DNA of 55,814 nt from Pseudozyma flocculosa PF-1. Taxonomy: Eukaryota; Basidiomycota; Ustilaginomycetes; Ustilaginales; Ustilaginaceae. The stretch covers positions 33,832-89,645 of the forward strand of contig NW_006920887.1 in the NCBI RefSeq assembly GCF_000417875.1, in the 5' to 3' direction. The notes under the pieces were generated by a model. That model ran no database searches, was not told where the DNA came from, and saw only the letters and a program-made list of their open reading frames with translations. Shown piece after piece: positions 1 through 55,814 of this stretch. Made by a program: the position numbers and the translations under genes. Every line of letters begins with the position of its first letter. The first letter of the stretch is position 1.

Positions 1-3000
1 GGTTGGTTTGTTCGTCGTCGTCGTCGCCGTCGCCTCGCCGCCCCCCCCCCCCCCCCCCTCGGAAAATCTGAATGGAATCCTCGGGCCCGCTTGCATCCGC
101 CCTCGCCTGAGGGCGTGCGTGCGTGCCGTTTCTTCAGACGCCGACTCACCTGCGCCAGGAACCCGCTGCCGGGCTGGCTGCAACCCGCCGTTTCGCCGTC
201 GAGACCCGCCCGTCATTTCCCCCGTCATCGTCCAAGGGCGTGCGGACGGGAGGGCATGAAAGGCCATCAGCACGGGCGTCTAAATCGCAGCGCGCCTACA
301 CTGTAGCAAGCAAAAGGCAAAAGGCAGGCTAGGCTGGCGGTAGTTTGCGATGTGTTTGTAGCGTTGCAGCCGTAGCCGCGCCGAGTCGAGGGCGCAACCG
401 CGCTACTCTGGCACGCTAGAGGGCGAGACAAGGGTCGCGGGCTGTCACGCAGCGCCACGTCGTGACGACCTCGCTCGCGACGCCAGGCAGGCAGGCAGGC
501 AGGGGGCGACAAACTCCGCGGCGTCAGCAGCGTCACTGGTGCGCGCCCTAGACTGCTCCCCTCTGTCGATCCCGCTCACCACCCATCCATCAACCTCTGG
601 TCGATGGCAACTCGCCATCGGAATCCAAGACCATGACGCTACAGCACGCCACTGCACTGTACTCACCTCGTACTCACTCTAGGCGCGTCGTAACGGTGCA
701 TTGCCACTTGACAACACGCCGTACCGCGCCGCACCGCCCTCGTCATCTCGAGGAACCCGCGCGTGTCGCCCATCCGTCCTAGCCACGGTACTTGCCGGTA
801 ACGCTATAGTAGGTACTGTAGCCGCCCTCGCGATCCCTAAATGAATCACGCTCGTCGCGGCCTCGATCGATACCCGGATCTCTGCTTGGTTGCTTCCGCG
901 GAGGTAAGCCGTCGACGTGAGTTGTCGTCCTTTGCGTCGAGAGTACACGTACACCCGCCGACGTGGCCTGGCGAGGCCAGGCTGGGCAGGACGCGTACGT
1001 ACTGGATGTTCTCACACGCAGACCTGCCATTATCCGGAGACAGAGGGCCACTATCAGCCAGTCAGTCAGGGGGCAGTGCTGTGTACGGCGACCAGGCAGC
1101 CCCTCGCGCGAGGTGCGCAGCGTGAGGACCATGACCTGGACCTCGGATCACGTTTCCGCGTCAATCCATACCCCCTGGGCGGATACCGGGTACCCTACCG
1201 TTCCGTACGTACCGTTGGAATCCCACGGCATGGGGCTCCATCTCCAACTCCATCGCAACCCGACCGACGTCCCGGACAAGGTGTGGTTGTACGTACCGCG
1301 GCGCTTACCCGCTCTCGGGTATCGAGTCGGCTTGACCCTGCGTGCCTTGAGTCGAGCGGGTTGGGGTAGGTGGTGGTGGATCAAACTCCGCTCGTGCCCC
1401 TCGTCTCGTCTCGTCTCGTATCGTCTCGCCTCGCCCCGTCACCTCTGGGGGCTGGGAACGGCTGGCCATCTGCGATGGGCACGAAAGGATCACGGCGTGG
1501 GGGAATGAGCGTGCGCGAAATGCGGGTCAGAGCCGATCATGTCCCATGCCAGGCCAGGCAAGGCAAGGCAGAGAAGGAGGCTCGTCGTGATCATGCAGGG
1601 CGCAGCCTCGACAGCTGCGTCGGCCGCCGCGATCAGTCGCCCGTCCGCACGCCCGTGCCCGGGTGCAATGCAACGGCCGTGCGGGGATCCGGGACCATGT
1701 CACCCGCCCCCCTTTGGCCAACGAGCCCCGTCTTCCACGACTTTGGCTTTGCTAAGCAGGCAGCCAGGCAGGTAGGCAGGTACGGTGGGCATCCACAGGG
1801 CCTCGCAGCAGGATCGACGACTGCGTACGCACTCACTCACCATCGACGTGATCCTAGCAGGCAGGCCAAACGAGAGATGCCAGTCCACTCGCTTCGCATC
1901 CATCGACCTGTTCTGCAAACTAAACCCCGTCCTCGCCCCAATCGTACACCGGTCAGCATACCGGCCTCGAGTGTCGCATGACCGGGACTGATCCGCCGAC
2001 GCCGACGCCGACGCCGGTTGATGTTGGAACTCACCGCAGCGGCTGGACCGTGTGCCTGCCTTTGCGCCGTCCAGCCAACAATGGCGATGAGAGAGACCTA
2101 TTGCAGCAGTGGATGGCGGGATCTCGATGCTGGCCGGTCCGTCGTGCCCGTTTGTTCCACAACGAGGACGTACAATGGGACGCGGGACCAGGCCAGGCCA
2201 GGCCGGGCCAGACTGAGGTCGGGCGCTGGGCTGGGCTCCCAGACCCACCTTGCATCGGCTCATCCCGGACGCCGAGCCATTGTCCCTATTCTCGTGTCGC
2301 TCGCCGTCGCATGGTCGCTTCACCCCAACAATCCTTCCCACCTCGCCCCCCGTTGTTGTCAGAAGTCAGAGTGGTAGCGCTTGGGCAACTCACCGGAACC
2401 TCTTCGCGTGAGGACAACGACCGATGGCCGCACCGCAAGGCAGGCCAGGCAGTGGGCATACAGTCGGGCGCATGGTCGGCGCCGCAAGTTCCATGTACGT
2501 GTCCTGGGAGCGTCGTGGAGGTCGCTGCTCGCTCACTCATCCTGGAGCCTCGAGGCCAGAGGCGCGCTTGCCGTCGCGGTCGCAGGCGAATGGTGCAAGC
2601 TTGAGCAGGCAGGCAGCATGTGCATGATGGTCCGACACGCCGTTGGCTCAACCCGGCGAGCGAATGTCCATGCGCACGCTCGTTTGCCCGCACCTACACC
2701 CCTGAGAACGTGTCGTAGGTACCGGCGAGGGGAGGACAAGGTTGATAGGTACTCACTGTATCTGGCTGGCTGGCCGCCTGTCATGGCCACGGGTTGCAAT
2801 ACGGCAGCTGCTGGGCATCAGTACGTTTCGTTGCGCTGCCAGGCGCTGTGTCGCGTTGCGGCGATTGCGGTTGCTATCGAGATTGCGGACCTCGTCGAAG
2901 CTGGAACGACCGGCAGCTCGATTCGACCCCATCCGATCCGGGTGGTCGAGGCGCACGGACAGGGGAATCCGTTCTGCCATGCTGGGCGGTGCGCGTGTGC

Positions 3001-6000
3001 TGCTCATTGTCCGTCGCGATCTGGGTTTGCCGGACCAAACCAATGACCCGTGGGAGCCAGGCGCCTTCTGCCTCCTTCAGAGACGCCAAAACCCGCCTCG
3101 GCTGTTGGAGCCTGGCAGGCGGGTTGGCGGCGGGTTCCGTTGGGGGCGTGCTCAGGTTTTCCGACGGGGTCGATGAAGTAGTGGCGTGCGACCCGCCGCG
3201 AGGTCGACAGCTGGGGCTGTACGCACAGCACAGTCCGGTGGTTTGGCTGGCAGGCGGGGGATCAACAGCTGCGATACCCGTGGCCGCGGCCGCGGCCGTG
3301 GCCGTGGCCATGGAGCTGCACGTTTGCGGTCTTGCACGGAAGAAGAAGCGGCTGCGTGCCCGGTCACTCTGGCCGCGCGTCGGAAGATGCGCTCGTGGGT
3401 GTACATTGTCCGGCAGAGGTGTGGAAACCGGATCGTGCGCTCCCAGCTCGTCCTTTGCTCGTTCGCCAGGTAACGGGCCTGGCAACAGTCGATCAATGAT
3501 GCCAGGCGTGTCCAAGTTCAGAGCGGCGGCGGCGTCAGTCGGCTACATTGTCGTCACGGCGTCTCTGTGCAACACTCGCATCTCATCTCATCTCATCTCG
3601 ACTCACTCATGTCAGTAGTCAGTGGCGAGCGGGCGGTGGGACTTGGCCGGTGCGACCTGGTCGAGATCTCGAACCTGTTGTGTCAGTCAGCCTTGCGGCG
3701 GCGATGAGATCGAAGTCCGGCGTCTCAGGACCGCCCGCCTGCGTCTGCGTCTACAAACAGAAGCTAGGAAGCGGGCAGGCCCCCTGGCCAGACGCAGAGC
3801 AAAGCCCGGCAGGGGCGCCGCCGCGTACGGTCAGAGTCAGTGCCAGGGCCCTGCGCCTCTGGCGTTCGAGATTCTCCTAGCTGGCCTTCTGACCTGACCT
3901 GTCGGACGCCGTTGAGGACGCGGGTAAGTAGCGCCAGCCCAGCCCCAGCGCCAGCCCAGCCCGAGCCGAGCCTAGGCGCACGCCCGTGTCTGGCGTCAGA
4001 TCGACGCCGGCGTTGGTGTGAGTCTTGATGGAGGTGATCCGACCCGCCAAACGGCGGTCATTCGGTGCGTGCGTGCCAAAGTCGGTGGTTGAGGCGGGAG
4101 CCGCAAGCGAGTGTCGGAGTTTGATGCGTGCCCGCCGGACCGAATCAGCTGGGCGGTCGGACAGCCGGGCTGGGCTGAGAAGAGAAGGTCGTGCAGCCAA
4201 GGAAAAAAGGGGGGCCTGCTGCTGGGGAAACGACAGAGGGTCGGTCACCAACGAGAGAGAGAGAGAGAGCGGGTCGACCGCCGGGTGGTGTCGACGTCGT
4301 TCTGGAACCCCAAGCGTACCATTTCTGCCCAAGACTCCTCCTCTACCGCTGCCCCTGCCCCTGCCTCTTGGCAGAATCCCGAAGCTCCGACAAAAGACAG
4401 CCTAACCAAAACAAGGCACAAAGGCAAGGAGGCAAAAAATAAAATAGAAGCAAGCAGCATCCAACACCACCGCCTTCGTCCGCAGCAGCGCTCAGCGTCC
4501 AGCCTGATTCCGTACCTACCGCGCTGCCGCTGCATCGCACCACACCGCAACGCGACGAGGACGATGGCGCGGTTCTCGAATGCGAGCCAACGCCGGACCC
4601 GCCATATCGATCACGACTCGCAGACAGCCTGCCAGGCCGTTCGATCGCGGCCGCCTGCTCTAGGGCGTTCGGCAGGCGCAAGCTGAGACACCAAGACCCA
4701 CTCTGCCTGGTTCGATGGCGGCCGTGCCAAGGTCGCCCAGCCAGGCCAGGCCGGTCAGGACTGGGCGTCGACAGGTGCATGGTGCTGTTCCGTGTCTGCC
4801 GTACAGAAAGAGAGCGCAGAGGACCAAGAGGGTTTTCTCCTCGTCGCCAGGGCTGGCCTACCGCGTTCTCACTGGCACTCACCGTCGAGCACGCCGGCAT
4901 TTGCCACGGTCCAAGTGGGTGCCGTTGTTTCCGCGAAAGATGTGATCTGATACGACAGGTCTGGCTTGACGCTCCCTCACCCGGCGGATTGGAAACGAGG
5001 GTGGGTTGGGCCTCGGCGCCATCCTTCTTCCCTCTTGGCGTCCGCTCTGCTTGGCCAAACATACCTTGACAAAGGAACAAAGAGCAGCCTCTCTCGCAGG
5101 TCCTGTGACTGTGCTGTCGTCGAAGGTCCATACAAACGAGATGCGGAAGGGGCGTGGGGAATTGACCGATCGTGAGTAGCCTGTCCCCTCACCTCTTAAC
5201 TCACCCGCCCATCTGTGCTCGTTCGCCTGTTGCTTTGCTCGCTGTCTATCCGCTGCCTTGGTCACGTTGCCGGTGCGAACCCCTCCTGGCGCCGTCAAAG
5301 GGCGGCCTCGCGGGCGTCGCAAAGGCCCAAAATGGCCTGGCCCGGCCTGGCCTGGCCCACTCTACCGGACAAATCCTGCACGGCAAGCAGGCCAGGCAAG
5401 CGTGGGTTCGTGCAATCAAGCGCCTGCTCTGGTCTGGTCAGGTCTGCTCTGGCTGTCTGTCCTGTCGACTCTAACCTAGCATTGAGGCGAGCGGCTCTCG
5501 TATGCCCGCGGACGTTCCCTCTCGCAAGGTCGGCAGCGCAGCGCTGCGCAGGGCTGCCGGGCGCAGCAAAGCCGCATCCGAAGCGGACTCGCGGCTAAAG
5601 CCTCGTTCCGCTCGCGCCGTCCATGCATCCCCTGCTTCTCGACCTTACCGTACTCACCTACCTGCCCTTGTTCCCTATTTCGTCCTCTCGCCTCGCTCCG
5701 TCTCGCCTGTCGTCGAGCAGGTCCCGGAAGGTTCGCCTCGCCTCGCCTCGCTTCGCTCGTTATCCGAAGGCGGGAAGCGCGGATCCCCCCTCGTTACCGG
5801 GCGAAGGCCTCGTGAAAGAAGCAGCCGGTCGACGCACGTGAGCGAGAGGGGGCGTGTCGACGAGCGCCTCCGACACTTCCGTGGGCAGTCTAGCGGGCAG
5901 GATAGGAGAGTGCCTCCGTCGGCAGAAGAAGCTAAGGTGGCGAGGGAAGAGATGGACGTTGAGCCACCGCAGAAGGGTTCCCGAACGACGCCGTGCCTGT

Positions 6001-7660
6001 TTCAAAGAGACGGAGGGAGAAGCACGGACGGGAAAGGGCGGGCGGGCTGGCCAAACCATTGCGCGGCATCCCGACGGGGGGCAGGGGCAGGGCAGAGCAG
6101 CGCGATACAGACGGAGTCAGAGGGCCGGAGGATCAGCATTCGACGCGGATCCCGAGCGGGGGACGATCCCGATGGGAAGGAAGCAGGCCAGGCCTTTCTG
6201 AGTCAGTCAGACATGTGGCGTAACTCAGAGAGACCCGCGGCGGAGACACGGAAGCGTACCTGACTGTCTGCCGGTACCATGGTACCTACTGGCGCGGCGC
6301 GGATCCGATCTCTGGCCCCTTCCGCCATCGCATGTCCGAGCGCAAGCACCATCGGGCTCGTCTTGCCATCGCCACCGCACCGCGTGTGCCAAGAACAAGA
6401 ACAAAGCATGGAAGGTCAGACTATCGGTCGGATCATGGCTCGGTCACCATACGATGCTGTGTGGGTCCGATGTGATGCCCGTTCGAAGTAGGGCGCGCCA
6501 GTTGAATCGGGCCTCCGACTGCTGGGCTGGACGGGTACTTTCCGCTTCCCTGACAGAGGAGAGATGGTCTCGCGGCGATTTGATGCGGTGCGATGCGATG
6601 CCGAGCGGGGCGGGGTCTGGCGCTGCTGGGCTGGGAGTTGGTTAGAGGGTAGCGCAATGCGCCTTGCGCCCAGCGCGCCCTGCCTGTCACCACGGTACGG
6701 CTCGTACGGTACGGTGCGTTCCGAACAGACGAACGAACGAACGAACGGTCAACAGGCCAAGCAAGTGGTGGTGGTGGTGGTGGTGGTCGGGGCACGAAAG
6801 AGGAGCGGAGCAAAGCCCGAAAGACGACCTTGCAAGACAGCTCGAGACACCCACCAATGCAGGTCCCGCCCCGTCCCTTAAGACCAGAGCAGGGACTGAG
6901 CCTGGCCTGGCCTGGCCTGCCTCTTTTCTAGCTGAATCCAACCAACTCGGAGAGGAATACAAATGCGACGGGAGTGGGGGATTTCAGCTCGCCGCGGGCG
7001 GACATTTCAAATGGCGCTCGATTGCTCCAGGGGCTGGGCGGGGGCGGTCGACTGGGGCCACCCGTCGTCTACTCCGCACCCGCGTACCATCGACGAGCGA
7101 TGTGATGCGATGCGATGCGAACCTGCAGAGCCTCTGACCGCGAGCCAAGCCAATCCTGACCCCGTCGAGACCGCATCGAGAGGGATGCATCAGGCGTTCG
7201 GGCCGGCGGGCGATCGCGAGACGGCGTGCGATGACCGCTCGCAGGCAAGGGTGGATCGGGTGCGTTGGCACCGAGACTCTGGGTCCACTGGAGGCGACGG
7301 ATCCAGAGCAGGTTGGGCTGGTCGAACGCTGGCCGAGCGCATCCCTTTGCGGGCCGGCCGCAGGCCACCGCATCGCATTTCTCCATCAACGGCGGCGGAG
7401 TCGAGGGCGCAACGACATACGTGGCTGGACGCCCGGGCCACGGGGGTCGGCGAGCGGACAAACCGGCTGGAGAAGAGCGAGTGAGTGAGTGAATCGTGCT
7501 TGACGAGCGGTTGGCTGGATATAGTACAGAGAGAGAGAGAGAGAAAAGGTGGACCATGGATGCATGTCGGAGACCGCGGGACGGCGAAAGGGGGCGCCGC
7601 TGCTGGAGCGAGTGGAAAGAGTCGAGGCGAGAGGGCGAGGCGGGTGGGTCGACGAGGTTC
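1..7660. other. long region without a recognisable gene
   Basis: I find no open frame here with recognisable domains or convincing coding character; the longest frames (200-275 codons on both strands) are Arg/Pro/Ala-rich and read like chance frames in GC-rich DNA. The region holds an 18-base C run at 41-58, CTCGT repeats near 1400-1435, GGCCGC repeats near 3285-3310, a GA run at 4253-4269, CGAA repeats at 6729-6747, a GGT run near 6765-6787 and a GA run near 7528-7544. Short GCCAGGCC clusters recur (about 1550, 2190, 4740, 5340, 6186, 6903). Splice-donor-like GTGAGT is frequent on the minus strand (see findings). A spliced non-coding RNA or a decayed gene is possible but unproven. Confidence 0.6.
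41..58. repeat. 18-base poly-C run
   Basis: Uninterrupted C homopolymer, preceded by GTC trinucleotide repeats. Its length is likely unreliable in assembly. Confidence 0.9.
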
Positions 7661-8369
7661 CTAGCTCATGTCCATGCCCCTGTTTGTGCGGCAGAGATGC
7701 AAGGGAAGACGAGATGGAGGGCAGAGATGGACAGACGGACGGACGGTCAGCGATGTTGGCCCTCGGCCGGCCGCCGCGGCCGCTGCAGCCGCAAACGCTG
7801 GGTTCTTGCTGCGGGATGGTTCGCCGGCCCGCCACTCACATTGCCATGCCGCCCTCTGCTGGGCCGACGAGGGCGCTCCTCGCCTTTGCCCGGACCTTGA
7901 TCTTGTCGGCCGACGACGATGCGCGCTGGGCGGCGAGCTTGCGGGATGCCTCGATCGAGTCGCGGAGGTGGGCGTTTCTGTGGACGGCGAGGCGGTCTGC
8001 CTCCCTCGCCTTGGACTTGACGCCGGCCTTTTGCATGCGGGCCTTGTAGAAGGCGACCTCCCTGCGCGTCTTGATCTGCTGGATGCGCTGCATGGCGGTG
8101 AGGGTGGTGCGGATGAGCTCGCGGTCGTAGCGGACGGGGACGTTGCGCTTCTTTTCGAATTCGAGGGTGGTGTCGACGGCCATTTCCTTGCCGGCGGCCT
8201 TGCGGAAGGCCTTTGTCCAGCGGACCTTGCGCGGGTTGCGCTTCATCTTGAAGTTCTTGTGGCACTTGGACTTGCAGAACTTGAACACCTTGGCGTCGTT
8301 GCGCACAAACGTGATGCCCTTGCCCGGGTAGCAGGGCGCGGAGCAGAAGAAGCAGTGCTCGATCCTCAT
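7661..8369 (-). CDS. RLP24: Ribosome biogenesis protein RLP24
   Basis: Rlp24 is a nucleolar assembly factor that holds the place of ribosomal protein eL24 on pre-60S particles and recruits the AAA-ATPase Drg1/Afg2 for its own removal. The protein starts [18 protein letters not shown], with the zinc-binding Cys pairs (C-x2-C, then C-x3-C in [10 protein letters not shown]) and the K/R-rich stretch [16 protein letters not shown] typical of the L24e/Rlp24 superfamily. Exon 1 is 7840-8369. Unspliced, it stops at 7836 after 177 aa, but that stop overlaps a strong donor (GTGAGT at 7839). An acceptor CAG at 7680-7682 leads to a 19-nt final exon (7661-7679), giving about 182 aa ending GMDMS; I prefer this model. 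Yeast Rlp24 is about 199 aa. It is divergent from YTH1, sharing the 8370-9006 promoter region. The family call is very secure; the last exon is inferred. Confidence 0.93.
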
Positions 8370-9006
8370 GGCGGGCGGTGGTGGTGGCGGTGATGGGGTG
8401 GCAGACCGTGATTAGTGGGAGCGGTGTGGGTCGAGTCGCAGCTGGGCGGGCAGGCAGGTGAGGGCCTGTCGCGGCGGATGGCTAGATGCGGCGCTGTTGG
8501 GCCGAAGTGAGAGGAGCGGATCGTGGTCGCCGCGGCTGCCGGGATGAAGGAGGAGGAGGAGGGTGGCGGCAAGAGTAGGTGGTGGTGGTGATGGTGGTGG
8601 TGGTGGTGGTGGCTGGCCCTGGCCGCAACTTTTTCCAAAATTTCTTCGAGCGGACTGGCCGCGGGGGCTGCCTTCTCTGGCCGCCGCGCTCGCTGGCTTT
8701 GCACCCTTGGCTGGCGGCATCCGACTTTGGTCGCTCGGCTCCGAAAGGCAGCCAAGCGCACGGGCAGCCAGCCAGCCAGCCAGCCAGGTGGAGGGTTGCC
8801 CGAGAGCCGAAAGAGAGGCAGAGAGAGGGGCAGAGGCGGGTCCAGCCCCAGCCAGACCAGAGCCAGCTGGACAGGCCAGCTCTGTCTGAGCCGGTGGGCT
8901 GCCCCTCTCTCGCTGCTCACCACCACCACCCAACACTGCCACCACCACTGCTACCGCCCCCGCCACCGCCACCACCACCACCACCGCCACCAACACCACC
9001 GCCAAC
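8370..9006. promoter_or_regulatory. bidirectional promoter between RLP24 and YTH1
   Basis: This 637-base spacer separates two divergently transcribed genes, so it should hold both promoters. Both flanks are CCA-rich when read in the sense of the adjacent gene: GGTGGTGGTGG just outside the RLP24 ATG (plus strand 8370-8395), and CACCACCACC/CACCGCC tracts at 8921-9005 just before the YTH1 ATG. A GGT run lies at 8579-8610 and an AGCC repeat near 8768-8786. No TATA box was seen. Confidence 0.6.
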
Positions 9007-10427
9007 ATGGCAGCCACGTACGGCTTCCGGCCAGAGTACCAGTCGCTGCTGAGCGCCAGCCGCCCGGGCTCGAGCACCCTCTCGCAGCCGTCGGACTTCA
9101 TCCACACCGAGTTCAACTTCGAGCCCTACATCAAGGCGCAGCTCTCGCTCAAGCTCGACAACGACGCCCAGCTCTGCCCCGACTTTCTCGCCACCCGCTC
9201 CTGCCCGCGCTCCACGGCGTGCCCGCGCCGCCACGTCTCCCCTTCGCCCCTCAACTTCCTCGCCCCCAACTCGCACCTCCTCCGCGACCCAAACAAGCGC
9301 ACCGTGTGCAAGCACTGGCTCCGCGGCCTCTGCAAAAAGGGCGAACAGTGCGACTACCTCCACGAGTACGACCTACGCCGCATCCCCGAGTGCCGCTTCT
9401 TTGCCACCTTTGGCTTCTGCAACAGCGGCGACGACTGCCTCTACCTCCACGTCGACCGCAAAATCAAGCGCAGAGAGTGCCAGCGCTACAACCGCGGCTT
9501 CTGCCCGAGAGGTGAGCCGACGCCGCGGCCATGGCCATGCCTCCCACAGCCACGTCGATCACAAGACTCACCCATGTGTCCGGCCCCTTTGCTTGACCCC
9601 GCTCTCTCTCGCCAGGCCCCGACTGCCCCAAGAAGCACGTTCGCCGCGTCGCCTGCCCGTGGTACCTCTGCGGATTCTGCCCGCTCGGTCCAAGCTGCAA
9701 GATGGGACAGTGAGTTGCCGCCTATCCCGCTCCTGCCCTCTCGCCTATCATCCTGACTCACCGGTCCCGTCCCCCTCCCTGCCCTCTACTGCCCTGCCCT
9801 GCCCTCGCCGCCGCCGCCGCCGCGGCCGCCGCCCTCTTAGCATCAAATCGACACCCCCCTCGGCGGCATCGCGCTCCTCGTCGCCCATCCAGACGCACCG
9901 ACCGCTGACGGCCGCAGAGGCCTTTGGCGGCGGTGATCGACTGGGGGCGCGCGACGACGGCGGCTTCGACGGCCCGCCGGGGCGCAGACCGCGCTACGGC
10001 GCCGACGCCGGTGCGTCGGGTCCCGGTGGCGGCGGTCCACCTGGGTCGAGGTCGGACCAGATGGGACCCAGAGGCGGTCGACCCTCCGGCGGCGGCGGCG
10101 GCGGTGGTGGCGGAGGAGGGTGGAAGAAGGATCTCAGCGAAGTCCTCTGCTTCAAGGTGCGTCTCCCGGTCAGCGGGTCGTGCTGTCGCCCGAATCGACT
10201 CGAGTGGCGACCCACTGACACCCCCCATCCTTGGCCCCCCGCTCCCCTTCTGCCCACCCTCAACCGGCTCCAACGAACAGTGCGGGGAGTACGGCCACTT
10301 TGCCAATACGTGTCCCAACCCGAACCGGCCGGGCAATCGGGGCGGCCTCGAACGGACGACGGGCGGGCGCGAACGCAGCACGGGCGGCCGTGGCGGTGCC
10401 GGTGGTGGTCGGCCTGGACCGTACTAG
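9007..10427 (+). CDS. YTH1: mRNA 3'-end processing zinc-finger protein YTH1 (CPSF30)
   Basis: This subunit of the cleavage and polyadenylation factor binds the polyadenylation signal on pre-mRNA in the nucleus. Exons are 9007-9511, 9616-9709, 9841-10156 and 10281-10427, giving 353 aa with GT-AG introns of 104, 131 and 124 nt. Five CCCH fingers follow one another at about residues 57-235 (C-x7/8-C-x5-C-x3-H; for example [20 protein letters not shown]). The last His codon of finger 5 is assembled across the second intron, which supports the splice model. A Ser/Gly-rich linker with an 11-Gly tract leads to a CCHC zinc knuckle ([14 protein letters not shown]) split by the third intron, then a GGR/RGG-type tail ending GRPGPY. 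Budding-yeast Yth1 lacks the knuckle, while animal CPSF30 has one. Family assignment is secure. Confidence 0.95.
9799..9832 (+). repeat. CCG-rich tract inside YTH1 intron 2
   Basis: A run of CCG triplets fills the 3' half of the second YTH1 intron just upstream of its TTAG acceptor, where a pyrimidine tract would normally lie. Confidence 0.7.
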
Positions 10428-10454
10428 CGGCGATCGGCCCGTCTCGCCCGTCTA

Positions 10455-10487
<33 letters not shown>

Positions 10488-10786
10488 GGTCGAGGAGGGC
10501 GTGCGTGCGGTGCCCACTGCGAGGCAATCGGACGGTGATGCTCTGCAAGGACGGTAGATGCGCGCGTGCGTGCGTGCGTGTGTCTGTCTAGATGGATCGA
10601 ATGAGGATAAGTGAGCGGCGAGAAGGCTAGGGCATGGTGGATGTATCGAGGCGAGGCGGAGCGGAGCGAAGCGATAAGGTAGGGCTCGAGCTCGATCTCG
10701 AGCGGGAATAGGCGGTGGAAGGCAAGGGTAGGCGGTGAAGGAGCAAAGCAGAGGAGACCGTCGACGACGGCGGGGGCGGCGGCATT
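10428..10786. other. convergent 3' region between YTH1 and the tannase gene
   Basis: This spacer separates two converging genes and should hold both 3' UTRs and poly(A) sites. It contains a TCTG tetranucleotide repeat at about 10455-10486 and a GTGC/TGTG tract at about 10562-10590. Nothing coding was seen. Confidence 0.7.
10455..10486 (+). repeat. TCTG/CTGT tetranucleotide microsatellite
   Basis: About seven uninterrupted copies of CTGT lie just downstream of the YTH1 stop codon, probably in its 3' UTR. Confidence 0.9.
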
Positions 10787-13700
10787 CTAAGCGCATCGGA
10801 AGCTCTTCCATGCCTCTGGGCCCGTCGTGGGGCCTTTTCCGTCGTACCGCGCCACCTGGGGCCAGGGACAGTGGAGGCGCGTGAGGCGTACGCCGCGGTC
10901 AAAGCTCTCAAAGCGGGTGGGGATGAGGTCCGAGTCTGCCGGTTTCTTACCGCCGTCGACGGGCAGCACAATCGACTTGGAGTCGTAGCCCGCTCCGATC
11001 TGGTAGGTCGGTTTCAGGCCGCGTTCGGTCCAGGCCAGCAGCGAGAGGACCATGTCGTGCTTGGTGTCGAAACGCAGCGGTCGGTTACCCGCGTCGTTCT
11101 GCGTAGGCCCGCCAAAATGCCACGCACCCGGTCCGTCCCGGCAGTGGTCCATGCCCGGGATCGTGTACAGCAGGTACTGGTCCCGCACCCGCTCCTCGCC
11201 CCCGTTGGCCGGGTCCGACAGCACCGAGCGGTAGTAGTCGATGCTCGGGATCGGGTTGATCTGCAGGTCGACGAGCCCGTGATAGTGCATGATCTTGCCC
11301 CCCTGCGTCGCCGCCTTGGCCTCGCCGCCGCCGCCCAGGTAGGCCGAGAGATCGGTCAGGGCAAAGTTCGAGTTGCCGACATTGAGCCGGCGCGCGTACT
11401 CGACGTCGGCGATGTGGAAGCCGCCGCCGTCGCTGCCGTTCGAGTAGGCCAGGTCGGTGTCGTTGTGCGTCTTGCCCTGCACCGCCAGCTGGTACCACTC
11501 GATGGCCTTGAGCGCCGTGTTCTTGTACCGCTCCGCCGAGCCCTCGGAGCCGAGCTGTGCACGAGGGAGGTGGCGGCCAGAGGGGAGGGGGGACAGGACA
11601 AAGACAGCCAAGGGACGAGCCAAGAGTCAGCGGACGGATCGACGCGATGATGTGCGATTCAAAGGATCGAATCGGACCGGCTTGGCTCCGCTGCACGCGT
11701 CCTCCGGCCCGGTCACCGACGACTCACCGGCCAACCAGGGTAGAAGGCCTGGCCATCGTACTTCCAGTCCTCGAAGATTTTGCGCAGGTTGTCGACCTGG
11801 AGCTGGGTGAAGCACACCTTGTCGTCGTCCGAGTAGCGTCCGCCGCCGCCGCACTGGATGGCGCGGCGGAAGTCGAGGCGGCACTTCCACGGCTCGGTGA
11901 GGATGCCGTCGCGCACGCCGTCGAGCGCGTCGCACTGCTCCAGCACGGCCTCGTGGAACGGGCCGCCAAAGATGGTGGCATTAAAGACGCCGTCGCCCGC
12001 CGAGCCGGCGCGGTGCGTCTTGGCCAGCTCGAGCTGCGCAAAGTTGGTGTCCGAGAAGCGCAGCGAGGGCGCGCCAATCAGCGCACCGTCCCACTTGGGG
12101 CCGACCATCTGGAGCGCGCTGAAGGCCGAGCCGCCGCCGTTGGACGCGCCAAAGAGGTAGCTGTAGACGCGCTGGCCGCACGCGGCGGCAGGCAGAGGCC
12201 GCCTGGCCCGCTTGGCGAGCGTCTGGCGGGCGTCGCTGTCGTCGTCGTTGTCGCCGCTCGAGGACTTGAAGTCGTCCATCTGGCCCTGGCCCTGCCCGTC
12301 GTCGCCGCCATCGCACTTGGCCGGCACGCGCACGCCGCTGGTGGGTCCGTAAAAGAGGTCGACGACCTGCTGCGACAGCTCCGTGGTGACGTACTGGGAG
12401 CGGTAGGACCAGTCCTTGATCGTCTCGACGCGCTGCGGGCCGACGACCCACTTGACCTCGGACGTGGCGCTAAAGTGGCCCGCGTTGCTGCCGCTGACGG
12501 CGAAGCCGTAGCGCGCCAGCAGCTGCTTGAGGTCCGGCAGCGGCACAAAGCCGCGCTGGCCGCCGTTGTTGATGTGCACCTTGCGGCCGTTCCAGCCGGT
12601 GCCCTTGCCGAGCACCTCGTCGCCGTCGAGGCACGAGTCGTGGTCGTCAGCGTGGCCGTCAGCGTGGCTGCCAGCATGGCCGTGGCCGCCGCCGCCATTG
12701 CCGCTGCTGCTTGCCTCGTGTCCGTTGGCGCGCTTCTTGACACGGCGCAAGGCGGGCGGCGAGGCGGCACCGTCCTGCGGGACCGTGGCGCCCTTGGCCT
12801 TGAGCTGCTCGGCCGGAGCCGTCTTCTGGTCGGCTGGGCTGGAGGCTGAGACGCCCGACTTTTGCTTGGGGTCTGTCGACGACTCGCCAGCCTGCTGCTG
12901 GATGGGCTGCTTTTCGCCAGCGGTACCGTTGGCCTCGGATCCGTCCTTGGCCGCAGTCCCAGTCTCGGTGCCGCCGGTGGCGTTGCCAGGGTCGTCGCTG
13001 GTGGGCTTGGATGCGTCGCCGTCGGCGGGCTTGTCGGTCGCGCCGCCGGCGTCGTCCTTGGACGTCGACTTGGTCTTGGCCGGCTTGGTCTCGTTGAATC
13101 CGAGCGGGACCTGGACCAGCTGTCCCTGGCTGTTGATGTAGATGGGGGTCGAGTTTGTGGGGAAGTCGCTCTGGTTGAAGGGCACGAGGGGCGACCCGGG
13201 CACCATCCTGACGGGCAGCCAGACCTCAAACAGGGTCTCGGTGAGCTGGCTGGTGCGCACGACGGCGCCGAACCTGCAAAAGGGGGGCAGGCCGCCGAGG
13301 GGCCGGTGGTTGGCGAGCTCGGGCGTCATCCTGCCGTAGGCATCCTCGCGCGACAGGTCAATGTCCGGGCCGACGAGCTTGAGGATGTCGGGCACCTTTG
13401 TGGCCACGGTGGCGTTGATGATGCCGGCGGGGTAGGTCTGGACGAGGAGCTCGAGCGACGGGTTGGAGCCGCCCGGGTAGTAGTGGCCGAAGCTGGAGCC
13501 CTGCTTGATGCTGTAGCCCTTGGCCAGGCGCGGGAACGAGGCGCCGAGCCAGGAGCAGTACTTGGCGGCGTACTCGCCTTCCTCGACGACGTACTGGCCC
13601 TTGGTCGGGGTGAAGCCGGTGATGTCGGGCGTGAGGTAGGGCAGGTTGACGGGCGGGTTGGCGGGCGGGTTGGCGGGCGGGTTGGCAGGCAGGTCGGCGG

Positions 13701-13791
13701 GGGCGGCGCCGGTGTCGGAAACGGCGGCGGCAGCGAGTGCGCCGAGCCAGAGGGGTGCCCATAGGACGAGGGCGAGCAAGATCCTGGCCAT
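10787..13791 (-). CDS. secreted tannase/feruloyl esterase family protein
   Basis: Predicted extracellular serine esterase acting on phenolic esters (gallate or feruloyl type). Exons are 11728-13791 and 10787-11554, giving 943 aa; the intron donor GTGAGT is at 11727 and the acceptor CAG at 11555-11557. The ATG at 13791 starts a signal peptide (hydrophobic residues 3-22), followed by NPPA repeats. The fold is split by insertions: FEVWLPV at about 188-194, a Ser/Thr/Lys/Gly linker of roughly 200 residues, then WNGR at about 400; a second acidic insert covers about 494-530. The catalytic Ser550 is in GASNGGGSA, Asp784 in HGLVD, and His825 in GMDHC. The usual Cys before the Ser is Ala549, although the His-adjacent Cys826 is kept. 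Dibasic sites (VKKR about 351-354, KRARR about 527-531) flank the core like Kex2 sites. Family tannases are about 500-600 aa, so this is unusually long. Substrate is unknown. Confidence 0.88.
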
Positions 13792-13969
13792 GGTGGGCCG
13801 GGGACGAGAAAAGGAGCGGAGGGGGGCAGCCGTGCGTGACGGCGGCAGTGGTCGAAGCTTGGGGTTCAGCAGAGGGGGGAGCAAAGCGGGGAAGGAGGGG
13901 CGGGAGGGATGGTCGTTGGAGGAGCAAAAGACGGAGCGGGGCAATCGAGGGCCACAGAGGCTAGCCGGT

Positions 13970-13976
13970 CTTATAG
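13970..13976 (-). promoter_or_regulatory. TATA-like element of the tannase gene
   Basis: The minus strand reads CTATAAG about 180 bases upstream of the tannase ATG, a plausible core promoter position given a leader of about 150 bases. Inference from sequence and spacing only. Confidence 0.5.
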
Positions 13977-14291
13977 GGCGCGGTCCGAGGCGCAGGCCGG
14001 ACTGTGAGTGACGGCGAGTGGGGGCGACAAGACGAGAGGAGGTGAGAGAGGGGGGCGACAAGACGAGACTGGCGAAAGCGGCGATAAAGTGGGGGATGGC
14101 AACAGCGATGGTGTGAGCAATGGCGCAAGGGCTGAGAAAGGCGGCCAGATGCTGGCAGACGATGCGGTCAACTGAGCCAGGGGACCAGCAATATGATGCG
14201 TGCGGGTGGCAAGTGCGAGGGCGGGAGCTCGAGAATGACCGAGGTTGCAGCAGCGCGACGGGGCGAGAGGATGGTGGCGCAAGGACGGGTC

Positions 14292-14366
14292 GTAATGAGG
14301 TGCAGAGGGTGACGTCGAACGGGTCAATTGCCGATGTAATGAGGTGCAGAGGGTGACGCCGAACGG
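14292..14366 (-). repeat. 31-base direct repeat pair with TGACG in the tannase upstream region
   Basis: Two copies (14292-14322 and 14336-14366) differ at one base and are separated by 13 bases. Each contains GTGACG; the first copy forms TGACGTCG, close to the CRE/ATF palindrome TGACGTCA, the second has TGACGCCG. They lie about 500-575 bases upstream of the tannase ATG. A regulatory role is inferred. Confidence 0.6.
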
Positions 14367-15505
14367 AAGAGCTAGCCGGCTTTGGTGGGTTGGGTGGGGC
14401 GGTGGGTGAGTCGTTTCGGTCGGTCGTGGGTCGGAGCGAGGAAGGGTGGTACTGGCGATTCGGGGGGGTGACGGCGTCGAGCGAGGATATCGACCGACGG
14501 GGACGACGGGCGAGTGGAGCAGCGCGGGCCGGAGAGGGAGTAGTGAGGGTGGCGTCGTGGATCTCAAAGGCACGGGTGAGAGTGCCGGTGCCGGTGCAGG
14601 ACCGAGTATGCGCCGAGTACGTCGGTCTGCCCCCTCTGTCCCGCTGGTGGGTGGGTGGTGATTGCGCCTCGATCTGCAAAGAGAGAGAGGGAGAGGAGAG
14701 GCTAGGTGAGTAGGGTGCGGATGATGGATGATGGTGGGTGGGAAAGACGTCGTTGGAGCCCCCTCGTCCCCCTCGACTCACTTCACTTGACGCTAGCCCC
14801 GCCTGCCTGCCTGCCTGCCTGCCTGCCAGCCAGGCTGCCTGCTCGACGAGACCGAGGTCAGTCCGAGGCGAGTAGGCTGTAGGTACTGTATGGGTGCAAA
14901 GACGCACGCACCCACGTACCGCGGCGTCGTTTAGGCTAGGCGACGGTAGCGCCAATTGGGCCATCTCGGTTGCCTCGCCTTGCCTTGCCTTGGCTTGCCT
15001 TGCCTTGCCAGGGTGTCTGTCAAAAGGCGAGGCGAGGCGAGACGACAAGGGACCAACAAGCAAGCAAGCAAGCAGGCAAGAGGTATGTAGGCAGGGGGTC
15101 GTGTCGATCCCTCGTTGCCCTAGCCTCGCCCTGTCATGCGGAAATCGACGTGGGGCAGCGCGTTCGTTGCGGATGTAGAAGCAGGCACGAGCGCAGGAGC
15201 AAGCAGGCAAACCAGGGCAGGGCAGGGCGAGACCCAACACCGCACCGCACCTGCCTGCCTGCCCAGCTGAGCCACGCGCGACCACGACCACGGCCACGGA
15301 CACCAACACCATCCATCGGCCCAGGCAACACGACACGACACGACACGACACCAACGCCAACCGCCCTGCTCGCATCACGCCACGCCACGCCACGCCACGT
15401 CACGCCACCGACACCACACCAGACAAAGAGCTGCGAAACGACCACATCGACTACTGTCCATTGCATCCAAACGCTAACGCACGCCCTTCCGCCCGCCAGC
15501 GCCGC

Positions 15506-18500
15506 CTAAAACTCATCGACCGTGGGGCGAAACGAGATGACGTCCATGCAGGTGCGCTCGCCGCGCTTGCAGAGCACCACGACCTGGTCGTTGTAGTAGC
15601 TCACCTTCCACACCTGCTCGCACGGCTCGCACACGTCGCGGATGTAGCGGCCCGTGGCGAAGTCCCACAGCTTGACCCGCCCGTCGTTGCCGCCCGTGAT
15701 AATGTAGCGCTCGTCAAACTGCAGGCAGGTGACCGAGTTGTCGTGCGCGCACAGCCGGTGCACGCACTCAAACGTCTCGAGCGAAAAGACGATGACGCGC
15801 CCGTCGGAGCCGCCCGTGACGAGCATCTTGTCCGTCAGCTGCAGCTGCCCCACGAGCGACGTGTGGCCCTGGAACAGCGCAACGCACTCGCCCGAAGACA
15901 CCGACCACACCCGCACCGTCGAGTCGAGCGAGCCCGTCGCAACCCGCTCCCCGTCGAAAGCGACGGCGTAGATCTGGTGGATGTGGCCCCGCAGCAGCCG
16001 CAGGCACTCGCCCGTGTCGACGTCCCACACCCGGCAGTTGCAGTCGTAGCTGCCCGACGCCACCCGGTTGCCCGCCACCTCCATGCACCTCACGCTGTGC
16101 TGGTGGCCCGCCAGCAGGTGCACGTGCTCGCCCCGCGCAATGTCCCACACCCGCAGCGTAGAGTCGCGGCTGCCCGACACGGCAATCGGTCGCCCCTCGA
16201 GCACCTTGAGGCACCGCGTCGTCGACGTGTGCCCGGACAGCACGTACCGGCACTCGCCCGTGCCCAGGTCCCACACCCGCACGTCGCGATCGCAGCCGCC
16301 GCTCACCACGATGGCGTCCTCGTTGCCGTAGCCCCCGACGCTGCCGCACGGGTTGCCCAGCCCGACGGCGTTGCCCCCGAGCTCGGCCATCGACGGCATC
16401 GCACCGCGCCCGGCTTGGCCCGCACCGCTCCGGTTGCGCTCAATCTCGTCGGCCACGTACGACGGCACCTNNNNNNNNNNNNNNNNNNNNNNNNNNNNNN
16501 NNNNNNNNNNNNNNNNNNNNNNNNNNNNNNNNNNNNNNNNNNNNNNNNNNNNNNNNNNNNNNNNNNNNNNNNNNNNNNNNNNNNNNNNNNNNNNNNNNNN
16601 NNNNNNNNNNNNNNNNNNNNNNNNNNNNNNNNNNNNNNNNNNNNNNNNNNNNNNNNNNNNNNNNNNNNNNNNNNNNNNNNNNNNNNNNNNNNNNNNNNNN
16701 NNNNNNNNNNNNNNNNNNNNNNNNNNNNNNNNNNNNNNNNNNNNNNNNNNNNNNNNNNNNNNNNNNNNNNNNNNNNNNNNNNNNNNNNNNNNNNNNNNNN
16801 NNNNNNNNNNNNNNNNNNNNNNNNNNNNNNNNNNNNNNNNNNNNNNNNNNNNNNNNNNNNNNNNNNNNNNNNNNNNNNNNNNNNNNNNNNNNNNNNNNNN
16901 NNNNNNNNNNNNNNNNNNNNNNNNNNNNNNNNNNNNNNNNNNNNNNNNNNNNNNNNNNNNNNNNNNNNNNNNNNNNNNNNNNNNNNNNNNNNNNNNNNNN
17001 NNNNNNNNNNNNNNNNNNNNNNNNNNNNNNNNNNNNNNNNNNNNNNNNNNNNNNNNNNNNNNNNNNNNNNNNNNNNNNNNNNNNNNNNNNNNNNNNNNNN
17101 NNNNNNNNNNNNNNNNNNNNNNNNNNNNNNNNNNNNNNNNNNNNNNNNNNNNNNNNNNNNNNNNNNNNNNNNNNNNNNNNNNNNNNNNNNNNNNNNNNNN
17201 NNNNNNNNNNNNNNNNNNNNNNNNNNNNNNNNNNNNNCGCCCTGGCCGTCCTCGGGGTCCGTGACGACCATCGTCGGCTTGCCCGACGCCGCCCGCCGCT
17301 TCTTGCCCGTGCGGCTGACGAGCGTGAGGCACCAGACGCCGCTCTCGTGGCCCAGCAGCGTCTGCGAGTAGAGGCCGGTCTCGGCGTCGAAGACGTGGAT
17401 CTTGGAGTTGGCCATGCCCACCACGATCCACTCGCTGTCGATGGCCAGGCTCGTCACGACGGCGCCCGCGTCCGACGACTCGTGCTTGGTCTGAAAGCGC
17501 CCGCCTCGCATCCAGTTGGACTCTGCAGGCGCGAGAATGTCATGCGGGAGGAGAGAGGGGGTGAGAGGGGGAGGGAGGGGGAGGGAGGGACCAGGTCAGT
17601 CGAGTGGCGCCTGGACGCCGCGATTCGCAGGGACAGGGCCGGACCAGGCCGGACAGAGGCACGCACCCGTCAGATAGGCCAGCTTGAAGTGGGTGCGGTA
17701 CGAGAACGGCCGCTGCTGCTGCTGCTGCTGCTGCTGCTGCGCGCCATCGTACTCGCCGGCATGTCCCAGCGTGGCAGACCGCAGCGAGTCGGCGGAGGCC
17801 TCATAGGGCCGTCCAAGGCCGAGCGGCTGCCCGTGGGCATCGACGGCCGGTGCCGAGCGGCGGCGCGCCTTTTTGCTCGAGCTGGGATCGTGCTGGCCTG
17901 ATGTCGACGCGACCGGATTGGCGCCGCCCTGGCCGTCCTCGATCGCGCTGCCGCCGCCAGCAGCCTGGGGCCATGAGCCGTCCAGCCTGGGCGCCGTCGG
18001 CGTGGCCATGGCGGCCGTCCTACCTGGCACGAGCAGATCGTGACGCGACGAGCGACTGCCACTGCCGCTGCCACTGCCACTCGCCTCGGCGGAAGACTGG
18101 GAGGTAGAGAAGCGGTTCGTCGGCGAGTCGTAGGCCGGAATCTGGGGCAGCCCCTGGCGAAGGGCGGCGGTGAGCGGGTTGGGCGAACGTGGCAGCGGGT
18201 CCAGCGACGGCGTCTGGATGGGCGGTGCGGCAGAGGAGCCGGCGTCGACGGCCGCCATCTCGGTGTCGTCGGCGGATACGGCGGAAGAGGCCTGGCCCAC
18301 TTCGACGGCAGAGGACAGGCCGAGGCCGAGGCCCGTGGCGCCCGACGTCGAGGTCTGCGAGCCGGATGCGGCGGGGCCCGCCGAGCCACTGGCGCGCGGA
18401 TCTTGCCAGTTACGGAGGCGGTCGAGGCGGCCCGAGGGCGTGCGGTAGGCGCTGCTGATGGCGTGGGCCGGTGCCGAGATGCGTGCGGCATTGGCGGCGG

Positions 18501-19677
18501 CGCCAGCACTGGTGCTCGAGGCGGCGCCGGCAGCTGAAGGCCCAGCACCAAGCCAGCCGAGGTTCGACGACGACGACGACGACGACGACGATGCACTCGG
18601 GTGGTCGTCGGGTTGTCCGGCGGCATTTGCCGAACCGAAGACGTTGCTGCTGCCGCGCCTGCTGCTGCTGGTGATGGCCTGCGTGGAGGCGGATGGCTGC
18701 GGCAGTTGCTCGTCGTCCTCGTCCATGCCCTGCGTTTCGGCAGCATCGCTGCGGGCCGCCGTCGCCCTACCGTCGCCGTACCGCTCTCGGCTTTCTTCGG
18801 CGACAATCTCCTCGAGCTGGGCGTAGAAGGCCTTGTCGGCATCGCTCATCTGGTCGGCGAGGTTGCCGCCGCCGTCGTCCTGCTTGCTGAGGAAGAGGTC
18901 GTGGAGGGTGCGGAGCTCGTGGAGCGCATTCGAAGGGTCGAGTCCCCTGGCGCGGTAGCGCTGGTAGAGCGAGGCGAGGACGGTGCTGTCGTCGTCGTCG
19001 TCGTCGTCGTCGTAGTCGGCCTCGGCCTCGGCCTCGCCGTCGGCGGTGGCTTCGGACAGGGGCATGAGGCGGGACGAGGGCGGGGCGAATCGAGGCGTGG
19101 TCGCGGCGGTGCCGTGCGGGTGGTGGGGCTGGAGTCGGTCATCGAGGATGCTGATGCCGGCGGAGCTGCTGGCGCGCCGGCGGTAGCGATGCTTGAGGCA
19201 CATGGCCTTCCAGGTGTGCTCGTCGTTTACGAGGCTGCGCCAGAAGCGGCTGACGCGGCTCGCGCGTGCGAGCGTCTTTGGGTCGTCGATGAAGCTGAGG
19301 ATGTGCAGGCTGACCTCGATGGGGAGGGAGCTGAGGAAGTCGACCTTGAGGCGCGGGCCGAGCTCGGACGAGAGGTGGGCGAGCTCGCGGAGGTCAAAGA
19401 GGTCGACGAGGCCGGTGAGGAAGCGGTGGCGGGCGGACGAGGAGAGCTGGGGCAGGACGATGGAGAGGTGCTTGAGGAGAGGCTGCGGGTCGTTTGGGTC
19501 AAAGGAGAGCTGCGAGGCTGCCCTCGAGGATTGTGGTTGGCCGTTGCTGGCGCCGGGACCGACATGGTGCTGGGAGAGTGCGGAGGCGAGGCGGAGGTGG
19601 GCGTGGAGCTCTGGCTGGGGCGATGGAGCTGGTGTGGGCGGGCTGATGGCCCTGGGCGGTGGCGAGCCTGCGCTCAT
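15506..19677 (-). CDS. F-box/WD40 ubiquitin ligase subunit, Cdc4/Fbw7/Pop type (assembly gap inside)
   Basis: Substrate receptor of an SCF ubiquitin ligase: the F-box binds Skp1 and the WD40 propeller binds phosphorylated degrons, typically of cell-cycle regulators. Exon 1 is 17667-19677 and exon 2 starts at 17522 (CAG acceptor), rejoining as YLT-ESNWMRGG, the usual junction region in Cdc4 proteins. The F-box lies at about residues 113-160 (LPIEVSLHILSFIDDPKTL). A low-complexity Ser/Ala/Asp middle with a nine-Gln tract encoded by CAG/CTG repeats (about 17713-17739) follows, then WD repeats. A 767-base N gap (16471-17237) removes part of the first repeats; the downstream part has about seven WD units (for example GTGECRYVLSGHTSTTRCLK) and ends FRPTVDEF. 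The reading frames on either side of the gap are not in register, so the gap length is an estimate or hides an intron. Cdc4-type is secure; exact orthology is not. Confidence 0.92.
16471..17237. other. assembly gap (767 N)
   Basis: Run of undetermined bases inside the WD40-coding part of the Cdc4-like gene. The coding frame before the gap and that after it differ in register across 767 positions. Confidence 1.
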
Positions 19678-20000
19678 GGCTGGGCGGGCCCGTTGAAATT
19701 GCGGCGGCGGCGATGGGATGGCCAGGAGGGCGAGTGCGCGGCTAGATGTGGCGAGCAGAGGTGCTGATGATGGTGCTCAGGGGAATGACATGGGCGCAGT
19801 GCGGTCGCTGGGCCGGGGGGGTATGGTATCGAGTTTCGGGGGTGGTGGCGGCCCAAGCAGTCTGCGTGTCGAAGGAAAGAGGATGGCTGCGAATGCGACG
19901 AGGTGCGAAGTGTTGAGATGCGATGCGGTGCGGTGCGGTGCGGTGCGGTACGATGTGTTGCGGCGTGCGGTGGTGTCCAAAGTGAGGATGCGCGGTTCGA

Positions 20001-20070
20001 GGTGGTGGTGGTGGTGGTGGTGGTGGTGGTGGTGGTGGTGGTGGTGGTGGTGGTGGTGGTGGTGGTGGTG
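20001..20070. repeat. GGT trinucleotide run
   Basis: About 23 copies of GGT on the plus strand, that is CCA on the sense strand of the downstream Cdc4-like gene, about 330 bases before its ATG. Confidence 0.95.
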
Positions 20071-20156
20071 GGTGGGTGAGTGAGTCGAAGCGGGTGCCAC
20101 AGGCCAGGGCGAGCGAGCAGAGGGTTTAGGGCCCAGCGCCTCGCTCGGCCCTGGCA

Positions 20157-20227
20157 GCCAGCCAAGCCAGCCAAGCCAGCCAGGCCAGCCAGGCCAGCCA
20201 GGCCAGCCAGGCCAGCCAGGCCAGCCG
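20157..20227. repeat. 9-base tandem repeat, AGCCAGGCC unit
   Basis: About eight consecutive copies of AGCCAGGCC, the first two as AGCCAAGCC and the last degenerate. The same GCCAGGCC core appears as short clusters in many other spacers of the window. Confidence 0.9.
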
Positions 20228-20706
20228 GGCACGACGACGGCCCGCCGACCTGCGCCGCGACGCCGCACCCACTCTCAGGCTAGGCTCTTTTGCCACCCCC
20301 GGAGCCAGCGCAGGCTCGCTGCCAGCGCCGCACCGCACGCCTTTCGCCATCCTCGACGCCCTCCCTCTCTCAGCCGCACTGGCAGCCGACGCTGCGGCCT
20401 CACTCGTCGTCAATGGCAGTCGTTGCACAATACAAAAAGGGGGCGACAACCGCCGACGGGCGACGGGCGCTCCACAGGGTCAAAGCGTGTCGCCGCATCA
20501 AGCAGGGCCCACCGACGCGCCACGCGGCCCCGTTGCCACCATCCCCTAGCACCGTCGCACGGATGTAGCATGACATACTGAAGCCGCACCCCGCTCGTCC
20601 TCGCCGCACCATCTAGCTAACCTGCCTCACTCGCGCCATGCCAGCGGCAGCGGCCCCGACAACGGAGACCTCGAGGACCAGCCTCGGGATCGACGCCTCT
20701 TTGCCC

Positions 20707-22167
20707 CTACTCGTCCTGCACCTCATCCTCGACCTCGTCAATCAGCCTCTCGAGATCGGTGCGCAGCTCGGCGCACCACTCGTCGAGCGGGTGGTCGCTG
20801 GCATCGAGGCCAAAGCAGAACTCGACCTCGCTCGAGATGCCCTCGAGGCCCATGAGCGTGATGGCCACCAGCGTCACAAACGGAACCATCCTCCAGCCCA
20901 ACTCGCCCACCAGCGTCAGCGGCAGCGCAAGCAGGTACAGCAGGCACGACTGCTTGAGGTGGATGCTGTAGATCTGCGGGATCGTCGTGCGCGAGATGCG
21001 AAGCAGCGACGAGAAGTGCTGCGACAGCGTCAGCAGGTTCGTCACCAGCACACCGTGGAACGGTCCCGACGGCAGCAGATCGGCGCGGTGCACGCCCGCC
21101 ACGTAGACGTGCAGCGCCGTCAGGATGCGCGTCGGCAGGTCGGTCGTGTCCGTCGTCGTCGAAGACGAGAGGAGCGTCGTGGCGGCGGCGGTGGCGGCGG
21201 CAGCGGCAGCACTGTCGGTCCTGATCCTGGTCGTGCTGCCTGCAGCGCCTGCGCCAGACAGCAGCGGCTCTCGTTCGCCCCTCGACTCGATATCGGCCGC
21301 CTTGCGCAAGGATCCCGGGTCACGATCGGGGCCGTCAGCCTCGTCGCCCTCGCCATCCAGCGGCGGGCTACCCTTGCCGCCGCCAAAGGCATTGGCCGCC
21401 ACCGCCTGGCCGCGACGGAGGATGGCGTACGTCGAGAGGAAGCCGCCATCGCCGTCGGCGGTGCTGGGCGGGCGAATCCTGGCGGATCCACCGCGGGCGA
21501 CGTACACCTTGAGGTCGTCGGGCAGCACGTTGGCCAGGTCCGCGTACTGCCAGCCGTACTCGCCGCGGATGTGGTGCTTGACGGCAATCATCCACGCCAT
21601 GAGCAGCTTGACGGCGCGCTTCTTTCGCTCAAACCTCTTTTGCCGCGTCGCCTCGTCCGCGTCGGCCCCAGCCGCAGTCGCAGCCGCAGTCGCAGTCGCA
21701 GTCGCAGTCGCATCCGCATTCGCATTCGCAGTTTGGGTTGAGGAGGCCGTTGTGCCCGGCAGACCACCGTCGACGTCGACGTTGCACCATACGAGGATGG
21801 CGAGGTTCTTGACCGTGGCGCTGGCGTCCTGCCATACGCGCCTGCCCTCGTTCCAGCGTTCGAAGCTCGACGAGTTGCGAAAGACGATGAGGAGTCCCAC
21901 GACGACCGAGAGCGGGCCAATGACGCTGTTGCTCGTGCGCCACTGGCGGTCGTACCACAGGTCCGCCGCCGCGATGAGCGTAGCGTAGAGCGTGACAAAG
22001 AGGACCGAGGGAAAGATGCGCGGCAGCACGGAGCCGCTCACCCGCAGCGCGTCCGAGACGAACGTCGTGCGCGAGTGCAGACGGTGCGCGGCCGGCGCGC
22101 GGTGGTACGACGACGAGGCCGAGGTGAGGCCGACGAACGTCGACGCGAAGGGTGTCGCGCTGTTCAT
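20707..22167 (-). CDS. bestrophin-like (UPF0187/RFP-TM) anion channel protein
   Basis: Single-exon gene of 486 aa. The N-terminal half has hydrophobic segments at about residues 47-70 (PRIFPSVLFVTLYATLIAAADLWY) and 83-97 (VIGPLSVVVGLLIVFRNS), followed by SSFERWNEGRRVWQ, a hallmark of the bestrophin/UPF0187 family of pentameric chloride/bicarbonate channels. The C-terminal half has IPQIYSIHLKQSCLLYLLALPLTLVGELGW and a further membrane segment, then GLEGISSEVEFCFGLDASDHPLDEWC, also characteristic. Between them lies an Ala/Thr-rich low-complexity stretch near residues 145-165 and a Ser/Ala/Gly-rich loop. The protein is probably in an intracellular or plasma membrane. Fungal members are common and poorly characterised; ion selectivity is inferred from the family. 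Confidence 0.9.
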   Translation of the reverse strand: MNSATPFASTFVGLTSASSSYHRAPAAHRLHSRTTFVSDALRVSGSVLPRIFPSVLFVTLYATLIAAADLWYDRQWRTSNSVIGPLSVVVGLLIVFRNSSSFERWNEGRRVWQDASATVKNLAILVWCNVDVDGGLPGTTASSTQTANANADATATATATAAATAAGADADEATRQKRFERKKRAVKLLMAWMIAVKHHIRGEYGWQYADLANVLPDDLKVYVARGGSARIRPPSTADGDGGFLSTYAILRRGQAVAANAFGGGKGSPPLDGEGDEADGPDRDPGSLRKAADIESRGEREPLLSGAGAAGSTTRIRTDSAAAAAATAAATTLLSSSTTTDTTDLPTRILTALHVYVAGVHRADLLPSGPFHGVLVTNLLTLSQHFSSLLRISRTTIPQIYSIHLKQSCLLYLLALPLTLVGELGWRMVPFVTLVAITLMGLEGISSEVEFCFGLDASDHPLDEWCAELRTDLERLIDEVEDEVQDE

Positions 22168-22886
22168 GGTGCAGGGTGCAGGGGTATGGAATCCGGTAGA
22201 GAGGGAGCGCGATGAAGAAGAGAGGGAGCCAGCCCAGCCCAGGCTGGGAGTGTATGCTGATCGATCGTCGTTGGTCGGGGGTCAGGGTCGTGAGAGCGAA
22301 TCTCGTAAGTCGTGTCGTGAGAGCGTCAGCTCGAGGTCATGGCGTGGTTCGTCAGGAGCGAAGCTACGGTAGGGGAGAAGCTCTCTATGCCGTGCGGCCA
22401 GAAAGTGCCTGGCGGTGGTGGTGGTGGGTGGTGAGTGGGGGGGATCAAAGAGGAGGGGGGAAGGGGCGGGAGCAGGGCCATGGTCGCGGCTCGAGGATGC
22501 CGGAAGCGCCGCCTCAACGAGGGAGGGCCCGTGCTTGAATCTAATCTCGGCAGAGCTGCAAGCGGCGGGCGCAAGCGTGCGTGCATGCATGCCTCTACCT
22601 GCCTATCTGTCCGCAACGCCGCCGGATTACCGCGCAAGCAAGCCAATACCGCCATACCGCACCGCACCGCACCGCACCGCACCGCACCCGTTGCAACCAG
22701 GCCGTCATCGTCAGCAGTAGCGGCAGCGGCGGAGGCGGCGGCCGTCGTTCGTCTGGCAGGCGCGGAGAGACTCGGCGTCGTACGGCGTCGTACGTTGTGG
22801 CATAGCATGGTACGGATTACGCTATGTCGGACCAACGCAAGAGGACGGCCGGGCCGGGCGGTCGGTCGCACCTCGAAGAGGCGACG
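22168..22886. other. spacer between the bestrophin-like gene and PRP4
   Basis: Contains the bestrophin-like gene's upstream region and the PRP4 3' end. A GGT-rich stretch lies at about 22412-22435, and a six-copy ACCGC pentamer repeat at 22656-22688. No TATA box or coding frame was recognised. Confidence 0.65.
22656..22688. repeat. ACCGC pentanucleotide repeat
   Basis: About six tandem copies. The complementary GCGGT repeat occurs at 19922-19950. Confidence 0.85.
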
Positions 22887-25027
22887 TCAGAGAGCTCCCC
22901 ACAGCTGCGGTGGGCGAGACAGACAGACCGACAAAGGGCAAAGGCGGTGGTGCACTCGTCAGTCAGCCACCGCTGCCACTCTCCGTCGAGCACCGCGCGA
23001 CACCCGCACTCACCTTGAATGTCCTGCTCCACTCGCCGCTGGCAATGTACTCGCCGTCTGCGGGTGCAAGCGCGATCCCATCGACACAGCATGGTTGACA
23101 TGACATGACCGGCTCGTCAGCTATTGGTTGACCCTCGCGCGACTACCGACGCGATGCAGCCTCGCCTCGCCCCATACGGCACGGCACTCACCGGAACTGA
23201 TGTCGACCGACATGACCCGCCCGCCGTCGCCCTTGAGCGTCTTGAGCAGCTGCCAGTCGTCGGCACTCCACACTTTTACCAGGCCATCATAGCCCGCCGT
23301 GGCCAGGTAGCTGCCCGACCGACTCACTGGATCCTCGCCCTCGCCATTGGTGCCTCCGCCTCCGCCCGCCTCCGCCGGCCCTTCGCTCATTTCGACGTCG
23401 ACCGTGGCGTTCGTCGCAGGCGACGGCGACGGCGGCAGCCAGGGTGCCGCCCTGCGCTCGCGCTGCGACCGAAAGAAGCGCACGTCGGCCACCGACGACT
23501 TGTGCGCCGGTATCGTGTAGATCGACTTGAGCGCCCGCATGTCCCATATCCGCACCGTGTCGTCGCCGCTCGCCGTAGCCACCTGGTGGCCGTTGGGCGC
23601 AAAGTCAATCGAAAGTATCTCCTTGACGTGGCCGTCGAGCACCATGGCCGTGCGCCCCGTCCTCGTGTCCCATACGCGGCCAATGGCGTCGAGGCCGCTG
23701 CCAGCGGTAGAGCGCAAAGGAGATCAAGGTCAGTGTGCCTGCGCCTGTGGCGTGGGGGAGAAGCGGGACGGGCGCGGTCGTCGGCCAGCCGCCACTCACC
23801 CGCTGGCAATCAGTGCGCCGTCGTCCTGGAACTCGACCGAGTAGACTTCCTTGCTGTGGCCTTCTTGGATGAGGAGGCACTCTGCGCTCTCGACGTCCCA
23901 CAGCCGCCACGTGCCGTCAAAGGCTGCGCTGGCCACGTAGGCACCTGTCGGGTGGAAGGCGGTGCGTGCGACACGCCCCTCGTGGCCCTTGAGCGTGGCG
24001 AGTGGCCGGTCGCTGCGGAAGGGAGAAGAAGCGATGCGAAAGGCCAGGGGGAAAGGAGGAAGAGTGTGGCAAGGGGTCAGCGGGTGCGCGGCGAAAAGGG
24101 CGGGCCGAGACTGGCTCTGCGCGGCGACGGCACGCACCTGTCGAGGCTCCAGAGGCAGACGGTGGCGTCGGCTGCGCCCGTGACGAGGTTGACTGCGCCC
24201 GACGACTGGCCGATGGTGGCCTTTGGGTGCCAGGCGACGCCGCCGACCTTGTCCGAGTGGGCGCGCAGGGTGGCGCGTTCGGATGCGCTGGGGATGTTCC
24301 AGAGCTTGAGACTGCCGGACCAGCTACCGGTGGCGAGGAGGGAGGCGTCTGGGGAGAAGCGGGTCATGGAGATGGGGCGGTCGCCGCCGATCTGGGAGCC
24401 GAGGTTGGTGAACTGCTTGATGGGTTCAAAGGTGCGCTTGCGCAGGGCGACGAGCTTGGTGAGGGGTACGTTGGCGTCCAGCCTCTGCTGGGCGATGCGC
24501 TGTTTTGCGCGCTTGAGCGAGTAGGCTGCGATGGTGCGCCGCGAGTCGACGAGGCGCTGTGAACCTTGGGTGAAGAACTCCTCTTCCTTTTCGCTGTCGT
24601 CGTCGTTGTCGCTGTCGGCATCGCTGCCGCCGTCGGAGCCTTGGCCGGCTGCCGTTGCCGCCGCTGCGGCCTTGTCCCTGCCGTCGACGAGGTCGCCTGC
24701 CTGCTGGAGTAGGTTTGCGAGGAGTGCGCGGAGGCGTTCCCTGCGGTCCATTTCGCGCTCTCCGAAGCAGGTGATGGGTTGCTTGAGCTGTCGGAGTCGG
24801 CGCCTGACTTTTGGATCCGAGGTGGGGACTGCGATGCTGCGTGCAAACTTGCGCGAGTCGATCTGTGCGGATATGGCAGCGTCTGCTGCGCTCATGTAGT
24901 TTGACTTTGACGAGACGAGGTCCTCGATCGAGATGCCTCCGGCGTCGGCGGCGTTGTCGGCGTTGCGGGCATCGTCGGCGGCGTCGTCGTCGTCGTCTAG
25001 GTCCATGCGCATGCGGCCGGACGACAT
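22887..25027 (-). CDS. PRP4: U4/U6 small nuclear ribonucleoprotein PRP4 (WD40)
   Basis: Prp4/PRPF4 is a core protein of the U4/U6-U5 tri-snRNP, binding Prp3 and Snu13 in spliceosome assembly. Five exons: 24138-25027, 23800-24012, 23192-23697, 23014-23057 and 22887-22904, giving 556 aa. Residues about 67-105 form the SFM (PRP4-like) motif: VPTSDPKVRRRLRQLKQPIT then FGEREMDRRERLR. An acidic Ser/Asp stretch follows (DADSDNDDDSEKEEEFF), then seven WD repeats including SGGLDAIGRVWDTRTGRT and WDMRALKSIYTIPAHKSSV. The junctions rejoin conserved text (SLD-SDRPLATLKGHEGRV; VDISS-DGEYIASGEWS). The last two exons are tiny: 44 nt, and 18 nt encoding LWGAL plus the stop. It is divergent from PMT4. Very secure assignment. 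Confidence 0.95.
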
Positions 25028-25585
25028 GGTGTTGATGGGCGGCGCGTGCGGGGGTAGGGAGAGGGAGAGGAGGATGAGAACGAGGGTGGCGGTGGTGGCG
25101 GAGAGGCGCGGAGAGCGGAGAGGCGGGGAGGCGGAGAGGCGGAGAGGCGGAGGGGAAGAGCGAAGGTGAAGGCGAGGCCCGTCGAGAAAGGTCGGGTCGC
25201 GGGCGAGCTCGAGAAATCAAAGTGGAGAAGCCAGCTTGCCAGCCAGCTTGCCAGCCAGCCTTGCAGTTGGCCGCCGCTTGGCTTCTCGCCCGACAGCGGG
25301 ATGATGGCGGGGCCGCCTTTGGCTTTGGCCAGGTCGGAGTGCCGGTGCAACCAACACTCGGGTCAAAGGTGCGGCCGAGGCTTCTTCGTTGGTCGCTCTC
25401 ACTCGCTCGTCCCACGTCGCTCGCACGCGCCCCCTCCCCTCGCAGCGTGCCCTCGCCCTGGGCACAGAGCCTCATCCACCACCGCCATACTCACCACCAC
25501 CACCACCACCACCACCACCACCACCGCCACTCTGCTCGCATCCCTGCGCTGCGCCGCCCGCCCCCCGCGCTCGACACCGCCCAGC
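25028..25585. promoter_or_regulatory. bidirectional promoter between PRP4 and PMT4
   Basis: This 558-base spacer separates two divergent genes. It has GGCGG/GAGGCGGAGA repeats near 25085-25160, an AGCTTGCCAGCC pair near 25232-25255, and a CAC run at about 25489-25532 roughly 55 bases before the PMT4 ATG. No TATA box was seen. Confidence 0.6.
25489..25532 (+). repeat. CAC/CCA run in the PMT4 leader
   Basis: Long CAC trinucleotide run just upstream of the PMT4 start codon, probably in its 5' UTR. Confidence 0.85.
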
Positions 25586-28105
25586 ATGGACGCATCGCGC
25601 GCCCAGACCGCACGCGCTCGCAGACCCCTCGCCGACCCTTCCTCAACAGCCTCGGCCAATGCCGCCTCGCCCTACCTGGACCACCACGGCGGCGACCACC
25701 ACCATGACCACGACGACGACGACGACGACGACGCAAAGGGACTAGCAAAGGTGAGCCAGACAGCCGGCCAGCCAGCCCGCCGGCCACGCCCCGCTCCACT
25801 GCCAACCGCTCGCTCACCTCCGCTGACTTGCCCGCTCGTCCCTCTCCCTTTTCCCCGTCCGCCTCTCTTGACCCCGGGGCAGCGCCACGACCTGGCGCCG
25901 CTGCCCGCCTCGGCGCACGCCTACCGCGGCGACCTGGCCATCGCCCTCGCCCTCCTCGCCGGCGCCCTCGCCCTCCGCTTCTACCGCATCGACCACCCGG
26001 CCCAGGTCGTATTCGACGAGGTCCACTTTGGCAAGTTTGCCGCCCACTACCTCAAGCGCGAGTACTACTTCGACGTCCACCCGCCCCTCGCAAAGCTCCT
26101 CAACGCCGCAGCCGGCTACCTCGCCGGCTTCGACGGCTCCTTTGAGTTTGACAACATCGGCGACGACTACATCGCCAACCGCGTCCCCTACGTCAGGATG
26201 CGCGCGCTGCCCGCCGTCATCGGCAGCCTCCAGGTGCCCCTCGTCTACGCCATCATGCGCCAGAGCGGCTACGCCCCCGCCATCGGCGCCTTTTCCGCCT
26301 CGCTCCTCCTCCTCGACAACGCCCACATCGCCCAGGACCGCCTCATCCTCCTCGACGCCCCCCTCATCCTCTTTATGATGCTCAGCCTCTACTCGTACAT
26401 CCGCTTCCACAAGCTGCGCTACAACGACTTCACCCGCCGCTGGTGGGCCTGGCTCACCGCAACGGGCGTCTCGCTCGCCCTCACCATGAGCTGCAAGATG
26501 GTCGGCCTCTTCACCTTCATCACCGTCGGCGGCGCCGTCGTCGTCGACCTCTGGCGCATCATGGACATCCGCCGCGGCCACTCGATGCGCCACGTCGCCC
26601 GCCACTTTTGCGCACGCGCCCTCTGCCTCATCGTGCTGCCCTTCTGCGTCTACCTCTTCTGGTTCTGGGTCCACTTTGCCATCCTCGTCCGCAGCGGGCC
26701 CGGCGACACCTTTATGAGCTCCGAGTTCCAGCAGACGCTCGTCGGCAACCCCATGCTCAGCGAGGCGCGCGAGGTCCACTACTACGACCGCGTCAACATG
26801 ATGCACAAGGCCACCCGCGCCTACCTCCACTCGCACCCGGAGCGGTGGCCCCTCAAGTACGACGACGGCCGCATCTCGAGCCAGGGACAGCAGGTGACGG
26901 CCTACCCGCACAACGACACCAACAACGTCTGGCAGATCCTGCCCACCAGGCCCATCGACGACGAGTCGGACCCGAGCCAGCGCGCCGTGCGCCACAGGGA
27001 CGTCATCCGCCTCTTTCACGTCAACACCGACAGCTTCCTCATGACCCACGACGTCGCATCGCCCCTGACGGCCACCAACGAGGAGTTCACCACCACCCCC
27101 GCCAACGACACCAGCCAGTACGACAACACCCTCTTCGAGTTCCACCTCGACTCGGCCGTCGACGCCGACAGGGACTCGCCCGCCGCCACCTGGAAGAGCA
27201 AGAGCGGCTGGTTCCGCCTGATCCACGTCGCCACCCGCGTCTGCATGTGGACCCACCCGGAGCCGCTGCCCGAGTGGGCCTTCAAGCAGCAGGAGGTCAA
27301 CGGCAACAAAAACGCCATGGACAAGACGGGCCTCTGGTTCGTCGACGACGTCTGGCCCGAGCCCACCGCGCCCGACTACGACGAGCGCTCCCGGCCCGCG
27401 CCGCCGCGCGACGTCATCCGCATGCCGTTTTGGAAAAAGTGGCTCGAGCTCCAGATCCAGATGCTCCAGCAGAATGCCGGCCTCACCCAGTCGCACCCCT
27501 ACGCCACCGGCCCCATCAACTGGCCCTTCCTGCTGCAGGGCATCTCGTTCTGGACCCAGAACGAGGGCCAGAAGCAGATCTACATGACGGGCAACCTCGT
27601 CTCCTGGTGGGGCACCATCCTCTCGATCAGCGTCTTTTGCGGCATCGTCGGCGCCGACCTCCTCGCCCGCCGCCGCGGCCTCTACCCGATCCCCTCGGCC
27701 ATGCGCGGACGCCTGCACAACTCGGTCGGCTTCTTTGTCGGAGCCTGGGCCGCCCACTACCTGCCCTTTTTCCTCATGAACCGCCAGCTCTTTATCCACC
27801 ACTACCTGCCCGCCCACGTCTGCGCCTGCCTCGTCGCCGGCGGCGTCGCCAACTTTGTCCTCACCGAGACCATCGAGTTCCCCGTCTCGGAGCCGGGCCC
27901 GGGACTCGGCCGCCAGCGCTGGAGGCCCCGCATGCGCACCCACGTCGAGGCGCCCGCCAAGGCCGTCATGGCCGTCATCGTCGTCGCCATGGTCGTGTGC
28001 TTTGTCCACCTCTCGCCGCTCACCTACGGCACGCCCGGCCTGACGAGCGACGAGATCCACCGCCGCAGGCTCCTCGGCAGCTGGACGCTCCACTTTGCAA
28101 AGTAG
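25586..28105 (+). CDS. PMT4: dolichyl-phosphate-mannose--protein mannosyltransferase, PMT4 type
   Basis: Multi-pass ER membrane enzyme that transfers mannose from dolichyl-phosphate mannose to Ser/Thr of secretory proteins. Exons are 25586-25750 and 25883-28105 (795 aa; yeast Pmt4 is 762 aa). The cytosolic N-terminus has HHGGDHHHDHDDDDDDD. The PMT catalytic domain follows, with FDEVHFGKFAAHYLKREYYF and DVHPPLAKLL (the family's essential acidic residues lie in this loop) and several membrane helices. A MIR domain starts at MHKATRAYLHSHPERWPLKY and includes GRISSQGQQVTAYPHNDTNN, wording typical of Pmt4 rather than Pmt1/2. A C-terminal four-helix region (WPFLLQGISFWTQN) ends GSWTLHFAK. The 132-base intron is in frame and free of stops, so retention would simply insert 44 residues. 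Secure assignment. Confidence 0.95.
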   Translation: MDASRAQTARARRPLADPSSTASANAASPYLDHHGGDHHHDHDDDDDDDAKGLAKVSQTAGQPARRPRPAPLPTARSPPLTCPLVPLPFPRPPLLTPGQRHDLAPLPASAHAYRGDLAIALALLAGALALRFYRIDHPAQVVFDEVHFGKFAAHYLKREYYFDVHPPLAKLLNAAAGYLAGFDGSFEFDNIGDDYIANRVPYVRMRALPAVIGSLQVPLVYAIMRQSGYAPAIGAFSASLLLLDNAHIAQDRLILLDAPLILFMMLSLYSYIRFHKLRYNDFTRRWWAWLTATGVSLALTMSCKMVGLFTFITVGGAVVVDLWRIMDIRRGHSMRHVARHFCARALCLIVLPFCVYLFWFWVHFAILVRSGPGDTFMSSEFQQTLVGNPMLSEAREVHYYDRVNMMHKATRAYLHSHPERWPLKYDDGRISSQGQQVTAYPHNDTNNVWQILPTRPIDDESDPSQRAVRHRDVIRLFHVNTDSFLMTHDVASPLTATNEEFTTTPANDTSQYDNTLFEFHLDSAVDADRDSPAATWKSKSGWFRLIHVATRVCMWTHPEPLPEWAFKQQEVNGNKNAMDKTGLWFVDDVWPEPTAPDYDERSRPAPPRDVIRMPFWKKWLELQIQMLQQNAGLTQSHPYATGPINWPFLLQGISFWTQNEGQKQIYMTGNLVSWWGTILSISVFCGIVGADLLARRRGLYPIPSAMRGRLHNSVGFFVGAWAAHYLPFFLMNRQLFIHHYLPAHVCACLVAGGVANFVLTETIEFPVSEPGPGLGRQRWRPRMRTHVEAPAKAVMAVIVVAMVVCFVHLSPLTYGTPGLTSDEIHRRRLLGSWTLHFAK

Positions 28106-30877
28106 CCGCGGCGGAAGCGGCAGCAGCGGCGGCCATTGCCGCAAGCAGCGAGCACCCAGTGGTGGGCTAGACGGCAGCGCTGGCTGGCTGGCTGGCGGCG
28201 ATGTGGTCGACGCGCATGTAAATAGAGGACCAGCTGGCCGGTCGGCCGCCGAGCCGTGGAAAAATGGACTCGCACAATCTTGGGATGCTCGAGATCCGCG
28301 AGCGAGTCAGCCGGGTGCGATGGCTGCAGTCTGAGCATCGCTCTGCGTGCGTTGCGCTGCGGTGCGGTTCCGCGTGAGTGCCGGGTCGGGGCGAGATTGT
28401 TGGATCGGCTCGGAGTCCGGGTGCGAGCGAGGTGCCCGAGGCGATGCTCCGAGGCGACGACTGGAGGGGGCGTCAGAGGCCAAGCTCGGCGGCAGATCGG
28501 CAGGCTGGTGGGAAAGCAAGGAGCAGAGGAAGCCGAGCGGTAGGCGCGTTGAGTCGAGTACGACGACGGCGATGAGGTTCCTTGGATCGGGCGAGGTGGT
28601 GCAGCCTGGTCGATGCTGGAGGAAGACGGGCGCCGTGATGCCGAGCGATGCGTCGATACGCTCGGCGCCGCGCGTCAAGGGTCGGCTCGCTGCCGCTGTC
28701 GAGCGACGAAGGACGCCTGGGCTTGCCGATCTAGTCCGGCGGACCAGCAGGTTCCGTGTCCGGTATGGTCTCCGCAGCGACGCTGTGTGTCGACGCTTGG
28801 CCAGCATCGAGTTGCGGGCCGGAACAGCGGACGACTTGAAGCCATCGTCGTCGTGGCCCGGCCTGAGCTACCCTGCGCTTACCCCCGTCTCGCGCTGGGT
28901 CGTGCGGAGGAGGAAGGGGGGCCTCTACTTCTGGGATGCGGCCATGCTTGTGCATCGTCGTCGCCCGCCGGGATCGTTCAGCTCAAACTCGAGAGCGACG
29001 CCGAGTAGCCAGCGCAGACGAGTGTCCGGCGATGCCGTACGCGCCACACGACGTCAGGGCTGGCGAGGAGGGCCAGGGCCTCCGATATTCCGTCGAGACA
29101 GGTGGCGACGACGTGCGACGCCTCGCTGGCAGGAGAGGGCGCCAGTCGAAGCCCGAACGCGCGATCGACGCCACAGCGGAGCTCGACTGGAGATGCCAGC
29201 ATCGACCCATCATCCCGGTCGATATCCGGCTGGGTTCTGACCGAAGAGGACGAACGAGGAACGGAGTCGTCGATACGGACTCGGTGCCTGAGCGGGCAGG
29301 CTGAGGAGGCGTGTGTCGGCAGAAAAGGTGGTGGTGGTGGGTGAGCAGGCCCGGTGGACGCGCTTCGACGAGCCCTTTATACAGCGCATGCACAGAGGGC
29401 CAAGCCAGGCCAGGCCAGGACGGGGTGGCCGACCAGCACGCCCACCCGCAAGCACGCAGTCAAGTAGGCAGGCCGGGGCAGGCTATGGCTGCATCTGTCT
29501 CGCGACCTGCGGCAAACCGCCCGCTCGCTCCCTCCTCCTGGCGAGCTCGGCCGAAAGGCAGCTGCATGCCGTCGGGGCGTCGCCGAAACTGACGCGGTCC
29601 CGCGCCTAGTCCAGTCCAGCCTCGAGCTGCCCAGTCCGGGCCGAGCTGCGGCGATGGCCGGAGCAGGTCCGACGGATAGACGGCAAGGGATCGGCTCGAT
29701 CCGATCCGATCTCGGTCTCGGTCCGGGTCCGCTGCCTCAAGTGCGGCTCATCCGGGGCGTCATCGCGACCTGGCACCGGAACGGGCCACTACCGAGCTGA
29801 TCACAGGGGGTGCCAGCGATCGATGAGTCGGTGCGCGTCGAAAGAGAGGGGTGCACTGGGGATTGCTCGAGGATCACCGCGGTGAAAGACACGTTGCTCA
29901 GCCCAATGGGACCGAGACGGGGCACAGGTGCAAGGTACCTGCCTTGTTCCGGCGTGGCGAGATGGGTCGGAGAGGTGGCGCTACTCAGGACCAGAGTGAC
30001 GAGGGGAGACGAGAGACGGGCAGGAGGTGGTGCTAGGGACGCAAGTCGCACTAGGGCCGGCTCGTGCCTTCGATCGTTCCTTCCATTTGCAACAGCACAA
30101 CACGCTGGCGGATGCAGGTGCCAAAATGGAGCGAGCCAGCAGGCGTCCGCATGGCCAGAGCGGTGCAGAACTGGATCCTCGAGACAGTATCGCCCTATGA
30201 GAGCGGATCGGACGCTGTTCTGCCTCGCTTGAATCGAGCAAGGCAAGGCAGGAGCATCGAGGTCAGACGTCATCGCCACGAGCGACGGGACGAGGGGCGA
30301 GAGGGGGTTTCCGTGTCGAGCGGAGCGTCTGGTGATCCAACGCAAAGCGATGCCCGAGCGACCAGCCTCACCGGCCGGGCCTGATGAGGGTCCGCCTCTC
30401 TCGAAGGCTGTCAGACGGTGCCGGTGCCGGGGCCGGTGCGGGCGACATCGCCTTCGGAGCTCCTGCCTGCTGTCTGTCGCCCTCCTTTGACCGCCAGCTC
30501 GAGCATGCCATGGATGCCAGCCCCTCACCGCTGCTGGCTGCTCGTCTCTGTGCCTCTGCAATCGATACGCAGGTCCACGGTGCCCAACCTCCGACGGCCG
30601 CCACTCTGCCGCAGAGACCCAGGTTGGCACGACGTTGGTGCTTTCCACATCGCCCGCTCAATGACAGAACGGGGCTCATGCAGCCACACAGCAAGGAAGC
30701 TAGACGGGAAGAGGGGCACGAACAGCCCAGAACTTGGAAGCGGGAGAGGGGGACCGAACGGCTCAGATTGTCTAGACCGTCTTCCGCGCAGAGCGAGGAG
30801 GAGAGAGCTGCCCTGCCGCCCGTGGCCGATGAGTCTCGGCCTTTGCTAGAACGGGGCACCTTGTCGCACGCCACGCC
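28106..30877. other. gene-poor spacer between PMT4 and the tandem array
   Basis: No recognisable domain on either strand across 2.8 kb. Open frames of about 300 codons (for example plus 28347-29240, minus 29737-30648) lack convincing protein character. A TATAAA on the minus strand at 29376-29381 is followed by a CCACC tract (29327-29342), the arrangement seen at several array genes, but the sequence after it has no alignable family motif; this could be the promoter of a decayed member. A GCCAGGCCAGGCC cluster lies at 29400-29418. Confidence 0.55.
29376..29381 (-). promoter_or_regulatory. orphan TATAAA element
   Basis: Minus-strand TATAAA followed about 35 bases later by a CCACC tract. No gene is recognisable downstream, so it may be a relic promoter of the adjacent tandem array, or chance. 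Confidence 0.35.
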
Positions 30878-31894
30878 TCAAAGAGCGCTGTCGTCAGGAG
30901 AGAGGCGAGACTGAGGGCGCGGGTCCGGCCCGAGAGCGCCGCTTGACGCCTTGAACGTGAACGGCGTGCGCCCGCTGCTGACCCGCGGGTCAGAGACCAC
31001 CTCTGCCTCTCGACGGCGGTCGTGACTTGCGAGGGGCGCACCAGATCGGCCGGCAGCCTCACTGCCGTGCTTGGGCTGCGCGCCGGTACCATTAGAGCTG
31101 CTGCTGCTGCTGTTGGCGCGGCCGCCGCCGTTGACGTTGTATGCGGGCTCGTCCGGGTTCTGCTTGCGCTTCTTGTGCGTGGCGACCGCCTCATCGGTCA
31201 CCGCGGGGCCGGGGGCGATGCTGTCGAGGCGCAGGATGGTCCTGACCGACCTCTGCTGCGTCGTGCCTCGGACGTGCACGTTGACGAGAAAGACTTCGAG
31301 CGCATACGAGGGGCTGCCAGCTCGAATGGCCGTGTCGATGCGGATCTGGATGCCGACGTCGCCGTAGAGCGAGGCCTGCATGGTATCGAGGCAGGCGGCG
31401 AGGCTGGGCTGCTTCTCGACGGGGCCGCCCGGGCGCTGCAGGGTGCACTGCACGTCGTCGTCGATGCCGACGGCCTGCCACGAGTAACCCCGCTGGCGCT
31501 GGGCGTCTTCGTCCCGGAAGCCGACGTGCAGCACTTCGCCGAGCTTGCGGCGGACGTTGTCCATGGTCGGGACGGGCAGGCCGAGGCTGACGGTCATGTG
31601 CTCGGCGGCGTGGCAGAGGCTGGGCTTGCTGTGGAGCGTCCAGCGAGCACGGCCGTCCTTGGCGGTGCAGACCGGTTACTCGATGATGGCGTCCGGGACG
31701 ACGAGCGTGGGGCTACGCGTGCCGTCTGGGAACTTGATGGCCACGTACTCGCCGCTCAGGTGGGCCGTTCCGGGGTGGGCGTGGACGACGCGCATCGTCT
31801 CGATGTCGAGCCTGCTCTGGCGACCCAGAACCGCGGCCGGCGTCGCGCGGATCTCGCCATTCTCGTAGGCGATGTACTGGTCCCTCGACGCCAT
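30878..31894 (-). pseudogene. tandem-array family member 1 (in-frame stop)
   Basis: Leftmost, hence most downstream, of the eleven paralogues; product unknown. From the ATG at 31894 it reads MASRDQYIAYENGEIR, then IKFPDGTRSPTLVVPDAIIE, and hits TAA at 31676-31678 (codon 73). The same frame continues with PVC...GRARWTL and MTVSLGLPVP, SLYGDVGIQIRI, LVNVHVRG and RSVRTILRLDSI. The sister member 6 has Tyr at the stop position (LEYPPC), so TAC to TAA is the simplest explanation. Read through, it would be 338 residues with a tail that is basic (THKKRKQ) and Ser/Asn/Gly-rich. No GT-AG intron of sensible size removes the stop. It could be a recent pseudogene or a base-call error. Closest relatives by eye are members 6 and 9. 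Confidence 0.75.
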
Positions 31895-33073
31895 GGCGAT
31901 GCGCGGGCGGGCGGGGGGCTGGCTAAGTGTGTGACTGCCTGGCTGACGGCCTCGTCGCTCGGAACGATTGAGCCGTCCAAATACGGCGACGGATCGATGT
32001 TGCCTTGACGAAGAGCGGCGATCGTACGAGGAGGAGTGAGGGAAAGGAAAGACGAGGGAGAGGTCGTATGCAGGCAGCAAGGGATGGTGGTGGTGGTGGA
32101 AAGAAGGCAGGCGGCCACGCGCATACAGCCCTGCCCACCTTTCGTTTTTCGGTGGGGCGCGGGCGTCGCGTCGGGGCAGGCGCAGGTCTTGGGGCAGGCG
32201 TGCAGGCAGGCTTCTTCCCGCCCGCGCCTCTGCGCTGTGCCCGCCCGTCTATCTTTGAGCCGTTGAGCCTGGTGCTGGATCACGACACTGCCTGGCTGTC
32301 GTTAGCTTCGACTTGGCGCTACTACCCGAGATGCTGGTGGTGGCAGGAAAGGCGAGGTGCGCATGTCCGCCTACCTCTTCACAGCTCGCCAGGTGTCAGC
32401 CCTGGCCTGCTTTGAGATGCAGACGCAGATGCCCGTCATTCTCCTGCCAGCGATCGCACAGCGACGAGGCGGCGGGTCGTTCGGCGTAGGTGCCGAGGCT
32501 CTGCCATGCTCTCAGCTCCACCTGCAATCGCATCGACATCGAGCCCGGTCGGATGAAGGAGGAGGCCTCGGTCTTTGCTCTTGAACGGCGGCCCAAGCTC
32601 CGGTCCAAGCAGCGTGCAAAGGGGCAAAGCTCGAGCCGATCCTCGTCCCCTTGCCTCTAGAGGCTATTCCGCCGCATGGATGGGCGGCTGGGGCAGCGAA
32701 TAGGTGACGTCGGCCGTCAGAGGCCGCAGAATCTCAGCAGGGGAACAAGAGAAGACGGCGGCGGGACACGATGCTTCGATTTCTGGACACGGACGACCAT
32801 CTGGCAGTTGCTGGCCCGACAAGGAGAGAGATACTGGCCGCGTCCACCGCGGCGACCTCGTTGCGAGGGCGATTCGCGTTGCGATTCGAGGTCGAGAGAG
32901 GGATCGATGCAAAGCGTCGGAACAAGGGCGATGTCGACATGAGTTTTTCTTGGTCGTTGCACAGCGCTGCTTGCAGCGAAGGCCGGCATGCGGTGCGAGC
33001 GTCGGGCGAAAACCGAGCTGCTTGAGCCGCCGATGCCGCTGGTCGGGAAGCGCAGGTCGAAGTCCGACGGGAG
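31895..33073. other. spacer between array members 1 and 2
   Basis: About 1.2 kb. Near member 1 it has GGTGGTGGTGG at 32085-32097 (CCACC in the sense direction). A frame on the minus strand at about 32396-32540 (SSLCDRWQENDGHLRLHL) loosely recalls the family's SSLLCDVG segment but is too weak to call. Otherwise I see nothing. Confidence 0.5.
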
Positions 33074-33660
33074 CTACCTCACGGAGCTGCACACCGAGGC
33101 CTGGTCGGGCTCCTTGTTGCTGCTCGCCTGAGCAACGGAAGCTTCGCTTCCAGACAGGCGTCCCTGTCTACGCAACAGGGCCATGAGCCGGGGGTCGGCA
33201 GCAGCGCCCGTCGAGACGTTGTCGAGGCGGAACACGGTGCGCGCCGACGACAGGCTCGTCAGCTCCCGTACGTGGACGTTGACGAGGCAGCTGTCTATCA
33301 CGTGCGGTGCACAGTAACCGTGGCCCACCGGCAAGAGCCGGATCTTGATACCGACATCGCAGAGCAGCGAGGCTCCCGTCTCGTTCAGAAACCCGCTGAA
33401 CCCGTCGAGCTTGACGATGCTGCCGTCCCCGCGCGTGACGGTGAAGGGCAGGTCGGCTTCGACCTTGGTGACCGACCACATGTATCCGTCGTGCTCCGCT
33501 TCGTCTGGAAGATCCTGTTATGAGCCTGGGATTCTGCTTCGGATCTCTTTCATGAGCTCGGTCGGGATGCCAAGGCTGATGGTGAGGTGGTCCGGCTTGG
33601 CGGTAGGTCGGTTCTTGCCGTCAGGGGTCCAGCCGGGGCTGAGGCCTGGAGCGCGGTTCG
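33074..33660 (-). pseudogene. tandem-array family member 2 (5'-truncated, in-frame stop)
   Basis: The C-terminal two-thirds of the family is recognisable: GWTPDGKN...HLTISLGIPTELMKEI, a TAA at 33518-33520, then WSVTKVEADLPFTVTRGDGS, GASLLCDVGIKIRL, LVNVHVRELTSLSSARTVF and RLDNVSTG. The frame upstream of about 33700 is closed by a stop, and no YPDGT-containing N-terminal part is found in any frame up to member 3, so about 75 residues are missing. The downstream piece (33074-33481) alone is an open frame of 135 aa beginning at an internal Met. Clear homology to intact neighbours, clear loss of the 5' part; almost certainly a pseudogene. Confidence 0.8.
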
Positions 33661-34304
33661 CGACCGCCCCGATGCTCGTCTGGCACGCACGATCCTGCGC
33701 TCGCTACTCCAGTCCTATGCTTTGCCTCTCGGCCGAGGCCGCCGTCATACCACCACGGAGCTGGCGGCAGCACCGCTTCGACTGCAGGGGAGAGCGAGAG
33801 CCGGACCCGCGCATTCCAACGAGCGGGGTGCGAAGGACGGCGCACGAGCACAGGCAGTAGTGGCTATGCCGAGGAATGGGGCGGAAGTGGCGTCGATGCC
33901 AGCCGCATGCATGCTTTTTCAGGCACTAGCAGGCTCGAAGACAGGGTCTCAGTGGAGATGGGAGAAGCTCGGTGGGTTGATGGATGGACGGGGTCTCGGG
34001 CGTCGGGAGGGCGCGCCTCGTGGCGACGAGCTGGGGCTGGCGGCATTCGGGGACGACGCTCTTGGACGATCGCTTGGTCTGCCCCAAGACGCTCCAAGGA
34101 CTTGCTCTTGCTCGCCCCGTGATGCCCGGTGGGTCGTTCGGGCTTGTCTCGCGGTGTCAAGGGAACGAATCTTGGCGTGTGCGACGGGACCCGTCGCCGG
34201 GGATCTTGCCGTACCTCGAGGTTAAGGGCGGTGAAGAGGCGAATCGGAAAGAGGAGGATGTGCCTCGACCCATAGATTGCCGAAGCGCCCCGCTAGGCCT
34301 GGGT
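33661..34304. other. spacer between array members 2 and 3
   Basis: The place where the missing 5' part of member 2 and its promoter should be. No family motif, TATA box or domain is seen. Confidence 0.5.
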
Positions 34305-35093
34305 TTAGTGCTTTTCTCCGGCACAGCTGCGTCGGAAGGCGCACGAGAGCATGTCGCTCAGGGACGGCACTTGAGCGGCGTAGGCGGCGAGCATCGGCTC
34401 CAGCTCGGGGCTTGCATGGCCGCCCGTATCGACGTTGTCGACGCGATGGATGGTGCGCGGCGACGAGAGGGGCGTGTGGTCTCGGACATGGACGTTGATG
34501 AGCCTCATCTCGAGCTGGAAGAGGCCCGGTTCGTCCTCCATGGGAGCCAGCGACATGCCGACGCCGACGTCGCCGAGAATCGAGCTCTTGGCCGTTTGCA
34601 TGAAGTCCTCGACGTCGGCGCCCTCGAACCTTTTGCCTCCCGGGACGGCTGCAGTAAAGGCAAGGCGTCGAGGCGCCTCAACGGCGAACCAAATGCGCTC
34701 GCCGACCACGACCCTCTTGGCGGGTATCACGAATGTAGCAAAGAGCTTCTTGTAGACGGCGTCCATGACGGACGTGCGAACGCCGATCGAGATTGTGTGC
34801 GCGACGCCCTTGCCGCACTGCCTCGGCAGGTCGTCACGGGCCCATTTGGGCTCGCCCGACGTCGCCGGCGTCCATTCGACGACGACGTCCGAGAACGGGA
34901 CGACAGCGCTCTGTGTGCCGTCGGGGTACCGCACGAGTACGGTTTTGGGACGGGCGTCGGCGAAGCGCAGCCTGTCCTCGCTTTTGTCCACGGGGCGGAT
35001 GACGAAGTCGATGTTGATCATGCTGTCGGGTGTGAGCATGGCGGCCGGCTTGAAGCGGACGTCGCCATCGGCGTCGAAGCAGGCGTAGCTCAT
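34305..35093 (-). CDS. tandem-array family member 3, intact, unknown function
   Basis: Uninterrupted 262-aa frame and the clearest reference copy of the family. No signal peptide or membrane helix, so probably cytosolic or nuclear. Motifs in order: YACFDADGDVRFKP (3-16), VRYPDGTQSAVV (54-65), DVVVEWTP (69-76), WARDDLPRQC (84-93), ISIGVRTSVMDAVY (101-114), WFAVEA (135-140), KSSILGDVGVGMSL (169-182), LINVHVRDHTPLSSPRTI (198-215), HRVDNV (216-221), then a short tail. The alternating hydrophobic pattern suggests mostly beta structure. The start at 35093 matches the N-terminal motif of its relatives. An AATAAA-type box lies about 230 bases upstream, at 35325-35332. I do not recognise the family and propose no function. 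Confidence 0.8.
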   Translation of the reverse strand: MSYACFDADGDVRFKPAAMLTPDSMINIDFVIRPVDKSEDRLRFADARPKTVLVRYPDGTQSAVVPFSDVVVEWTPATSGEPKWARDDLPRQCGKGVAHTISIGVRTSVMDAVYKKLFATFVIPAKRVVVGERIWFAVEAPRRLAFTAAVPGGKRFEGADVEDFMQTAKSSILGDVGVGMSLAPMEDEPGLFQLEMRLINVHVRDHTPLSSPRTIHRVDNVDTGGHASPELEPMLAAYAAQVPSLSDMLSCAFRRSCAGEKH

Positions 35094-35548
35094 GGCGTGG
35101 GGGAGGCGGTCGAGCCGGCTTCGGAAAGGGGTATATGCGGGGTCAGGAAAGGACGAGAGGGGTTTGGGGCCAACAGACAGAAAAGGGAGAGGTCGAGCGT
35201 GGCGGATAGTGGAGGAGAGAAGAGAACAGGAGGGGAGATCAGGGAGACGAGGCCGTGGCGATGGTGGTGGCTGTGGTGGTGGCGCGGAGGTGGGCCTGGC
35301 CTGGCCTGCCTTGGCCCGCCTCTCTTTATTCCCTTCTCGCGCCTGCTGGCTGGCGTGGAGCGGCCCTGGCCTGGCTCGAGCGTCTGGCGCCGACTCTCGC
35401 CTGCCTGCCTGACTCTGGGCTTCCGGTCCTCAGGCGGCCATCTCGAGCTGGCGCACACGCATGGCTTGGCTTGGCTAGGCCAGCAGCCGCACCAGCAGAC
35501 GATCTCGGCTCTGCTCCTGCTCCTTCGCCGCAACAGGGCGCCCGCATC
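35094..35548. promoter_or_regulatory. upstream region of array member 3
   Basis: Contains, in the sense direction, GGGAATAAAGAG (35325-35336, TATA-like), CCACCAC tracts (35260-35285) and a CCTGGCCTGG cluster (35297-35310). The part beyond 35450 is the 3' flank of member 4. Confidence 0.5.
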
Positions 35549-36499
35549 CTAGGTCGACTCCTGCTTGCCCGTCTTTGGGCGCTTCTCGCTCTTCTCGTCG
35601 TCGCAAGGCCTCTTCCCGCTTTCACACGGCCTCTTCTCGCTGTCATAAGGCCTCGTCTGCCCGTCCTCTTGCTTCTCTTGCGGCAGCTGTCGGCCCTTGG
35701 TCTGGCCGGCCGCCTTTTGCGGTTCGCGCTTGTCCTTCTTGGTCGATCCACGCCGCCTGCTGCCCAGGCGAGTACGCTTCGTCGCCGCCTCGGTCGGCGG
35801 ATCGACGTCGTCGACCGGGGGCTTGAAGAAGCCGGCCGACATCTCGACACGGGGCCAGCGGTCCCACAGACCCTGGCAGACCTGCTTGGCCGTGACGATG
35901 AGCCCGAGGTGGCCACGCGCAGCCCGCTCGTCAAACGACAGGCTGATGTCGACGTCGAAATTGTAGCGCCTGCAGCCCTTGACGTCTTCCATCATGCCCT
36001 CGATGCCCTCGACGCGGTGCATGGGCTCGCCCTCGAGCCAGATGGCGAAGCCGTCGCCGTGCGTCTCGGCCAGGAACCAAGTGAAGCCGCCGTGCTCGTG
36101 GACCGCGTCGACGGCGTAGGTAAAGTGCCGCCCGTACCTCGATTCCAGCTCCGCGATCGTCCTCGAGTCGATGCCGATGCGGAACAGCACCGACGTGTTC
36201 CGGGCGCGTAGCCTCGTCAGCTGCGGCGCCGTCTCCCAGTGTGTCCTTGCGACGACGGGCGGTGTGCGCTGGATGACGGCGTCCATCGAGGCCATCATAT
36301 CGCCCGGCCTCTGCGGATGCGGCGTCACGACGAGGGTGCGCAACGTCTTTTGGTGGGTTCGATGCGGTCCCTTGGACTTGCGGGAGGGCGGAGTGGACTG
36401 CTCGATGGCGTGCTTGTGGTCGCGTCGGACGGTTGCTTCGACCAGAGTGGCAGATGAGGATGTGTAGTCTGTGCCGTGGCTCTCGAGGGACCAACGCAT
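35549..36499 (-). CDS. tandem-array family member 4, divergent, with Lys-rich tail
   Basis: Open frame of 316 aa from the ATG at 36499 (MRWSLESHGTDY). It lacks the YPDGT and LCDVG wording but keeps the layout: FRIGIDSRTIAELESRYGRH in place of the I-S-x-G-V segment, GGFTWFLAETHGDGFAIWLE matching the W-F-x-x-E segment, VEGIEGMMEDVKGCRRYNFD, then VDISLSF and GHLGLIVTAKQVCQG. The C-terminal 90 residues are strongly basic with repeats (YDSEKRPCESGKRPCDDEK, KRTRLGSRRRG) and resemble a nuclear localisation region. Position, strand, size and spacing fit the array. Membership is inferred from these partial matches and needs a profile search. Confidence 0.6.
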   Translation of the reverse strand: MRWSLESHGTDYTSSSATLVEATVRRDHKHAIEQSTPPSRKSKGPHRTHQKTLRTLVVTPHPQRPGDMMASMDAVIQRTPPVVARTHWETAPQLTRLRARNTSVLFRIGIDSRTIAELESRYGRHFTYAVDAVHEHGGFTWFLAETHGDGFAIWLEGEPMHRVEGIEGMMEDVKGCRRYNFDVDISLSFDERAARGHLGLIVTAKQVCQGLWDRWPRVEMSAGFFKPPVDDVDPPTEAATKRTRLGSRRRGSTKKDKREPQKAAGQTKGRQLPQEKQEDGQTRPYDSEKRPCESGKRPCDDEKSEKRPKTGKQEST

Positions 36500-37160
36500 G
36501 TCGGTCGAGATAGCCCGGTGTAGACAGGCGAGGGGGAGGTGAGGCACAGCGGGTGGTGCGCAAGCCGCACTATTTGGGAGAGGGGCCGGGGATGGTGGTG
36601 GCGGGAGCATGGGAAGACGGGGCGAGACATCGCGCTCTCGCGCCTCTCAAAAGATCCCCAGCGCGTTCTGCAGGCTGTTCGCGTGCCTCCTCGTCGTCGT
36701 CTTCTGCTTCTTCCCACTGCAAGAACTTCTACGCCTGCGCCGTCGAGCGAGCAAGCAAGCACAAAGGACCATGCATGACGTTTGCGATTCAAAGGCGGGC
36801 GCGGGCGCTTACGCCCCGGCACTGACGCGCTCCTCCAGTCCTCTGCCGCCGCCTCTTTAGGTCCGTACCGGTGCTGCGTGGTTCGCAGCGGCCAAAGCGC
36901 CAAACGCCCACCAGAAGCCGGCCTGCCGTCCATCCTTGCTTCGGCCGAGAAGAGCCCATCGCGACGACTTCATTTGACCAACGCGACGCCCCGACGCGAG
37001 TTGACGCAATCTGGGGCGCAGGAGGAAAAAAAGGAAAGCGGGGCAAGGGAGGGTGGCGAGGTGAGATCCGCCATTCCGAGGGCTGCTGCTGGTGGAGTAG
37101 ACGTCGCCGGACCACTTACGGGCCATCGTTTCCACGGCGGCGTCCTTCGTCCGTCGTGCT
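36500..37160. other. spacer between array members 4 and 5
   Basis: Holds the member 4 upstream region: sense CCACCACCATC at about 36590-36600, a weak AAATAG at about 36571-36577, and CCTAAAGAGGCGGC at 36847-36860 resembling the TATAAAGAGGC boxes of other members with one base missing. No coding frame was recognised. Confidence 0.45.
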
Positions 37161-37829
37161 TCAGACGGTGCGAGGAGCCGACTGGAAGGAGATGCCGCGC
37201 ATGTGGACGCCGACGACGTCGACGGCGAGGCTGGCCACCCCACGGCCATCGATGGGAGCGCAGATGCTGAGGCAAACCTCGCACATGCCGGGTCCGCCAA
37301 GCTGGTGCAGAAAGCGCTCCAAGTCGGGAACCACGACTGACCTGCCATTGTCGGTGTTGATTGTGAAGCCGGGGTTGTGCCATGTGCCAGCCACAAGCCA
37401 GGAGTGGTCTGCCTGCTGGACGCTGGCGTTGGTGAGGTCCAGCGTGGCGTTTTGCGCCTCGACCCCGTTCCTGGTGCAGTCAAGGAGCGGTTGCAGAATC
37501 GACGTGGGAAGGCCAAGGCACAGGGCGCTGTCCTGGTCGTTCCTGCTGCAGTGCCAAGGCAGGCACTCGTATGACGGAGACGAGACCGGCACAAACTCGA
37601 CCACGGCTCCCGCGACGAACACGAGACCGCTCGGAGGGGCGATCGGGTACTGAACGCTGAGGTGAACGACTCTGTCGGAGTCGGTCTCGGCCTGCAGATC
37701 CGGTTCGGTCTGGGCCTTGAGCTCGATGTGATGTCCGCGAAGAGCTTCCGGAGTGACAAACATGGCGGGCGCCAGGCGGTAGATGTCGCCGTCGATGTTC
37801 ATGGCAGAGTCGTGAGGGACAGAAGTCAT
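37161..37829 (-). CDS. tandem-array family member 5, short C-terminus
   Basis: Open frame of 222 aa from the ATG at 37829. Motifs: MNIDGDIYRLAPAMFVTPEAL, VQYPIAPPSGLVFVAGAVVE (the YPDGT site is changed to YPIAP), CLPWHCSRNDQ, CLGLPTSILQPLLDC, SWLVAGTWHNPGFTI, LERFLHQLGGPGMCEVCLSI (the LCDVG site altered), VVGVHMRGISFQSAPRTV. It stops immediately after RTV, where other members continue with R-L-D-N-V and a tail. Either this copy naturally lacks the tail or the TGA at 37161-37163 is a recent truncation. A TATA-like GGGTAGAAAAGG lies about 165 bases upstream, at 37993-38004. No signal peptide. Function unknown. Confidence 0.7.
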   Translation of the reverse strand: MTSVPHDSAMNIDGDIYRLAPAMFVTPEALRGHHIELKAQTEPDLQAETDSDRVVHLSVQYPIAPPSGLVFVAGAVVEFVPVSSPSYECLPWHCSRNDQDSALCLGLPTSILQPLLDCTRNGVEAQNATLDLTNASVQQADHSWLVAGTWHNPGFTINTDNGRSVVVPDLERFLHQLGGPGMCEVCLSICAPIDGRGVASLAVDVVGVHMRGISFQSAPRTV

Positions 37830-38476
37830 GGTGGTCGCTGCTCCTGGTCTCCGAGGGTGAGGAGGTTTGGCGCTTGGGTGTCGAAGAGTATACGAGGGCA
37901 AGAGGAGCAGAGAGGACGGTGTTTTCTGACTGTGGTGGCGGGATGGAGGTGAAGGAGGGGAGGCAAGCGAGTTTGGGTGTCGCCAGGCCGCCTTTTCTAC
38001 CCCTTCGCCGCGTGCGGGGTGGAGGGCCTCGCCCGCAGCCAAAGTCGCGCGCTCCAAGCTGCCTGTCCTCGCCGCCGCCCGCGCCCAGCAGGAGCCGCTT
38101 CCAGATTCGTTCCTCAGCCGACTGCGCAGCTGGACGACTCGTCCGAGGCCATGGCGCAGGATGTCCCCTCCCTCTCGTTAGGTAACAGCGACTGGACCGA
38201 GACAGGCAGCATCGTCCCGGAGCGTACCTCACAACGGCCCGTCTGGCAACACGACCGGCGTCTTTGCAACGAGCACAGACGCTCTCGTAGTGACCTGGCG
38301 CTCCGATGATCGATCGAGTGATCAAGGCGTCATGTTGGAGTTGCTGATCCTACTCAAGGTTCAGACACGCGTGGACGTAGATCACTCGACTCCAGTTCGA
38401 GATGCCGACACAGCGGGCTAGAGGTCTCGATGCTCGAGACGCTGCGAGGCTTGAAGAGGCCAGAAGAGCCACACGG
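37830..38476. other. spacer between array members 5 and 6
   Basis: Left part is the member 5 promoter (TATA-like box at about 37993-38004). A plus-strand frame at about 38151-38309 starting MAQDVPSLSLGNSDW is short and unsupported. Nothing else was seen. Confidence 0.5.
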
Positions 38477-39283
38477 CTAGGCGGGCGTGCTCGGGTCGCT
38501 CTTGGCCGTCTCGGAAGCGTGGCCCGCAGCGCTGCTGCCCATGACGGCATCCTCGTCGGTCCCTTCCAGCTCGCGCTTGCGCTTGTCGATCCTGCGCAGC
38601 AGCTCATGGTCGCGCCTGGTTCTCGAAGCGACAATGTCAAAATCGAGGATGTGACGGTTGGACGAGGCGTCAGAGAGGCCCTGGACGTGGACGTTCTTGA
38701 ACTCGAGCTGGAGGGTGCACTTGGCCTCCTCCTTGGCCGCCCTTTTGACGGTCATCTCGACGCCGACGTCGCACAGCAGCGACGACCTGGCGCTGTCGAG
38801 GAACCCGAGGAGGTCCGTCTGCTTCTCGATCTCGCCGTCGCGGCCGATGTAGGTGTAGGGAGGGCTGTCCTTGAGGCCGACCATGTACCACGCGTGGCCG
38901 TTGTGCAAGTCGCCGGCGCCATCGGTGCGCACAAGCTCCTGGCCGTGTGCAATGTCGCCCTGAATCCCGTGCCATATCAGGTCGTCGACGCCGTCGGGCA
39001 GGCCGAGGCTCACGACCGTGTCTTTGCGGCCGTGGAGGCTGCGGGAAAACGAGTAGAGCGTCCAGCGGGCGATGCCGCCAGAGGCGCACGGCGGGTACTC
39101 GAGCACCGCGTCGGCGATGACGAGCGTGTGGCTCGACGTCCCGTCCGGGTATATGAGCAGCACCGACGACTCGAGCTCGTTTTCCTCGCAGACCGAGACC
39201 TCGAACTCGCTCTCGTCGCTGAGGGCGCCCATCGAAGTGATGCGGATGTCGCCGTGCTCAAAGGTGACGTACTGATCGTCCAT
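38477..39283 (-). CDS. tandem-array family member 6, intact, unknown function
   Basis: Open frame of 268 aa. The ATG at 39283 gives MDDQYVTFEHGDIRI, matching members 1 and 9; the frame is open further upstream, but that part lacks family motifs. Motifs: LLIYPDGTSSHTLVIADAVL, EYPPCASGGIARWTL, VVSLGLPDGVDDL, AWYMVGLKDSPPYTYIGRDG, LLGFLDSARSSLLCDVGVEM, LEFKNVHVQGLSDASSNRHI, LDFDIV, and a basic then acidic tail (DKRKRELEGTDEDAVMGSS). With members 1 and 9 it forms a subgroup defined by QY[VI][TA][YF]E and ARWTL/LRWSP. No signal peptide or membrane segment. Function unknown. Confidence 0.78.
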   Translation of the reverse strand: MDDQYVTFEHGDIRITSMGALSDESEFEVSVCEENELESSVLLIYPDGTSSHTLVIADAVLEYPPCASGGIARWTLYSFSRSLHGRKDTVVSLGLPDGVDDLIWHGIQGDIAHGQELVRTDGAGDLHNGHAWYMVGLKDSPPYTYIGRDGEIEKQTDLLGFLDSARSSLLCDVGVEMTVKRAAKEEAKCTLQLEFKNVHVQGLSDASSNRHILDFDIVASRTRRDHELLRRIDKRKRELEGTDEDAVMGSSAAGHASETAKSDPSTPA

Positions 39284-39776
39284 CTGGGCGCGAGCAGGCT
39301 GGAGCTTGGATCGCGCGGTGTACGCGGTGGGAAGGTGGTGGTCGGGAAGAGAAACGTTCTCGGCGGCAGCGTGGATGCGAAGGGCAGGGCGAGACGCATG
39401 CACCGCGCGCCTCGCCCCTGACCAACGCCTCGGAACGCGACCGGTGCATCCAAACCCCCCTGCCGCAACGTCCCTACCTGCCGGCTGAAATGCTGCATGG
39501 CGATCGCCCCGCATCCCGCGCACATCTGCTAGATCCCGGCCTCTTCGCCTTCCTGTGGATCCACACGAGCTGGCAAACGACGAAGGAAGACACGCAAACG
39601 CCAGAAGCGGATTGGATTCGACGCCCTTGCTGAGTCGCGATAGCGGTCTCGGTGCCCACACCGTACTGGATGTGGGTCAGGATACGAAGCAGCAGGTGGG
39701 CTCCCGTCGAGCCTTTGGACTGTCTCGCCGCCACGTCCGTGTATCTTGCCGCGCGGAGTGGGCTGTCTAGCATCTC
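39284..39776. other. spacer between array members 6 and 7
   Basis: Sense CCACCACC at about 39333-39340 near member 6. A minus-strand frame at about 39530-39773 reads HLLLRILTHIQYGVGTETAI and SSFVVCQLVWIHRKAKRPG, more protein-like than most spacer frames, but it matches no family motif and I make no gene call. No TATA box. Confidence 0.4.
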
Positions 39777-40551
39777 TCATGCCCTGTCCATGTCGACCTT
39801 CTCGCGCGCCTCGTCCGGAGTCAGACCGTGCTGCTGGAGCGCAGCCAGCAGTCTGTTGCTGACCACCTTGCTCGGAGCCGGAGCCTCGGCACGCTTGACG
39901 GTGCGGGGCGCCGAGGTACCGGCCAGATCGCGCAGATGCACGCTGACCATCTCGACGACCATGTGCTTGACGGCTCCATCGACATGGTCAAGCTCCACGC
40001 CGACGCGCAGACCGACGTCGCAGAGCACCGCATGTCGAAGTGTCTGGACGACACGTTCGAGGTCCGGCCTTGCGCTGATGCTGCCGTCCTCGAGCGCGAC
40101 CGTATAATCCGAGGCCTTGCGCAGAGCCGACGACGAACCACGACCGGTCGCCGTCCTCCTGGCCCTCGTCCTCGATCCCGACCTTGCCGTATCGTTTTAG
40201 AGCTTGGCGGAGAGCGGCAGTGAGCCACTTCCAAAGCTCAGTCCGTACGCCGACGCACAGGCCGTCGCAGCAAGGATCCTGATCGCAAATGAACGGCAGG
40301 TCCCCGCGCGTCCAGGCCGCCGTTTCCGAGTCGCCGGGGACGAAGTCGACAAGCACGTCGGTCAGGAAGAAGACGTCGCTTTGCGTGCCGTCCGGGTACA
40401 CCACGGCCGCTTCGAGGTGGTCGCGGACTTTCTTGCTCCTGAGGACCCGTACCGTGTGGTCTGAAGTGGCCTTGGCCTTGAGGTAGGCCGAGGGCAACAG
40501 CCTGACGGTCTCGCCGTCGGAGCTGAAGGTGGCGTACTGAGTCAAAGACAT
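39777..40551 (-). pseudogene. tandem-array family member 7 (single-base frameshift)
   Basis: From the ATG at 40551: MSLTQYATFSSDGETVRLLP, VVYPDGTQSDVFFLTDVLVD, AAWTRGDLPFICDQ, CVGVRTELWKWLTA and RSWFVVGSA. The frame then runs into unrelated text, and the family resumes one base over as DYTVALEDGSISARPDLERV, HAVLCDVGLRVGVELD, VSVHLRDLAGTSAPRTVKR and an LLAALQQHGLTPDEA tail ending at 39777. The shift lies within about 40111-40140 and corresponds to one extra base (total span 775 nt). The only GT-AG interval that would repair it is 19 nt, too short for an intron. TATAAA at 40726-40731 and CCGCTTCCGCTTCC-type elements upstream suggest a promoter was or is present. Confidence 0.75.
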
Positions 40552-40725
40552 CCTCGCGAGTGATCTGGAGGGAAGGGAGAGGTCGAGCTGAAGCTGGCAG
40601 AGGAGCTGTGGAAAGCAAGAAGGATGCGGCGAGGCGGTGGATCGGGTGAGGAAGCTTAACGAGGTGGTGGGCGTGAAGGCAGAAGGGATGAGGATTTGGC
40701 GATGAAGGGCATCGCAGGCCGCCTC

Positions 40726-40731
40726 TTTATA
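40726..40731 (-). promoter_or_regulatory. TATAAA box of array member 7
   Basis: Minus strand GGTATAAAGAGGC, 175 bases upstream of the member 7 ATG. The same core plus flank (GGTATAAAGAGG) occurs upstream of member 10. Confidence 0.65.
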
Positions 40732-41032
40732 CCTTTTGCCGCCCGTTGGGTGGCGTCCAACCTCTGCGCTTTTCACCCTTTGACGCCACCTCCGCCCGCC
40801 CATGCCAAAGAAGCTGCGCTGAAAGAGACTGCTCAATCGACGGCGCCGCGTAAAAGGAGGGTCAATCGAGCAGTCACTTCCGCTTCCGCCTCTCTACGGC
40901 CGATCCCGACGCGGAAGGTACAAGAGCGGTGTTGCCTCCGTCCCGCGCCGGTTGGAGCAGCACTTTGAAAGGGACCGCCCAAGGTGGCGGGCCGCTCGAT
41001 TGCCTCAATGGAGATCGACCAAGGTCGAAGGG

Positions 41033-41050
41033 CCGCTTCCGCTTCCGCTC
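41033..41050 (-). promoter_or_regulatory. GGAAGCGGAAGCGG upstream element (member 7 side)
   Basis: Sense strand GAGCGGAAGCGGAAGCGG followed by CCCTTCGAC. A near-identical copy including the flank lies at 45858-45884 upstream of member 10, and a shorter version at 40876-40892. Shared sequence suggests duplicated promoters; the bound factor is unknown. Confidence 0.5.
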
Positions 41051-41715
41051 GGCCGCCGCAGAGAGCTACCTCTTGACTCGGACGGAGGCGGAGCGAGGAG
41101 CGCAGCTGGACGGCTCTTGTTCCGCATCACGAGGCCAGAATCAGCAGAGAGGCGGAAAGGCATGGCGTGAGAACCCTAGAATGCTTGGGTCGCTGAGCCG
41201 AAGCGCAGAGCCTCCGCCTCGACGAGATGGTGGAAGAGGAAGCACGGCATGAACGACCAGGCGCCTTTTTCCCAGGTCTAGCGATGGTGCCGGACGAGAC
41301 GGATCGCGCCTGTCCGTTCCGCACCGAGCCGCCGCCGAAGACGCCAGCACACCTCGACAATGACACGGGCGGCGTCAAAAATTCATTGCGGCGGGTAGCG
41401 CTCAAAGGTGAGCGAAAGGGAGGCAGGCGCGAGAGACTTTCGTCTTCTTGCGCAGTCAAGCCGCATGCCGGATGGTGACGTCGGGAGAGGAGTCGGGCGG
41501 GCCTGTTTGTCCGGATCATCGTGCGTGGTTCGGCGGGGAAGAGACGTGCGCTGCCTTGTCGGAGCTGGCGAGGCGGCATGCATCTGAGCGTTGGGCCGGA
41601 ACTGCGGGGCCGAGGGAACGACGGAGAAGAGGGTCGCCGCTGACTCGTGCGGTCTAGCGAGTCCATTGAAGGCCTCACTGGACGCGGACGGGAGCCAGAC
41701 GATGCTGCTGTGCAT

Positions 41716-42605
41716 CTAGCGCGAGGTCGACCCGAAGGCGTTGCCTGGAGCCTCTTGCTTGACGGCCTTGGCGCTGGAACGGCCATCGCGCTTGCCGTCG
41801 GTCGGAGCATCGCGCTTGCTGCCTCCACCGGTGTTGGTCGAGTGGCGCAGCGTGCCGCCAGTCAGGTGGATACCGCGATCCGCGAGCTTCTTGACGAGAG
41901 CCTCGTTGACCGCGCCGTCGGTGGCGACAGTCTCGACGGCTACGACGGTGCGAGGAGGGGACAGCTCGGTAAGGTCTCGGACATGAAGATTGACGATCGT
42001 CACCTCGAGACGCGTGTCCTGCAGCAAGCCGAACAGTCTCGGAGGGCCCAGGAATACGACGTCGATCTTGAGGCCGACGTCGCACAGCACCGAGCTCTTG
42101 ACCTTCTTGAGAAACGCTTGGAAGCTGTCCATCTTGGTGATGTTGCCCTGCTTGAGGGTCAGCGTAAAGGCCGTCGCGGGGAGCGTCTGGGCGAAGAACC
42201 ACGAGTAGTTGCCGTACAGCTGGCCTTTTCCAGTGACGTTGACGAGCGGATCGGCATTGATCTTGGCCACTATACCACTCATGACCTTGGAGGGCAGGCC
42301 CACGCACAGGGTGCTGCGCGCAGCCGCGTCGCAGAAGCGCGGCATGTCGTTGCGAGACCAGCCGGCAGGGTTCGCCTCAGCGGGCGTGTAGTCGACGATG
42401 CCGCGACCGACGACAAAAACGGTGCTGACAATACCGCCCGGAAGCGTTAGGTAGCACGCTGACGTCGCTCCACTGAGCCCGTAGAGGGCTTGGGCTCGCG
42501 GAGCTTGATTGACGTGCTGTTGACATTTTCGGGCGTGATGACCGCGTTCGAAGTGAAGCGGACCTCGCCTTCGTTGGTGAAGCTGGCGAAGGTGTTGGTC
42601 GACAT
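41716..42605 (-). pseudogene. tandem-array family member 8 (single-base frameshift)
   Basis: From the ATG at 42605: MSTNTFASFTNEGEVRFTSN and AVITPENVNSTSIKLREPKP, then the frame stops at 42447-42449. The family resumes one base back as CYLTLPGGIVSTVFVVGRGI, VDYTPAEANPAGWSRNDMPR, TLCVGLPSKVMSGI, NYSWFFAQTLPATAFTLTLK, KVKSSVLCDVGLKIDVVFLG, VNLHVRDLTELSPPRTVVAV and a tail with KRDAPTDGKRDGRSSAKAVK, ending at 41716. The shift lies between about 42450 and 42500 and equals one missing base (total span 890 nt). No intron restores the frame. The downstream part alone is open for 209 codons. A TATA-like CATACATAAG lies at 42681-42690. Pseudogene or sequencing error. Confidence 0.75.
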
Positions 42606-43311
42606 GCTGTCGGAATCGAAGTGAAAGGGATGATGTGGAAGCTCGGAAAGGAGGACAGCCGTCGGAGGGCGCGAGCTGCTCTTATGTATGCTCGCGAGCA
42701 GGGAGAGCCCAGCAGATCCTCTGGTGCGGAGGGCACAGCTTCTCTGCGCTCCTGAACCAAGCGTCTGCTCGGCCGTCTGATGGGCGGGTCTGCCTGACTT
42801 CGCGCTGAGGCTGCGCCGATAGCGTTGTCGTCGCCTGCGCTGCCGAACTTGCTGCGCCCGTCCTTCACTCCCATCATGAGGGGGGAAGAGCCGCAAGGCA
42901 GGGCGGCGCCGCTCCACAGCCGATCATACAGCGCGCGGACCTCATCTGGTGCCTAACGGCGCCCCGAAGCGGCGTGGTGGCAGCCGAGGTGTCCGGAAAA
43001 AGGGATGAGGAACCTCACGGCCGGCAGCGGCAGCCTCGACGGCACTCGACCGGCTCCTCGCTCGCACCTGAGCTCGCTCTGCACCAATGCGTTCAGAAAC
43101 GGCTTCTGCCCGCGATTTGAAGGTGTTGGCACCGCAGAGACCGCCGAGGGTCTGCGAGGCGGTGGTCGCGGCCCTCGGCCGGTGAGGCGCAAAGAAGGCA
43201 TCGAACCCGACCCCAGTCTAAGCATCGCGAGGCATGTGCGTTCCTCGGGCGAAGGCAACGACCGCAGGATCCCCGGCCAGACGTCGAGGGGCCTGTCGGC
43301 CAGGGCGCCGG
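42606..43311. other. spacer between array members 8 and 9
   Basis: The left part is the short member 8 promoter region (TATA-like at 42681-42690, about 80 bases from the ATG). No coding frame or known motif in the remainder. Confidence 0.5.
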
Positions 43312-44088
43312 TCACTGCTGCGGCCTGTCGAGATGCTGCTGTCGGGGGCTGATGCCCGCGTCCACCGCCACGTCTCCGCGTCTGGACTTGTTGACCCTGT
43401 CAAGCAGATCCGGGTCGGGACGGAGGTGCGAGGCAACGCCGTCAAGCTGGAAGATGTGGCGCGGTGTCGAGACATCGGAGAGGCCGTGGACGTGGACGTT
43501 GCAGAGGCCATGCACGGGGCGGAAGCTGACAAGGTCGCCTTCGTCTGCCATGCGCTCAAGCCTGAGGGTGACGCCGACGTCGCACTTGAGAGACGAGCCG
43601 ACCTCGTCGAGAAAGGCGGGCAGGTGCGTGCGGCTGTGGACCGAGGAGTCCGGATCGACGTAGGTGAAGACCATGTCGTCCTCGACCTCGATCGCGTGCC
43701 AGGAGTAGGCGCTGTCCTCTGGATCCTCGTAACGGAGCTGGATCCTGCCGGCCATCATGGCCTTGAACTGAAAAACTCGGCAGATCTCGAGAGGCAGACC
43801 GAGGCTGAGCACCGTCGCGTTGCGGTCCCGACTGGCGAGGGCTGCCGTAACCGACCGAGATGGCGACCAGCGCAAGGTGCCGGACGAGACGCAGGCTGGA
43901 TGCTCGATGACCGCATCTGCAAGGACGGTGACGGCGCTGGTGGTGCCGTCGGGGTAGCGGACTGCAACATCGACGTGATCGAGGTCGTCCGGGCGCAGCT
44001 CGACTGCAAAGTCGGTGCCTGGGCGAAGGACGCCCTGCTCCATGATGCAGATGCGGCCGTGCTCGTAGGTGACGTACGGCCCGCCCAT
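43312..44088 (-). CDS. tandem-array family member 9, intact, unknown function
   Basis: Open frame of 258 aa. I chose the ATG at 44088 (MGGPYVTYEHGRICIMEQG) because it aligns with members 1 and 6; the four codons upstream begin with TTG. Motifs: VAVRYPDGTTSAVTVLADAV, IEHPACVSSGTLRWSP, VLSLGLPLEICRVFQF, YSWHAIEVEDDMVFTYVDPD, LPAFLDEVGSSLKCDVGVTL, LCNVHVHGLSDVSTPRHIF and QLDGVASHLRPDPDLLDRVN, with a short basic tail. It retains all family motifs without interruption. A CCACC tract (44183-44198 in sense) lies upstream; no TATA box was found. No signal peptide; function unknown. Confidence 0.78.
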   Translation of the reverse strand: MGGPYVTYEHGRICIMEQGVLRPGTDFAVELRPDDLDHVDVAVRYPDGTTSAVTVLADAVIEHPACVSSGTLRWSPSRSVTAALASRDRNATVLSLGLPLEICRVFQFKAMMAGRIQLRYEDPEDSAYSWHAIEVEDDMVFTYVDPDSSVHSRTHLPAFLDEVGSSLKCDVGVTLRLERMADEGDLVSFRPVHGLCNVHVHGLSDVSTPRHIFQLDGVASHLRPDPDLLDRVNKSRRGDVAVDAGISPRQQHLDRPQQ

Positions 44089-44439
44089 CTTGAGTGACAA
44101 CGTAGCGGATGGACTCGGCGGTGAGGAGCAGGCGTGCAGCAGCGCGTGATGTCAAAGGTCGATGGGCAGCCGCCCGAAGTGGTGGTGGTGGTGGTCGAGA
44201 GAGAAGCCGCTCCTCAAGCGCGCGCTGGACGTCAGCGCAAAAAGGCTGCAGCCCGCCTGTCGAATTGAGCGAGGCGGGCCAGGCGCGAGCGGCTCCTTGG
44301 CCTCACTGCGCCCTCTTGACGCTCCTCGATCGCGCTGCTTGTCGTCACGAGACACATACACGCACGCACGCAACGGAGTTTCTCCACGCTCAAATTTGCT
44401 TCGAAACTTTACCACGGCGCAGGCAGAACGAGCTGTCAC
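44089..44439. promoter_or_regulatory. upstream region of array member 9
   Basis: Sense CCACCACCACCACC at 44183-44198 about 100 bases from the ATG. Otherwise nothing recognised. Confidence 0.4.
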
Positions 44440-44672
44440 ATGCCAAGGAACACGGTGGAAGACCTTCTGTGCCTGGCTGAGCACGAAGTGCAGAGGAAGA
44501 GCTCGACAGCAGGGACGCGACATGCAGAGCCCGACGCCGTGCTAAAGAGCTTTGTGCTCAACGTAGAAGGAGGACTTGGCGCCTGCTCTTCTTCAACGAT
44601 GAGACTCGCTACTTCCGCCTCCTGACGCCGTTCGAAGTCTCAGACGGAGCCATGGTGCCCTTCGCCTCGTAG
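44440..44672 (+). pseudogene. plus-strand gene remnant, frameshifted, unidentified
   Basis: On the strand opposite to the array, one frame reads MPRNTVEDLLCLAEHEVQRK, then DAVLKSFVLNVEGGL. A shift of one base near 44575-44585 leads into WRLLFFNDETRYFRLLTPFE and VSDGAMVPFAS before a TAG at 44670-44672. Both halves have strikingly protein-like composition for a spacer, and their junction is contiguous, so I read this as the end of a broken plus-strand gene. No intron fits. I do not recognise the protein. Upstream of 44440 the frame remains open for some distance (STLKFASKLYHGAGRTSCH) but is not convincing. Confidence 0.45.
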
Positions 44673-44810
44673 AGGACATGCCCGGGTCGAAAGCAAGATT
44701 TGAGGTCTGGGGCGATCGAGAGAAGGCTAGACCGCTCTTGGCTGGATCGCGCTCAGGCGGCGAGGACGTTGGCTTCAGCGGTGCATGTATGCCCTCGTGA
44801 GCCCACAGAT

Positions 44811-45530
44811 TCAGCTGCGTCGATGCGGCTTGATCTTCTCCAGCAGAGCTTTGCTGGCCTCCTTGCGTGTAGGGGACTGCTGAATGAGATTGAGAGTGAG
44901 AGGGGCCGAAGTTGTCGTGAGGTCCCAGACGTGGACGCAGCTAATATTGAAGTCGAGTTCGCTCCAGCTACCCGCGGCGTCTTGGTGAACGCGGACGATG
45001 GCGGCGATGTCGCAGACCAAAGAGCTCCTGATCTCTTCCTGCCAGGTGCAGTGGTACTTGATGCGGCGGATGCTCCCGTTACTTTTCCTCAAGGTGAACC
45101 CGTTGATGCACTCCGCGTCGGCGGTGAGCCAGGAGAAGCCGTTGTGCTTCTTGCTCTGGTCGACCAAATCACAGGCCGGATATTTGTTGAGGACGGCGAG
45201 TCGAAGGTTCATTACGATGTGACCCATGATGTCGTCGGGAACGCCGATGCAGAGAGTCTCGCCGGTCATGCACAGAGACGGAACGCCTTCGCGGAAACCG
45301 TCGTCAAGCCGATCGGGATTGTAGTCGACCACCACTCCCGACAGAAAGGCAAAGGTGCTCTCCGCACCGTCCGGATACTGCCACACGGCCTCGAGGATGT
45401 ATCTGCTCGAATCATCGTGCCTCACTCGCAGGCCGACATCTTGATAGTTCTCGGTGGTGATGTAAGCCTGGGAGGAGAGGCGGATCGACTTGCCATCGTT
45501 GCTGAGCTTGGTGTAAGCGGTGGACGCCAT
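44811..45530 (-). CDS. tandem-array family member 10, intact, unknown function
   Basis: Open frame of 239 aa from the ATG at 45530 (MASTAYTKLSNDGKSIRLSS). Motifs: VWQYPDGAESTFAFLSGVVV, DYNPDRLDDGFREGVPSLC, LCIGVPDDIMGHIVMNLRLA, HNGFSWLTADAECINGFTLR, EEIRSSLVCDIAAIVRVHQD, FNISCVHVWDLTTTSAPLTL and a Lys/Glu tail ending IKPHRRS. It is closest in layout to members 7, 8 and 11. Codon third positions are noticeably less GC-rich than in neighbouring genes. A promoter with TATAAA (45781-45786) and a GGAAGCGGAAGCGG element (45866-45884) lies upstream. No signal peptide; function unknown. Confidence 0.78.
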   Translation of the reverse strand: MASTAYTKLSNDGKSIRLSSQAYITTENYQDVGLRVRHDDSSRYILEAVWQYPDGAESTFAFLSGVVVDYNPDRLDDGFREGVPSLCMTGETLCIGVPDDIMGHIVMNLRLAVLNKYPACDLVDQSKKHNGFSWLTADAECINGFTLRKSNGSIRRIKYHCTWQEEIRSSLVCDIAAIVRVHQDAAGSWSELDFNISCVHVWDLTTTSAPLTLNLIQQSPTRKEASKALLEKIKPHRRS

Positions 45531-45780
45531 CGTGGATCAGCTTTGTGGCCAGAGGTGCGTGCGGTCGTCGGGTAGTGTAGCGCAGTTGTGGCTCGCGAGC
45601 TGTGAGGTGATGTGGCGAAGCAAGAACGGGGCGACGATGTCGTTGAACGGGTGACGTATGGTGAGGTACAAGGAGTGGGATGGAGGGCGAATGTCAAGAG
45701 GCGTAATCGGAGGATAGGCGAGGCTGGCGTGGAGATCAGGCGTGAAGGAGAAGAGGGAGGAGGGTTGTCAGCTCGCCCTC

Positions 45781-45786
45781 TTTATA
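45781..45786 (-). promoter_or_regulatory. TATAAA box of array member 10
   Basis: Minus strand GGTATAAAGAGGG, about 250 bases upstream of the member 10 ATG and about 85 bases downstream of the GGAAGCGGAAGCGG element. The same box with its flank precedes member 7. Confidence 0.65.
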
Positions 45787-45857
45787 CCTTCGTCCCTCAC
45801 CGACTGCCCCGGACCGTCTACGCCACGGGAGGCGGAGGAGCAACAGAGGAGCGGCAA

Positions 45858-45884
45858 AAGTCGAGGGCCGCTTCCGCTTCCGCT
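45858..45884 (-). promoter_or_regulatory. GGAAGCGGAAGCGG upstream element (member 10 side)
   Basis: Sense GAGCGGAAGCGGAAGCGG plus the flank CCCTCGACTTT; matches 41021-41050 upstream of member 7 almost base for base over about 28 positions. Confidence 0.5.
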
Positions 45885-46476
45885 CCCTGCTTGGCGTCGG
45901 CGGAAAGAGGATCCGCTCGACGGCATGCAACGGCGATTGGACAGTTCAGCCCTTCGCCGGAAGGAGGTGGTGAACGGATCAGATCGATTCGGGAGTGAGG
46001 GCGATGGGGAGGGCCGAGCGGATCGCTTGGCTTCGATGCGAGGCGACAAAGTCAAAAGGTATCGGACGAATCGTGGATGCGGAAAGGAGCTACACGGAGG
46101 ACGGGAGCGGAGAGAGTCGCATGGTCGGCCCCGTCGAGAGTCGCGCAAGCAAAGGACCTCGCTCCGCCGCATCGCATCATCGTGTGGCTTCTCCGCTTGT
46201 CCTGCAAAGGCGTACGGCGACGACGTGGGTGAATCTCCGGACACGACAGGGTAGGACTATCTTGTGGCGCGAGCAGCGAGGCGCATGTTGCAGGTGCTGA
46301 TTGGCGCCGCGATGCTGTTGACGACTTGGGCTCCGACAAAAAGGCGGACACCGTTTCATTTTTCCGAGCCAGCGCCAGAGTGTCGACGAGGCTGTGCTAA
46401 GCGCCTCCGGGGCCGGCGCAGGACCAGCCGGGGTCTTCTGGCGAGCGACGAGGGCGAACTCGAGTCGAGGCGGCTG

Positions 46477-47225
46477 TCAGGCCTCCTCTTTCTTGACGCG
46501 CTGGTCCAGAGGGCTCTCCTTGGAGTGCAGTCCGCGCTCCTCGAGCTTCTTGAGGAAGCCCAAGTCGACGTCCGTGTTGCTGGCGACGTTGTCGAGGCGC
46601 ATGACGGTGCGACGAGACGCCTTGTCGGTGAGGTCCTTGACGTGGACGTTGACGACGGTCGCATACAGCTCGCCCTGGGGGTGCTTCTTATTGACCGTGG
46701 TGCTGAACTTGAACCCCACGTCGCAGAGCACGGAGCTCTTGGCTTCCTGCATGAAGCTCTCCAGGTCCGGCATCGTCGCGGTCGATCCGGGGCGTAGTTG
46801 ATGGTGAACTCGGTCTGAGGGCTCGTCTTGGCCTCGAACCACTTGTAGCCTTCGTGCTCAGAGCCGCAGTCCGACGCGAGGATGTTCTTGAACTTGGCGC
46901 GCATATCGGTCGTGATTGCGGCAGGCACACCCACAATGAGCGTGTGCTGGTTGTAAGAGCAATAGCGAGGCAGATGGTCGGGAACGCATCGCATCGATGC
47001 CGTATACGCGGGCTTGAACTCGATGATGACGTCCGAAATTGCCCAGATGCCGCTCAGCGTACCGTCTGGGTACTTGACCAGAAAGGCCTCGCGATTGAGG
47101 GTGGGAGGATCGCCCTCATCGAGCTGACGGGCAGGCTGCATGCTGTAAGGACCACAGGATCCGATGACACCCAAGGGCGTGACGCGGGCGCCTCCGTTCA
47201 TGTCGAATTGGAAATATTGGGTCAT
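46477..47225 (-). pseudogene. tandem-array family member 11 (frameshift at a C run)
   Basis: First member in transcriptional order. From the ATG at 47225: MTQYFQFDMNGGARVTPLGV, FLVKYPDGTLSGIWAISDVI, CVPDHLPRYCSYNQHTLIVG, VPAAITTDMRAKFKNIL, GYKWFEAKTSPQTEFTINYA. The next run of C (plus-strand GGGG near 46789-46792) is one base short of keeping frame. The family resumes one base back as GSTATMPDLESFMQEAKSSV, LCDVGFKFSTTVNKK, VVNVHVKDLTDKASRRTVMR, LDNVASNTDVDLGFLKKLEE and an acidic/basic tail ending VKKEEA at 46477. Total span is 749 nt. The homopolymer position makes a sequencing error a real alternative to a pseudogene. Confidence 0.75.
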
Positions 47226-47770
47226 CCACTCAAACGGGCGATGGATAGGCGGACAGCCGAGTCGGTAGTGCGAGGGATGGCGGCGGAGCTGTCGAGCGTT
47301 TGGTGAGAGTCACAGGGCGGCGCGATGAGATGGAGCTGAGCCGAAGAAAGAAGAGGGGGTGGTGGTCGAGAGGCAAGAAGCGACGAACCGGGCTGGCTGG
47401 CCTTCATCTGTCTGGAGAGGGCTGAGGCAGCACAGGCACCAGCTGTCGCTGATCTCGTCCATCTTCTCAGGTCAGTCGGTCCGCGCCAAAGAGAACGCCA
47501 AACGTGACTCCTGCCGTGCCGTTCTGGCTTGGCCTCCTGCCCTTTGTGGCCAGACTGTGCTCGTTCGCGGAGCGGCGCTGAGCGGTTGAGAGGCCGCGTC
47601 AGTCTCTTTCCACCGCGCCCTATCTCTGCATGGTGCCGCGTCAGGCACGGTTGGTCGCAAGAAAATGAAGTCGGTGGTGCTGGCCAGCCCCGGCCGGCTG
47701 CGCAGGAACTCGCCAGAGGTCCAGCGTGCTCCCTGCGAAAGCCCGTGAGCTTCTGCTTCTGCTTGCTGGG
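47226..47770. other. spacer between array member 11 and COG3
   Basis: Sense CCACCACC at about 47357-47365 near member 11. No TATA box and no coding frame recognised; the right part is the COG3 3' flank. Confidence 0.55.
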
Positions 47771-50743
47771 CTATGCGGCCCGCTCGTCATCGCCGCCGGC
47801 AAACCTGGTCCGCACCTGTCCGGCCACCTCGTCCTCGCTCGGCGCCCCGACCTGGCCCGCGTGGTCTCCGAGCGCCCCGAGAAACTCGCGATACCGCAGG
47901 AGCACCTTCTGTACGACAATCTCGACGAGCCCGCGCTTGACCTCGTCGTCCTCGATCCAGAGGCGGGCCTTGTCGCCCTTTTCCTCGGCCACGCTCTCGA
48001 TGCACGTCGTGAGCGCCTGCAGCGTGCCCTCGACCTTTTCCCGGGCGGCGGCGGCCGCCGCCGCCGCCCTGTGCGTATCGACGTAGACGCGCAGCGGCAG
48101 CACGATGGCGTCCGACCACAGCTGCGCCACGGCGTCGATCGTGGAGCGCAGCTGCGCCTCGAGGTTCGCATTCACCCGCGGATCGTCGCGCGCCCCAGCG
48201 GCACCGTGCGCCGGTCCGACGTCGGACGAAGGGTAGAGCAGCCGGCCCGTGCTGCTCCACAGCGAGTTGATGGCGCCCGTCAGGCTCGAGAGGTCGACGA
48301 TGCTCCTCGACGCGGCCATCGTCGCTGCCGCCTGCGCCTCCTCCTCTTCCTCCTTGGTGGCTGCTGCGGCGGTGGCGGTAGCGGCCGCGGTGGCAACGGC
48401 CGTCGTCGAAGATGCACCGTGGCCGCCCTGCTGCTGCTGCGAGGCCAGGTCGACGCTGACGACGACCTCGCGCAGGATCTCGTAGTGCCGGATGCAGAAG
48501 AGCCAGCCGTCCTCGCGGTCCACGCCGCCCCTGCGCCGCTTGACGAGCAGATCGCTGCCCCGCTCGACGGCCTTGCGGCAGCTCTCGACGCCCTCGGTGG
48601 CCAGCTCGCGGAACGCCTTGGGCGCAATCAGGCCCTGCAGCTGGTCCAGCAGGTCGACGAGCGCCACGACGGGCGGGTAGTACGACGAGCGCGACCCCTC
48701 GACGAGCTGGAACAGGCGCAGCTCGCTGCCGTCCCTGCCTGCGCGGGACGCAGACGTGGACCCGGTGGCCTCGGACGATGCCATGGCGGCGGCGGCGTCG
48801 AGCAGGCCTGCGCCGCTCTTGCCGCGCTGGTGCTGGCTGGTGCGCTGCACTGCGAGGGACGAAGAGTTGCGCGCCCGCGACTTGATCGCGTGGATCGCCT
48901 CTGGAAAGTCGAGGTGGCCCCGGTCCTCCTTGGGTGCAAAAGTGCCGATCTCGCCAGAGATGGCCGCCTGCGCGCGAAAGATGAGGCGGATCTGGGTCTC
49001 GTGCAGCAGCGAGTGGGCCAGCACCGATGTAGCGGCCAGCGGCGACTGGTCCGAGGTCTGGTCGGGCGTCGTGCGGTGGTCCAGGAAGACGCGGCAGACC
49101 CGGGCCAGGGCTCCGACCCGCGTCTCCTTGAGGATGCGCGGACGCAGGCGGTTCTGCAGCGCATCGACGAAGCTCTGGAGGTAGGCCTTGAGCTGAGGCT
49201 CGGCATCGAGGGGGGCGGCGGCGGCGGCCAGCGGAGTCGCCTTGCGTCCAGCCGGCGCGATGAAGAAGCCGCGGTACGCCTCGATCTCGCGGTCGACCAG
49301 CCAGCGGATCGCGGACAGACCGTCGGCGCTGAGTCTCTCTAGGCTCTTACCAGCGGCGTCGGCTCCAGCAGCGGCGTCGTTCGCTGTCGCTGCTGCTGCG
49401 GCTGCAGCCGCCTCGATGCCGGCGATCACCGAGCCGACCAGCTTGGTCAGGATGGGCCTCCGCGCCGCGAACCACGCACTTCTGCACTCGTCGAGCAGCG
49501 ACTCAAACTCTGGCGCGTTGCTCGGCGGGCTGTCCGCCTTGCTGTCGCCCCCATCCGCGGCCGGGTCCGTCGGGTCGACGGCTGCGGGGTACGCCCTCCG
49601 CTCGAGCTCGTGGATGAGCGGACGGAGCTTGGTGATGAGCGGCGACTGGCTCGGATAGAGGGCGTCGACCAGATCGTCGGGCAGCGGGGATGCTTCGCCT
49701 GCCGCCCCCTGCGTCTCCCTCTCCTTGCCCTTGCCCTTGCCCTTGTCCTTGTCCTTGTCCCTGGCGGTCCTGGCATCCTCGACGCCCTTGACCCGCGCTG
49801 CGAGGTCGTCGCCCGCCTCGCGCATTCCGCGGCAGACTGCGAGTTTGGCGAGGGTGGCGCCTCGGGTGACGCACTGGGCGTAGCGCATGCGGTAGAGGGC
49901 GGCGTCACGGTAGGCGCTGGCGGGCTGCTGCTGGAGAAAGACGAGGGCCATCTCGAGCTGGTCGAGGAGGTCGAGAAACTCCTGCGAGTGGACGACAGAC
50001 GGGTCGGGCGAGCTGAGGAGGGCGGTGGCGTAGGGGAGGAGGGTGAAGAACGAGAGGCGCGAGACGATGTCGTCGGAGAGGACGTCGAGGTGCAGCTGCG
50101 AGTCGAGGAGCGCCTGTGCCTCGTCGCGGAGGTCGCGCGAAGAGTCTTCGACAAAGGCTGAGCCGGCGCGCAGCTCGGACACGTTGACCTGGCACGACTC
50201 GAGCTGGCTCAGCAGCGAGCGCACCGAGGCGGTCGAGGCAGCCACGTCGGCGAGCGCCCGCTGGTGCGAAGTCTGCGTGGCCGACGTGATCGAGGCGCTG
50301 AGCGAAGTGAACCACGCCAAAAAGTCCTGCGCAGAGGCCAGGGGGGCGGCAGGGTCAGGCAGAGCGATGGCGCCGGACGATGTCGTTGTGGCTGCTGCTG
50401 CTCCTGCTCCTGCTCCTGTTGTCGTCGATGTGGCTGTGCTGGTCGACGCCGGCTGCTCATCCGAAGCTGTCGGGAGTCGCTCCGATGGTCCCGGCTTAAC
50501 CGCCTCGCCCTTGAGCGTGACCCCCGTGGCCAACGCGGGTGGTCCGTCGGGAGGATCCCGATGGGTAGGTGGATGGGCGGCGAGCGACACCTTGTACTCT
50601 GCAGAGTTGCGGTGCAGCCAGTCGGCCAGGCGATTGACCGAGGTGCGCTGCGGCCCAGAGAGGGGCGCCTTTGCATTGCTCCACTGGTCGAGCTGCAGCG
50701 GCGGCGCCCTCGGCGAAGGCCGATGTTGCTGGTACGACGCCAT
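47771..50743 (-). CDS. COG3: conserved oligomeric Golgi complex subunit 3 (Sec34 family)
   Basis: Cog3 is in lobe A of the COG tether, a CATCHR complex for retrograde vesicles within the Golgi. Single exon of 990 aa from the ATG at 50743. The N-terminal part has a coiled-coil region (about residues 155-215, LAWFTSLSASITSATQTSHQ) and the Sec34 signature: LHLDVLSDDIVSRLSFFTLL, SQEFLDLLDQLEMALVFLQQ, AALYRMRYAQCVTRGATLAK. A charged repeat (KDKDKGKGKGKERE, about 330-345) is encoded by CCTTGC/CCTTGT repeats at about 49725-49760. The C-terminal half is helical with FICRLFQLVEG-like and VDREDGWLFCIRHYEILREV segments. Yeast Cog3 is about 800 aa; the extra length is in low-complexity loops. It is divergent from ARP2. 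Secure family call. Confidence 0.92.
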   Translation of the reverse strand: MASYQQHRPSPRAPPLQLDQWSNAKAPLSGPQRTSVNRLADWLHRNSAEYKVSLAAHPPTHRDPPDGPPALATGVTLKGEAVKPGPSERLPTASDEQPASTSTATSTTTGAGAGAAAATTTSSGAIALPDPAAPLASAQDFLAWFTSLSASITSATQTSHQRALADVAASTASVRSLLSQLESCQVNVSELRAGSAFVEDSSRDLRDEAQALLDSQLHLDVLSDDIVSRLSFFTLLPYATALLSSPDPSVVHSQEFLDLLDQLEMALVFLQQQPASAYRDAALYRMRYAQCVTRGATLAKLAVCRGMREAGDDLAARVKGVEDARTARDKDKDKGKGKGKERETQGAAGEASPLPDDLVDALYPSQSPLITKLRPLIHELERRAYPAAVDPTDPAADGGDSKADSPPSNAPEFESLLDECRSAWFAARRPILTKLVGSVIAGIEAAAAAAAATANDAAAGADAAGKSLERLSADGLSAIRWLVDREIEAYRGFFIAPAGRKATPLAAAAAPLDAEPQLKAYLQSFVDALQNRLRPRILKETRVGALARVCRVFLDHRTTPDQTSDQSPLAATSVLAHSLLHETQIRLIFRAQAAISGEIGTFAPKEDRGHLDFPEAIHAIKSRARNSSSLAVQRTSQHQRGKSGAGLLDAAAAMASSEATGSTSASRAGRDGSELRLFQLVEGSRSSYYPPVVALVDLLDQLQGLIAPKAFRELATEGVESCRKAVERGSDLLVKRRRGGVDREDGWLFCIRHYEILREVVVSVDLASQQQQGGHGASSTTAVATAAATATAAAATKEEEEEAQAAATMAASRSIVDLSSLTGAINSLWSSTGRLLYPSSDVGPAHGAAGARDDPRVNANLEAQLRSTIDAVAQLWSDAIVLPLRVYVDTHRAAAAAAAAREKVEGTLQALTTCIESVAEEKGDKARLWIEDDEVKRGLVEIVVQKVLLRYREFLGALGDHAGQVGAPSEDEVAGQVRTRFAGGDDERAA

Positions 50744-51417
50744 CGCGGAGCCAGCCAGTCGGGCCCCTTACTCCCCTCGACAGACACAGATGCGATGGGA
50801 GTGTCGGCGCAGTGGGTTTGGTGGTGGTGCTGCTGCGAGGCGAGAGAGGATGTGATGGCGGGTCGTGAGGGTAGGGCTGGGCAGGGCACGGAGGGTTAGG
50901 CCTCAGCGAGAAGAAATCGCAAAGGGCGGAGCGAGAGCCGAGCAACGCCGCGTGGCTCGGCGGCCCAGCGCGCACAGGCCAGGCCAAGCAGACGAGCCCG
51001 GGCCCAGGCAGCGTTTGGCCCGCCGATTTGGGGCTTGGGGCGAGCGAAGCCAGACGATCGTCCCCCGAGCCTCTGAGCGCGGGGCGGCGAGGCGGCGAGG
51101 CGGTGCGGGCGCTGAGGGCGAGCGGGGGCCGCCTGGCGGGGGGGATCTCCACTTTGGCCTCACCTCAACTCGACCATCCTCGCTCGCACCCATCCATCCA
51201 CCCATTCAGCCTTCGTCTCGCATTGCACGCCGCGCACTCAGCACTGTCGAGCCAAAAACCGACCGGCACTGCATCATCCTCCATCGTCGCCGCATCGCCA
51301 CCCCTTCGCATCCGCACGACGGCCGAGGAGCACTAGGCCGACGATCCCCTCACCCTCACCCTCCGACCACCGAACACCGACCACCGCTCCCGCACAGGCT
51401 ACGAAACCACCGACACC
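50744..51417. promoter_or_regulatory. bidirectional promoter between COG3 and ARP2
   Basis: This 674-base spacer between divergent genes contains GGTGGTGGTG (50821-50830, near COG3), CAGGCCAGGCCAAG (50975-50989), GGCGGCGAGGCGGCGAGG (about 51082-51100) and, before the ARP2 ATG, GACCACCGAACACCGACCACCGC (about 51365-51390), a CCACC-rich leader. No TATA box. Confidence 0.6.
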
Positions 51418-53128
51418 ATGGCCGATAGACCCGTCGTCGTCGACAACGGTACCGGCGTGAGTGGCAGGGCAGCGCATGGCAGCGTAGAAACCGGTATGGC
51501 CCTCATGGCGCAGACGAGAAGCGCGACGACTGACACGCTGTCCTTTCCCTCCTTGACCCTTGAATGACCCGCCACCGCCGCCGACACCGCCCCTCAGTTC
51601 GTCAAGGTCGGCTATGCGGGCTCCAACTTCCCCGAGTTCGTCTTTCCCTCGATCGTCGGCCGGCCGATCCTGCGTACCGAGGAGCGCGATGCCCTCTCGA
51701 GCAACACGGGAACGCAGATCAAGGACATCATGGTGGGCACCGAGGCCGAGGAGCTGCGCAACTACCTGCAGATCACCCAGCCCATGGAGCACGGCATCGT
51801 AAAGGACTTTGGCGACATGCGACATGGTGAGTGCGACGCCGGCCTGGCAGGGGCCCCGTGTCATCCCCGGACCCTCGTCGAAGCCCAGCAGCTGACCCGC
51901 GTCCCCTCCCTCCCTCGTCTCTTCGACCCCTCGTCCCCTCGTCGTCCTTGCGAACCCCGTCCTCTGGTCCCTTTCGCTGGCTCCGCTCGCTGGCCAGTCT
52001 GGAACTACACATTCGACGAGAAGCTGCGCATCGACCCGCAGGGGCGCAAGATCCTGCTCACCGAGCCCCCGATGAACCCCAAGCGCAACCGCGAGGAAAT
52101 GTGCCAGATCATGTTCGAGGAGTACGGCTTCGACGGCGTCTACATTGCTATCCAGGCGGTGCTGACGCTCTACGCCCAGGGCCTCCAGACGGGCGTCGTC
52201 GTCGACTCGGGCGACGGCGTGACCCACGTGGTGCCCGTCTACGAGGGCTTTGCGCTGCCGCACCTCACCAAGCGTCTCGACGTGGCGGGCCGCGACGTGA
52301 CGCGGTACCTGATCAAGCTGCTGCTGCTGCGCGGCTACGCCTTTAACCGCACCGCCGACTTTGAGACGGTGCGACAGATCAAGGAGAAGCTGTGCTACAT
52401 GAGGTGAGCACGCGGCGGGGCAGTCCGGCCGGGCCCCAGAGTCGAGGCCGTATTGCGAGTGCGAGCTCGAGCTGACGAGCCTGGCCCCCCTTATGCTCCG
52501 GACCGCCTCGCAGCTATGACCTGGACCTGGACAAGAAGCTGTCCGAGGAGACGACGACGCTGGTCGAGTCGTACACGCTGCCCGACGGGCGGGTGATCAA
52601 GGTGGGCTCGGAGCGCTTCGAGGCGCCCGAGTGCATGTTCCAGCCGCACCTGGTCGACGTCGAGCAGCCGGGCGTGGCCGAGCTGCTGTTCAACACGATC
52701 CAGTCTGCGGCCGTCGACACGCGCTCCGAGCTGTACAAGCACATTGTGCTGAGCGGAGGCAGCTCCATGTACCCGGGCCTGCCCTCGAGGCTGGAAAAGG
52801 AGATGAAGCAGCTCTACCTCACCCGCGTGCTCAACGGCGACGGCTCGAGGTTGAAGGTGGGTCCCCCCGCGGAAGAGGTCCGGGCAGCCGCGCGCAAAGT
52901 GACACGTCGCTGAACACCTCGTGCATCCCCTCCTCTGGCCCCGCACCCCTCTCCCCGCAGAACTTCAAGATCCGGATCGAGGACCCGCCACGAAGGAAGC
53001 ACATGGTGTTCCTGGGCGGCGCTGTGCTGGCCGACATTATGAAGAACCGCGACAGCTTCTGGATCTCGCGGGCCGAGTGGTACGAGCAGGGCAAGGAGTG
53101 CCTGGAGCGCCTCGGCCGACACGCCTGA
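51418..53128 (+). CDS. ARP2: actin-related protein 2 (Arp2/3 complex)
   Basis: Arp2 forms, with Arp3, the pseudo-dimer that starts a daughter actin filament; in fungi this drives endocytic actin patches. Exons are 51418-51456, 51598-51826, 51998-52403, 52514-52856 and 52961-53128, giving 394 aa (yeast Arp2 391 aa); introns are 141, 171, 110 and 104 nt with GTGAGT/GTGAGC/GTGGGT donors. Conserved text spans the junctions: [72 protein letters not shown]. The actin-fold nucleotide-binding motifs [22 protein letters not shown] and [20 protein letters not shown] are intact. A 13-codon first exon split after DNGTG is a common arrangement in fungal actin-family genes. Very secure. Confidence 0.96.
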
Positions 53129-53618
53129 TGGCAGCGCCGTCAGCGAGGCGAAAGGGCCGAAGGGCGAAGGGAGCGACGAGGATGGAGGCCACCGTGTAGC
53201 TGGCTAGTCGGCACGAAGTAGAGACACAGAGGAGAATTGACGTGCCTGGGCCCCGCCAACATGGCCGGATCCACGACGTGTGCGGTCCGAGAATGGCGGA
53301 GCGACCGACTTTGTTGCCCTACCACCCGGAATCGCTTTTGAGGTCTATGAGTGACCGGTGGCGACCAGACGGAGCTTCGAGCGGCCCTCTGGAGCGGGTT
53401 CAGCGTGGGTCGAGGACGTGGGGCGGGGCAGCTGGCCCTGAAAGCCATGGCCTAGCCCGCGAAAAAGGCGAGCGAAAATCGGAGAAAATGCGAGCGAGCG
53501 AGGGAGCGAACGAGGGCGGGCGGGCGGCAGGGCGGGGCGCCGGCTGACAAGGGTCCCGGGCCACCCTGCCTGCTGGCTTCGCCTGGCTGGCCGGCTGCCT
53601 GATGTCGTCGATGGCTGG

Positions 53619-53643
53619 CGGCTGCTGCTGCTGCTGCTGCTGC
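53619..53643 (+). repeat. GCT trinucleotide run
   Basis: About seven to eight GCT copies in the ARP2-deubiquitinase spacer, with no gene assigned. Confidence 0.85.
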
Positions 53644-54403
53644 ATCCGAGGCCAGCGCGGGGGGGCCAGGTCCAGGTTCAGGTCCAGGTCCAGGCCCAAG
53701 CGGGCATGGGGATGGCCCGGAGAGACCGGCCCACTCGACGAGGCGGTGCCGCCGAGACGAGCTTCCCGACGAACCCTCATCGTCTTCATCACCACCGCCA
53801 CCGCCACCGCCACCGCCATTGGCACCACCACCACCATCACCCACCACCCAGCACCCAGCACGCCACTCACCACGCTCGCTGGAGGTCACCACACCACGCC
53901 GCACACTGCCAGTGCTTTCACGCCCACCAACCTCAGCCCATCTTCCGTTCCGGCAAGCGTCGATACAGCTTCCGCCACCTTGCTTCGACGACGCCGCTAC
54001 CGAGCGCATCCTTGGCTCAGCCGCGACTATCGAGTCAGCAGCAGCGCACAGACCGACCAAGCGTATCGATTGCCTGGACTCGCCGATCTCGCTGCGCTCA
54101 GCCTCGCGCTCACCGGCCAACACCCTGCTGGCACCGAGGCCACAGCCGGCAGGTCTGCAACTCGAAGCGCAACAGCCGGTCGCCACCCCGTCTCTCCAGA
54201 CCGTCTGCCCTTGCTGTCTCTGCTGTGCACCCACACAGCTGACCCTCCTAGACTAGACAGCTCACCCAGGTAGCCCGCCCATCTCTGCACCGGTGCCGGA
54301 AACGCTCTGCCCGCCGCTGGGTACGGCGCAGCTCCTCGTAGTTCAGCCGTGCCGCTCCGGCTGCCTCGAGGCCGTCTGTCTGCCAACGCTGCCGATGCCA
54401 ACT

Positions 54404-54436
54404 GCCACTGCCACTGCCACTGCCACTGCGACTGCG
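54404..54436 (+). repeat. CACTGC hexanucleotide repeat
   Basis: About five tandem copies, the last ones degenerate, immediately before the deubiquitinase start; they would encode Thr-Ala repeats if an upstream ATG at about 54395 were used. Confidence 0.8.
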
Positions 54437-54463
54437 ACTACCACCGCCACCGCAGCCGCCAAG

Positions 54464-55814
54464 ATGCCCGCCGCCAACGGATCCTCGGGCTCCAGCTTCC
54501 TCTCGCCCAACCACCCCATCAACCTGCGCAAGCAGGCCGCCCCCAAGCTCGACTCGTCCTTCTCCGTCCGCTCCTACATCGGCGGCGCCAATGCGCTCCT
54601 CGAAAAGGCCCAGGCCGCGGATGCCCAGGGCCAGCTAGAGGTCGCCTTTGTCAACTACCTCAAGGCCGCCGGCGTCGCCTCGTTCATCTCCAAGCACGAT
54701 GACTGGCCCAAGATCCAAAAAGGCCGCGGCCCCGTCTACCAGGCCTACAACGAGCTGATGCAGGTGAGACGGCCGTGGCGGCGGACCTGACCGAGATCGA
54801 CGCTCTCGCGATGGCTGACAGCCTCTCTCCCCTCTCCGGCGTCCATGCTTGAACCACCTGCGCCCGTTGTTGGCACCTGCAGCAAGTGCCGGCTTTCATC
54901 GACCGCACCAAGAGGATCGAGGAGCAGCTGAGGATGCGCGAGGAAAAGAATGCGCTGCAACAGAGAGAGGCCCAGGCAAAGGAGCACGAGAACCGCGCCA
55001 AGGCCTCGGAGCGGGGCCAGCCTGGCAGCGGCGCATACGACGGCCAGCCCGCAGCCGAGGCCGGTGGCATGCCCACCGGGTCTCCGGCCCAGGATGGCGG
55101 CCTCAATGCCGCCGAGCGCGAGCAGGGCGGCGGGACCGATGCGCCCACCGCGGCGGGGACAGAGGTGCTGGGCTCGCGCCACGGCGCCCACACGCGGATG
55201 AGCGCATCGCTGGCGGAGCGGCTGCAGGCATTGAGGGGCGCCGGAGTCGACGGCGGCATCGGCGGCACCGGCAACGGCGCACCCGATGGCCGTGCGCGCT
55301 CCAGCTCGCTTTCGGATGGCAGCATCGGCGGCGCTAGTGTCGGCCAGCTCCCACGCACCGGCGACCTCGCCTCGCAGCTTGAGGCCCTCGCCGAGAGGGA
55401 CGACCGCGGCAGCGACGACGAGCCAGAGCCTCCCGTTGCCAGGGACGGCTTCGCCTCGCCCACGCTGCCGCACGACGACAGCTTCTCGATGCATGCCGTC
55501 AGCAACGCCCTTCGCGGCCTCCAGTCCCACGACCGTGGGCAGCAGGCGCCGGCCGCCGATGGATCTGCCGCTCCAGACGGCGCACCGCACTTCCCGCACG
55601 TCCCGACTGCCTCCGAGTTCGAGAGCAGCTATCCTACGCTCGACGCCTTTGAGCGCGGAGCTGCCGGCGACCACACGCCGACGGCCAACGGAGCGGCGCC
55701 GCGACTGGCAGCGGAGCACCAGGGCGACGGCGACGATGATGCTGGCCACAGCATGTTTCCGGCCCGCCCGCGCACCCGGTGGGCAAGACGAAGCGCCGCT
55801 GCCGGAGCCGCCGG
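54464..55814 (+). CDS. probable ubiquitin hydrolase with USP8-type dimerisation domain (partial)
   Basis: Cut by the window end. The ATG at 54464 (context AAGATGC) is preferred over an in-frame upstream ATG. Exon 1 is 54464-54763; exon 2 starts at 54883 (GCAG acceptor) and runs off the window. Residues about 28-100 form the helical USP8-dimerisation (MIT-like) domain: SFSVRSYIGGANALLEKAQA, VAFVNYLKAAGVASFISKHD, then KGRGPVYQAYNELM. A charged coiled coil follows (about 105-140, RTKRIEEQLRMREEKN), then a Gly/Ala/Asp-rich linker and SEFESSYPTLDAFE, which resembles the segment before the rhodanese domain in Doa4/USP8-type enzymes. These act on endosomal cargo or ESCRT. An AMSH-type JAMM protease with the same N-terminal domain is the main alternative; the catalytic domain is not in the window. 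The last 60 bases read less cleanly. Confidence 0.72.

Follow-up and report, generated by a model that had tools for sequence, protein, structure and literature searches.

A tandem array of eleven diverged paralogues in Pseudozyma flocculosa PF-1 with a possible OB-type fold of gp2.5 shape

The array and its members

What protein is specified by eleven adjacent, mutually related genes that fit no named family, and what might it do in a fungal cell? The question is raised by a 55,814-nucleotide stretch of the Pseudozyma flocculosa PF-1 genome (23.05 Mb), here called the window, in which eleven paralogues lie head-to-tail on the minus strand between PMT4 and COG3. That the DNA comes from a smut-type fungus, as an earlier note had supposed, is borne out by member 5, which is PFL1_05300 of this strain. 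The PMT-type O-mannosyltransferase (25637..28102, plus strand, 822 aa) possesses PF02366, PF16192 and PF02815 domains, and COG3 (47774..50743, minus strand, 990 aa) contains PF04136 and PF20671. Pfam thus confirms both flanks, the subtype label "PMT4" being that of the note itself.

Paralogy was analyzed using phmmer, with the longest open frame of each member (single frames) as query and the 918 stop-to-stop ORFs of at least 30 aa in the window as target. Ten of the eleven members were linked directly, the best pair being members 6 and 9 (E-value ~1e-40); for member 4 the sole match was its own sequence. Ten pieces were then compared with one another (m1C, m2, m3, m5, m6, m7N, m8C, m9, m10 and m11C, leaving out m4 and the remaining halves of m1, m7, m8 and m11). 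Significant similarity was found in 72 of 90 ordered comparisons (E < 1e-3), and a letter-shuffled control gave zero matches. Their pairwise identity over aligned columns is 18–36% (perhaps 20–35% as previously judged by eye). A profile built from the ten pieces recovered the held-out sequences m7C (4.7e-20), m11N (8.1e-20), m1N (1.2e-7), the upstream piece of m2 (2.1e-4), member 4 (3.3e-4) and m8N (0.0053); outside the family no ORF did better than 0.064, and no reversed ORF better than 0.66. The eleven-copy array is genuine, with member 4 joined to it through this profile only. With five members as queries the family was found at one locus only in its own genome. The birth-and-death array proposed beforehand is supported.

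On re-examination the domain reads open in five members, a sixth is short and the other five are broken, the same tally as before. All lie on the minus strand. The intact copies are member 3 (34305..35093; 262 aa), member 6 (38477..39283; 268 aa from the ATG in family register, a longer ORF of 345 aa beginning at 39514), member 9 (43312..44088; 258 aa) and member 10 (44811..45530; 239 aa). Member 4 (35549..36610) is an open ORF of 353 aa, strongly diverged and with a long basic C-terminal tail; a two-sequence alignment of it with member 3 was out of register and was left unused. Member 5 (37161..37829; 222 aa) is the short copy, with a TGA directly after the S-A-P-R-T-V motif. Its database entry has 185 aa, and the intron predicted there cuts out conserved domain sequence.

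Among the broken copies, member 1 (30878..31894) has one in-frame TAA, open pieces at 31679–31894 and 30881–31675, and a KKRK cluster in its tail. Member 2 (33074..33640) has no recognisable 5' part; its open piece (33077–33517) is the C-terminal half, and an in-frame TAA separates it from an upstream piece (about 33530–33640, minus strand) carrying an SLGIP motif. The remaining three show a frame change: member 7 (39777..40551; N-terminal part open at 39991–40551, C-terminal part at 39780–40196), member 8 (41716..42605; change near the N-terminus, pieces 42450–42605 and 41719–42468) and member 11 (46477..47225; N-terminal part open at 46359–47225, C-terminal part at 46480–46857). Introns were considered as the cause in members 7, 8 and 11 and rejected; inspection of the translations showed that the two frames abut with no spare sequence, which makes an intron unlikely. 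Sequencing or assembly error may account for the broken copies, although the nearby PMT4, COG3 and bestrophin genes are all open over ~7.0 kb, a length too small for a strong statement.

Searches for homologs

No member of a named family was recognised in Pfam using ten of the eleven members as queries (m7 was left out), no significant match was obtained in PHROGs, NCBIfam or PADLOC (14 rows each), and m3 together with two profiles revealed no relative among the sequences of solved structures (PDB); the earlier view that no named domain fits was thereby upheld. In searches of about 5.8 billion proteins the only matches were from the same genome (3 of 5637, 1 of 4149 and 1 of 924 candidates). 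The alignment search of this collection missed member 9 despite its database entry (P0004), which shows that its sensitivity is limited, so that absence from other smuts is not proved by it. Member 3 found no relative in IMG/VR or prokaryote genomes, and a tblastn search of phages with member 9 gave eight records, none meaningful (best E-value 0.2); both searches would detect close relatives alone. Judged by title and abstract, no publication describing the family was found.

Comparison with two families of phage single-stranded-DNA-binding proteins (SSBs) using hhalign was at chance level: the score was equalled by column shuffles in 140 of 150 cases against 12 Enc34/DUF2815 sequences, and in 119 of 150 against five gp2.5 sequences. 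The C-terminal halves gave no signal either (134 of 150 shuffles as high). As a yardstick, Enc34 against gp2.5 gave 95.6%. Spacings of the W/C/NVHV type common to the family and the Enc34 SSB, noticed by eye, were set aside because this formal profile comparison failed. The Pfam model PF10991 was silent in the P. flocculosa genome and equally silent in every control genome.

The proteins had been described as lacking a visible signal peptide or membrane helix, and hydropathy agrees. No 19-residue window exceeded 1.6 on the Kyte-Doolittle scale in members 3, 4, 5, 6, 9 and 10, and no N-terminal signal was apparent in these six as judged by hydropathy rather than by a dedicated predictor.

Structure models

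AlphaFold2 models were obtained for member 3 (pLDDT 67.3, pTM 0.64) and member 9 (pLDDT 72.4, pTM 0.68), both from one 14-row alignment and hence not independent. For member 3 the kept model lay well above its four other models (58.5–48.0). The best solved matches of both are T7 gp2.5-type SSBs, namely the African swine fever virus nucleoid protein CP312R (8hw5, 7yeq), the phage Enc34 SSB, DUF2815 and T7 gp2.5. In both models this group heads the list as a block, with 122–169 aligned residues versus mostly about 91–112, and in one case 135, for MCM rows; Z is below 8 throughout, a level which the tool calls common for unmatched models. With member 3 the Enc34 SSB and DUF2815 structures (PF10991; 5odj, 5odk, 5odl, 4klk, 4jg2) occupy ranks 2–4, 6 and 8, with 128–142 aligned residues. 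With member 9 they align over 124–138 residues, and CP312R alone is set apart from the rest: phage rows score 5.3–4.7 versus 4.6 for an unrelated MCM and 4.4 for EF-P and HIV gp120, and the rule of the tool treats values within 1 as tied. For this model 4jg2 is down at rank 12 (4.3). CP312R shows 8–10% identity to the family over aligned residues; it was not listed in the PDB sequence searches with the family. Plain Foldseek of member 3 against the PDB gave nothing at E ≤ 1e-3, the best value being 0.049 (prob 0.30), which is that of T7 gp2.5 (1je5), a protein with no sequence link to the family and specified by a single phage gene as opposed to a tandem array.

When the two models were compared with a viral library, the named matches were almost all giant-virus proteins (Foldseek E-values down to 8.8e-7, with low TM-scores of 0.24–0.42 by query length). 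Most of these entries carry the name "uncharacterized"; they would presumably be T7-type SSBs. The matches include the virus groups in which such SSBs have been reported. A known OB-type fold is likelier than an undescribed one, because both models rank gp2.5-type SSBs first and the viral library puts giant-virus proteins first. That the family domain is an OB-type barrel of gp2.5 shape is moderately supported by the models, and the earlier suggestion of a possibly undescribed fold is weakened, though the known fold is not proved. Of the fold and domain check proposed with it, the sequence searches left the family without a name, whereas the structure search placed gp2.5-type SSBs on top, at Z < 8.

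There are differences from the phage proteins. The T7 and Enc34 SSBs possess an acidic C-terminal tail, which the array family lacks: among the tails of members 3, 4, 6, 9 and 10 only that of member 6 is mildly acidic, and that of member 4 is strongly basic. The Enc34 SSB gene adjoins a DNA polymerase gene, in contrast to the neighbours of the array. A histidine is almost invariant in the last strand of the family domain, for which we know of no precedent among SSBs.

Proposed function and alternatives

Our preferred reading, to which we assign a probability of about 0.45, is that of a lineage-specific, fast-evolving family whose products would form an OB-type barrel of gp2.5 shape, probably reside inside the cell and bind single-stranded nucleic acid. 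The family would have arisen in a Pseudozyma-type fungus by tandem duplication accompanied by fast decay, with one domain of about 200–220 residues per gene. As modelled, the domain would run from short N-terminal strands through a beta hairpin at YPDGT and a strand-helix unit (TLSLGLP, then the helix) to a strand with the W, then a further helix and at the end a pair of long strands (SSxLCDVG... and ...L-V-N-V-H-V-R-D). The fold would most likely be that of the T7 gp2.5 and giant-virus SSBs, followed by a variable tail which is of low confidence in the models and, in some copies, basic. Soluble proteins are probable, and their most likely mode of action would be to hold single-stranded DNA or RNA in the groove of the barrel. 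Rapid divergence and repeated loss suggest a changing target, such as mobile elements or viruses, and not housekeeping replication.

What is new here is the gp2.5-type SSB shape that the AlphaFold2 models suggest for an orphan array. Eleven adjacent genes without found relatives offer barely enough diversity for fold prediction, and the predicted fold points to a class of protein known from viruses. To our knowledge gp2.5-type SSBs have been described only in viruses and prophages. If the family does bind nucleic acid, these SSBs would gain a fast-evolving, host-encoded branch, and a biocontrol yeast would provide a candidate for a conflict system based on nucleic acids; if it does not, the orphan array still gains a testable fold. 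A bolder version, which we consider doubtful, makes these fungal chromosomal genes the descendants of a phage or giant-virus-type SSB, amplified in tandem, evolving at the pace of immune or conflict genes and acting inside the cell as single-strand binders against viruses or mobile elements. Such descent would establish a cellular eukaryotic branch of the gp2.5-type family.

The domain could instead be a small beta barrel, OB-type or otherwise, that binds proteins or small ligands; its likeness to gp2.5 would then reflect a widespread arrangement and imply neither common descent nor a common function. We regard this as somewhat less probable than the preferred reading; the first rank of the gp2.5 block in both models, its greater number of aligned residues than most MCM rows and the agreement of the viral library all speak for gp2.5-type SSBs instead.

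Rather less credible is the capture of a giant-virus or phage-type SSB gene, domesticated and then amplified in tandem in the fungus. Large DNA viruses and CP312R do dominate the fold matches, but no viral gene was seen in the window (four neighbours were searched), the flanks are PMT4 and COG3, the GC and third-position GC of the array are like those of host genes, and the virus and prokaryote searches above found no relative within their reach.

That the array is a decaying relic without current function, its open copies simply unbroken so far, appears similarly improbable. Six of the eleven copies are broken or short, and pN (0.44–0.58) and pS (0.45–0.63) are alike in 28 pairs of eight pieces, with no visible synonymous excess; this ratio tells little, given the high GC3 and a pS that has probably reached saturation. 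Against decay, four intact members retain colinear motifs at 20–34% identity together with a coding third-position bias.

Smut effector clusters are typically clustered, fast-evolving and lineage-restricted, as the array is, and their products carry signal peptides. An effector-like cluster exported without a classical signal is nevertheless very improbable, since six members have no clearly hydrophobic N-terminus, the fungus is described as a biocontrol yeast that lives epiphytically on leaves (PMC5897528, PMC6079639), and the induced effectors pf02826, pf00303 and pf02382, three of ten, bear other numbers, in a numbering that may differ from that of the array.

Upstream regions and base composition

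Upstream of the genes, the only shared motif was CCACCACC, present in 6 of 10 stretches (member 2 was left out), a count which random sets reached in 2 of 50 draws, so that no shared promoter motif is indicated. A bacterial-type promoter and terminator scan, whose model is not applicable to a fungus, gave 2 and 11 sites versus 1.6 and 8.9 expected. Third-position GC is 0.73–0.92 in the pieces measured in frame, with m8N at 0.79–0.85. In m7C the first-position GC is as high as the third-position GC.

Relatedness of the array members

The minus-strand array at 30878–47225, between the PMT4 and COG3 genes, is real, tightly bounded and without known relatives. It had been described in the earlier note as eleven head-to-tail paralogues, and this was borne out by sequence comparison. 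When the open frame of each member was compared by phmmer with the 918 stop-to-stop ORFs of at least 30 amino acids in the six frames of the window, ten of the eleven were joined directly, the strongest link being that between members 6 and 9 (E about 1e-40). Member 4 was recovered, while held out, by a profile of ten pieces (members 2, 3, 5, 6, 9 and 10, the N-terminal piece of member 7 and the C-terminal pieces of members 1, 8 and 11) with an E-value of 3.3e-4 over about 180 colinear residues. Six held-out pieces, member 4 among them, were recovered by the ten-piece profile at E-values of 5e-20 to 0.005, against 0.064 for the best unrelated ORF and 0.66 for the best reversed one. On this held-out match member 4 is, as judged from its sequence, a real but outlying member, the evidence for it being weaker than that for the others.

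A lack of significant similarity among the eleven had been named beforehand as grounds for abandoning the family. An all-against-all comparison of the ten pieces gave E < 1e-3 in 72 of 90 ordered pairs, with 18–36% identity over aligned columns, and a control with shuffled letters gave zero matches.

State of the copies

Members 3, 6, 9 and 10 are single-exon, full-length ORFs of 239–268 amino acids, and member 4 is an open ORF of 353 amino acids. Member 5 meets a stop immediately past its S-A-P-R-T-V motif. Member 1 carries one in-frame TAA, and member 2 has an in-frame TAA and shows no recognisable 5' part. Members 7, 8 and 11 change frame inside continuous homology, where room for an intron was looked for and none was visible. 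The earlier tally was right: five copies are intact, one is short and five are broken. Third-position GC is still 0.73–0.92 when read in frame, also in the broken copies, and the losses therefore look recent. Errors of sequencing may also have played a part, as the data come from one assembly. The two values pN and pS are similar, both close to 0.5, and cannot tell constraint from decay.

One array member, member 5, corresponds to a database protein of 185 residues, PFL1_05300 of Pseudozyma flocculosa PF-1 (37161–37829, minus strand). Its deposited gene model is probably wrong, because the part spliced out as an intron holds part of the conserved domain and the frame is open there.

Domain searches, fold and possible function

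Searches of Pfam with ten of the eleven members, of PHROGs, NCBIfam and PADLOC (14 rows each), and of PDB sequences with one member and two profiles returned nothing above chance (best E-value 0.074), in agreement with the earlier view that no named domain family fits by sequence. The further suggestion of a possibly undescribed fold was weakened. The AlphaFold2 models of members 3 and 9 have as their best matches single-stranded-DNA-binding proteins of the T7 gp2.5 and giant-virus type, and an OB fold of this kind is favoured instead. A fold of this kind is not known to have been described in a cellular eukaryote.

The array proteins are small, with no visible membrane or export signal, and have variable, partly basic tails. 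A conserved motif, N-V-H-V-R-D-L-T, stands at a strand end and is followed by S-x-P-R-T, model confidence being low past the strand. Taken with the barrel shape of the models, these features would be best explained by binding of single-stranded nucleic acid. A housekeeping role in replication is argued against by the birth-and-death mode of the family, which speaks rather for a changing target; speculatively, single-strand binding might be directed at viruses or mobile elements.

Distribution

P. flocculosa is described as a biocontrol agent (PMC6079639), and strain PF-1 is listed as living epiphytically on leaves, in association with powdery mildew of clover (PMC5897528). The assembly comprises 23.05 Mb in 33 contigs, the window being 33832–89645 of contig C19. 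Whole-genome queries with members 3, 6, 10 and 4 and the C-terminal piece of member 8 gave 12, 10, 9, 2 and 12 matches, respectively. A single match of member 4, attributable to chance (E = 3), fell outside the array, and all the others fell within it. Searches of 5.8 billion proteins, which depend on shared five-residue words and were run with no control query, found relatives from this genome only, and one of them, the alignment search, failed to pick up a member that has an entry there. These results therefore do not prove that other smuts lack the family, least of all where its relatives would be distant.

Antisense frames and other genes in the window

Long open frames lie on the plus strand antisense to member 3 (33984–35552) and member 6 (38402–39421). 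Such frames are expected in coding DNA of 65% GC and need no gene. Elsewhere in the window, likenesses to a ribosomal-protein L24/RLP24-type gene (7836–8411, minus strand) and to a secreted enzyme of the tannase/feruloyl-esterase type (10787–13600, minus strand) were recognised by eye. Pfam identified a fungal bestrophin-type gene (PF25539; 20710–22281, minus strand) and, adjoining COG3, an exon of the actin family (actin-related protein; PF00022; 51568–52404, plus strand).
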